Made by a program: the position numbers and the translations under genes. The notes under the pieces were generated by a model, which made no database searches, was not told the DNA's origin, and worked only from the letters and a program-made list of their open reading frames with translations. Source: Galaxea fascicularis (taxonomy: Eukaryota > Cnidaria > Anthozoa > Scleractinia > Euphylliidae). Taken from it: a stretch of DNA of 64,000 nucleotides. Below, one piece after another: positions 1-64,000 of this stretch. Position 1 is the first letter of the stretch. Each line of letters starts with the position of its first letter. Location: assembly GCA_948470475.1 (NCBI GenBank), contig OX419343.1, forward strand, positions 1,786,203 to 1,850,202, given 5' to 3'.

Positions 1-517
1 TCCAAAGACTGCACTGACCGTGATACACACATTGACACCGTTAATCAACATTAATGATTATCCTGAAATACCTAGCCTGCTCTAGAGCACTACAGGCAGG
101 CGTAGTTATATTCATGTAAATACAAACAAAGGTCTCTCACCCTCACCCTGCACTTGACAGTGACATGCCTGTACATTTGGGTGAGGTACAGCAAATACCA
201 AGTTGGAAGAGAGATCAGAATGTTCAAGAAACTAATTCCAAGTAATATCATCCAAACATATCTGCCTCTGACAACAGTTCTGTAATTATATTTCTGTTAA
301 CACTCCAACTTCCTTAAACTCAAGACCACCATTGCGAGTTTTATTAAAAGGTACATTCCTGTATTGTGTGGTTCCAGGAAATAGCCACGACTCCTCCACC
401 CCAACCCATGGGTTTTTTTGGTTTCTACCCCCCACAGCTCCAGAAATAACTGTTTAACTCCATACTTTTAAAAAATGTTTGCTTTTTCCATTTCCCTCCC
501 CTGTGGAATTTCCATTG

Positions 518-1172
518 AAGAAGAAAAGAAGAAGAAGAAGAAAGACTGGTTTATTATGAAATCACATCGCAGTAAAATACTGAATTGCGTAATTATTTAC
601 AAGCTACAAACTATACAAATATAAATATAATGGCTTAAAGTTCTATTAAAAAGTTCTCAATCATCTCAAACTTGAGTTGGTTTCAGCCACACACTTCACG
701 AAAAACAAATTAGCAAAACGCTTTGTCTTGGTTGCCGGTACATTATACGTTCTTTGGCACCTAAAATTATAATGAGGGCTGTAGGCTTCTGGAATTAGGT
801 GATATAATTTACTGTTCTGATTCTCGCTGATTGGTCTAAATAATGACTTTGTAATGTCTTCGTGGTGTTCTCTGATAGAGGTCAAGCAAGAGCGCTCTAA
901 GGCTTCCCTGTACGGCATTCTAGGAAAAATACACGCCAGAGCTCTTTTCTGAACACTTCCTAACTCCGACTGTAAATACTGAGGTAGAGAATAATAAAAA
1001 ACTGGACAAGCGTAGTCAAGGGAAGATCTAATACATGCGCAGTAGTAAGCGACAAGATCCTCGGCTGGAACGCGCGCCCGTTTAAGTTCCACGAGGAAAT
1101 AAATTTTCCTAGCTGCCTTCTTAATTAAACTATCAACGTGATCGTTCCATGTTAGTGTGTTGTTAATTGACC
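518..1172 (-). mobile_element. 5'-truncated LINE: C-terminal end of the reverse transcriptase ORF
   Basis: The minus strand reads about 170 residues from 1170 to the stop at 661. They match the region just after the polymerase core of CR1/Jockey-like LINE ORF2 proteins: LTWNDHVDSLIKKA, then a CIRSSLDYACPVFYY stretch, then QKRALACIFP, then a basic tail. The catalytic YxDD part is missing, so it is a 5'-truncated copy. The upstream boundary is a C-rich run near 1188-1198. A (GAA)n run at 518-545 lies beyond the 3' end and may be the tail. It cannot mobilise itself. The family assignment comes from motif memory, not a search. Confidence 0.8.
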
Positions 1173-1858
1173 TCCTGAAGGGTAGGGGGGGGGGGGACAC
1201 ATCAGAGTTAAACCATTACCAGCAGAGACCTCTTACAAGGGGACATTAAACCATTATTTCAGTGTTACTCTACATTAATTTGCAACCTCTGATACGGGGC
1301 AACCTCTCATAACCATTGGTAAACATTTTGAAGCTACAAGATTGGGCCAAAATAACCTGTCTTCAGAAAGCAACCAGTAAAGTCAACATCAAACACCAGT
1401 TTCAGTACATTTTTATACATGGCTGTTGGATTGTTTCTTCATTTGCCAACACCATCAGGGTTGTCACATATTTTTGAAGTAAGCAGCTATGTGCAAAAAG
1501 TAGCTGGGCAATCTAGCTATTCTGGTATAGTCGATATGATGTTTTTCTTCCAAAGTAATCCGTGAATCCATGCAGAATTTCCAGGGAAATCTTCATCCCC
1601 CAGCCCCTGAGCATACAGTTTCTCAAATATTCCTCTAGCCAGAATTTGTTATAATAAGCACTTTTGTTTTGCTTTTAGTCTAACTGAAGGCAACTGACAC
1701 ATGCCACCACTTAATACTGACATTACTTTAATTAATCACTTGTAAGGGGATGCTTCCTGTAAGTGGGTACTACCAGATTCCTTGTAGGGTGTCTGTCTGG
1801 TTTGTCTTTATCTTAAAATAATTATTTTTGCTTGACATTTGTTTTTTTTTCTTTGCAG

Positions 1859-4800
1859 AACGAAATTAGAAGGATTGAAAATCTTGAAGTGCTTCCCAAA
1901 CTGAAGTAAGTAGTGATTCTTTATCTTCATTAAACCTTGGCAGCATGCTAGGAAAACCTTTGCAGTCTAAGTAAAAGAAAATAAACATTCTGATTGTCAT
2001 TATTAAACAGATTTCTGACATTGGCTGATAACAAAATAACAAAAGTGGAAAACCTCAGGATGCTCAGCAAGTTACACTTTTTGGATCTGTCAAACAACCA
2101 GATCAGTCATTTGGATGCAGGTTTGAAACTCCTTGTAATCATAAAGAACTCATGACAAATTTATTTTGTTAATACTTTTGATTATACATGATCTGTCTAA
2201 CTGTTCAAGCCATGTTGGATACGGGTGTCAGTAACATCACGTGGCAGTTTGAAGAGAGAGTCTATATGCCTTTGATGACTGCTCATAAACTTGGCAATTT
2301 CCCAAACGCTGTCTATTGCCCATTTCACCCAGTGTGTGCATGTGCCCAAACAATCAATCAATCAACCAACCAACCAACCAATTAACCAATCAACCAGGCC
2401 AATCAATCAATCAATCAATCAGTCAATCACAGTGACACCCACAAGAGAGGAAATTGAGGAGAACTTTAGCCCCTCACTCTCTCTCTTTGAGTCTAATTAA
2501 TGACTAGTCTAATTAGCAACCGTCTTCATTCAATAACCATTATCTTTCAAACTTGTTGTCTTTTTTTTTTTGGTCTAACACTGTATCTCCAATCTCACAT
2601 TCAGCGTTACCATCTGCACTGAGTTAGAATTATTGTGAAATATTGTTGTTTCCTTTTCATGGTCCAACACTGCATTTTGAACCTTGTATATATTTTAGCA
2701 ACCATCTAATGCCCAAGTAACCACATTTTCAAATCCCAAGGCTGGTCACCTACAAGAGTCACTGAAGTATCTCAACTCATTAGCTTGATATTGTAACAGC
2801 ATATATTCATGATTGCCCTGTTTTGTTTCTAACAGAAGAGTTGCCACCAAGTTTGCTTCTTTTACATTTAAATGGAAATCCCTGCACTCAACAAACTTTA
2901 GCAAACTACAGGTGAGCTTGAAGACAGTGATCCAGATAACTTTTAGAGTTAAGGGGTTGTAGAAGATTTTTCAGAGGTCAGTACACAAGGGTCTTCTAAA
3001 TTTTCTTACTCAGTGTGTTGGGTCAGCAAGCCAGCTGCCTTCTATGGTTTTTGACTCACAACATCAGCCTTGGGGCCAAGCTGTGAATGCACATCTGAAC
3101 AAGGTTGTCACTTTACAAAAGCAGCTTTTTCTTTTAATTCAGATTATAAATCTCTCAGTGCTCTTGTTTTTACTAGTTCTGGAATTCTGCCAATAAATTG
3201 TTTTACTTAAACTCAGGGTTCACACATGCCTTGAAAGTCCTTGAAAGTCAAAATAAAAATTCAAAGCCTTAAAAGTCCATGAAAATTGCAGTCGATGCTG
3301 CCAGGAGAGTCCTTGAAATTTGTTGCCAATTTTATCCAACACAGCTTCACAAGTGTCTGAGATGAAAATCGGTGCACTCTACTTTGAGGAACTGATGTGG
3401 CATTATATTGGCTTGATTTTGCCCCTTTTGGAGTCCTTGAAAAATGGAAAAATGTGTCCTTGAAAGGCCTTGAAAAGTCCTTGAATCTTTTGATGAAAAA
3501 AAAGTGTATGAACCCTGTTAACTCTTCTGGTACAAGACACTGTAAATCATCATGCCCCACCCAATATTTCTGAACATTTTACTTACTCCAAACAGATTCA
3601 TTCCTACTCCACTTGTTTCTCAGTTGCAAGAAACTTCAACAGTTACTTTCCTTCTCAACAGTGAGAAAATATGGAATGGTATGCTCTAGAACTTCGTAAG
3701 CTACGGGAAGCACCCTTAAAACACAAGTTGAGTCACTTGCTTCAGAATAATTTTAAAACAGAGCAGATGAATGTTGACATGTGCTATAACAATCTTGTTA
3801 AGCATGCTCTCTCTCTCAGGCGAAATGTATATATCATTGTATATGTGTAAATGCTTTTGTTGTTGTGATTTCTTGTAAGCCTATTATATTATAGTCTTAG
3901 TTTACGTAGCCTGCCTAGAATAGCCAAGCTAAGTGCTGGCAGCAAATACCTTTGTTATTATAAAAAAAACCAATGCTGTTGTTGCCATGGTTACATGTAT
4001 CGATAATATATTCTATATGTGTATTTTTATATAAAGGTTGGGATAGGCAGATGGCTCCCCACCACTTTGCATATTTTTTTTGCCAATTTGAGTCTGGTCA
4101 ATTATTTTTGGAACACCTAACATTTGTAGACAATTTTTTGGAAACACTGAAGAGTTTGGAGTGAGAGATGCAAGTTCTTACTCGTGCTGTGATTCCCCCC
4201 TGAGCTTTCGTAATATGGGTGGTTAGAGTTTTGCTCAGCCTCAACTCAACCCTAAGAACCTTGCACAGGCCACAAGACCAAGAGCTGTGTTACCCTCCCT
4301 GTTCTGGTCTGAGATTTTAACATGCGACCTTTTGCTCATCAATCCATCACAATCATTTAGGCCTGCTTTTTTAGAAGACTTTTCCTGGTTAACCAAACAC
4401 CTCTGGCAGTAAAGACAATGAAATCACAAGTGCTATAAGGCCATTTTCACTTGAAGGCCAGTGTTACAGCATTGGCATGGATAGAAGTCAGTGGATTTAG
4501 ATTTGTCCCAGGTATTGCTTGAAAGTGCATGATGAATGTTAAGAAAAATGCTTTACGTTCATCTTGGCTTAGGAATGTTCTTGCATCTGGTCTGATCATT
4601 ACTCATCACAATATCAATGACATAACTATGCAGTAGGTTTTTTCTCTGTATTTTTCTGTGGCTTTGTTAGCACCCCTCTTTCACTTTTAAGCTATGTAAT
4701 ATCCATTCACATTTCTCTCAAGTCTCACTTTTTTCTTGCATATTCTTTATCAAGATAAACACAAAAATGTTTATTTATCACTTCCTAAAAACTGTTTATT

Positions 4801-7800
4801 CTTCAAAGTAACAGTACATTGAATGTACCAGTACCATTAATTTTCAGTATTCTACATCAAAGTAATTATTATAATACACATATTACAATTAAATCAATTT
4901 TTTTTTTCATTTGATTTTTATTCAGTGAATCAGATTATATGGATAAAAACAGGCAAACTAGAATTCCTAAAAATTGGCAAAGTTTTTAAGTTTGCAAGAC
5001 ATGTTTCGATCAACCATCAATCATCATCTGTTGCAATTTGAAGTAAATTACATTTTTCAAAGCCTTTGCTGTTATTGATATATGCTATATTAAGTTCAAT
5101 GAACTTTGTTAATTATTTTGGGTTTTTGCAGGCAATTTGCCATATCTGTTGTTGGCAAGCTTTTCTGTCATTAGTCTACTATTACTACTATTACTATTAC
5201 TATTACTAATCCACTAATAAATACAATATTGTATTTATTCTAACTTATTTGCACAGGTCGCAACATAACATTACATTGGTTATTAAATTTTTGTGCCTCA
5301 CATAACGCCTGCTTTCCATGATATGTCATCCTGTTATCAGAGAGGTCCAACTGAGTGATTTGACGATTTATATGTTTTAGTGCATGACACAGGTGTGATA
5401 CACCTTTATCTGTTATACAGTTTTTAGAAAGGTTCAACTGAGTGATTTGACAATTTACATGTTTTAGTGCATCACACAGGTGTGATACACCTTGATCTCT
5501 TATAATGTTATAAGAAAGGTTCAACTGAGTGATTTGACAATTTACATGTTTTAGTGCATCACACAGGTGTGATACACCTTGATCTGTTATACTGTTGAAA
5601 GAAAGGTTCAACTGAGTGATTTGACAATTTACATGTTTTAGTGCATCACACAGGTGTGATACACCTTGATCTGTTATCCAGTTCCGAGAAAGGTTCAACT
5701 GAGTGATTTGACAATTTACATGTTTTAGTGCATCACACAAGTGTGATACACCTTGATCTGTTACACTGGTCCGAGAAAGGTTCAAGTGAGTGATTTTACA
5801 ATTTACATGTTTTAGTGCATCACACAGGTGTGATACACCTTGATCTGTTATACTGTTGAAAGAAAGGTTCAACTGAGTGATTTGACGATTTACATGTTTT
5901 AGTGCATCACACAGGTGTGATACACCTTGATCTGTTATCCAGTTCCGAGAAAGGTTCAACTGAGTGATTTGACAATTTACATGTTTTAGTGCATCACACA
6001 GGTGTGATACACCTTGATCTCTTATAATGTTATAAGAAAGGTTCAAGTGAGTGATTTGACAATTTACATGTTTTAGTGCATCACACAGGTGTGATACACC
6101 TTGATCTGTTATACTGTTAAAAGAAAGGTCCAACTGAGTGATTTGACAATTTACATGTTTTAGTGCATCACACAGGTGTGATACACCTTCATCTTTTATA
6201 CTGTTCTCAGTAAGGTTCATCTTGGTTGGTTTTGTGAGATACTTTACAAAATATGTGATTGCTGTGCAATCAACAGATGTGACCTGACAAGCACTTAAAT
6301 CTATATCATTAAATTCATGATTGTTCCTTTCCAGTTCAGAAGCTGCTTTGTTTACAGTTTCCTCGTCATTGTGCTCATGTAAACAGTTTAACATCAGCAG
6401 AGTCTGAGTCGTCTGTTCTGTTGATGGAAAGTGTTCCTTCATTGTGTCAAGAAGAAGGCTGACAAAGGTGTCAATGGCTTCATGTTTCTTACCATGGAGT
6501 AAACCAGCTACAAACTGAATAACCAAATGCCACTTTGGATCTGAAGAATTTGAGGAGATAAAATTGCTGAGGTCAGTGGGTGGCATCTTTGTAATTTCCT
6601 GAGCAGCAAGTAACTCTTGCAGAGTCAGATGAAGGAAGCAGAAATGGGACTCAAACTTCAAAGGTCCAGCTTCAACATCTGGTAAACGGTGAAGCAAACC
6701 ACAGTTTTCCATCCCCTGAACTTCTTTTGATCCAAACACCAGCTGTCTTGACTCTATTCCTTTTTTGGCCAGTGACCTCACTTGGTTCAAAGCCTTTTCA
6801 ACCGAGTCAGGGAAGCCATCTTTTCCCACGAGGTAATCTTTAGTCAATGGTCTTCCTTTAAATGCTGGGTGATGTTTAAAAATGAATAGTCTCAAAACGC
6901 CTGTAAAAATCTCTGTTAATGTTTTTGGTAATGTTCTTGCTGAATTGTGATCTTCGAGTGGAATCCACTTTTCCAGAAGAGAGCAAATGATGAAGCAGTT
7001 CACTGGTATATAGCACAATGACAGTAATTCTGCATTGCTGCTGATGTGCACCCATATCTTGCTCATCATCTCTGTGTTGTGTGCACAATGTTTTTGTACA
7101 TATTCCTGAACTTTCTCTGGTGTAAACCCCATTATCTCCACTAACCTGTTAAAGGTCAGACTTTCAACACTGTGCACAACGTTGGTTCTGCAGGTTGTTA
7201 GAATTCTGGCTCCAGGAAGCAGTTTACCTTTCACTAATTTGACATACAACGCAGCAAACGTCATCTTCTCTGTTGGACCCTCTCCATGCACTACCTCCTC
7301 ATCCTCCAAACAGGTTTCGTGGTGTTTAAATTCATCCAAGCCATCAAATATGAGAACAACTTTCTCTGGGTTATCTAAAATGTACTGAAACATGTCATTA
7401 TCACGACTCAGTAGCTCCTTAAGGGAAATCTTGTTCTCACTCGGTGTCTCAGAGTTGAAATGCCTGAATTGGAACAAGAAGATGTGTTTGTCACACAAGA
7501 TTTTATCGTTGCTCCAGTCACGCAGGAGTTTCTTACTAAGTACAGACTTTCCGATCCCTGGGCGACCAACAATAAGAATTTTTTGAGGATCTTGCGTATC
7601 TTCATTGGGAAGAAACAATTCTTCAAGATTCTTTATAGCAATGGATCCATGTTGAGGCCGCAAATAAACGTCATGGATTTCGTGTCTCTGTAACGAGTAA
7701 TCGAAAGTGTGGTTTGTTCTTCCAGTACAGATAACAAGGTCAACAAAAATGTCGTCCAATGCTTTCTTGTCTTTGCTGTCGCTGAAGGAAGCAATTAATG

Positions 7801-10800
7801 GTTCCAGATACTCCGTTTCTTCCTGAAATCGCCTTTTTAAGCGGAAAATCGAGTTGCGAAGGGTGACTGGAGTTCTGCTCTTCTTGAAAAAGTGCTTCAG
7901 ACAAAACTCGGAGTCAAAAGTAAATGCAGTATTACTTCGTCCTCGAACAAGTAGATAACACGTTTCTCCAAACACAAGAACTGCAAATAGAGCGTTGACA
8001 ATCCAAATTCCTTTTGCCCATAAAGCAAAGTCAGATCCAACAGAATTGTCACAGTTGACAGCGGATGAATCAGCTTTCGTTTGGCTGAAATGTGTGGAAG
8101 TTCCTGTTGATTTTACTGTAGCTGATACATCACAAAGACGACAAACGAATTCTGTTGGATAAGCAGCAACATAAAATACGAAGTTCTGCAACACTATGAA
8201 CAAAATCCCCAGTACGAGTCGTAGAAGCAAATGTACAAAGTAAGAACGGAACACTTTCCGAGTAGTGACTCTTGGTCTGGGACGAGGGTTTTCAGCGTCG
8301 GGCTTCATGGCGATTTCTATCTCATCAACTCGGGATTTCACGAAGCACCAAGAGTAAGCGATGGATACAACCACCAGAGGAAGGAAAGACAACAGGACAA
8401 AGCCATAGAGTGGAAAAGGAGAGTTGAACTGGTCATCATATTCTCGCAGACAGTTGTCGCGGCAGTTCGAGACGTTGCAACTAAACAATCTCCGCTCGCT
8501 TGTTCTCAGCTGGCCTGTAAATGCTGCAAATATTACCAATGCTGGGATGTGGAGGATGATTACAACATAGCCAAACGAACTGAAGTACTTTGAAAGCAAA
8601 TACTCCTTTAAAGTTTCCATTATAGCGCGGAGATTGTGAGGCTAGGCAGCGAGCTTGTGGCTGACAGGCTGCGGGCGGAAATTAGGTGTGGCGTTCGAGA
8701 ACTTTCGATCTATGAAGTCGCGATAAATCACGTGAAAAGACCGCCCGGGGTGAGAAGACGAATATACCAGACAATACGAAAGATCGTTTGTGCATTTCTG
8801 ATGACAGCTTGTGTTGCAGCGGTTTGAACGCTACTAAAGCAGGAGTGAAAAGAAAAAAGAAAGCTTGAAAAAATTTGGCTTGTGCGGTATAGAGGGATTC
8901 GGCTAACGTGTTTATATCCTTGTTGCCACCCAATTCAGATCATGTGATGATTCATTTGGGGGGTTACAATTGTTCTGTTTGTTCATACTTCCATGCGATC
9001 AGTTGTGTGTGACAAATTGCACAATGGTTACCTCCCAAATGAATCATCACGTGATCTGAATTGGGTGGCAACAAGGATGTAAACACGTTAGCCGGCCGAA
9101 TACGTCTATTCTTAGGTAACGGCAATCGAATAAGTCAAGTCACACCTTTGGCCGAATTTATACCAGAATCTGGGGCGAACTTCGTCTGACAATTCGTCTC
9201 TAGTATATATACTTGACGAATGATTCGTCTCGACGTGTGATCCGTTTTCATTCTTTAACTTTTAGCTTAAATGATAATTTTCCGTGTATTATTGCTTTAA
9301 GTCTTACATTACATCACATTGAGTTCTTTAACGTTAGACGATCGTTTATTCCTGTTAAACCATCTTAATGAAGCTTGAACTGCCATGCAGCATCCACCCA
9401 CGAGGCGCGAGGCGGGAAAAAGAAGAGGGGGGCGGTAAAATTAAGTGAGGCTAAATTTAATCATCGCCAAATTAATGTGGCTCCCTTCAAGAGCTTTATG
9501 CAGTTACTGGTGTTCACGAACGTCGGAGACGGCGTCAGAGTCAAAATCAAAAGCGTACAGCGAAGTGATTTAAAATCAAACTGACGGAGTCGGAAGCAGA
9601 ATACTTATTCCGCTTCAGTATAGCTCCGTCGCTTATGATCAAGTGAAAACTAGATTGTCGGAGTCGCAAGCACTATTTTGGTATCAAACTGTCGCCGGCG
9701 TCACAAGTGCAAGTGGAACAAAATGGAAACCCTCTGGGGGTTTTTTCCGATTCCGGTTTGTGTAACAGGGACTGTAGAAACCAATCCCCTCGCCTAGCCC
9801 CAGTCCGTGCGGCTGCCTATAAATAGTACCACCTTCGCGCGGGTTATGCTAATCGCCATTTCACTCGAGCTCGTAAGGTTAAGTTATAACTACGTTACGT
9901 TCTTTACTTCGTTCCTTCGATTGCTTTATTCTCAAATCGTCAGGTAATGTCTTTTTCCTCTTCGTTTATCTCGCATTTCCTATGTTATCTGTATTTCCTA
10001 TGTTATTTCAATTGCTGTAATTAGTTGTCCTGCTCTTAATCTGTTATGTATGTTTCTTTATTCTAGAAACCACTGGCAACATGATGTTAACAGGTTAAGA
10101 GTTTAAGTCTCTCTTCAAGTATTAAATTTACTGGTGCGTTGGTTACAGGGACTAAAACTGCTAGTTGACCTGGTTGCTGAGCTAATAAACCTGAGAAACC
10201 GGGTTCAAATATTCCCATCACCCCACCCCTGTTAAGACTAAATTGTGCTTCCATCGGCATTTTTTAGCTGCACACCTTTACCCTTTTTGTGTATTTGTGA
10301 ATGCGTTTGGTTGAGGTGTTTGCTTCACATGTTTAGCTTAAGCGAATGATACACGGTTCAACATTTGTTGAGCAACTTGTTGAACGGAATAGAGCCAAGC
10401 TCTATTTTTGTTCAACAACTTTCAACATGTTGAACGGCATATCAGTTCAACGATCAACATCACATGATACACTATTCGACATTTGTTGAACAGCAGCTTC
10501 AGCATTTGTTGTTCAACAAATGTTGAACCGTGTATCATTCGCTTTAGAAAGTATTGACCACGAATCCCAGGTGAATAAAATTGCTTTACCTCGCTTTCCC
10601 CCAGTTCTTCCTATAATCTTTCAGAATTATTTTGTTTAATCTGCAGGAAAAAGTTGCTCTTGGCTCTGCCGGCATTGCAACAACTGGATGGTGAAGACAT
10701 AACCAAAGAGCAAAGACTTGAGGCTGGGTGTCCTGTGTAAGTAGTTGCAACTTATTTGGTCTGTCATTTGACAACATTTTCATTGTTATTTTTGTAAGGA

Positions 10801-13800
10801 TAAGTGTGGCATTCTTGATGAATTCTCAGATTATCGACGAAGCTATTATTTAAAATAGACCATAATATTAGCTCCTCAAAGGATGCAACGGTACAATGTT
10901 TGGTGTACAACATAATGGAGACAATTCACAGTGATGCCTACTGTACCATAGTCTCAATACGTGAATAGGATTGTTTCAGCCGTCGTTAGTTTTTCTGTAT
11001 ACAGTGTACAGTAACCGCCTCCCAGTTTGCTCATGATCAGTTGGTAGAGCACCGGACTGCTGAGTGGAGGGTCGCGGGCTCGTAAAGTCATGCTGTCTGG
11101 TTCGCCTGTGTGCTCAACATCAGTGTCAATTCAAATGATCAGGCCATTGGTATCAGACTGTAATGTTGTGCCATTGAATAGGTGCCTTCTTTAATTCCAC
11201 ACGTAAAACTTGTTATGGACGTCAAAGAACTCAAACATGAAACGAAAAGAGTACTGGTCTGACGTAAGTCACATCTATAACATGGGTGGAAGCTGTGCTA
11301 CCCTGGTGGAAAACTCGTAACGGGGTTTGTGCACCCTTCCGTGGCGCACAGGGGGACTGATGAATTTACACCAACCTTCTTCGGGAGATGAAGAGGAATA
11401 ATGGGATTCGAATAACGGGGAGTTAGCACTGGGCTTTTTGTGAATAACGAAATGTGCACCAGAATAATTGACATTTTCTCACAAGGAATAATGGAATAAT
11501 TAACACTCTGTTGTTCGTCTTCATTCCCCGGCTTTGTGCCCTGCGGATAGGACTGCACCTCTTTGAAACCTCTAATTTCATTCGATCTTTGTAGGGTGCA
11601 GCTCTATTGTTTTAGGGCTAGGTCCATTGTTTGGATTGTTTGTCTATTGTTTTTTCAACCAATCTTGTGAGGTTTTGCAAATGGTGCAGGGCTGCCGGCT
11701 TTGTAGTTGAAACTGTTTGTTGTTGTGGTAGTTCTAGTCTCCTTCGCAGCCGTTATTAGGGTCGTCACGTAACGTTCCTCCCCACTAACGGCTGCTCACT
11801 CAAGCTCTGCATTCCTTTCCTCAAACTGACCAATAAGGAGCAGGCTTCCATTTCCTGGAAACCTGCACCTTGTTGTGTTTTTGGCGGCAAATGTAACGAG
11901 AAATATGATTGGTGCAGCTGCTAACAGATACATACAGGTTATTGGTTCTCAGTAACAAAGCGAAAGGAATGCAGAGCTCGAGTGAGCAGCTGTTAGTGGG
12001 AAGGAGCGTTGCGTGACGACCCTAATAACGGCTGCGAAGGAGACTATGGTAGTTCAGGTTTTCTTGCGAATCGTAAGCGATAATTGAGTCGAATTCCATG
12101 ATTTTATGTTTAACTTGACAGTGAGTCGGACGAAGAAAGTGACGAGGAAGATGAAGAAGAAAATAACTCAACTGAAGTAAAAGATGGTGAAAATAAACAA
12201 GGTAAATAAAACGATTACAATCATTGTTATATACCTAGACTTTCACTGAACAAAACGAGCACTGTGACTGGTTCATTCTTGGTCACATGCCGCTGATCAA
12301 ATTCAATTGTATCCCGACCGGGATATAATTGCGCAGTTGTTGTCCGCGCGCTGAATACAACAGCACGTGATCAGTGCATGACTAAATTAAAAATGGCGTG
12401 ATCTTCAGTACGTGCTCACGTCAGGTGCTCACGGATTGAGGATTGTGAAGTTCTGCCGTCTTTGTTTGTTTTTGCTATTTGATTGTTTAAGGAAAAGTCT
12501 AAATATATAAGAAAACACTTAATGTATGTTCCTTCGGGAAACTAGTTTAATTACTAACTTTTTCCCTCGGAACCATACATATTATACATATTATATCAGG
12601 CTGTATGCTGTATAGCCTCCCACGCGGTCGTGTTTAGGGTAATCGTATTTCACCTCCTCCACACAAACGTCTGCTGACCCTTTCCCATTGACATGCGAGG
12701 CGCTCCAACCACATGCGAGACGTCCTAGCCAATCATGAGGTAGGGAGCAGGTGATATACGACTCCCCTAAAAACGACAGCGTGGGAGACTATATGCTATG
12801 CAACTCTGGTCTGCTGGTGTTTGCTGTCCCTGCAGGTTTTAATGAGTAAGAAATTTAGTAATTGTTTTAAGCTTATTTACACACTAAGATAAAAATCATC
12901 GTTACTATTGTGTTGGAGTAGAATTCCAAACTAAAATCTGAGAAATTCAGTGTATACCAGTTCTCCCAGATTATCCGGGAATCTCTCGGTCTCCCGTACG
13001 GGCGACCAAATCTTCCGGATAACAGTGTATTGGATCAGTTCTCCACAAAATCTAAGTTTTAACTACATGTTTTCCAAAACTCCAAACCATCCGGCCTCTT
13101 ATGCTTACGGGCGACCAAATCTTCCGGATAACAGTGTATTGGATCAGTTCTCCACAAAATCTAAGTTTTGAACCACATATTTTCCAAAACTCCAAACCAT
13201 CCGGCCTCTTATGCTTACATATGACGGTTCTTGGCTTCATTTTAGTCATTTCCATGTTTCTGGCACGTAATGGACGTAACTGATTCGTTTCGTTTCGGCC
13301 TGACTTTACAAACGATTTTTGATCCTGTTTGTTACGACTATATAAGTGACAGTCTGATTGGATAAGCATTCAACCAATTAAAGTCCCTGACAGATAGAAG
13401 GGAAATGTCACTTAACAGGGGGTGGGGGAAGGGTCTCCATATTTGAAATCTCCAGAGATTCTAACTGTAAAAGTCACGACTGTGTTTTATAGCGATGCTA
13501 ATTCTACTTCGTTTAGGGTTTCCAATTCAAGTTACATCTTAGGTGTCAAGGCTGAGTACTGAAAACTCATCGGGGACAGTACTGTACTATGTTGAATTCT
13601 TACATCCTGATGCGATGAATTAAAGGTACCAACTGTTTTGTGAATGAGTGAAAAACAATCGACCCAGCCAAATTTGAAATTTATTTTTAGTAAAGTAGCG
13701 GACTGTTTAGTGAGTCAGATGTAATTTTTTTTCCTGAGGTGTGATCAAAAATGATAAACAGAAAAGTCTGTGAACAAAGGTTGTCCGTAAAAGGTGCTGT

Positions 13801-14153
13801 ACTTGTTACAGAGTTGTGTGTTCACTTTCCTCAGGTTCGCTTCATCAGCACTGTAATGATATCCTTGTGCGAGCTCAAGTTAGGACAATTCAGGTAGGAG
13901 TACACTTACTTTGAACCTCCTCGTTACTTAGACTGCTTTTGTCTGTTAGCATGTAATTAAGAGGTAATCTTTAGCCCTGAAGTCTTCAGATCAGTCATTA
14001 CTTCTTCATAATCTACATCACTCTTGGCCGGTTACTAAATGCCGTGTTTGTTTGCAGGAAGAAAAGGAACACGAAAAGAGAATGGAGGCACTCGCCAGAA
14101 TGCGAGAACTTCGGTGCCAAAGGACATCAAGCAGAGCTTCCTCCAGACCTTGA
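1859..14153 (+). CDS. LRRC46: LRRC46-like leucine-rich repeat protein, 3' seven exons (5' end outside window)
   Basis: Seven exons join in one open frame with GT-AG borders: 1859-1905, 2011-2120, 2836-2911, 10647-10736, 12122-12201, 13835-13893 and 14058-14153 (558 nt, 185 residues plus TGA). The first three encode LRRs (NEIRRIENLEVLPKLKFLTL, then LHFLDLSNNQISHLDAEEL, then LLLLHLNGNPCT). Exon 4 gives NYRKKLLLALPALQQLDGED, the LRR cap of LRRC46. Exon 5 is acidic, and exons 6-7 are a charged helical tail ending SSRASSRP. Order and spacing match vertebrate LRRC46, an axonemal/sperm-tail protein. No start codon or first LRR exon is visible in 1-1858, so the 5' end must lie upstream. AATAAA occurs at 14716. 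The third intron (2912-10646) holds a whole NLR gene on the other strand. Confidence 0.82.
2351..2429. repeat. (AATC)n/(AACC)n simple repeat
   Basis: About 20 tetranucleotide units of CAAT and CAAC type lie in intron 3 of the LRRC46-like gene. Open frames across it are low-complexity and not genes. Confidence 0.9.
3214..3517. mobile_element. hAT-type non-autonomous element
   Basis: The ends are inverted (cagggttcacaca and tgtatgaaccctg), with CAGGG termini as in hAT elements. The inside is rich in 'ccttgaaaagtc' words. The flanks (ttaaact / ttaactc) may be a decayed 8-bp target duplication. It lies in the LRRC46-like intron. Confidence 0.6.
5240..8620 (-). CDS. Four-pass connexin-like domain / NACHT / LRR protein (membrane NLR)
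   Basis: Intronless gene of 1126 residues, ATG at 8620 and TAG at 5242-5240, with an AATAAA directly abutting the stop. Hydrophobic segments near 17-36, 71-92, 127-152 and 202-225 give four membrane passes. The first loop has three cysteines (C48, C53, C57) followed by an F/P-rich stretch. The second has C160, C163 and C190. The third pass (RSYFVHLLLRLV...LQNFVFY) and the end of the fourth (E219, then CYLLVRG) resemble connexins. The NACHT domain has a Walker A GRPGIGKS (352-359), Walker B VVLIFDGLDE (421-430) and ILTTCRTN (473-480). The C-terminus carries at least ten 29-residue RI-type LRRs. Cnidarian NLRs are thought to act in innate sensing; a channel or membrane-anchor role here is inference. 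It lies inside an intron of the LRRC46-like gene on the opposite strand. Confidence 0.88.
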   Translation of the reverse strand: METLKEYLLSKYFSSFGYVVIILHIPALVIFAAFTGQLRTSERRLFSCNVSNCRDNCLREYDDQFNSPFPLYGFVLLSFLPLVVVSIAYSWCFVKSRVDEIEIAMKPDAENPRPRPRVTTRKVFRSYFVHLLLRLVLGILFIVLQNFVFYVAAYPTEFVCRLCDVSATVKSTGTSTHFSQTKADSSAVNCDNSVGSDFALWAKGIWIVNALFAVLVFGETCYLLVRGRSNTAFTFDSEFCLKHFFKKSRTPVTLRNSIFRLKRRFQEETEYLEPLIASFSDSKDKKALDDIFVDLVICTGRTNHTFDYSLQRHEIHDVYLRPQHGSIAIKNLEELFLPNEDTQDPQKILIVGRPGIGKSVLSKKLLRDWSNDKILCDKHIFLFQFRHFNSETPSENKISLKELLSRDNDMFQYILDNPEKVVLIFDGLDEFKHHETCLEDEEVVHGEGPTEKMTFAALYVKLVKGKLLPGARILTTCRTNVVHSVESLTFNRLVEIMGFTPEKVQEYVQKHCAHNTEMMSKIWVHISSNAELLSLCYIPVNCFIICSLLEKWIPLEDHNSARTLPKTLTEIFTGVLRLFIFKHHPAFKGRPLTKDYLVGKDGFPDSVEKALNQVRSLAKKGIESRQLVFGSKEVQGMENCGLLHRLPDVEAGPLKFESHFCFLHLTLQELLAAQEITKMPPTDLSNFISSNSSDPKWHLVIQFVAGLLHGKKHEAIDTFVSLLLDTMKEHFPSTEQTTQTLLMLNCLHEHNDEETVNKAASELERNNHEFNDIDLSACQVTSVDCTAITYFVKYLTKPTKMNLTENSIKDEGVSHLCDALKHVNCQITQLDLSFNSITDQGVSHLCDALKHVNCQITHLNLSYNIIRDQGVSHLCDALKHVNCQITQLNLSRNWITDQGVSHLCDALKHVNRQITQLNLSFNSITDQGVSHLCDALKHVNCKITHLNLSRTSVTDQGVSHLCDALKHVNCQITQLNLSRNWITDQGVSHLCDALKHVNCQITQLNLSFNSITDQGVSHLCDALKHVNCQITQLNLSYNIIRDQGVSHLCDALKHVNCQITQLNLSKNCITDKGVSHLCHALKHINRQITQLDLSDNRMTYHGKQALCEAQKFNNQCNVMLRPVQIS
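5330..6215 (-). repeat. Ten near-identical 87-bp LRR-coding tandem repeats
   Basis: The LRR part of the NLR is a DNA-level tandem array with an 87-bp period. The word acaggtgtgatacacc (or a one-base variant) recurs ten times between 5388 and about 6185. Each unit encodes DQGVSHLCDALKHVN plus an LxLSxNxI segment. Differences cluster just after LS (F, Y, R or K; then S, I, W or C). Confidence 0.9.
8900..9094. mobile_element. Foldback MITE, arms of about 65 bp
   Basis: The left arm (about 8900-8966) and right arm (about 9026-9094) are near-perfect inverted copies around the word cacccaattcagatca. The inner 60 bp continues the palindrome weakly. It lies just upstream of the NLR start, within the LRRC46-like intron. 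Confidence 0.8.
10340..10544. mobile_element. MITE with 31-bp terminal inverted repeats
   Basis: The ends are exact inverted repeats beginning aagcgaatgatacacggtt. The interior has several further copies of 'gttcaacatttgttg' in both directions. It sits 100 bp before exon 4 of the LRRC46-like gene. Confidence 0.85.
11032..11110 (+). mobile_element. tRNA-derived SINE fragment
   Basis: The stretch 'cagttggtagagcaccggac' is a typical A-box arm, followed by a degenerate B-box (ggtcgcgggctc). The acceptor stem does not close, so this is a SINE head and not a tRNA gene. Confidence 0.6.
11735..12046. mobile_element. MITE with about 85-bp inverted repeats and TA flanks
   Basis: Long terminal inverted repeats start gtctccttcgcagccgttat and are bordered by TA on both sides, as in Tc1/mariner-type MITEs. 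It lies between exons 4 and 5 of the LRRC46-like gene. Confidence 0.85.
12611..12794. mobile_element. MITE with about 50-bp inverted repeats
   Basis: The ends (tatagcctcccacgc and gcgtgggagactata) are inverted copies with a few mismatches over about 50 bp. It lies in an LRRC46-like intron. Confidence 0.75.
12997..13216. repeat. Two-copy tandem repeat, 109-bp unit
   Basis: The word gggcgaccaaatcttccgg recurs 109 bp apart with nearly the same 90 bp after it. It is non-coding and intronic. Confidence 0.85.
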
Positions 14154-14274
14154 TGAGCTCAATAACAAAAATTCCGGATTTCCCAACATGTTTTGTTCAG
14201 TGACCCACTTACCGCGGAGTATATTGGCTGAAGACCAGTGCGTTGAAAAGAATCAAGTTTACGTCTCAAAAAGT

Positions 14275-14452
14275 TAAGATGGACTTCCATGCACTGTGGC
14301 GATTTACGTGCGTGAACTTTAACTGGCTTTACGTGCGTAAATCAAATAGAGACGATGTGTATGAAAGTTGAGCGAGGTTCAACTTTTACGTTTTCACATA
14401 CACGGCTGTTTACGCACTTAAAAATTCGCCGCAGTGGAAATCCACCTTTAGT
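14275..14452. mobile_element. MITE directly after the LRRC46-like coding end
   Basis: Imperfect inverted ends (left ggacttccatgcactgtggc, right gccgcagtggaaatcc) with 'tttacgtgcgt' words inside. It would form part of the 3' UTR of the LRRC46-like transcript, given AATAAA at 14716. Confidence 0.6.
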
Positions 14453-14721
14453 CAAGTAATGATGGGCTCAACCCAAGCAATCAAACAAAACAACAGAAAA
14501 AACACATTAAACAAAAAGAAATCTTGGAAGTTTTAAGCGGTCTTTACGATCTTTTTTAAATTATCTTGTAGTATCTTCGGCTTTGTTTTGAACAATTTTA
14601 ATGTTGGTTGAATATTTTAGATTTTCTTTTACGGAGTTTGTTCTATGGGGTCCTCCTTCTAAACTTTTTTTTGGGGGGGCATTCTTTCTGTATTTCTTTA
14701 TTTTTAATGCCTTGAAATAAA

Positions 14722-16342
14722 CTGATTTATGCATGTATGTAAAAACAATGATACAAAACTCAACACCAAAATTAAATTGGTTTCTTGTGGAGAGATCACT
14801 CTTTTAAGTGCACAAAATATATGGCTATACGAAAAGCGACCAAATTTATCCTGTAGCATCTTTGAGTTCATTTGGTTTTCCAAAAAGGTTTCCAAGGTGG
14901 CTTTGAATTTCCCTACCTTTCGAATTCACAATAAATTCCCGTTTTGTCCTTATTACCCATCATGCACTGAAGAACACGAACTGGTCTCTGTTTCAGTTAC
15001 ATCCTGTTTTGTTTTTTTCAAGTTGTTTGGTGCAAAATAATCGAGAAAATGAATGAAAATAAGCTCACCGCATTTATGAAAGTAGCAATCAAGTGTGAAA
15101 TGTAGTGTTTTTGCCAGAGTTGAGCTGTTGAGTGAAGTGATGTGTTGTCACTAACCGTGATTCCTTGAGGATGATGTGAGTGCAATGATAAAGCGAGGAA
15201 TCCAGTTGTCATTCTTAACAGTTTAAAAAGATCTCCCACGATTCTACAGTTTCCATACTACAATCAGATCTCTTTGGCAACACATTCACACTCCTTTCTC
15301 ATTACAGAGGGTCCCCTATACTTTTTTCGTGAAACGTGATTGGAACTATTTTTTTCTCGTGAAACGTGATTTAGGTTTATTTGTTCATTCGTGATATTTG
15401 ATTTTATCGTGAACGTGAACGAAGTTTGGGAACTATCCGTGACGCGTGAACAGTCTCAATATTTTTACGTGAATGCCGAAAGTGGTATAGGGGACCCTCA
15501 TTACGCCTCATACACCTCTAACTACTTGCTAACATGTCCAATCTTGTCACGCTCTATGATTGGCAGTGACGTGGGTAGGATTTTGCTAGGACAACGATTC
15601 ATACAAGACCTTGTTGTAGGTTTCAGTAATATGCAAACCACAATCAACAACTGTTGAAGTTTACACTATTTAAAAAGCCCAGCGGTTAAAAGTTGTGTCA
15701 TTGCATAAAATGTTGTATTTATTTACAAATAAATCAGAAAGATACAAACCACACTGATACACCTGTACTAATAATATTGTTATACCAAAGAAAATTATGT
15801 CTACGGAAAAGACATTAAAATTTATTTTGAGCTGTGGTTTTATAAGACAGTGTCTGTCATTTCTAACATGATAATTACACAATTGTAACAACTGAAAAAT
15901 TATTAATTAATGCACAGCAATTTTTTTGTAATATTCAAATAATCAACACTACTCTTTCCACCACAATCACTGCTCCTATCCCATACTAGGACAGAGTGAT
16001 GCTCACTTTCAAGGCTACTTTTTGCTGCATGCCAGCTTACTGCTAAGGGTTCTTGATGCCCTGTTAATTGTTTACAGAAAATGAAGAATACAAAACATAT
16101 ATTTCATCATCATTTCACATAAGATTTGCCTACGTCTTTGGAGTCTTTCAGAAATTGTTCATTTTCTGTCTCATAATTTTAACAGATTTCTCTAACCTTT
16201 GGCATGCCGTTGGGTTTGGAGGTCAGATGAATATGAAAAAGTCTCTTTGCATACAAAGACCACCAAATAACATCCAAAGATCTGGATCAATTATAAAAAT
16301 TCTGCCCTCCTAGAAATTACTAATAAAGCTTTGACAAATGCC
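14722..16342. other. Intergenic region between two convergent genes
   Basis: The LRRC46-like gene (+) and WIP (-) converge here. It holds the MITE at 15306-15500 and, for the minus strand, candidate WIP polyadenylation signals (AATAAA complement at 15718-15723). No coding exon was recognised. Confidence 0.5.
15306..15500. mobile_element. MITE with 'cgtgaaacgtgat' internal repeats
   Basis: Ends are gagggtcccctatac and its inverse, both next to ATTAC. Inside are several copies of cgtga(a)acgtga words. A related element occurs near 62590-62765. It lies between the LRRC46-like and WIP 3' ends. Confidence 0.75.
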
Positions 16343-19300
16343 CTATCTCCTGGGAGGGGGCGGTGGGGGAGGAGGAGCTCCTCTTGACGGGGGAGGAGGA
16401 GGTGGTGTGTTTCTCACTCCACTTGGATTCCCAGAAGACTTTGCACCACCTGAAAATAAAGATGTCATTCAGGTGAATCTTAAAAAACTAATTTAACTTT
16501 CTTAATTATTTTAATTTTTAGTCAACACCCTGAAAAACCAAGAAAGAAAAAGGACCAGTGAAAGACTAAGGGTCTCAACTGAAACCTAAAACCTTCACTG
16601 CACACTGTAATTATCACTGATGAAAATCAAAAATGGGGACCTTAAGATTTCAGTATGATTGCACCATCAAGTATTTGTATCACCTCCTTGGAACCCTCAG
16701 TCTTCCTTGTTCACCAGCAGATATTGAGATTGTAGAAACAATTATTGAAATCACAAGTGATTACCTTACTCACCAGATCTGAAATGTTGTACTCGTACTC
16801 AAATCAAAAGGTCCCTGATACGCAGTTAGCTCAACTGAGGAGACCTTTTGCAACAGTCACATCAACTTTGCACAAACACATTCCATTTTAGAGAATTTTA
16901 CAAAGAGTACAAAGACCATATCAAACTTAGAAAGACAATTTTCAGGCTTAAAACTCAAAAAGCAAAACACCTAAGACTGTTCTAAATTAGAAGGATTTAT
17001 TTGGGAATTACCCGTACAACCCTTTCCAAGTCATGCCAGTGGTTTTTCCAACTGCTATAAAATCTCCTCCTTCCTTACTGTAAGAAAATTTTTTTCGTTA
17101 TGGGCACTTTAATTGGTCCATGTCAGTCTAGTGCCTTGAGGTTATTTGCAAATGTTACAGTTGAAATGATATCCTCTGATCAAACCACTGTCATTGCACT
17201 GCTAAACATTATAACCAAAGTATGTTGCAGCATCTTTTGATTTTTACAAGTCAAAATGAATTAGTTGACTACTCACCACTTTTTCTGGGGTTTTTACTTG
17301 GATAAGTTTTTGCCGTATCTACAAAGGGCTCAGGTGGCGGAAGATCAGTGCTAAATTGAAATCTTGATTCAAAATCATCTGTAAGTAACCAGAAGAAATA
17401 CACTTTGTTGGTGAAAGCTCAATAAAATGGTTCTGCATCACAACATATAATGTTATCACGTACTGTTCTACTGTTATTGCAACACTGGATCTATCTATTC
17501 ATTTACACGATTGTTTTTCACTTTTTACAGCTACAGAATGCTGAGTAGTCAATTATCACTGTCTATTTTGTTCACAACAGTCTTGATAACAGAGAGCTTA
17601 ACACAGTGACAGCAATGAAAATGTCACTTCAAATTTAACATCTTGTTCTTTTATTATTCCAAATTGTTTAACTTGGAAAATACTGGCAAATTCTCCAGGG
17701 ACTAAACTACTGTAAATGGCAACAAAGTAAGGAAAAAGAAAGACATTTGCTGCCATGCAGAGAATGGCAAAGAAATGTACCAAAATGTAAAATGCATAAG
17801 CAGACTGATTGGTTTTGCTCATTAAACCCATTGTTTTGCAATGTTCTCATTGCTGTTGCTGCCCTAATAGCAATTGTTGGGTGAGCAACAATTGGGAAAA
17901 ACTAGCAAATGGTTGTGGGCCCTTAAATGTGTATACACCTCCTTATCAACTGTTAACGTCCTTCCAAAACATTGTCAAAGGATCCCCAAAAGTACATTTT
18001 GATGGAAAGGGTGTGGAATTATAACATTGTTACAAAGATGCTGTTCACAGCTCAGTTGGTAGCCTTACCTTAAAAAGTTCAGATCAAATTTTGAAGATTT
18101 TAATTGAGCTTACAAAGTAGAAAAAGCTGAAGAGTTATCAACTTATGGCAATGATATATATATACGCCGCGGGCTGTACTCGAGACAGAGGTCACAGTTT
18201 TTCCCAATACAGACCGACCAAGGCCGGTGAATAACATTTTTATTTACTGCTAAATTCTATTTTTAGAAGGTAGGGGAAACTATTAAGAAAAACTGGAAAA
18301 GTCATGTTTTTATTTTACACATTGTCTCATCAATGTGTCAACAAATGTACAATATAATAAATTGGTCAGGAATATTTTTACACTGTGTGAAGTTTCACTT
18401 TCAAAAGTCAACAAAAAACAATAGGCCATATTCGTATTCTTGATATTGAACTGGATCTAGCATGAAGTGGAGGCTCTTGCGGGGGAATCTTTTCATATGT
18501 AAATGTATTCCCCCGCAAGAGCCTCCACTTCATGCTAGATCCAGTTCAATACCGAGAATACGAATATGGCCTATTAAGACAAATTGAAACTTCGCTCTTT
18601 CAATTCGCAACTTCACTCTGTGCTTAGCATAGTTGGTTACCATGACCATGGTCAGGAGATAGGAAAATACTGCCTGCTTCCGGAACCAATCAGATTGCAG
18701 GATTCTCAGGATACCGCCCGCTCACGATCAAAGAAATAAATAAAAAACATTATTTACCTCCTGAGTTCATCACAGCCTCTGGTGGAGGTGGTGGGAGTGA
18801 GTTTCTAGTAGGTCCATTCATCATTGTATTAGAAGATCTGTTACTTGACGATGGCGGTGGTGGAGGTGGCAGCCCTGTTCTCTTTTCTGTGCCTCCCCTG
18901 GCTGGGGGTGGAGGTGGTGGGCCCAGCCCCCCTGAAGGTGGTGGAGGAGGTAAAGGAGCTGATCCTCGGCTGGGTGGAGGTCCACCACTTGTTCTCTTAT
19001 TCATGGGAGGGGGTGGTGGGGGTGCTTGAGATGGTGGTCTTGAAGATGGTGGTGGAGGGGCTCTACTGGGGGGTGGAGGTGGTGGACCTCCTCTTGAGGG
19101 GGGAGGGGGTGGGGGTCCTCCTCTTGAGGGAGGCAGCTGTGGAGGTGGTTGCATGCTTGGGTTCGATCTTGAAGGAGGTGGCGGAGCAGGTGCTCTTGTA
19201 GCTGCAGACAATGAGGATGGTGGTGGTGGTGGAGGTGCATTTCCTCTTCCTGGTGGTGGAGGTGGGGGACCTTGTCTCATTGTAGATGGGGGCCGTGGTG

Positions 19301-22300
19301 CACCACCAGGTGGGGGAGCTGGTAATGGTCTTGATCCTTGTCCTGATGGGGGTGGTGGTAATGGCCGTGAGTTATCAGACGCTGATGGCTTGTTTACCAT
19401 TGGATGTGGTGGTGGAGGAGCAAAACTGGGGGCTTTGCCCGGTGGGGTGGGGAGAGGCCTTGAATTACTGCTGGGAGGAGGTGCAAGTGGTGAACCAGAG
19501 TTATTGGGTGAAGGTGGTTTAAATCCTGGAGGTTTCATTGCTGGTCCTTTGGCACCTAAATAAAAATCAAGTAAACAGAGTTGTCCAATGGGAGAAATGC
19601 ATATCTCTGCAATAAACACAAGTTAGTCAGGGTAGGTGAGGAGAGAAATGCTTTCAAAACTAAAGGACAGAAGACCAGAAACAGAAGAGAAAAGCAACAA
19701 GGTAATAAAGCCAGAAATGATGCCACAGAAATCGAGATGATTGTATTATAATTGAAGGGCTGAGAGCACGACCGACCTTTGTCAAATTTTAGGTCGTTTT
19801 TTGATTCTGCTTGGACTTGTCCGAATTCTTGCATATGAACTGTAATTTGATTGTAAAACATTGTCCAATACAAACTCAGCCAAACTAAAAAAGTACTGGA
19901 CAATGTTTTACAATCAAATTACAGTTTATATGCAGCAATTCGGACGAATCCGAGCAAAATCGAAAAACGACCTAGAATTCGACATACAGGTTGGTTATGC
20001 TCTCCGCCCTTCAATTTTTGAAACAACATTACCTTTACCAACTAGTAAACTCTTTCACAAACCTTGTGGCTAACCAACAGTAAAATTCCCTGACTTTTCC
20101 CCAACATTTGGGTAGAATTTTGAATTTCCCTGCCTTGATGCACAATTCCCTGATCTTTTCTCCGAACTTGAAAAAATCTAGTTTCCCATTCTTTTTCCTA
20201 ACTGTGGCACCTCGACAGAGTGGTAGTCAAAAGAACAAACCACATGATATAGAAAACGATTAGGGCAAGTGCAGTACAGATAAATATTTAGAAATTTTGA
20301 CAGACTTTACTGGGTTTGCTGTATGTCTGGTGTTTGCTGACGTCACCAGGCCAATTCAGTCAAGGTTGCCACACACTGGGATAGAAAAAAGTTCTGACTT
20401 TTCATTGAGACATAAAAAAAAAAGTATGGAAAAACATCTGTGCTAAGGCAGATGATTTAAAGCTGGTTAAATGTTGAAAGTTCAAGGCAAGCATAACCAT
20501 CAGCATCTATCTGTAAACATAGGTACCCACATTATACCTATACCTATGACTACATTATCCCTGTTTACATGTGTGATGCAACATTGAACTCATAAGCAAA
20601 AGCACAAGAAAATGGAACTATTTTCTTGAGCTTGTGTTTCTGTTTGTGTCCTTGCATACCTGTAACCAGACAGCTACGTCACTATGTAGTAGCACAAACA
20701 CAAAGACAAACTCGTCATCCTAAATTTTGTTTTCAAAATAGGGAACATACCAACAGCATTCAACAAGCATGCATTTGTCACATCATGCATACAGTGTAGG
20801 TTAACTGCATGTACAACTTAACTGCCTTGTGCTGACGCTTACACTTGTTCATATATAAATATGAGCAAAGGAAGCGCAAGGGAACCTTGACAAGGATTCC
20901 TTAACGCTTTCATTGATGTTATCTTGTACCTCCTGTTCCAGGTTTGCCTCTTTCTCCAGCTGATTTTAGTTTTGGCATTCCCCCAGCAAATAAACCACCA
21001 AGTCCCATGGGTGATGCACCCATACCACCACCACTCCCGCCACTGCTGCCACCACCGCCACCACCGCTTGGACTTGGTTTAACTAGGAAGAAAGAGTGTC
21101 AGTAATGTCAGTGAAAAGAAGGATACACACCAGGGCCCAGTTGTTCGAAAGGCGATTAACATAATCCAGGATTAGCGTAAACTTTGGTTGCAGTTTTTAA
21201 CTATTGGATGAAAGTTGTTTTCGCTGTTTTTTGTTTTTCAGGATTGACTTTCCCTAATCTAAGATTTTGCAGAATATCGGCATTGAACAATGTTTGGGGA
21301 CAGAGAAATAAGCTCCTTGATTAATTTTTAATCCTGGATTAGCGTTAATCAGCTTTCGAACAACTGGGCCCAGTTGTTTGTAAATACACCTTTGCCTGCT
21401 CTTGGCCCTTGGTATTTGGTGAGCGATTTTAACTATTTTTGCTTTACAGATTCAAAACCTTTTCAACAGCTTTGAACTCAAGGACACATTACAGCCCTTG
21501 CTGAAAATCATAGATCACAACACACTGTTACATTAACATTACTGTCCATGATGCTATGGATAACAGGCTGTGTAATATGAAGCAGCAATTGCTTAATATG
21601 TTGTTACAAACATCAAGCCAGCTGCAGCCAATTGAAAAATTGTTGAGGCACTCCTGATGAAAAACAGCTTTTCTCTTTATCGCTGCTGGTAAGAAACCTG
21701 TGAGATATCACGCACACCCCTTTCCTTCTTAAAGTTGTTCATCCAAGTTCCGAGCATGGTGTTGCACTGATGGCAACTTTGATAAGGAGGGGGGGCGGGG
21801 GATGGAAAGCACAAGATTATAGAGACATCACTACACCCCTAAATTAATGGTTGTAGCAAGCAAATAAAGCAATATTTCAACCACAGTTTGTGCTTGCTGA
21901 TGAACACCTTATTTACACACAATTCCGATATAAGTGTTCATTTGCCTGATTGACTGACTTTTATTTATTTCAACTTTATAATTCAAGAATTTAATGTCAC
22001 TTCATTTTAAGCATGCTATTTCACCTCAAATAAATGTCTAAATTGTGTTATTTTTAAATAATTTTAGGCCTTGGCAGCATGAATTCAGTCAGTGGAAAAG
22101 CGTGTGCAGGTTACTGTTTGATGGCTGTTTTGACAGTTAATTGGATTACCTGAAAATCAGTGGGTGGGGATTTAATAACGCAGTCTTTCAGGCAGGTGTT
22201 CCTTTCAAAGTTTTTGAACATTTAACATGTTTATGTGAGCAGGTACATGTAAAACACAGTAAATGCCAATGAATGTCATTTTAAATTGATTGATTGATTG

Positions 22301-22625
22301 ATTGATTGATTGGTGTATTGATTGATTGATTGATTGATTGCACTGTGGAAAATGGTCATGTCTATTACAGCCAATGCATGTCCAAATAAGATCACTTAAA
22401 CCTTGAAAGTCGGCAATGGAATACAACAGTGTACATACCTCCTCCTACAGAGGGAGCACTGCGATCATTTGTCTCCGTTTTCTTAAGCCTGGCACCTTTA
22501 TGGATCTGACTCAACAGAGCTCCCCTGTCAGTTGGCTTCCCAGAGGACTTAGATGGCGGTGGACCAGAATGCCTGGGTGCAGGGGGAGGGGGTGGTCCTG
22601 GAGGGGGAGGGGGAGGGGGAGGCAT
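16343..22625 (-). CDS. WIPF: WIP: WAS/WASL-interacting protein, complete copy
   Basis: Five coding exons, read right to left: 22439-22625, 20930-21082, 18758-19555, 17277-17378, 16343-16449; 1347 nt, 448 residues. All borders are GT-AG and all phases agree. Residues 1-30 are proline-rich. A WH2 actin-binding motif follows (RGALLSQIHKGARLKKT, then NDRSAP, about 34-58). Exon 2 is glycine-rich with GLGGLFAGGMPKLKS, as in verprolins. Exon 3 is a long polyproline region with SH3/profilin-type sites. Exon 4 has the WASP-binding segment (FESRFQFSTDLPPPEPFV, then AKTYPSK, about 382-410). The end is PPPPPPPRR. WIP binds actin and stabilises WASP/N-WASP. A 5' UTR acceptor is likely at 22674. Exons 1-3 lie inside the 13.6-kb duplication; exons 4-5 do not. 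Confidence 0.9.
18421..18575. mobile_element. Hairpin MITE, arms of about 75 bp (copy in unit 1)
   Basis: An almost perfect palindrome with ends ataggccatattcgtattc and its inverse, with a loop of only about 20 bp. It lies in WIP intron 3. The second copy is at 32065-32219. Confidence 0.9.
19751..20015. mobile_element. MITE with about 115-bp inverted arms (unit 1)
   Basis: Ends attgaagggc / gcccttcaat. The arms contain the word tggacaatgttttacaatca inverted around a short loop. It lies in WIP intron 2. The duplicate is at 33395-33659. Confidence 0.9.
21132..21372. mobile_element. MITE with gggcccagttgttcgaaag ends (unit 1)
   Basis: Inverted ends gggcccagttgttcgaaag with 'aatccaggattagcg' arms. 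Three relatives are in the window: 34776-35016 (its duplicate), 53555-53755 and 59824-60062. It lies in WIP intron 1. Confidence 0.9.
22286..22340. repeat. (TGAT)n microsatellite; duplicate at 35930-35984
   Basis: About 13 TGAT units with one interruption (tggtgtat). It has the same length in both duplication units, which supports a very recent copy because microsatellites change fast. Confidence 0.95.
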
Positions 22626-24506
22626 TTTTCACTTTTAAATTACTTACTCCCCCTTTGACAGTCCTTTGTATTATCTGAAAAACAAAAATTTATATATAGA
22701 CACAGAGGTTAAACACTGTAGTTGAAAGAACACATGGTCTCTTAATGACTGTTACCCTAAAAACCAAATTAGAAGGGGAGAGACAGGCCTCTGGTCGCTG
22801 AGGAGCCAAGAAATGTTTTCATATTATGACAGTGGGACAGTATTCATCCTAGTTCATTGATTGGTTCTTCAAATGAAACAACATTTGTAGTTGGCTGACA
22901 AAAAGCATGGTTTCCCTACCAACGTGAAATAACAAATCTGACTGGCTTTGAAAAAGCGTGTTTTCCCAGGTGACAGCAAAGCACAAAAAGGAGATTCTGT
23001 GTTTGTGTGACCAGAGGCTATTTTCTCCTCTAGGCACTTTGCGCCTCATGGCTGCAGTTTTGCACAATAATTTTCCTTCTACAAACTAAAGAAATAACCT
23101 CTAGCACCCAGGGTAAATGACTGCGTCCCAAGTAAAAAATACAGTACAATTAATGCAAATTAAAACCAAATAAACCTTGGCAAGTGAAATAAATCAGGGA
23201 GCAAACCAACAGAATGAGAAAAAAATTATTGACAAATGAAGTCCAATTAATTTGTATCTATAAAGTGTGTTAGTGGTGATGAAACATTTAGATCAAACAC
23301 ATTGAATTCAAAAAAAAATTTTCACCTTCCTTGTATAGCAGCTTTGAATGCTTAACATACTGGAACTCTATAATATTCTATTATTATTATCATTACTATT
23401 TCCAATTACAATAGTAACATGAAACCTGATATCATATGAACGGTAATTAGTAGTGTAACTATATTTTTCTGACTTCCTTGTGAGACAATATCATTGTTAA
23501 GTATGTAACAGCAAGCACGGAAATTCTTGGCAGGACGGTAAGAAATAAAGTTCAGTTTACATTGAAAGTGCTACTGCATAGAAATACCATGAGCTAAGTT
23601 CGTCAATAATGAGAAGGGAGACCCAGTAAGTGAACATTTCAGAAACTGAGCAATTAAGTGAAGTTAACCTATGCAAACCATTCGCAATTTAGGTGCGCGC
23701 GTACGACATTCCGTGATTCGAAGATACGCTACTTCCGCTATAGCGAGGTTTCGCTCTCTTTTCAAAACACTGTTTACTGCCACTTAAAATTCCGATACCA
23801 CTCTTTGGACCAAATAAAGCTCTGAAAGTTCAGTACCGACGAAGTCTCACATTTCCTCTAAGAATCTCAAACTCCAATACGAGGCGCCTGTACAAACACG
23901 GTAACATGTCCATTGGTCACACTTTTTTATAGTTCTTCACCATTTCCTAACCAGGTATGCTACAATTCTTACCATGATGAAGCCGGGAAATGCGACTTCA
24001 TGTGTAACTCGTTGCTTAAATTACTCGGAAGAAGGGTGACAGGGAAACAGAAAGGTGGTCATTGTAACTGGGATCCCAAAGCTAACCAAACTTACTAATG
24101 CAAGGGAATGAACTCGGCGGTCGTCTTAAACTAAGTTATGTGCCTACGGTGGGAGGCGTGTGCTAACATGTACACTGTGATTAATTCTAGTGACAAAGCA
24201 AAAAGCTGCGACAAGAACACATTCAAAGTCTAAAGCTCGAACGGTGTACCAAGAACCTGAAATCTTATGTCACTGTGAGAACGGAAAGGTAGGTGCAAGA
24301 ACTCTCAAAGTGGTGTTACCTGTATCATACAAGCGTTAGGATGGTTTCGTGTGCGATAATTCTTAGTTATCACGCGATTCTTACCTTACCACTCAGCCTC
24401 TATAATATAGAGGTTCCATACTTTTCTAGGGAATACGTCAGTTACTGTTGGGAAACCCAAGATCTCCAAGAACTCCAAGAATATGAACGGTTGCCGGTTA
24501 ATCAAA

Positions 24507-24704
24507 ATGGCCGTAGAAATAGTAAGCGAGTCTCATGTCGTCACCACCCCTGATTATGACGTATTTCCTCACATCCAGTCCAACGCTGAGCCGCGCTTCT
24601 CGCGGAAAATCGACACGTATAGCGCATCAAATTTCCTATCTAGGTGGCCCTCCTATCCCGATAACCTGTTTGACGATTTGTACATTGAACAGAGAAGACG
24701 TTAA
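24507..24704 (+). CDS. Unrecognised small ORF, 65 residues (duplicate at 38151-38348)
   Basis: ATG in good context (caaaATGG), 65 residues, ending DLYIEQRRR. The composition looks protein-like, with no low complexity. A strong donor (gtaagtat) lies 25 bp after the stop at 24730. A short palindrome (cctctataatatagagg) lies about 95 bp upstream at 24397-24413. I recognise no family. It could be a chance ORF or a first exon. Low confidence. Confidence 0.2.
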   Translation: MAVEIVSESHVVTTPDYDVFPHIQSNAEPRFSRKIDTYSASNFLSRWPSYPDNLFDDLYIEQRRR

Positions 24705-25206
24705 GCTGCTTCTCCCTGCTAAAATTTAAGTAAGTATCGAGTCACGAGATGATCCCTGATGCGCCTAAGGGATACCAAAAGCTCCTCGTGTTGGGTTCAA
24801 CTCCTGACAGATCGACACCATATCCAGTTTCTTTTCCAAAGTGAACATCTGTATTGTTCTTTTGTTGTTGTTGTTTTTTGTTGTTGTTGTTGAAAAGGCC
24901 ACCAACTAGGCTCCCAATGTACAGGGCAGCAAAAGATAACGTTTATTTAACCGCTCCTCAGGGGCAAGAGCAACGGCTAAATGAAAGGTGCCGGCAGAGA
25001 ATCACCCTGCGGAGTTAACCAAGACCGTCGAAAATTCACACTCTTCTTCGAACGCAAGGGGACGAAACATTGCGTTTTCTTTCGAAACCAATCCACATCT
25101 TTTTTAACTTCCGTGTATTGATCAGTTTAACCCTTTCAATGGTTTTAAGGGTTTAAAAAAACCCTGCAGTTTTCCCTTTCTGTTCTCATTATTTCTCTTT
25201 GGTAAT

Positions 25207-25782
25207 ATAGTCAACTCTCTCATAGCGACCACTTCTCGTAACCAATCACTTTGTAAATAACCGTTTTCTTTCTCAGTCAAATATTGTTTCAAAAACTCTC
25301 TCATAAGCGATCACTACTCAAATTTCTTAAGCGACTGCGACCACTTTTAGGGCAGAAATTTGACGTATTCTTTTGTTTTCTGCTTCGACTACCCAAGATG
25401 ATCACGTTTGATCCTTAGAAAATCATTACTCAAATGTCACAAGTCCAGTTTTTAATATCACTGACCCGGAGTGCCGACAAATAATAATAGTTTGCATACA
25501 AAAAAGATTGATAGATCCGTAAGTAAACAGGAATTGTTAATGTGATACAAAAGTTTCAACAGGAGTATTATGATAAAATTTTCGAGATGTTATTAGATGT
25601 GAAATATGCCAGTGTTTTATCTAACTCTAAATTTCGCTAAAAAGGTGATATTTTTATGTAATAAGAGTTAATCAATTCAGTTTTGCTTTTATTTTGTTGA
25701 CTTTTCTCGTAAGCGCCCACCTCCCGCAAGTGCCACTTTGTCGTGCACCAAGAGTGGTCGCTTACGAGAGAGTTGACTGTAG
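25207..25782. mobile_element. Tc1/mariner-like MITE (duplicate at 38851-39426)
   Basis: Inverted ends 'tagtcaactctctcatagcg' and 'cgcttacgagagagttgact', bordered by TA. A second inner copy of the end sequence lies near 25295. No transposase is seen. Confidence 0.75.
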
Positions 25783-25969
25783 TTGAGAGAATTTGCTCAA
25801 GTTTAGAATCCGAGCAGTCCCTCATTTTTCTCGTGCGTTTCTCAAACCCCCCGAAGCAGATCACAGTTTCAGAAATGGCTTTCCGGGACTTTCGAGAAAC
25901 GGGCCCCCGGATAGAAGAGCGCGCGAAGCCCGCGAGGCCTACGCGAAAATTGCCTCGCGCGAGGACAGG

Positions 25970-26460
25970 GCAGGATGGCCGAGTGGTCTGGGGCGCTGGT
26001 AAGAGTCTTTATTCATAGTCAAGTAGTCACAACATACGTGTGGTTTTACATACATGACAAAGCAATCTTATTAATTTAAGATCAAGTACAATTAAATAAA
26101 ATTAAAAAGACACCTATTAATAAATGATGTCTTAAAGCGTTCTAGCGTTAAAGCAGGTAAAATAAAATCGTGTCCTCTGTTTCGCTAAAGTCTCTGTTTC
26201 TTAGGGGGTAATAGTTGGTAAAGAGGATGGGAAGGAGTATCCATGGTAGTGTTCCATAGTTTACAGTCTCGATTTCTGATAACTTCGGCCAAAAGCCCCG
26301 AAGCGGATCCCGGGTTTAAGTCCCGTTCTGACCACCCGCTGGTGTTGTTCTGGGTAAGTGCCTGGTTCAGCTCCTCGGTCATCCTTGTAAATAGCCAACT
26401 GGTCTGCCTCCCGCCAGTTGAGATTCTCACCCTGTTTGCTCAGCCCCACTAGCATTTGTG
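25970..26460 (+). mobile_element. tRNA-derived SINE interrupted by a LINE fragment (duplicate at 39614-40104)
   Basis: The SINE head (gcaggatggccgagtgg) stops at about 25999 and its B-box part resumes at about 26300 (gatcccgggtttaagtccc). The body then matches the intact SINE at 27632. The 280 bp between belongs to a minus-strand LINE 3' end. Confidence 0.7.
26000..26278 (-). mobile_element. LINE 3' fragment inside a SINE (duplicate at 39644-39922)
   Basis: The minus strand encodes pieces like HPLYQLLPPKKQR and LTLERFKTSFINRCLFN, with one in-frame stop between. They resemble the extreme C-terminus of CR1-like LINE ORF2 and are followed by AATAAAGACTCTTA at the 3' end. It is a dead 5'-truncated copy. 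Confidence 0.55.
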
Positions 26461-27059
26461 CTGAATAAACTGCCGAGGGTAAATAAAAGTCATTTATTAA
26501 TCAAGAGGAAAACTGAGGAAGTACAAAGATTACGCGTTGTTCTATCAATAAAAAATCTTGGAGATTTTCAACAATCAGACGCTCCACTCTCATCACTCAA
26601 GATAACAGTGATTGTGGTTCAGTTCAAAGATAGATAAATCAAACTCTGGAAGAACTATTAGTAGGAAAATGTGTTCCAACTGGATTTGGCGGAAGTTCAA
26701 CTTAAGTTTTCCGCTTACTAAAGACGTTCGCGAACACGTTAGACTGCGTGGCAGGCGTAAAAGGGGAGGAGGATGGAGAACGAGAGAAAAATGGGTCTTG
26801 GTGATATCACTCAAAAACTCCCTCGAAGAAAAGACAAATGAATTGGAATTCTCGAAAGGTTATGGAAGCTCTGAATCCTTTCGCATAAACCTTTTTTTAA
26901 ACTTTGCATAATGTTGGATCTAAACACATCAATAACTGTTCCACAATTTAAAAAAAATGGGATTTACTGTAATCGTTTTTTGTCACTTGGGGGGCATCTA
27001 ACAGGTTATATTGTTATGGTAAACTGTGTTAGCAAAATTTCTAAACTTTTTAACCATCC

Positions 27060-27481
27060 CAGGGCTTGAAATAACTATTGGGCAGGCGCTGGACACATTG
27101 TCCGGTCAAACGTGATTTTGCTCGGACATAGGCATTTTTGGCCGGACAAATTTAATCCATCTTAACTAGTTGCAATAGAGGCTCCATTTTGAGAGGAAAT
27201 GGGCGCGCAATCTTCAGCAGTTTACAACACGCACAGCAGTAGCCAATTTGCGGTCGCGACTGACAACAGGAAATGTCATCAATTTCACAAACAAAAGTCC
27301 CTCTAGTTAGTATCTTTTTTGGGAACATGATAAGATTGAATAAATTTCCATCATGATTGTCTCAAAATTGAATTTTCTTTGAAAGCCCAAATGACCGGAC
27401 ATGTCCGGTCATCCACGGATTTGCTCGGACAACGATTCTGACCGGACATTGTCAGTTGACCGGCCGTTATTTCAGGCCCTG
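27060..27481. mobile_element. hAT-like MITE, cagggcttgaaataac ends (duplicate at 40704-41125)
   Basis: Inverted ends (cagggcttgaaataac / gttatttcaggccctg) and subterminal 'gaccggacatgtccggtc' words suggest a non-autonomous hAT. I could not define a clean 8-bp target duplication. Confidence 0.75.
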
Positions 27482-27631
27482 CATCCTTCCTCCAAATATT
27501 ATCTACAAAGCGATACAAAAGGCCACAAAATTTGTTTTTGTGCACCAACATGGCCGCCGTGACGTCATGTGGAAACGATTAGGCATTTGTTTGATATCCC
27601 CGTGAGTGTGGTTATGTGTTTATGTTTGGAA

Positions 27632-27775
27632 GCAGGATGGCCGAGTGGTTAGGGCGCTGGATTTCAATACGGTGACCCGGGTTCAAATCCCGCTCTGGCC
27701 ACTAGCTGGTGTTGTTCCGGGTAAAATAGCCAACTGGTTTGCCTCCCGCCGGTTGGGATTCTTATCATGTTAAGT
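27632..27775 (+). mobile_element. tRNA-derived SINE (duplicate at 41276-41419)
   Basis: The head has a Leu/Ser-like A-box (gatggccgagtggttagg) and a B-box (gggttcaaatcccgctctgg). It is followed by the body 'tagctggtgttgttccggg…gccggttgggattctta'. The tRNA fold is incomplete in the anticodon arm, so it is called a SINE and not a tRNA gene. Confidence 0.75.
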
Positions 27776-28530
27776 TTATTTGAATTATTTGTTTATTTGG
27801 ATTTAAGTGGAGTGCCTGTAAACTAGCTTGGATAGCTAAGTGCACTTCCACTATAAACACAGTATTTATGTAGTAACGATCCATCAAAGTGCTGGAGAGT
27901 GTTGGAATCCACACAAAGCATTGCTTGTTGGCTACAATTAAATCAGCTCTGGAATATTTGGAGAGCTGTCACTGACATATCTCAACTCTAAGAGACTGAA
28001 GGTGCCTCAGATGGCCCAAGTCTACAGTCACGTCATTTTACTGTTACCACTAACAATAATACAGAGGCACAAAGTGTGTCAAAAATGATTTTATTGAGAA
28101 GCAGGCTGCAACTAACTGAATACTGGCTCCCATTTGATGTGCAATTCAAGCATAGAAAGAAGTTTTCAATTAGCTTATGAAGAATTGGTATAATGCAAGG
28201 TCTCATGAACAAACTACTCCGACACATTTCAGCCACCACCACCAAGGCCTTTCAAACATAAGGGCTCTGAGTAGTTTTAGTAGAGAGCTGAAATCCACAG
28301 CTGACTAAAACAATCCCCAAAACTTAACTTAGCTTTAGTCTCTCTTCACAATTATGAAGCCTGTTTGCCATGAACTTTTGTTTGCACTTAGTAAACTGAC
28401 TACAATTCAAAGGTTACACGTGATCTCGCACATCTAGAGCATAACATCCATTACTGAAATATTTCCAGACAGAGAAGATGTTCAAAATTGAACCACGGAT
28501 TGAATTGTCATCAACCTTTCATCCATTCAT

Positions 28531-31230
28531 TCAAAATCCTCCCATCCCTCCCATGCCGCCCATTCCTCCCATACCCCCCATTCCTGCCATTCCAGCCATG
28601 TCAGCCTTCTCATCTTTGGGCATATCAACAATGACTGTCTCAGCAGTCGTCAGAAGTGAAGCCACACCTGCAGCATCTGTAATAGCTGTTCTAACTACCT
28701 TCGTGGGATCGATAATTCCACACTGGATCATGTCAACGTAAGTATTGTTCAGGGCATCATAACCATGGTTACCTTCCAAGGAAACAACCTGAAAATAACA
28801 AGAGGAATGAGAGGCAAGTTCGCCCAAACCCTCAGAAATTATTCAGTCTATAAATATCTGAATGTAAGTTGTACAAGAACATGAAACAGTAAGGTAACAG
28901 GACGGAGCTCAGGGAATAGTGTTCATTTAAAAGTACAGTCATGTAGGTGGGGAAGCTGCGAGTTACCAGAAATCTATACAAGCAAGTCAGGCACTGTCTG
29001 AACTGTGCCTCACAGCCACAAGCAATTAAATGCAGGTTTGCATACCTTTTCAACCACCAATGGTGCTTCTACACCAGCATTTTCTGCGATGGTCTGACAT
29101 GGTTTGCGAAGAGCTCGCCTCACAAGTTCAACTCCTTTTTGCTGGTCTTCATTACTTGTTGAAAGGTTCTCAAGGCTCTGAATGCATCTTAACAGTGCAA
29201 CACCTCCACCAGGGACAATGCCTTCCTCTACAGCAGCCCTTGTAGCATTAAGAGCATCATTGACACGATCCTTCTTCTCATTCACTTCTACTTCACTTGA
29301 GCCACCAATCTACAGAAAGTGTTTATCAAAAAGATGTTAATCATGGCTCCATGAAATTAACCAAATGAAGCCTGATATGGGCAGAGATGAAACAAAATTC
29401 ATGTTTTTCAAAACCAGTGAATTCAGGCATTGAAAACATAACAGCTTGATTTCTACAATGTTTTTGCACAATGGTCCTTGTTGGTTCTACACACCATGCA
29501 ATAAAATGGCATTAACACTTTGCAAGTTTGCACGCTGAACAAACTGGCTGACTTTTCCATTTTGCTGATGGCACCAAAAGTCAACATTTTATCCAGCAAA
29601 ACTGAATTCTCACCTTCAAGATAGCAACACCATCAGAAAGTCTCGCCAGTCTTTCATTTATTTTCTCTTTTTCGTATTCTGAAGTGGTGAGCTCCAGTTC
29701 TTCCCTGAGTTGTGTGCACCTCTTTTCAATTTCCTCCTTGTCTCCCTTGCCTTTGAGAAACAGGGTGTCATCTTTTGTGATTGACACCTCTCCAACTTCC
29801 CCAAGATCCTGAATTTGGATGTCTTCAATTTTGGTTTCTAATGCTTCATCTCCAAACACCATGCCTCCCATTGAAATGGCCATATCTTGAAGGGTATTTT
29901 TGCGATTATCGCCAAATCCTGGAGCCTTAACTGCAGCCACTTGAAGACCAACCTTAAGCCTAAACAATATAAAATAATTTTTTTTCCATAATTGATAAAA
30001 GTTTAAAATAATTATTTTTATCTGTCAAGGATCAATCTCGAGTTCCATGTTTTGTTTCTTTTCCGAGGAAGTTTTGACTCAACACCAACCACATAAAGTT
30101 GATATAATTTATTAGACTTCAAAACAACTACAAAGATTTTTGTTGTAGATTTTTAAAACATCTTTCTTTGTCTATAAAAGTTGAAAGCCAAAATCCAGTC
30201 CATGGATTGACCTGAACAACACTGATTTAGCATTCCTTTAATCAAAATCAAAATATTAATGATGGCATGTTTGAAGTTGTACTGTAGACAATCACTGCAG
30301 GTAAAACAAAAACTTCAAAATTGCATTAATATAGATAAATGAACACACAGGTAGTATTACATAGCTTGCAGAAGCGATCTATCACTTTAATGACAGTTGT
30401 GAAACCACAATTTGTGGCTTAAAAATTGCTTGAAAGTGGAAAGTGCTTAGCAGATGTCATTAGGCTTACCCCAAGTACTGAAAGAGTTATTTACCTGTTA
30501 AGCACAAGAGTCGTAAGTGCTTCACCATCAACATCTTCTGCCACAATAACAAGGGGTTTTCTGTGCCCATTGGCCAGTTCAAGGGCTGGAACAATCTGTT
30601 GAATGGATGAGATTTTCTTCTGGCAAAGCAGAACCAAACAATCCTGAAACTCAACCTTTTGTCCTACAAAAAAAGATAATGAGTTGGTTAACAAAAGCTT
30701 CAGTTTTATCAGAAGTGTGGTTTTGCTTATTTTGATACGGGTCTTAAAACTACAATACTGCACTTGACAATGACAGTGATTGTCCGCAATTACAAACACT
30801 ACTTGAGTAGTAGTGAAAACAAAGCCCCAAAAAATTCATGTTTGCACAGAGTCGAAAGCCATTACCTTTGCGATACTGGTGCAGTGCTCTACCAAATGAG
30901 CTTGCAAGCCAATTGGGAGACGGTCATTTTTTTTTGTGGGTTCATAACAAACCAGTGAGTGATAAAGAAACGAATGTGAAAATAATTTTTTTCAGGCTTT
31001 AGTTTCACAACTCCTCACATAGTGTTTACGACCACAACTATCACTTTCATCTTCATTCATTACTGCGAAGTTCAAATATATGATTTCATACATTCACATT
31101 AATTTAATACTGCAGTTCCTTCCACATTATCGTTACCTTTAGTGGTGTTGATAAAATATGGGGAGATGTAACCACGGTCAAACTTCATTCCCTCAATAAG
31201 CTCCAGTTCATCATGAAGAGTCTTACCATC
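28531..31230 (-). pseudogene. HSPD1: HSP60 3' half: exons 5-9 only (duplication remnant)
   Basis: Five HSP60 coding exons (31137-31230, 30495-30663, 29614-29959, 29046-29309, 28531-28788) are identical in reading to 44781-44874 through 42175-42432. They encode the region from [10 protein letters not shown] to the C-terminal GGM repeat tail. The exons for the mitochondrial targeting peptide and the ATP-binding GDGTTT region are absent because the duplication ended in intron 4. No exon is itself broken. The 3' UTR signal AATAAA (complement at 28090-28095) is retained. The nearest upstream promoter on this strand is that of the second WIP copy, so these exons could form the 3' part of a chimeric transcript. 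Confidence 0.88.
30770..30920 (-). mobile_element. tRNA-derived SINE in HSP60 intron (duplicate at 44414-44564)
   Basis: On the minus strand 'agctcatttggtagagcact' then 'gtaatggctttcgactc' is an A-box/B-box pair of a SINE head, followed by a body with 'gaattttttggggcttt'. Confidence 0.6.
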
Positions 31231-31571
31231 CTGCAAGAGAAAAACGTAGTCTATCTTACTTCTTGACACTAAAAATAACAGCTGTTGCTAATGCTACCCA
31301 TCAAATAGAATAAAGCCATTCCAGTGAAATGCTATTCCTTTACTTTTTTTTTTTCTTTTAATATTTTCTTGACTAACTTTTATATTACAATTCGTTTTCT
31401 GATTAGATTAATCACTGATAATCATAATCATCAAAATCATAATAAATAATAGATGCTGAAACTCCTACAGCAAAGAGGATTATGTTTGTTGCTTTTTATG
31501 GGCTGGGAAGAAACCAGAGTACCCAGAAGGAAACCTCTCAGGGCAAGAAATTAAACCCTGGCCACATTTGG

Positions 31572-31748
31572 CAGAGGTTTCATTAAGGTTCTGAGCAGAA
31601 AGGCAATAACTTTTCACAAGCAGGCAAATATGTTTCGATTTAACTTATTTATCACAAAAAATTGCCTTGATGTGCGCATGGCAGGTGGGCAAAACACTGT
31701 TTACCACTGGCCAATTTGCCTGGTGCCTGGCCTTTAATGAAACCTCTG
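31572..31748. mobile_element. MITE with cagaggtttcattaaggtt ends (duplicate at 45216-45392)
   Basis: Ends cagaggtttcattaagg and its inverse. It ends 29 bp from the duplication breakpoint. A related element is at 55730-55905. Confidence 0.85.
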
Positions 31749-32064
31749 ATTTGGTGAGAGGTGAGTGCTCTTTAACTGTTATCAACTTATGGCAATGATA
31801 TATATATACGCCGCGGGCTGTACTCGAGACAGAGGTCACAGTTTTTCCCAATACAGACCGACCAAGGCCGGTGAATAACATTTTTATTTACTGCTAAATT
31901 CTATTTTTAGAAGGTAGGGGAAACTATTAAGAAAAACTGGAAAAGTCATGTTTTTATTTTACACATTGTCTCATCAATGTGTCAACAAATGTACAATATA
32001 ATAAATTGGTCAGGAATATTTTTACACTGTGTGAAGTTTCACTTTCAAAAGTCAACAAAAAACA

Positions 32065-32219
32065 ATAGGCCATATTCGTATTCTTGATATTGAACTGGAT
32101 CTAGCATGAAGTGGAGGCTCTTGCGGGGGAATCTTTTCATATGTAAATGTATTCCCCCGCAAGAGCCTCCACTTCATGCTAGATCCAGTTCAATACCGAG
32201 AATACGAATATGGCCTATT
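32065..32219. mobile_element. Hairpin MITE (copy in unit 2)
   Basis: Duplicate of 18421-18575. Here it lies in the intron joining WIP exon 3 to HSP60 exon 5 in the predicted chimera. Confidence 0.9.
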
Positions 32220-33394
32220 AAGACAAATTGAAACTTCGCTCTTTCAATTCGCAACTTCACTCTGCGCTTAGCATAGTTGGTTACCATGACCATGGTCAGG
32301 AGATAGGAAAATACTGCCTGCTTCCGGAACCAATCAGATTGCAGGATTCTCAGGATACCGCCCGCTCACGATCAAAGAAATAAATAAAAAACATTATTTA
32401 CCTCCTGAGTTCATCACAGCCTCTGGTGGAGGTGGTGGGAGTGAGTTTCTAGTAGGTCCATTCATCATTGTATTAGAAGATCTGTTACTTGACGATGGCG
32501 GTGGTGGAGGTGGCAGCCCTGTTCTCTTTTCTGTGCCTCCCCTGGCTGGGGGTGGAGGTGGTGGGCCCAGCCCCCCTGAAGGTGGTGGAGGAGGTAAAGG
32601 AGCTGATCCTCGGCTGGGTGGAGGTCCACCACTTGTTCTCTTATTCATGGGAGGGGGTGGTGGGGGTGCTTGAGATGGTGGTCTTGAAGATGGTGGTGGA
32701 GGGGCTCTACTGGGGGGTGGAGGTGGTGGACCTCCTCTTGAGGGGGGAGGGGGTGGGGGTCCTCCTCTTGAGGGAGGCAGCTGTGGAGGTGGTTGCATGC
32801 TTGGGTTCGATCTTGAAGGAGGTGGCGGAGCAGGTGCTCTTGTAGCTGCAGACAATGAGGATGGTGGTGGTGGTGGAGGTGCATTTCCTCTTCCTGGTGG
32901 TGGAGGTGGGGGACCTTGTCTCATTGTAGATGGGGGCCGTGGTGCACCACCAGGTGGGGGAGCTGGTAATGGTCTTGATCCTTGTCCTGATGGGGGTGGT
33001 GGTAATGGCCGTGAGTTATCAGACGCTGATGGCTTGTTTACCATTGGATGTGGTGGTGGAGGAGCAAAACTGGGGGCTTTGCCCGGTGGGGTGGGGAGAG
33101 GCCTTGAATTACTGCTGGGAGGAGGTGCAAGTGGTGAACCAGAGTTATTGGGTGAAGGTGGTTTAAATCCTGGAGGTTTCATTGCTGGTCCTTTGGCACC
33201 TAAATAAAAATCAAGTAAACAGAGTTGTCCAATGGGAGAAATGCATATCTCTGCAATAAACACAAGTTAGTCAGGGTAGGTGAGGAGAGAAATGCTTTCA
33301 AAACTAAAGGACAGAAGACCAGAAACAGAAGAGAAAAGCAACAAGGTAATAAAGCCAGAAATGATGCCACAGAAATCGAGATGATTGTATTATA

Positions 33395-33659
33395 ATTGAA
33401 GGGCTGAGAGCACGACCGACCTTTGTCAAATTTTAGGTCGTTTTTTGATTCTGCTTGGACTTGTCCGAATTCTTGCATATGAACTGTAATTTGATTGTAA
33501 AACATTGTCCAATACAAACTCAGCCAAACTAAAAAAGTACTGGACAATGTTTTACAATCAAATTACAGTTTATATGCAGCAATTCGGACGAATCCGAGCA
33601 AAATCGAAAAACGACCTAGAATTCGACATACAGGTTGGTTATGCTCTCCGCCCTTCAAT
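33395..33659. mobile_element. MITE with about 115-bp inverted arms (unit 2)
   Basis: Duplicate of 19751-20015. Confidence 0.9.
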
Positions 33660-34775
33660 TTTTGAAACAACATTACCTTTACCAACTAGTAAACTCTTTC
33701 ACAAACCTTGTGGCTAACCAACAGTAAAATTCCCTGACTTTTCCCCAACATTTGGGTAGAATTTTGAATTTCCCTGCCTTGATGCACAATTCCCTGATCT
33801 TTTCTCCGAACTTGAAAAAATCTAGTTTCCCATTCTTTTTCCTAACTGTGGCACCTCGACAGAGTGGTAGTCAAAAGAACAAACCACATGATATAGAAAA
33901 CGATTAGGGCAAGTGCAGTACAGATAAATATTTAGAAATTTTGACAGACTTTACTGGGTTTGCTGTATGTCTGGTGTTTGCTGACGTCACCAGGCCAATT
34001 CAGTCAAGGTTGCCACACACTGGGATAGAAAAAAGTTCTGACTTTTCATTGAGACATAAAAAAAAAAGTATGGAAAAACATCTGTGCTAAGGCAGATGAT
34101 TTAAAGCTGGTTAAATGTTGAAAGTTCAAGGCAAGCATAACCATCAGCATCTATCTGTAAACATAGGTACCCACATTATACCTATACCTATGACTACATT
34201 ATCCCTGTTTACATGTGTGATGCAACATTGAACTCATAAGCAAAAGCACAAGAAAATGGAACTATTTTCTTGAGCTTGTGTTTCTGTTTGTGTCCTTGCA
34301 TACCTGTAACCAGACAGCTACGTCACTATGTAGTAGCACAAACACAAAGACAAACTCGTCATCCTAAATTTTGTTTTCAAAATAGGGAACATACCAACAG
34401 CATTCAACAAGCATGCATTTGTCACATCATGCATACAGTGTAGGTTAACTGCATGTACAACTTAACTGCCTTGTGCTGACGCTTACACTTGTTCATATAT
34501 AAATATGAGCAAAGGAAGCGCAAGGGAACCTTGACAAGGATTCCTTAACGCTTTCATTGATGTTATCTTGTACCTCCTGTTCCAGGTTTGCCTCTTTCTC
34601 CAGCTGATTTTAGTTTTGGCATTCCCCCAGCAAATAAACCACCAAGTCCCATGGGTGATGCACCCATACCACCACCACTCCCGCCACTGCTGCCACCACC
34701 GCCACCACCGCTTGGACTTGGTTTAACTAGGAAGAAAGAGTGTCAGTAATGTCAGTGAAAAGAAGGATACACACC

Positions 34776-35016
34776 AGGGCCCAGTTGTTCGAAAGGCGAT
34801 TAACATAATCCAGGATTAGCGTAAACTTTGGTTGCAGTTTTTAACTATTGGATGAAAGTTGTTTTCGCTGTTTTTTGTTTTTCAGGATTGACTTTCCCTA
34901 ATCTAAGATTTTGCAGAATATCGGCATTGAACAATGTTTGGGGACAGAGAAATAAGCTCCTTGATTAATTTTTAATCCTGGATTAGCGTTAATCAGCTTT
35001 CGAACAACTGGGCCCA
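34776..35016. mobile_element. MITE with gggcccagttgttcgaaag ends (unit 2)
   Basis: Duplicate of 21132-21372. Confidence 0.9.
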
Positions 35017-38000
35017 GTTGTTTGTAAATACACCTTTGCCTGCTCTTGGCCCTTGGTATTTGGTGAGCGATTTTAACTATTTTTGCTTTACAGATTCAAA
35101 ACCTTTTCAACAGCTTTGAACTCAAGGACACATTACAGCCCTTGCTGAAAATCATAGATCACAACACACTGTTACATTAACATTACTGTCCATGATGCTA
35201 TGGATAACAGGCTGTGTAATATGAAGCAGCAATTGCTTAATATGTTGTTACAAACATCAAGCCAGCTGCAGCCAATTGAAAAATTGTTGAGGCACTCCTG
35301 ATGAAAAACAGCTTTTCTCTTTATCGCTGCTGGTAAGAAACCTGTGAGATATCACGCACACCCCTTTCCTTCTTAAAGTTGTTCATCCAAGTTCCGAGCA
35401 TGGTGTTGCACTGATGGCAACTTTGATAAGGAGGGGGGGCGGGGGATGGAAAGCACAAGATTATAGAGACATCACTACACCCCTAAATTAATGGTTGTAG
35501 CAAGCAAATAAAGCAATATTTCAACCACAGTTTGTGCTTGCTGATGAACACCTTATTTACACACAATTCCGATATAAGTGTTCATTTGCCTGATTGACTG
35601 ACTTTTATTTATTTCAACTTTATAATTCAAGAATTTAATGTCACTTCATTTTAAGCATGCTATTTCACCTCAAATAAATGTCTAAATTGTGTTATTTTTA
35701 AATAATTTTAGGCCTTGGCAGCATGAATTCAGTCAGTGGAAAAGCGTGTGCAGGTTACTGTTTGATGGCTGTTTTGACAGTTAATTGGATTACCTGAAAA
35801 TCAGTGGGTGGGGATTTAATAACGCAGTCTTTCAGGCAGGTGTTCCTTTCAAAGTTTTTGAACATTTAACATGTTTATGTGAGCAGGTACATGTAAAACA
35901 CAGTAAATGCCAATGAATGTCATTTTAAATTGATTGATTGATTGATTGATTGATTGGTGTATTGATTGATTGATTGATTGATTGCACTGTGGAAAATGGT
36001 CATGTCTATTACAGCCAATGCATGTCCAAATAAGATCACTTAAACCTTGAAAGTCGGCAATGGAATACAACAGTGTACATACCTCCTCCTACAGAGGGAG
36101 CACTGCGATCATTTGTCTCCGTTTTCTTAAGCCTGGCACCTTTATGGATCTGACTCAACAGAGCTCCCCTGTCAGTTGGCTTCCCAGAGGACTTAGATGG
36201 CGGTGGACCAGAATGCCTGGGTGCAGGGGGAGGGGGTGGTCCTGGAGGGGGAGGGGGAGGGGGAGGCATTTTTCACTTTTAAATTACTTACTCCCCCTTT
36301 GACAGTCCTTTGTATTATCTGAAAAACAAAAATTTATATATAGACACAGAGGTTAAACACTGTAGTTGAAAGAACACATGGTCTCTTAATGACTGTTACC
36401 CTAAAAACCAAATTAGAAGGGGAGAGACAGGCCTCTGGTCGCTGAGGAGCCAAGAAATGTTTTCATATTATGACAGTGGGACAGTATTCATCCTAGTTCA
36501 TTGATTGGTTCTTCAAATGAAACAACATTTGTAGTTGGCTGACAAAAAGCATGGTTTCCCTACCAACGTGAAATAACAAATCTGACTGGCTTTGAAAAAG
36601 CGTGTTTTCCCAGGTGACAGCAAAGCACAAAAAGGAGATTCTGTGTTTGTGTGACCAGAGGCTATTTTCTCCTCTAGGCACTTTGCGCCTCATGGCTGCA
36701 GTTTTGCACAATAATTTTCCTTCTACAAACTAAAGAAATAACCTCTAGCACCCAGGGTAAATGACTGCGTCCCAAGTAAAAAATACAGTACAATTAATGC
36801 AAATTAAAACCAAATAAACCTTGGCAAGTGAAATAAATCAGGGAGCAAACCAACAGAATGAGAAAAAAATTATTGACAAATGAAGTCCAATTAATTTGTA
36901 TCTATAAAGTGTGTTAGTGGTGATGAAACATTTAGATCAAACACATTGAATTCAAAAAAAAATTTTCACCTTCCTTGTATAGCAGCTTTGAATGCTTAAC
37001 ATACTGGAACTCTATAATATTCTATTATTATTATCATTACTATTTCCAATTACAATAGTAACATGAAACCTGATATCATATGAACGGTAATTAGTAGTGT
37101 AACTATATTTTTCTGACTTCCTTGTGAGACAATATCATTGTTAAGTATGTAACAGCAAGCACGGAAATTCTTGGCAGGACGGTAAGAAATAAAGTTCAGT
37201 TTACATTGAAAGTGCTACTGCATAGAAATACCATGAGCTAAGTTCGTCAATAATGAGAAGGGAGACCCAGTAAGTGAACATTTCAGAAACTGAGCAATTA
37301 AGTGAAGTTAACCTATGCAAACCATTCGCAATTTAGGTGCGCGCGTACGACATTCCGTGATTCGAAGATACGCTACTTCCGCTATAGCGAGGTTTCGCTC
37401 TCTTTTCAAAACACTGTTTACTGCCACTTAAAATTCCGATACCACTCTTTGGACCAAATAAAGCTCTGAAAGTTCAGTACCGACGAAGTCTCACATTTCC
37501 TCTAAGAATCTCAAACTCCAATACGAGGCGCCTGTACAAACACGGTAACATGTCCATTGGTCACACTTTTTTATAGTTCTTCACCATTTCCTAACCAGGT
37601 ATGCTACAATTCTTACCATGATGAAGCCGGGAAATGCGACTTCATGTGTAACTCGTTGCTTAAATTACTCGGAAGAAGGGTGACAGGGAAACAGAAAGGT
37701 GGTCATTGTAACTGGGATCCCAAAGCTAACCAAACTTACTAATGCAAGGGAATGAACTCGGCGGTCGTCTTAAACTAAGTTATGTGCCTACGGTGGGAGG
37801 CGTGTGCTAACATGTACACTGTGATTAATTCTAGTGACAAAGCAAAAAGCTGCGACAAGAACACATTCAAAGTCTAAAGCTCGAACGGTGTACCAAGAAC
37901 CTGAAATCTTATGTCACTGTGAGAACGGAAAGGTAGGTGCAAGAACTCTCAAAGTGGTGTTACCTGTATCATACAAGCGTTAGGATGGTTTCGTGTGCGA

Positions 38001-41000
38001 TAATTCTTAGTTATCACGCGATTCTTACCTTACCACTCAGCCTCTATAATATAGAGGTTCCATACTTTTCTAGGGAATACGTCAGTTACTGTTGGGAAAC
38101 CCAAGATCTCCAAGAACTCCAAGAATATGAACGGTTGCCGGTTAATCAAAATGGCCGTAGAAATAGTAAGCGAGTCTCATGTCGTCACCACCCCTGATTA
38201 TGACGTATTTCCTCACATCCAGTCCAACGCTGAGCCGCGCTTCTCGCGGAAAATCGACACGTATAGCGCATCAAATTTCCTATCTAGGTGGCCCTCCTAT
38301 CCCGATAACCTGTTTGACGATTTGTACATTGAACAGAGAAGACGTTAAGCTGCTTCTCCCTGCTAAAATTTAAGTAAGTATCGAGTCACGAGATGATCCC
38401 TGATGCGCCTAAGGGATACCAAAAGCTCCTCGTGTTGGGTTCAACTCCTGACAGATCGACACCATATCCAGTTTCTTTTCCAAAGTGAACATCTGTATTG
38501 TTCTTTTGTTGTTGTTGTTTTTTGTTGTTGTTGTTGAAAAGGCCACCAACTAGGCTCCCAATGTACAGGGCAGCAAAAGATAACGTTTATTTAACCGCTC
38601 CTCAGGGGCAAGAGCAACGGCTAAATGAAAGGTGCCGGCAGAGAATCACCCTGCGGAGTTAACCAAGACCGTCGAAAATTCACACTCTTCTTCGAACGCA
38701 AGGGGACGAAACATTGCGTTTTCTTTCGAAACCAATCCACATCTTTTTTAACTTCCGTGTATTGATCAGTTTAACCCTTTCAATGGTTTTAAGGGTTTAA
38801 AAAAACCCTGCAGTTTTCCCTTTCTGTTCTCATTATTTCTCTTTGGTAATATAGTCAACTCTCTCATAGCGACCACTTCTCGTAACCAATCACTTTGTAA
38901 ATAACCGTTTTCTTTCTCAGTCAAATATTGTTTCAAAAACTCTCTCATAAGCGATCACTACTCAAATTTCTTAAGCGACTGCGACCACTTTTAGGGCAGA
39001 AATTTGACGTATTCTTTTGTTTTCTGCTTCGACTACCCAAGATGATCACGTTTGATCCTTAGAAAATCATTACTCAAATGTCACAAGTCCAGTTTTTAAT
39101 ATCACTGACCCGGAGTGCCGACAAATAATAATAGTTTGCATACAAAAAAGATTGATAGATCCGTAAGTAAACAGGAATTGTTAATGTGATACAAAAGTTT
39201 CAACAGGAGTATTATGATAAAATTTTCGAGATGTTATTAGATGTGAAATATGCCAGTGTTTTATCTAACTCTAAATTTCGCTAAAAAGGTGATATTTTTA
39301 TGTAATAAGAGTTAATCAATTCAGTTTTGCTTTTATTTTGTTGACTTTTCTCGTAAGCGCCCACCTCCCGCAAGTGCCACTTTGTCGTGCACCAAGAGTG
39401 GTCGCTTACGAGAGAGTTGACTGTAGTTGAGAGAATTTGCTCAAGTTTAGAATCCGAGCAGTCCCTCATTTTTCTCGTGCGTTTCTCAAACCCCCCGAAG
39501 CAGATCACAGTTTCAGAAATGGCTTTCCGGGACTTTCGAGAAACGGGCCCCCGGATAGAAGAGCGCGCGAAGCCCGCGAGGCCTACGCGAAAATTGCCTC
39601 GCGCGAGGACAGGGCAGGATGGCCGAGTGGTCTGGGGCGCTGGTAAGAGTCTTTATTCATAGTCAAGTAGTCACAACATACGTGTGGTTTTACATACATG
39701 ACAAAGCAATCTTATTAATTTAAGATCAAGTACAATTAAATAAAATTAAAAAGACACCTATTAATAAATGATGTCTTAAAGCGTTCTAGCGTTAAAGCAG
39801 GTAAAATAAAATCGTGTCCTCTGTTTCGCTAAAGTCTCTGTTTCTTAGGGGGTAATAGTTGGTAAAGAGGATGGGAAGGAGTATCCATGGTAGTGTTCCA
39901 TAGTTTACAGTCTCGATTTCTGATAACTTCGGCCAAAAGCCCCGAAGCGGATCCCGGGTTTAAGTCCCGTTCTGACCACCCGCTGGTGTTGTTCTGGGTA
40001 AGTGCCTGGTTCAGCTCCTCGGTCATCCTTGTAAATAGCCAACTGGTCTGCCTCCCGCCAGTTGAGATTCTCACCCTGTTTGCTCAGCCCCACTAGCATT
40101 TGTGCTGAATAAACTGCCGAGGGTAAATAAAAGTCATTTATTAATCAAGAGGAAAACTGAGGAAGTACAAAGATTACGCGTTGTTCTATCAATAAAAAAT
40201 CTTGGAGATTTTCAACAATCAGACGCTCCACTCTCATCACTCAAGATAACAGTGATTGTGGTTCAGTTCAAAGATAGATAAATCAAACTCTGGAAGAACT
40301 ATTAGTAGGAAAATGTGTTCCAACTGGATTTGGCGGAAGTTCAACTTAAGTTTTCCGCTTACTAAAGACGTTCGCGAACACGTTAGACTGCGTGGCAGGC
40401 GTAAAAGGGGAGGAGGATGGAGAACGAGAGAAAAATGGGTCTTGGTGATATCACTCAAAAACTCCCTCGAAGAAAAGACAAATGAATTGGAATTCTCGAA
40501 AGGTTATGGAAGCTCTGAATCCTTTCGCATAAACCTTTTTTTAAACTTTGCATAATGTTGGATCTAAACACATCAATAACTGTTCCACAATTTAAAAAAA
40601 ATGGGATTTACTGTAATCGTTTTTTGTCACTTGGGGGGCATCTAACAGGTTATATTGTTATGGTAAACTGTGTTAGCAAAATTTCTAAACTTTTTAACCA
40701 TCCCAGGGCTTGAAATAACTATTGGGCAGGCGCTGGACACATTGTCCGGTCAAACGTGATTTTGCTCGGACATAGGCATTTTTGGCCGGACAAATTTAAT
40801 CCATCTTAACTAGTTGCAATAGAGGCTCCATTTTGAGAGGAAATGGGCGCGCAATCTTCAGCAGTTTACAACACGCACAGCAGTAGCCAATTTGCGGTCG
40901 CGACTGACAACAGGAAATGTCATCAATTTCACAAACAAAAGTCCCTCTAGTTAGTATCTTTTTTGGGAACATGATAAGATTGAATAAATTTCCATCATGA

Positions 41001-42174
41001 TTGTCTCAAAATTGAATTTTCTTTGAAAGCCCAAATGACCGGACATGTCCGGTCATCCACGGATTTGCTCGGACAACGATTCTGACCGGACATTGTCAGT
41101 TGACCGGCCGTTATTTCAGGCCCTGCATCCTTCCTCCAAATATTATCTACAAAGCGATACAAAAGGCCACAAAATTTGTTTTTGTGCACCAACATGGCCG
41201 CCGTGACGTCATGTGGAAACGATTAGGCATTTGTTTGATATCCCCGTGAGTGTGGTTATGTGTTTATGTTTGGAAGCAGGATGGCCGAGTGGTTAGGGCG
41301 CTGGATTTCAATACGGTGACCCGGGTTCAAATCCCGCTCTGGCCACTAGCTGGTGTTGTTCCGGGTAAAATAGCCAACTGGTTTGCCTCCCGCCGGTTGG
41401 GATTCTTATCATGTTAAGTTTATTTGAATTATTTGTTTATTTGGATTTAAGTGGAGTGCCTGTAAACTAGCTTGGATAGCTAAGTGCACTTCCACTATAA
41501 ACACAGTATTTATGTAGTAACGATCCATCAAAGTGCTGGAGAGTGTTGGAATCCACACAAAGCATTGCTTGTTGGCTACAATTAAATCAGCTCTGGAATA
41601 TTTGGAGAGCTGTCACTGACATATCTCAACTCTAAGAGACTGAAGGTGCCTCAGATGGCCCAAGTCTACAGTCACGTCATTTTACTGTTACCACTAACAA
41701 TAATACAGAGGCACAAAGTGTGTCAAAAATGATTTTATTGAGAAGCAGGCTGCAACTAACTGAATACTGGCTCCCATTTGATGTGCAATTCAAGCATAGA
41801 AAGAAGTTTTCAATTAGCTTATGAAGAATTGGTATAATGCAAGGTCTCATGAACAAACTACTCCGACACATTTCAGCCACCACCACCAAGGCCTTTCAAA
41901 CATAAGGGCTCTGAGTAGTTTTAGTAGAGAGCTGAAATCCACAGCTGACTAAAACAATCCCCAAAACTTAACTTAGCTTTAGTCTCTCTTCACAATTATG
42001 AAGCCTGTTTGCCATGAACTTTTGTTTGCACTTAGTAAACTGACTACAATTCAAAGGTTACACGTGATCTCGCACATCTAGAGCATAACATCCATTACTG
42101 AAATATTTCCAGACAGAGAAGATGTTCAAAATTGAACCACGGATTGAATTGTCATCAACCTTTCATCCATTCAT

Positions 42175-45100
42175 TCAAAATCCTCCCATCCCTCCCATGC
42201 CGCCCATTCCTCCCATACCCCCCATTCCTGCCATTCCAGCCATGTCAGCCTTCTCATCTTTGGGCATATCAACAATGACTGTCTCAGCAGTCGTCAGAAG
42301 TGAAGCCACACCTGCAGCATCTGTAATAGCTGTTCTAACTACCTTCGTGGGATCGATAATTCCACACTGGATCATGTCAACGTAAGTATTGTTCAGGGCA
42401 TCATAACCATGGTTACCTTCCAAGGAAACAACCTGAAAATAACAAGAGGAATGAGAGGCAAGTTCGCCCAAACCCTCAGAAATTATTCAGTCTATAAATA
42501 TCTGAATGTAAGTTGTACAAGAACATGAAACAGTAAGGTAACAGGACGGAGCTCAGGGAATAGTGTTCATTTAAAAGTACAGTCATGTAGGTGGGGAAGC
42601 TGCGAGTTACCAGAAATCTATACAAGCAAGTCAGGCACTGTCTGAACTGTGCCTCACAGCCACAAGCAATTAAATGCAGGTTTGCATACCTTTTCAACCA
42701 CCAATGGTGCTTCTACACCAGCATTTTCTGCGATGGTCTGACATGGTTTGCGAAGAGCTCGCCTCACAAGTTCAACTCCTTTTTGCTGGTCTTCATTACT
42801 TGTTGAAAGGTTCTCAAGGCTCTGAATGCATCTTAACAGTGCAACACCTCCACCAGGGACAATGCCTTCCTCTACAGCAGCCCTTGTAGCATTAAGAGCA
42901 TCATTGACACGATCCTTCTTCTCATTCACTTCTACTTCACTTGAGCCACCAATCTACAGAAAGTGTTTATCAAAAAGATGTTAATCATGGCTCCATGAAA
43001 TTAACCAAATGAAGCCTGATATGGGCAGAGATGAAACAAAATTCATGTTTTTCAAAACCAGTGAATTCAGGCATTGAAAACATAACAGCTTGATTTCTAC
43101 AATGTTTTTGCACAATGGTCCTTGTTGGTTCTACACACCATGCAATAAAATGGCATTAACACTTTGCAAGTTTGCACGCTGAACAAACTGGCTGACTTTT
43201 CCATTTTGCTGATGGCACCAAAAGTCAACATTTTATCCAGCAAAACTGAATTCTCACCTTCAAGATAGCAACACCATCAGAAAGTCTCGCCAGTCTTTCA
43301 TTTATTTTCTCTTTTTCGTATTCTGAAGTGGTGAGCTCCAGTTCTTCCCTGAGTTGTGTGCACCTCTTTTCAATTTCCTCCTTGTCTCCCTTGCCTTTGA
43401 GAAACAGGGTGTCATCTTTTGTGATTGACACCTCTCCAACTTCCCCAAGATCCTGAATTTGGATGTCTTCAATTTTGGTTTCTAATGCTTCATCTCCAAA
43501 CACCATGCCTCCCATTGAAATGGCCATATCTTGAAGGGTATTTTTGCGATTATCGCCAAATCCTGGAGCCTTAACTGCAGCCACTTGAAGACCAACCTTA
43601 AGCCTAAACAATATAAAATAATTTTTTTTCCATAATTGATAAAAGTTTAAAATAATTATTTTTATCTGTCAAGGATCAATCTCGAGTTCCATGTTTTGTT
43701 TCTTTTCCGAGGAAGTTTTGACTCAACACCAACCACATAAAGTTGATATAATTTATTAGACTTCAAAACAACTACAAAGATTTTTGTTGTAGATTTTTAA
43801 AACATCTTTCTTTGTCTATAAAAGTTGAAAGCCAAAATCCAGTCCATGGATTGACCTGAACAACACTGATTTAGCATTCCTTTAATCAAAATCAAAATAT
43901 TAATGATGGCATGTTTGAAGTTGTACTGTAGACAATCACTGCAGGTAAAACAAAAACTTCAAAATTGCATTAATATAGATAAATGAACACACAGGTAGTA
44001 TTACATAGCTTGCAGAAGCGATCTATCACTTTAATGACAGTTGTGAAACCACAATTTGTGGCTTAAAAATTGCTTGAAAGTGGAAAGTGCTTAGCAGATG
44101 TCATTAGGCTTACCCCAAGTACTGAAAGAGTTATTTACCTGTTAAGCACAAGAGTCGTAAGTGCTTCACCATCAACATCTTCTGCCACAATAACAAGGGG
44201 TTTTCTGTGCCCATTGGCCAGTTCAAGGGCTGGAACAATCTGTTGAATGGATGAGATTTTCTTCTGGCAAAGCAGAACCAAACAATCCTGAAACTCAACC
44301 TTTTGTCCTACAAAAAAAGATAATGAGTTGGTTAACAAAAGCTTCAGTTTTATCAGAAGTGTGGTTTTGCTTATTTTGATACGGGTCTTAAAACTACAAT
44401 ACTGCACTTGACAATGACAGTGATTGTCCGCAATTACAAACACTACTTGAGTAGTAGTGAAAACAAAGCCCCAAAAAATTCATGTTTGCACAGAGTCGAA
44501 AGCCATTACCTTTGCGATACTGGTGCAGTGCTCTACCAAATGAGCTTGCAAGCCAATTGGGAGACGGTCATTTTTTTTTGTGGGTTCATAACAAACCAGT
44601 GAGTGATAAAGAAACGAATGTGAAAATAATTTTTTTCAGGCTTTAGTTTCACAACTCCTCACATAGTGTTTACGACCACAACTATCACTTTCATCTTCAT
44701 TCATTACTGCGAAGTTCAAATATATGATTTCATACATTCACATTAATTTAATACTGCAGTTCCTTCCACATTATCGTTACCTTTAGTGGTGTTGATAAAA
44801 TATGGGGAGATGTAACCACGGTCAAACTTCATTCCCTCAATAAGCTCCAGTTCATCATGAAGAGTCTTACCATCCTGCAAGAGAAAAACGTAGTCTATCT
44901 TACTTCTTGACACTAAAAATAACAGCTGTTGCTAATGCTACCCATCAAATAGAATAAAGCCATTCCAGTGAAATGCTATTCCTTTACTTTTTTTTTTTCT
45001 TTTAATATTTTCTTGACTAACTTTTATATTACAATTCGTTTTCTGATTAGATTAATCACTGATAATCATAATCATCAAAATCATAATAAATAATAGATGC

Positions 45101-48100
45101 TGAAACTCCTACAGCAAAGAGGATTATGTTTGTTGCTTTTTATGGGCTGGGAAGAAACCAGAGTACCCAGAAGGAAACCTCTCAGGGCAAGAAATTAAAC
45201 CCTGGCCACATTTGGCAGAGGTTTCATTAAGGTTCTGAGCAGAAAGGCAATAACTTTTCACAAGCAGGCAAATATGTTTCGATTTAACTTATTTATCACA
45301 AAAAATTGCCTTGATGTGCGCATGGCAGGTGGGCAAAACACTGTTTACCACTGGCCAATTTGCCTGGTGCCTGGCCTTTAATGAAACCTCTGATTTGGTG
45401 AGAGGTGAGTGCTCTTTAACTGTGAATCCCTGCAATTGCCCAAGACCACACTGCATACCTTGCTGTGTTCAATCGTCATAAATTTCATCTCATACACACC
45501 AATGACTGTCACTGAGTTTCCTTATTTATGCAAAAGGTTCTAGGATGTTTTCGCAGGTTTTGGCATCTTGGTTAAAACCATGCAGGGGCAACAATTCAAC
45601 ATGACCAAGACCACACATGACAACAGAGCTTAACTGAAAATCCATGGAAAAACAATGGATTGCAACTTTCATGATTTCCTTGTTGTGAACAACATCCACC
45701 AAAATAATAAAAGTCCAATAAACATTTAATAATCTACCTTTACAGTAATGACTCCATTTTTCCCAACTTTCTTCATGGCTGAAGAGATCAGTTCTCCGAT
45801 ACCTTGGTCTCCATTTGCAGAAATTGTGGCTACCTGTAAACAAAATTACCTGTATTAATGTAGTTATGATCGAGGAGATGTTGGAAGGTTTACGCAAACA
45901 CTCTTGAGCCATTTTAAGACTGTTTCACTTTCTATTGATCCATCTACTGGGTGTATTTTGAAGCCGGTAACCAATGATTAAAAAAAATTCATCTGGTTGC
46001 CACCTCGTTTGGTTAGCTTAGACAGCTATTTCAAAATTTGAAAAATTATAACCCTGCATGTAGATATTCCAGAGACTACCAGTTAAACCAAAAAATGAAT
46101 AAAGGAGGTAGTTTCTAAAAACCAGTGAAAACCGCCACCCACTTTGTCTAGATTTTCACTTATGACAAATGATTAAAACAAATTCATCAGGTCGCCACCT
46201 CATTTGGTTAGTTTAGACAGCCATTTCAAACTTTGAAACCCCTGCATGTAGAAATTCCAGAGACTACCAGTTAAACCAAAAAATGAATAAAGGGCATAGT
46301 TTCTAAAGAAAATGTGGTGCTGCATCAGTAGGGAAGTAGTACACAAAAATTTGGTTTTACCAACAGAGTTGATAATGTTAATTGACCACCATATGGGGAT
46401 TCCCTCTGATGAAGGGCTTACACTCAAAACATCAACTTTTAGAATCGCTGTATGGTGGACAATTTACATTATCAACTCTGTTGATAAAACCAACCATTTG
46501 TGTACCAGTTAACCAATTTGGTAACAGTGTTTTTCCAAAAAGTTCTTGTGTGTTGTTAAGTGACCACATCACACAGTTGTTATCAACCTGTTTTGGAGGA
46601 TAGCTTGATTAAAATTTGTTTTACTGAGTACTTGAGTAGTTTACTTTTCTGGCTGCTTTTCACGAAAGTTTATATAACATAGTTGCAAAGAGATAAACTC
46701 ATGCGAAACTGAAGAACACAAGTTATTTAATGCAGTGCGACTACATGAGTTTACAGAACTGAACGCGGGAGTTCATCCGGGGCCTTTCCACCACCTACGT
46801 CAGACCCTCAGGGCCTGGGACTAACTATATCGTCACAGCTTTTCAACAGGACAAATAGTTATGTCATATGTAAATTCCTCACGGTAACAACAAAATAGTG
46901 ATCTGCATGGGGTTTTCTATGGTACATTTGAAGGCTGTTTGAATGCTAGACAGTGAAATTAAATCAAATCAAATCAAATCAAATGTTGGTTTTTGAGGAG
47001 AGGGGAAAACTGGAGTGCCCAGAGAAAAACCCCTTGGAGCAGAGAAGAGAACCAACAAACTCAGACCACTTATGATACCAAGTCCAGGAATCGAACCTGG
47101 GGCACATTGGTGGAAGACAAGCGCTCTCACCACTGTGACAACCCTGCTTCCCAGAAAGAAAATCCCTTAACTTTTAACCCTTAAAACCCTAAGAGTGATC
47201 GGCTCAAACTTCTCATTGTAGTCACAAGAAGGACTGGAGAAGGCAAATTGGTTGGTAGTTCACCCAGATGTGAAGCCAAGCAAATAGGCCATTTCCAAAT
47301 TACCTCAGACCTCTTTTTAAAAGCGAGTCTGAATGCTCATCCTTTCATATGCAAATCAATTTTCATTCACAAGTAGATTAAACTCATTTTCATGTGAATC
47401 AAAATTGATTTGCATATGCAAGGATGAGCACTAAGACTTGCTTTGAAAAAGAGGGCTGAGGTAATTCAGAAATGGCCTATTGTTTCTTCCATAAAATTTA
47501 TGGGACATTCTCATCAACAATAAAACTCTAGTGTACACCTGATGGCTAGCCATAGGTAAAATTTCTCCCTGAGCATATTTTGTCCTTGTTTAAGTCCTAA
47601 AAAGAATACCTGGGCAATTTCCTCTGGGGTGGTGACAGGTTTGGACATTTTCTTCAAATTGTCAACCACAGCATCAACTGCTACCATAACACCTAAAGAG
47701 AGCAAAAGATTTGTTTAATTAAACTTTCTTTCTTAAGAGGGGCCTTAACAGTGGCCACAGACACATAGTAAAATATTGTTGGGTTAATGAGACTGGAATC
47801 AATTTAGGCAAAAGTTTTGTCCAATAAATCAAGATCAGTTCACAACACAACCTGAGAGGGGTATGCGATTTACAACTACACTCACCTCGCCTGACTTCTT
47901 GAGGGTTACCTCCTTTGGAAACAATCTCAAACCCCTCCTTTGCAATGGATCGTGCGAGAACAGTGGCAGTGGTAGTGCCATCACCAGCTTCTTCATTTGT
48001 GTTGTTGGCAACATCTTGTACCAGACGGGCACCAACGTTCTGATACTTGTCTTTGAGTTCAATGGCTTTTGCGACAGTCACTCCATCTTTTGTGATCTTT

Positions 48101-48986
48101 GGTCCTCCAAAACTCTGTTCAATTATTACATTTTTACCCTGGAAAAGAACATTGAAAATTTGTGATGACTTCTTCTACATTGCTTGCTGTTATTAGTAGC
48201 CATCTAGTACAATAGTTTGTCAAATATTTGGAACAGGAGTGGAAATAATAGGCTAAAATAATGGACTCAAGTCTGGAGTTTGCTGAGTTTTTCAAAAGTG
48301 CCTGGGTCATGCTTTCTGTTAAATAAAACCCACACTAGGTGATTCCAGAAGATATTCATGCCATTCAGTTGATACTGGGGGAGCAGGATTCTTTGGCCTC
48401 TAAGTCTGGAATTTCGAAAGCATGAACACTGTATTGTGTTGAACACTGAAGTTCCACAGGGTAAAGACAGGGAGAAATTTTACCTGTTGAACATCTTGGC
48501 AACTTGCCACACTAAGTCTATTTGTTTATCCCATTCCAAAGGAAAAATAAAATTCAGTTCTTTCTTTCTTAAATACTTAGTGTTTTGAGCAACTCTAATG
48601 TTAACAATTTTCATTCTTGAAGGTGGGGTGTAAACAAGATTTTCCAAAACCATAATATTCATTCAAAATGGTCATTAGCAATTCCCTTTTTCTGATCACC
48701 ACTGAATGTTAGCAACCAGTAATAAAAACCAAAAAGGAGTAAAAACAGAACAATATTTGTTTAATCAAGGAGTTACACAAACCTTGGGTCCCAGAGTTAC
48801 CGCAACAGCATCAGTCAAGATATCAACTCCTTTTAGCATGTTAGATCTGGCATCAGCACCAAACTTAAGCTCCTTTGGAGCATGACGCTGATGTGATGTA
48901 CTGAACCCTACCGTGAGCAGAGGGCTGAGGAGTTTGGGAGAAAAATACTGTCTAGCTGGACGGATCACACTGGGAAGACGATACAT
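42175..48986 (-). CDS. HSPD1: HSP60, mitochondrial chaperonin, complete copy
   Basis: Nine coding exons, read right to left: 48783-48986, 47886-48138, 47610-47692, 45738-45833, 44781-44874, 44139-44307, 43258-43603, 42690-42953, 42175-42432; 1767 nt, 588 residues. All borders are GT-AG and phases fit. The N-terminus ([15 protein letters not shown]…) is a basic, acid-free targeting peptide, then [15 protein letters not shown]. The ATP-binding GDGTTTATV is near residue 120; [15 protein letters not shown] and the chaperonin signature [12 protein letters not shown] follow; the tail is GGM repeats. It folds matrix proteins as a double ring with HSP10. ATG 48986 is chosen by homology and follows an acceptor at 48988. 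A 5' UTR exon probably ends at 50202. AATAAA complement at 41734-41739. Confidence 0.95.
45972..46305. repeat. Diverged two-copy direct repeat, about 195-bp unit
   Basis: Words such as accagttaaaccaaaaaatg and gccacctcrtttggttag recur about 195 bp apart with scattered mismatches. It lies in HSP60 intron 3. Confidence 0.8.
46352..46494. mobile_element. MITE with 'accaacagagttgataatg' arms
   Basis: Inverted arms of about 40 bp flank 'ctctgatgaagggcttacac'. It is intronic in HSP60. Confidence 0.7.
46959..47160 (-). mobile_element. tRNA-derived SINE with (TTTGA)n tail
   Basis: On the minus strand a tRNA-like head (gtggtgagagcgcttgtctt, then a ggttcgattcctgg B-box) is followed by a body with 'tttttctctgggcactcc'. 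The tail is pentanucleotide (aaatc on plus, 46959-46984). The same family is at 62235-62400. Confidence 0.75.
47283..47481. mobile_element. MITE with aataggccatttc ends
   Basis: Inverted ends aataggccatttc / gaaatggcctatt, with arms containing 'caaatcaattttcattcac'. The first bases match the hairpin MITE at 18421. It is intronic in HSP60. Confidence 0.8.
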
Positions 48987-48989
48987 TCT

Positions 48990-50670
48990 GAAGAAAAGAA
49001 AGTAACTATTGTGAGCAGTATCAAAGAAGTCCACTGCTTTTTAAAGCTAGATTTCCACACAGCCCCATACATTAATATTATTATACATACATTTTGTGAC
49101 TCAAACTCTACTGGTTTTTGGAACAGGGTTAGTATGACAGTGATGCATGAATAATTAATGTAAGGGGCTCCATGGAAATCTTTCCCCTTTTAACTCAGAA
49201 AAAAGTACAAACATCTCCACAGGGCTGTAGCTAGCATGAGGCAAGACGAGGCAATTGCCTCGTCTTGATTTTAGCCTTTTTCTTTTTAAGAAACATATAC
49301 TTGTCCAACATTGACTTTTCTGAAGAAAAATGCCACAGAAAATGCTTGAAAGAGCATTTCTGAGCCTTTAGATTTCAAAATTTTCTAGGGTGGGGGGGGG
49401 GGGGCATACCCCCCAGACCCCACTAGCAGCTTGCCCCTTTGGCGCTCCAAACTTGCCTTGTCTTGTTCTGAACTCTGGCTATGGCACTGCTCCATTGTAC
49501 TTCCATTATTTTTACTAGTACTTAGCTGTCAAATGTCTCCTAATTTATTTCCTTTATCATAGCTCCTTAGAACCTTAGTTCAGTAGTTTCTATTTGATGT
49601 TTTTATTTTAGTTACTGAGGACCTCCCTGAAAACCATAAAGATGATTTATTTATTTATTTATTTATTTAATGACTGGGTTTAAGCAGTGAAGGAAGATTC
49701 ACTTGCTCAACGTTATTTTCACTTGGGAACAGTAAATTTGCTTGCATCCTCAGTTGACAATCTTGTGTCTTGAATGTGCATATTATGCAATCCACTTGAA
49801 TGTTGCACCAGTAAAAGATAACAAACTTCTAACAAAAATGTCTCAAAAATCTGATAGTTTTCTGCTTAGGCATCTCTGATAGAAGGAATCCAGTTATAAC
49901 TTCGACAAAATGGTATTTCTCCAATTTGTACAATGTTAAAAGGCAAATTGCTGCCGGTTGAGAGGTAACTAAGTGTTACTTCTCACTAATAAAAATTTGT
50001 ATGTTCACCAGAGTTTCAAAAATAACAACAAGACCCTTATAAAATATTATTCCTAAACTGGAAGGACGCCATTCCTACGTTAAGCTAAGACTTTTCCAAG
50101 TAACCACCTCCATGAGGTACGCATTGACACTTCCCCGACTCTCACTAAATATGAAGCTTAAATTCTTCTAAAAATAAGACTATACTGAGAAAATACGTTA
50201 CCTTTATATTTCAGTGACTAATCAAGGGTCAAAAAGTGACTTCGTTGCACAAATTTGTGCAAAATTCAGAGAACAGCAGAGAAAGTTTGCGCCTTGGTTG
50301 GCCCACGTGCCTAAAAGAACGAGCAATGTACTTGGCATGCCCTGTATAGGAGCAATTTTCCCTACTCAAGGGTGGGGACAGGCTCAAGGTTATATTTCAC
50401 AGAAAAATTCGGTTTAGATGACTTCGTTCAGCTGTTTTATCCTTCATTACATTATAAACTTACTTATGAATCGTTTTAGTAATATTCTCAGCTTTTTGCA
50501 GCATTATTTGGATTTGAGTAAGAAGATGATGGAATTATACCAGAAACCCTTCCCTCCCTTAAAAAAGGTTAACCACACCTCCTGATGCAACTTGCGATTG
50601 CGCAGTTCACTGTCTCTCTCCACGTGTGAATTTAGCAATTTTTAATTGCACCAGGGAAGACCACGCGAAA
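48990..50670. promoter_or_regulatory. HSP60/HSP10 divergent intergenic region with shared promoter
   Basis: HSP60 (-) and HSP10 (+) start codons are 1.68 kb apart, head to head, the arrangement known from many animals. A good minus-strand donor (AAAG|gtaacg) at 50202 suggests a HSP60 5' UTR exon, so the promoters would lie within roughly 50203-50670. The rest is HSP60 5' UTR intron with (TTTA)n at 49645-49669. I looked for canonical heat-shock elements (GAAnnTTCnnGAA) by eye and found none that is perfect. Confidence 0.65.
49213..49490. mobile_element. hAT-like degraded element
   Basis: The left end 'cagggctgtagctagcatg' and right end 'ctggctatggcactgc' are diverged inverted repeats. The inside has a G run (49392-49404) and C-rich words. 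It lies in the HSP60 5' UTR intron. Confidence 0.45.
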
Positions 50671-52635
50671 ATGGTGAGTAAATTTCTCAAGCTATAAGCT
50701 GCAGACCGTAGGTTTATCTACCGTTACACTGTTGTTGTTGTCGTCGTCTGGCATATTTCATCGCCTGTTTTTACCCAAGAGATTATTTAAATGCATCGGA
50801 ACTCCGGTGAACTCAGTCACCGGAGTGAAGACAAGATAGTCTCGTAGTGATAGAGATTCAAGCAATGCAAGTGTTCCGATTATTGTTTTGCCATCATTTG
50901 TTCGTTATGTTAGACTTTAAATATCATTCTTTATTTTTTTCTTTTTCGTTTCTTGTATGAAATGCCTTGATGTTTCGGTGAAATTATTTGACAAGATTGC
51001 ATAAGCTTAATTATGCGAAGGCTTATACTACTTTCTTATCTGTCTCTCTATTAGGCTGGTATTCGAAGATTCAGGCCACTTTTTGATAGGATTGTTGTAG
51101 AGAAATTCCTACCAGAAGTGGTATGTATAACTTTTCAATTTCTTTGCTTTCAAGGGTATTACGTTTTATTTGACTGTTTGCTGGGGGATGTCAAACTTAA
51201 TTTAAACGGGTTAATTTGGAATTAAATTTGGTAGTATTTCCCCTTCCTCATCATATGACAGTTCCAGGCATCAGGGAGAGTGGAGCTGATGAAAAATAAC
51301 TCTGTTTTGGATCTCATTTTCTCTCTCTCTTATGACCCCACCCCTCTCCATCCCCACTCCCACCCCCTACGTTTTACACTATCCAAGGTAAAAGTGCTTG
51401 TTAGAAATAATTGTACATTTTCATTTTTTTTTCCTTTTTATTTACTCCACATTATCACAATGAATTAGATATGTTACAATAAGGGAAGGAGTGGAGAAGG
51501 GCATAATATAGTAAACTAATTATATGCCCATTTCTATTGTATAAATAATTATACATGACAGCAAACCAACAGTTGGGTGAAAGCAATTCTGTGTTGGATA
51601 TTAGATAGATGGTATTGTTTCGCCTTGTGTACATTTTATAATGTTGCATTACTGCTCCTTCAAAGCAACATAGTTGGGTCTGAGCGAGTGACAAACATGA
51701 CATAGAAAACTACCTTAAAAATGAGTATTAGTAGAAGTGGTCACCTATAATCAAAAGATGAACATTTTAAAGTGGAGCATCTTTTACATAATTTTGCCAC
51801 TGAAACTTTAAGCAGTTTCTTAAAAACTGATGTTTTTTCCTCAGAAAACCAAAGGGGGGGTTCTTCTTCCAGAAAAAGGCCAAGGAAAGGTTTTGGAAGG
51901 AACCGTAATAGCCATTGGACCTGGAGCAAGAGATAAAGTAAGCAAATTGTTTTGGGGGTGAGAACATAAGTCACACTATTCCCTTGCAGTTTGTAGCATA
52001 CTTAATCTTTATCCTTACCGCGTTTTCTTGTCATCCTTGTATGTTGACAGCACATGTGCACTGCCAAATAGAATGTGTTTAACAAAAACAAAATTCCACT
52101 TTCCACGACATCCAGCAGAAAGCCAAGCATTACTATATATATATATTTTTTTTTTTCTTTTTGTTTTTCAGACTGGTAATGTTGTTCCTATGAGTGTAGC
52201 TGTGGGAGATAAGGTTCTTTTGCCAGAATATGGAGGAACTAAAGTCAATATGGAAGAAAAGGTTTGGACTTGTGAAGAGTAATTGCTTTATTCTTCTCTG
52301 CATTTATTCCATCTTTCCCTCCCTCATTTACTCATTCTATATTGCAATGTTTCATGGGATGTTCTATTCATGATTATGGTTTACCATATTTTGGCCAAAA
52401 TGACTCACAGAACAAACGAAAAAAGATAAATGAACCTTGGGGCCTGGAAAAAGAAACAAAGCTGACCCTGAAAAGCCCCACGTGAGGAGTGGTCAATCAA
52501 GTATTTATTATTATTGTTACTATTATTATTATCATTATTAAGAGGCATCAGTACCAGAAATGGATTACTTTTTCTTTTTCTGCACAGGAATACCACATCT
52601 ACCGTGATGGCGACATTCTTGGTGTGTTTGAGTAG
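50671..52635 (+). CDS. HSPE1: HSP10, mitochondrial co-chaperonin
   Basis: Five coding exons: 50671-50673 (ATG only), 51055-51120, 51845-51937, 52172-52261, 52588-52635; 300 nt, 99 residues. It starts AGIRRFRPLFDRIVVEK. It has the mobile-loop segment KTKGGVLLPEK that docks onto HSP60, then GTVIAIGPGARD, VAVGDKVLLPEYGGTKV, and ends YRDGDILGVFE. Length and order match animal HSP10 (about 100 residues). It caps the HSP60 ring in the matrix. The first coding exon holds only the start codon. AATAAA at 52730 is about 95 nt after the stop. It diverges from HSP60. Confidence 0.95.
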
Positions 52636-52739
52636 TGCTGACATGATGGCAGTTGCTTATTATCTTACTGGAGAAGAAAACTATTTGCTTCAGTGAAAAG
52701 TCTCACCTTAGCTGAGGAGTAATGTGACAAATAAACATT

Positions 52740-54300
52740 TCTCCAAATAACTCAACAAATTCTTCTTGCTTTTGCTATACTTGGAATGAAATTAAACAAG
52801 TACAACAAGCATCTTTGGTTTTGTTGCTATCAAGGCAATATATTTTGCATTTTGCGGTGTTTGGAATTGATACAATAAAACATTCTCCATCAGATTGTCT
52901 CGCCTTCTCTAAAAAAATTGTTGTGGGTTCACACATGCTAATGAATGGAAGAAGTGGCATTTTTCTCTCACAAACAAGACTTAGACTTCACCTTTTTTAA
53001 ATAATAGCAATAAAGTTATGGCTGATGCTAGCACAAACTGTGTGATTGTTTGATACTAAGCTTGGGAACCTTCACTGAATCTCCAGTATCATACCCCACC
53101 CCTCCCCCCATCCCACACGCACACACAAAATATAAATTGTGTCCAAACCACTGTACAGATATGTGTTTGAGCCTCCTTTTTCTGCTTCATCTCTCAATAT
53201 TTGTCTTTATGTGACTTCCTGGAGAAATATTACATTCTCAGCCTCCACATCAATATCATCTAACACATACAACAAGTTGCTCTTGCAATATTGAACTGGC
53301 ATTTTGTTGTAAGGGCCAATTTACACAGAATTTGTTGCATGCATCTTGACATATGTGACACAGTATAGAACAAAGTTGCGCATGTGTATGCTCCTACCAC
53401 AGACACATGTGGCCTAAAATTTGTTGTAGAATTTTGAACCATCCTTTAAAACCATACGACAGTCATAGGTATAGGTCATATTGAATGGCATCATATACAA
53501 TTTTTGGCATGGTGCAAGTAGCATGCACCACAGAAGTTGCGACAGTCATAATATGGGCCCAGTCCTTCAAAAGCCAATTAACTTAATCCAGGGTAAGTGT
53601 AAACTTTATTTTTATTTTCGTTTTTCAGCATTGATTTCCTCTAATCTAAAATTTTGCAGAATATCAGTGCTGAACATTTGTGTACAGAGAAAAAAGTCCT
53701 GGGTTAATTTTTAATCTAGAATTAGCACAAATTAGCTTTCAAACAACTGGGCCCTGGGCTTTGAAAATCATTTTGAAATTACTTTGCACAATGCCAGTCT
53801 AAATCTATGCAACAAGCATAGACTGCAAGCTGTACCTCTTTCTTTCAATGGTCAATCTTGTGAGGACGTAGGAAGCTGACTTCCAGTCGCCCATGCTTTG
53901 CGCTCGCTCCTAAGATCTTTGATGTCTTCGATCAAAAGAGGGACTGCTCACAGTCTACAACAAGCACAGATACATTGAAATGAACTTGGCTCACAGGAGA
54001 GGTCAGTTTTTGAAAAACATCTAAATTGTGTTAGCTGGTGTCTTACAAGGGTTCTTCAAACTCTTAGTACAAAATAAAACTGCCTTGGAAACAAAGGTCA
54101 GGGAACCATGATCAAACGTTTTGTGGAAGAGGGTACAAAGCAGGAGAGAATTTAAAAACCTCATTAATAATTCATGAAGGAAACGCAAAAGAGATTAATG
54201 TTGAATGAGTTACACAAACGCAACTACATTCAGATCTGTTCTTAAAGCAAGACAAAATGATAATGACCACAATAAATGAGTACCAAAGTTTACACAAAGT
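52740..54300. other. Intergenic region between convergent HSP10 and ATP synthase c genes
   Basis: Apart from one MITE (53555-53755) and a C-rich patch near 53094-53112 I see no gene. Short open frames here have no recognisable protein content. Confidence 0.5.
53555..53755. mobile_element. MITE, diverged member of the gggcccagttg family
   Basis: Ends gggcccagtccttcaaaag and ctttcaaacaactgggccc, with interior words shared with 21132-21372 (ttttgcagaatatc). Confidence 0.8.
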
Positions 54301-54421
54301 GCTTTATTTCAGACCATCAGTTATTCTTCACAAAATAAAATTAGCACTAGCACACAAACAGCCCTTCCACAAAGCCATTCACTAAAATTAATGGCATGAA
54401 TTGACAGACAATGAATACACT

Positions 54422-58797
<4,376 letters not shown>

Positions 58798-58818
58798 GTT
58801 TTAAGATAATTCCTCTGC

Positions 58819-59400
58819 TTGAAGATGCCACGCTCCGTTCTAATTTCCAAGATGGACGGCGAGGAGGGACTTCGCAGTGCAATATGGGAACTTGTAGCAA
58901 CTACTTGGACTTCTGGGACGGCGCCTCGTCTGGGTGCTACAGAGACAAACGTCACAACTATTTCGTCATTTGAACTGACTGAAATCTACGGAAAGGATTT
59001 CAGTAGATTACCGAAAGTCTCCGCAATATCAATGAAACATTTTTCGTCAATTAAAAGCTGCCAAAAAGTGAAACATAGTAAACCCTGGTGGTCTTTGTCG
59101 GTCAGTTTAGCTGCGGCATTTTTTTACTTTTCTCTTTTTTTTTCTATTTTTTTTTGTTAACATAGTATCTTTCAAGTTATACCAGTTGATTGGCACATCT
59201 ATCTTTCATGATCTTGCAGGCAGGCGTTACTTTTCCCCTCTCCTCCTTGCTCCCCCGCCATTTTCCCTTCGTTTTCGCTTTCGTTTCTTCTCGCTCTCCG
59301 TCCCCCTCCCCTTCTACGCCTGCCACACAGGCTAATGCAACTCGCGATTATTTCTTTTCTGTTTTGTCTTATTATTATTTTTAATTGAGATATTCAGAGA
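58819..59400. other. Upstream flank of the ATP synthase c gene
   Basis: The sequence after 58800 is GC-richer (gatggacggcgaggagg) and is likely promoter or 5' UTR of the subunit c gene. The plus strand is open from 58819 to 59160, but the predicted protein ends in a low-complexity Phe run and matches no family I know. A C/T-rich repeat-like patch with 'gcaggcaggcg…cgcctgcc' inverted words lies at 59215-59335. Confidence 0.35.
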
Positions 59401-59823
59401 CAGAATTACAAAGAAGTAAAGCTTGACAGCACAGGACAGACAATCAGTAGAACCCCATAAAAACTCGCGATTAGCTTTATGCCCCATTCACACCAACGCT
59501 TAAACATGTTCGAAAGCCTTTTAGTTCAACAAGGTTTAAAAATTGTTTCTTCATAAAAACTGCTTACTCGCTATTATCGATTGGAAATTTAGCTCGAATT
59601 AGAGAACATGTTAAAGTTCATTTGAATCCCTCGTAAAAGCTTGCGTTCAGTTTTTCATTATTGTTGTTGTTGTTTTTTTCAGTTTTTAAAACCTGGTTTA
59701 ATTAAACATGTTTAGTTGGTTTGAATGGGGTATTAACCTGGTCACTTTCTATTGGCTGAGAAAGCAGCGCTAGTTTTGTCAACCAATCACAGAGCTAAGG
59801 AAAGCAAAACTTCATTTTAATCA

Positions 59824-60062
59824 GGGCCCGGTTGTTCGAAAGCCGATTAACGCTAATCCAAGATTAAAAATTAATCAGAGATTATTTCTCTGTCCCCAAA
59901 TGTTGTTTTATGCCGATATTCTGCAAAATTGTAGATTAGGGGAAGTCAATCCCTGAAAAACAAAAAGCAGCGAAAACAACTTTCATCCAATCGTTAAAAA
60001 CTGCAACCAAAGTTTCCGCTAATCCTGGATTATGTTAATCGGCTTTCGAACAACTGGGCCCA
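59824..60062. mobile_element. MITE, gggcccagttgttcgaaag family
   Basis: Ends gggcccggttgttcgaaag and ctttcgaacaactgggccc, near-perfect arms. It is closest to 21132-21372 but in the opposite orientation by its interior. Confidence 0.9.
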
Positions 60063-60317
60063 GAACTGCAAAACGGAAACTTTTCTTCAAAAACAAAAGT
60101 ACTCTATGAGCTCTGAGAACAAGATAGTCAGCAATCTGCTCAAGAGGAAGAAGCCATTACTCTTATAATTTTATTTTTTCAGAAACTCAAAAGACATATT
60201 TTTATTAATTTTTATTCAAAAGAGTACCTCATCGTCTCTTGTTTCATTAAATCTTTAAATCGATCATGTTTCAGTAAATCGATCATAAAAAGTGAAAAAC
60301 AAGTATTTGAATAATAA

Positions 60318-61688
60318 TTACAGTTCATCCGGGTGATTTTCTTTCCTCTCTGAATCTTGATTGGACGGAGTAGCCTCGTTACCAGATTTCTCAGCCTTGC
60401 TTGATGCTTGACCCACCGTTTCCTGCTCGGCTGACTCCGTATCACCGGTTGGGCCGGCGATTCCAGGGGTGTCATCGAAACCCACGTCTAACTCTACCCC
60501 TTTCAGAACGTCATGTCCATAGATTTCAATCAGCTTCGTCACCGCTGTTCCATAATATTTCTCAGGAACAATATTTTCAAAAAAGTCGGCCAGAAGCATT
60601 TCTCTCTCTTTGCTCATCTTGGCATCCGTCATGGCCCTCTCAAAAAAAGCGCAAAGTTCAGTAAGGGCTTTTTCCCAAGTCACTGGCTCCCAGTCCAGAA
60701 GGATCTTTGCCCTGCTGATATCCAGGGGTCCTTTTGTAACTGTGGGATACGAATACCACGTTGTGTCATCTTCAGAGAGAAATTCGAGGTCATCAACATC
60801 AAGCTGATTTGCTATGTCTCGCAACAGTTTCCTCAGGGTAAAATGCTCGTTAAATGCAAGATTAATAGCTTGATTGTGAACGGACGTACCACCATCAAGC
60901 ACCTTCTCGATGGCTTTTGCGGCGTCTTCTACGTGTATCAAACTAAACTTGGCATTTGACACACCGTCAGGCATGTGCACTGGGTGATGAATGTACTTGT
61001 GAAGTTTAATCCACAAATGATAGGTCCAAAACCGGAAGGAATTATCACGTGGTCCTATGACATCCGGGAACCTTATGGCCACATACGGGAACCCACCTTC
61101 CTTCCTCTGTTCCTGGAGTACCTCCTCGCAGGCTAATTTATCATGCGCGTATTGTTCTTCTCTTTTAAGTTGTAACCGTTTCTTAGGACTCTTTGGCCTG
61201 ACTGCGTCCTCTTCAGCTGTAGGCCCGGAGTGCTTTTTATCGCAAACCTCATATACTGAATCCGTGCTGATATAAACGTAAAGACCAACTCTGTCCCTCA
61301 ATATCTCGACCACTTGTTTAATTTGCCTCGCATTATAAGAGCTGAAGTCGATGACTACATCATAGAAGCCAGAGGTTAAAAGCTCCTCGCATTCGAGTTC
61401 AAGGAGTCTATCTCTGTTGCATTTAAAATGTGCACTCACGTACGGTTTGATTCTTTCTTCAGAATCAAAATACCAGTTACCTCGATTGACAATTGTGATC
61501 TGATCTCCTCTGTCGAGAAGCCTTCGTACAGTCTCACTTCCAATAAAACCATTTCCTCCAAAAACCAGAATTTTTCGGCCACCTTGAGATGAATCAGCGT
61601 TTTCTTTATCGTCACCGGCTGTGCAACGCATGCGATGGAAATGGGAGAGATTTAATGCTATAACCATCACTAACCCAGGGAGATTCAT
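60318..61688 (-). CDS. Extended SDR (NAD-dependent epimerase/dehydratase-like), intronless
   Basis: 456 residues in one exon. A hydrophobic start (MNLPGLVMVIALNLSHF) looks like a signal peptide or anchor. The Rossmann motif GGNGFIG is at 44-50. YISTDSVYEV (139-148) fits the catalytic-strand position, and Y180-AHD-K184 is the YxxxK pair. FSLIHVEDAAKAI is typical of extended SDRs of the epimerase class. The last 55 residues are polar and low-complexity, ending HPDEL, close to but not a canonical KDEL/HDEL ER-retention signal. The substrate cannot be told; sugar-nucleotide epimerases and CSP41-like proteins are the nearest families I recall. Possible AATAAA complements lie at 60201 and 60211. 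It is adjacent to, and on the same strand as, the subunit c gene. Confidence 0.85.
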   Translation of the reverse strand: MNLPGLVMVIALNLSHFHRMRCTAGDDKENADSSQGGRKILVFGGNGFIGSETVRRLLDRGDQITIVNRGNWYFDSEERIKPYVSAHFKCNRDRLLELECEELLTSGFYDVVIDFSSYNARQIKQVVEILRDRVGLYVYISTDSVYEVCDKKHSGPTAEEDAVRPKSPKKRLQLKREEQYAHDKLACEEVLQEQRKEGGFPYVAIRFPDVIGPRDNSFRFWTYHLWIKLHKYIHHPVHMPDGVSNAKFSLIHVEDAAKAIEKVLDGGTSVHNQAINLAFNEHFTLRKLLRDIANQLDVDDLEFLSEDDTTWYSYPTVTKGPLDISRAKILLDWEPVTWEKALTELCAFFERAMTDAKMSKEREMLLADFFENIVPEKYYGTAVTKLIEIYGHDVLKGVELDVGFDDTPGIAGPTGDTESAEQETVGQASSKAEKSGNEATPSNQDSERKENHPDEL

Positions 61689-62234
61689 TCTTCAGCTGAA
61701 GTAATGTAAGGATTAATTTGCTAATAACCTATCACTCTGTTAAAGCCTTAAGGTAATGCAACTCATTAAAAGGCAAAGATCCAGCTGTATTTACTTTGTG
61801 AGAAAAGCGTGGCCAGTAAAATTAAAGCACGTTATTTGTTAACAAAACAATACTGACTGTTTCAAAGAATTGAGCACTCTCTGTAATGAGCCGGTCTAGG
61901 TTCATACGTGTCTATTCAGTTTTCGATAATGAAGTTTGAATAAATTTTTACGTCGTTGTCATTTGGGTTTCACGGCTGTTATCATGTAAATTCACAAGCT
62001 TGATATGGCAGGAAATTCACAGACGTGGTTTTTATTGTTTCAGCTATGGTACGTACATGACATGACATGACATGAACCTAGTGTAGAGTAGAAAATAAAA
62101 CGTAACGAAGTTTGTTATTTATTTGAAGTGCAGTATCGCATGCACATTCGTTGTAGAAAGAAATGCTAAACTTTACCCAGCTTCACTTTTCTAATCTTCC
62201 TCAGAAATATAGACAGGTTTGGTTACTCTTTGTG

Positions 62235-62400
62235 TACAAGTTGGTGAGAGCGCTCGCCTTCCACCAATCTGCCTCGGGTTCGATTCCCGGATTCGGCGTC
62301 ATATGTGGGATCAGTTTGTTGGTTCTCTACTCTGCTCCGAGAGGTTTTTCTCCGGGTACTCCGGTTTTCCCCTCTCCCCAAACATCAACCAAGTAAGCTC
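62235..62400 (+). mobile_element. tRNA-derived SINE
   Basis: The head 'gtgagagcgctcgccttcc', B-box 'gggttcgattcccgg' and body 'tttttctccgggtactcc' are the same family as 46959-47160 on the minus strand. Confidence 0.75.
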
Positions 62401-62589
62401 AGTTTTATTCAAGCAGAAAATTATGACTTCGTAATAAAAATAAGCGATAAAAACGAACGACATTTAATTATTGGTGGAATAATATATACGAATAACATAC
62501 GCTTCTGCAAGATAACTTTGAGGCGAGCGTTCACACGAAAACAAAAATTTCTGTCCATGTGAGCGGTTCAAAAAGATTGTTAGAGAGCA

Positions 62590-62768
62590 AATGGTCTATG
62601 CATGACGCGGGATGAGGGCAAAAATTGGCGCGTGACGCGTGAATGGAACCAAAAGAGATATGTGATTCGTGAATTTATGAATGAAAATTTCCGTTAAAAG
62701 TATACGTGATGCGGGAATTCTGTTCAATTCGTGCGTGAAACGGGATCACGAGCCCGTAACCGCCCCCT
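62590..62768. repeat. Element with 'cgtgacgcgtgaa' words
   Basis: It repeats gtga(a)acg and gtgacgcg words (e.g. gcgcgtgacgcgtgaa, gtgcgtgaaacgggatc) like the MITE at 15306-15500. I could not fix clean ends. Confidence 0.5.
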
Positions 62769-63323
62769 CTTTGCTACCCTTTTTAGATGCCTGTAGGTCT
62801 TTATGACAGATATAGCATAAACTCTATTGCTTCACAATGAAGCAAATAATATCCTTTACGAAACCAATACTAATATATTAAACTGCACTTCAAAGTCATC
62901 AACTGTACAGGTGATTAATTTTGAAGACTCTTTAAGCATTCAGTGAGTATGTAATATGTAAGCATTTACTCATGTAATGAAAAGAAGTCATATTGGCACC
63001 TTGAAGATAATCAGTGCGACCAAAGACCTTTTGATCCAAAGACAAGATCTCCCAAAGCTATAAAAAAAGCACTAGAGGGTCCTAGAGGCATTTTAATATA
63101 CTGAGAAGCTGAAAGTTCTGTTTGAGTGATATTTGCCATAGCAAACAAGAATGATTTACCATTGCTTAGAAAATGTTATGGGAGACAAACTAGACAGCGA
63201 AGGTGAATCTTTCTTCTTTTGCTGGCTATAAACTTCTGTCGCAACTACATGTGATCCCCCTATATTTGACAAGCGTCTCGCAAGCTGAGCACGTAACAAC
63301 GTTTACTCTCGTGACCGCGCCTA

Positions 63324-63701
63324 CCCAGGCGGGGTATTCTGGATTTCAAGTGACAGGGATAATCAAAGGATTTTTTCGGGTTTGAAATTTGGATTCCGGG
63401 AGTTCATTGGCTAGGAAAATTTGGTAAGTATTTTTTGTGTGGGTTGATTTAAGAAGGGATATTTTAGGTATTCAGAAAAATCTGAAGACTGGTGGTAGTT
63501 TCTCGGGGGTTATTGTCCGCGTAAGCCGTGTAGTTCTGCGAGTAAAATACAATCCTTTCTGGAAATTTTTATGGCTCGGAGGTTTGGCGCCCGGCATGGG
63601 ATTTTTTTAGGGTTAATATTTGGTCCTGGGAGCTTTTTGAGTTTTGATTTTTGCCCCATCCGATTATCCCCGCACTTGAAATTCGGAGTACCCCCGTGGG
63701 C
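63324..63701. mobile_element. MITE with cccaggcggggtattctg ends
   Basis: The left (cccaggcggggtattctgga) and right (attcggagtacccccgtggg) ends are inverted, and 'ggataatc' and 'atttcaagtg' words match in both arms. Open frames across it are by-products. Confidence 0.75.
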
Positions 63702-64000
63702 ACGAGTACCGTAGTTGAACTTCCACGTGAACAACATATGAATACCACGATTAGGCTCTCGCCTTTCGGAGGTACAAGATTCCCACTCTGGGATCTGTCA
63801 CATACGTTTTTTGCAATTGACTGATGAAGCAGAAATTCTCCCGAGAAATCACAAAGATAGTGTCATCTTCATTTTCGATGCAGTTAGTTTAAGTAAGTTC
63901 TTTTTAGACATCGAACAGATAAACAATTTGAAATTAGCAAAAAACTAAGGTCGTCCATAAAAAAAATAAGCGAAGGTCTTGTTCAATTAACAGCAGTTTA

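Follow-up and report, generated by a model that had tools for sequence, protein, structure and literature searches.

A coral NLR-type gene with a predicted connexin-fold membrane domain at its N-terminus

Could a stony coral encode an immune sensor that carries its own membrane pore? The question is raised by one gene in a 64,000-nucleotide stretch of the Galaxea fascicularis genome (the window, whose numbering is used throughout), in which an earlier note, made from the letters alone, had read a connexin-like four-pass domain fused to a NACHT domain and LRRs. The gene is a single open frame, from ATG through stop, and its open-frame structure, hydrophobicity and Pfam matches confirm that all three parts lie together in it. 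A tblastn search of the 64-kb window at E 1e-3 gave no second copy of the protein, and no tRNA genes were found there. The parts of the gene are as follows.

5240..8620, reverse strand: entire coding frame, four-pass domain, NACHT and LRR, 1126 aa without interruption (open-frame reading; relatives with the same plan)
8579..8620, reverse strand: N-terminal segment, aa 1-14; at the site of the connexin N-terminal helix it forms a short helix, aa 2-7 (AlphaFold2 DSSP, also in the paralogue model; low confidence, first block pLDDT 51)
8486..8578, reverse strand: membrane helix 1, aa 15-45 (AlphaFold2 DSSP; hydrophobic window 12-39)
8411..8485, reverse strand: extracellular loop 1, aa 46-70, with invariant C48 and C57 and with C53 confined to a subgroup (alignment)
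8306..8410, reverse strand: membrane helix 2, aa 71-105 (AlphaFold2 DSSP)
8258..8305, reverse strand: cytosolic loop rich in basic residues and proline, aa 106-121 (AlphaFold2 DSSP; K+R 9, D+E 5 over aa 93-125)
8174..8257, reverse strand: membrane helix 3, aa 122-149, Y127 and R134 conserved (AlphaFold2 DSSP, alignment)
8042..8173, reverse strand: extracellular loop 2, aa 150-193, two short strands, with invariant C160 and C190 and with C163 confined to a subgroup (AlphaFold2 DSSP, alignment)
7937..8041, reverse strand: membrane helix 4, aa 194-228, E219 and Y222 invariant (AlphaFold2 DSSP, alignment)
7586..7936, reverse strand: cytosolic linker from four-pass domain to NACHT, aa 229-345 (AlphaFold2, mostly low-confidence model)
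7079..7579, reverse strand: NACHT NTPase domain, aa 348-514 (Pfam 3.5e-25)
7544..7567, reverse strand: Walker A, GRPGIGKS, aa 352-359 (motif reading)
7328..7354, reverse strand: Walker B, LIFDGLDEF, aa 423-431 (motif reading)
5243..6232, reverse strand: LRR array from about aa 797 to the C-terminus, ten GVSHLC[DH]ALK units repeating every 29 aa (Pfam LRR_6, repeat reading)

The NACHT and LRR parts are those of an NLR. NLRP3 is the nearest solved relative of the NACHT domain (6.2e-22), both Walker motifs are intact, as had been claimed, and a TTCR motif lies at aa 475. The LRRs, which the note had likewise placed behind the NACHT, give a C-terminal LRR_6 match of 1.5e-38, and adjacent units are 83-95% identical at the DNA level. 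The marks of an NLR, a NACHT with both Walker motifs and LRRs at the C-terminus, are thus both present, as in NLRP3 and its relatives. Where known NLRs have a PYD or CARD, the N-terminal effector of the coral protein is a four-pass membrane domain.

That this N-terminal part is protein at all had been a point of doubt, since evidence that the frame before the NACHT was a separate untranslated region would have undone the reading. A sequence search matched 142 proteins, and over aa 1-300 all 120 relatives listed (the best 120 of the 142) share 54-76% identity with the window protein; among these matches, the query counted, the alignment starts at the relative's own residue 1 in 115 of 121 rows. 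Judged from sequence, the resemblance exceeds chance, and the identity together with the shared start shows conservation as protein, which rules out an untranslated region. Where database names were seen, they were NLRP12-, NLRP3- or NLRC3-like or uncharacterized; a second search of relatives gave 136 matches (best 120 of 136 listed), and the named relatives among the matches listed are corals, not chordates. A search for shorter relatives, limited to the 7,997 candidates with the most words in common, returned 30 matches of 133-412 aa, 24 of them on contigs below 20 kb; eight of the nine that were read resemble fragments of the same coral family, and no separate channel protein was recognised among the nine. 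The ninth, P0151, resembles a chimera with a bacterial protein.

The four hydrophobic segments reported earlier are found by a hydrophobic-window scan at aa 12-39, 67-95, 123-156 and 198-226. A weaker fifth window, aa 530-550, lies behind the NACHT domain. The third-pass pattern is as described (RSYFVHLLLR), and the fourth-pass motif is present (ETCYLLVRG) with one residue fewer than given, reading E-x-x-Y-x-x-x-R-G. E42, of an E-x3-F-x-C motif that the domain shares with connexins, precedes extracellular loop 1. Charge bias and sequons suggest the membrane orientation given above.

AlphaFold2 models of the window protein and of a divergent paralogue, made from alignments of 55 and 49 rows, predict four helices of the connexin/pannexin/LRRC8 type, the fold whose absence the note had named as grounds for giving up its reading. 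Connexins rank first among structural matches to the two models and LRRC8 close behind, with pannexin-1 also a neighbour. The domain is thus predicted to have a connexin fold, with connexins as the best match to a modelled large-pore four-pass structure, and by the same models it has the large-pore fold of LRRC8, pannexins and innexins. A comparison of viral structures with the paralogue model only gave no match at E <=0.001. The likeness to connexins includes the four predicted helices, the short N-terminal helix, a helical loop 1 and a stranded loop 2; the outer cysteines of the two loops, the E-x3-F-x-C motif and the glutamate in TM4 line up with those of connexins.

Remote similarity in sequence points the same way. 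The window protein scores 20.6 bits against the Pfam connexin profile (PF00029), below the curated cut-off of 31.3; consensus sequences give 17.4-18.4 bits, no gain over the window protein, and the best match among 15 members is 4.7e-5. Innexin, pannexin and LRRC8 are absent from the 15 Pfam families listed for those members at E up to 10 and from the matches listed in a PDB profile search, negatives to be read with the HMMER filters in mind, which leave most weak matches unseen. Aligned by hhalign as single sequences, the scores are 17.1-28.9 with eight connexins, 15.3 with pannexin-1 (0.2%) and 13.2 with LRRC8A. A single-sequence PDB search returned no connexin, its sole match being weak and unrelated (E 0.19), and the count of shared conserved columns is not significant. 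PROSITE-like connexin loop signatures are each found in 8 of 8 human connexins and in none of 119 rows of the family. Taken together, the comparisons point to connexins rather than pannexin-1 or LRRC8A, and the four-pass domain is probably a remote connexin homologue.

The cysteines tell a different story from the one first proposed. The first 200 residues contain C48, C53, C57, C92, C160, C163 and C190, and the six loop positions originally named are all correct, but three cysteines per loop, taken as the mark of a connexin, is not the rule of the family. Across 119 of 121 rows (query counted; truncated relatives P0041 and P0113 omitted) the middle cysteine of both loops is absent in 99 and present in 20, the window protein among them. 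The three-cysteine members form one side of a single branch in a 46-row tree, built by quick search with P0110 and P0113 omitted (as they were from the consensus sequences); its root is unplaced, and loss instead of gain is possible. Cysteine count alone was therefore rejected as proof of connexin kinship, being a trait of a subgroup; the marks of kinship are the profile match and the outer-cysteine positions. The middle cysteines of connexin loops pair in a disulphide. Joint presence (20 rows) or absence (99 rows) of C53 and C163 would fit such a bond, but a single change on the tree accounts for it, which leaves it without statistical weight. The profile alignment places C53 opposite Cx26 C60 but does not pair C163 with Cx26 C174. 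What survives of the earlier reading is thus the connexin-type fold and profile similarity; the three-cysteine argument does not, and the pore and its gating by the NACHT are matters that we infer.

We put at about one in two the explanation, taken as a whole, that the window protein belongs to a coral gene family of NLR-type sensors with a connexin-fold effector acting as a gated hemichannel in immunity. Documented here are an open coding frame that is conserved, a predicted fold, a profile-level likeness to connexins and intact Walker motifs. An NLRP3-like NACHT with LRRs would carry the four-pass domain as its N-terminal effector, most likely embedded in the membrane with both ends cytosolic. 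Sensing by the LRRs and nucleotide exchange by the NACHT would drive assembly of a ring, or reshape a preformed one, and so may open a large-pore hemichannel letting out ions and small metabolites, e.g. ATP, to signal alarm or death. Gating by the NACHT and the immune role are at best an even bet.

Another ancestry is possible though unlikely: the domain may come from the pannexin/innexin/LRRC8 side, its connexin likeness being convergent, and it would work like an LRRC8 channel into which a NACHT has been inserted. What sets this apart from the preferred explanation is descent more than mode of action. Both LRRC8 and pannexin-1 are among the structural neighbours, and LRRC8 has its channel part followed by LRRs; in the coral protein the NACHT sits between the two, as the note had it and the Pfam order agrees. 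Innexins and pannexins have four passes, two cysteines per loop, which is the commoner state here, and extracellular-loop sequons like those of the coral family. Against this stand the lack of any such family among the Pfam and PDB profile matches described above and the hhalign scores, lower for pannexin-1 and LRRC8A than for all eight connexins. It is doubtful, too, that the domain forms no pore and serves to anchor the NLR in a membrane and as a sensor or adhesion module outside the cell, with signalling through NACHT partners, as has been proposed for sea-cucumber membrane NLRs. Membrane-bound NACHT receptors with other modules are described in an echinoderm, the sea-cucumber AjNLRC4 and AjNLR-new, whose own transmembrane parts place a NACHT protein in the membrane; the available part of that report describes Ig and transmembrane parts joined to the NACHT, which in AjNLR-new is said to be extracellular, and mentions no four-pass channel fold there (PMC13133943). 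Loop 2 of the coral proteins, long, sequon-rich and variable in length among paralogues, resembles a possible ligand-binding surface. One helix would suffice for a plain anchor, however, and the large-pore fold, short N-terminal helix and outer loop cysteines are kept in models of two divergent paralogues.

A gap-junction protein, with rings docking between neighbouring coral cells and a NACHT-LRR gate on each side, would suit the connexin-like fold, the outer loop cysteines and the lack of a loop-2 sequon in the window protein, but is very unlikely. In its favour, too, one survey shows certain innexins whose loops carry sequons as functional gap-junction formers (PMC8769644). Against it, loop-2 sequons occur in 118 of 119 rows and the window protein has one in loop 1, and by the same survey loop glycans are taken to block the docking of pannexins (PMC8769644). 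The family also lacks the connexin loop signatures in all 119 rows, and differs from connexins further in its fusion to NACHT and LRRs. Most improbable is a decaying or unexpressed copy whose channel-like part now serves no function at this locus: the near-identical LRR units are what ongoing repeat turnover would leave, but 1126 open codons, the Walker motifs, the invariant cysteines and 142 related proteins speak otherwise.

In a coral NLR survey, non-repeat domains were counted if their E-value was under 10^-4.9 (PMC8260672), and with 4.7e-5 as the best connexin match among 15 members, domain-model surveys of this kind would probably miss the four-pass effector. Surveys of connexins themselves, in the parts available, describe BLAST-type searches (PMC8769644, PMC6391747), which probably would miss the coral domain as well. 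One finds no connexin-like protein in non-chordates, bar an unconfirmed sea-urchin transcript, and has connexins arise de novo in chordates (PMC8769644); the other treats them as characteristic of chordates alone and records Hydra as without one of two gap-junction families, by context the connexins (PMC6391747).

With a connexin-fold homologue in corals, the question of where connexins came from can be put to the test. The membrane part, connexin-shaped in the models and placed at the start of an immune-sensor gene of stony-coral type, suggests an immune sensor with its own pore. More tentatively, corals may carry a one-protein channel receptor, an NLR with a connexin-homologous pore, whose fold the common ancestor of cnidarians and bilaterians already had, perhaps in the form of a glycosylated immune hemichannel, chordate gap junctions being a later use. 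Connexins would then not have come from nothing in chordates. In plant resistosomes the NLR itself forms the channel, and the coral protein would, if this is true, be their animal counterpart, with sensor, switch and pore in one chain.

The window protein is the product of one open frame. The earlier note had observed a four-pass domain, a NACHT domain and LRRs within it, and the frame, Pfam and the positions of the motifs bear this out.

5240-8620, minus strand: one open frame running from ATG to stop (1126 codons), by frame reading
aa 348-514, minus strand: NACHT domain (Pfam, 3.5e-25)
aa 352, minus strand: Walker A, by sequence motif
aa 423, minus strand: Walker B, by sequence motif
10 LRR units of 29 residues each, minus strand, by Pfam and repeat count

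The first 228 residues contain four hydrophobic helices and two loops bearing cysteines (predicted extracellular loops 1 and 2, aa 46-70 and 150-193), and beyond residue 345 the layout is that of an NLR, with NACHT, Walker motifs and LRRs. Among solved structures, the NACHT of NLRP3 is the closest (6.2e-22). The LRR-coding DNA (5316-6219) is a near-identical tandem repeat with shifted copies 90-93% alike, so the number of LRRs may differ among alleles or be mis-assembled.

Elsewhere in the window, two direct copies of 13,646 bases abut (18134-31779 and 31778-45423) with 99.993% identity, which points either to tandem duplication in the very recent past or to an artefact of the assembly. Two further features were recorded.

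18750-19619 and 32394-33263, minus strand: proline-rich frame of 289 codons, its DNA identical between both copies
60318-61688, minus strand: open frame of 456 codons encoding an NAD-dependent epimerase domain (PF01370, 9.1e-20)

At E up to 1 the proline-rich frame matches no Pfam family; we take it to resemble sequences of the WASP-interacting-protein type.

A protein search with residues 1-300 gave 142 matches at E <= 0.01; among the best 120, no E value exceeds 4.7e-85 and every protein has a precomputed NACHT domain. A second search, with a divergent member as query, gave 136 matches at E up to 10, of which the best 120 were considered. The named relatives (seven among the best 120 of 142, four more from the second search and one from a search for shorter relatives) come from Oculina patagonica, Desmophyllum pertusum, Pocillopora verrucosa, Pocillopora meandrina and Stylophora pistillata, all Scleractinia of the suborder Vacatina (NCBI taxonomy), and none has 'channel' in its protein name. 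One 341-aa database protein, P0151, seems to carry an unrelated, bacterial-looking sequence fused to the coral region of TM4, the fourth membrane helix, and is probably an assembly chimera.

Pfam Connexin matches the first 253 residues at 4.2e-4 (20.6 bits, under the cut-off of 31.3) and is the only family found there at E up to 1; with the whole protein E is 0.0078. Thirteen of 15 diverse coral members match it (best 4.7e-5) and none of five reversed or shuffled controls does; coral consensus sequences score slightly lower (17.4-18.4 bits). A single-sequence search of the PDB did not find a connexin. Run against all PDB sequences with a limit of E 10, a 15-member coral profile matched 12, of which 11 are gap-junction proteins (top 0.0043, positions 14-225, its best lone stretch by itself being 0.35) and the twelfth is a small reaction-centre polypeptide. 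When a profile of 119 coral sequences was compared with one of eight connexins, the probability was 89.9% across 186 columns; the controls, the family in reverse and four other membrane proteins taken as single sequences, stayed at or below 0.4%. Connexins compared singly reached 0.5-18.5%, with raw scores of 17.1-28.9 against 13.2-15.9 for the four other membrane proteins. In 300 shuffled family alignments, columns changed places only inside blocks of 5 or 12, which kept the hydrophobic layout; the best of these scored 35.9 against the real 48.3, which was never reached, and the highest probability was 52%. The N-terminal domain very probably has a large-pore fold, and the predicted fold is of the connexin/pannexin type that had been proposed; homology to connexins is likely.

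The shared residues can be counted in the same 186 columns, 40 of them invariant in the eight connexins and 59 conserved at >=95% in the corals. Fifteen are conserved on both sides, which is not above chance (P = 0.24), and 10 of these hold the same residue, a count that is descriptive only because the alignment was optimised for likeness. They include the outer cysteines of both loops, the E and F of E-x3-F-x-C (present in 118 of 119 relatives), the Y-D after the final loop-1 cysteine and the TM4 glutamate.

The outer cysteines C48, C57, C160 and C190 are kept in every relative spanning them (119, 119, 121 and 121, respectively). The middle cysteines, C53 and C163, are both present in 20 of 119 relatives and both missing in 99. 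Three cysteines per loop are therefore not the rule in the coral family, and the main argument of the earlier note, that this count marks the protein as connexin-like, is wrong; of its interpretation the fold stands, connexin kinship probably stands and the cysteine count does not. In a 46-row tree built with the loop columns excluded, the 15 three-cysteine rows form one side of a single branch (SH-aLRT 100), and the window protein belongs to the subgroup most resembling connexins. On the unrooted tree two cysteines per loop are more likely ancestral, as the most divergent row, P0138, has two, its long branch limiting the weight it carries.

The cytosolic loop and the stretch following TM4 are basic in the window protein. 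In 118 of 119 relatives loop 2 carries N-glycosylation sequons (4.18 per 100 residues); loop 1 has them in two relatives and the cytosolic loop in none; after TM4 they number 0.39 per 100 residues, with at least one in 44 of 119 members. The window protein is the sole loop-2 exception, its sequon lying in loop 1. Passages of PMC8769644 describe pannexin docking as said to be blocked by loop glycans, but they also mark certain innexins that have loop sequons as forming functional gap junctions. An unpaired hemichannel is the more likely form of the coral protein.

Acropora NLRs were reportedly the subject of work by Hamada and co-authors in 2013. Open-licence literature yielded no paper joining connexin, NACHT and cnidarian, which does not prove absence from print, and none in which connexin and invertebrate stand together with the phrase 'origin of connexins'. 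Open-licence titles and the starts of abstracts on connexin in corals and Nematostella, connexin origin, non-chordate connexins, large-pore channels and transmembrane NLRs report no such protein. Neither a cnidarian receptor survey (PMC8260672) nor a coral genome paper (PMC10236652) uses the word connexin in its main text; a passage of the latter labels domain-less NLR ends of >250 aa as noneDetected. Welzel and Schuster, in a passage of PMC8769644, leave non-chordates without a connexin-like protein, bar one unconfirmed sea-urchin transcript, and an excerpt of Slivko-Koltchik and co-authors (PMC6391747) calls connexins characteristic of chordates only.

That the N-terminal domain forms a pore we somewhat favour, and to the full reading, a NACHT-gated immune channel, we give a probability of about 0.5. 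In such a protein LRR sensing would release the NACHT, nucleotide exchange would allow the NACHT domains to assemble into a ring, as happens in NLR assemblies, and this ring might organise or open a pore made by the N-terminal domains. Compared with LRRC8, a channel plus LRR, the coral protein would have the same plan combined with an NLR switch.
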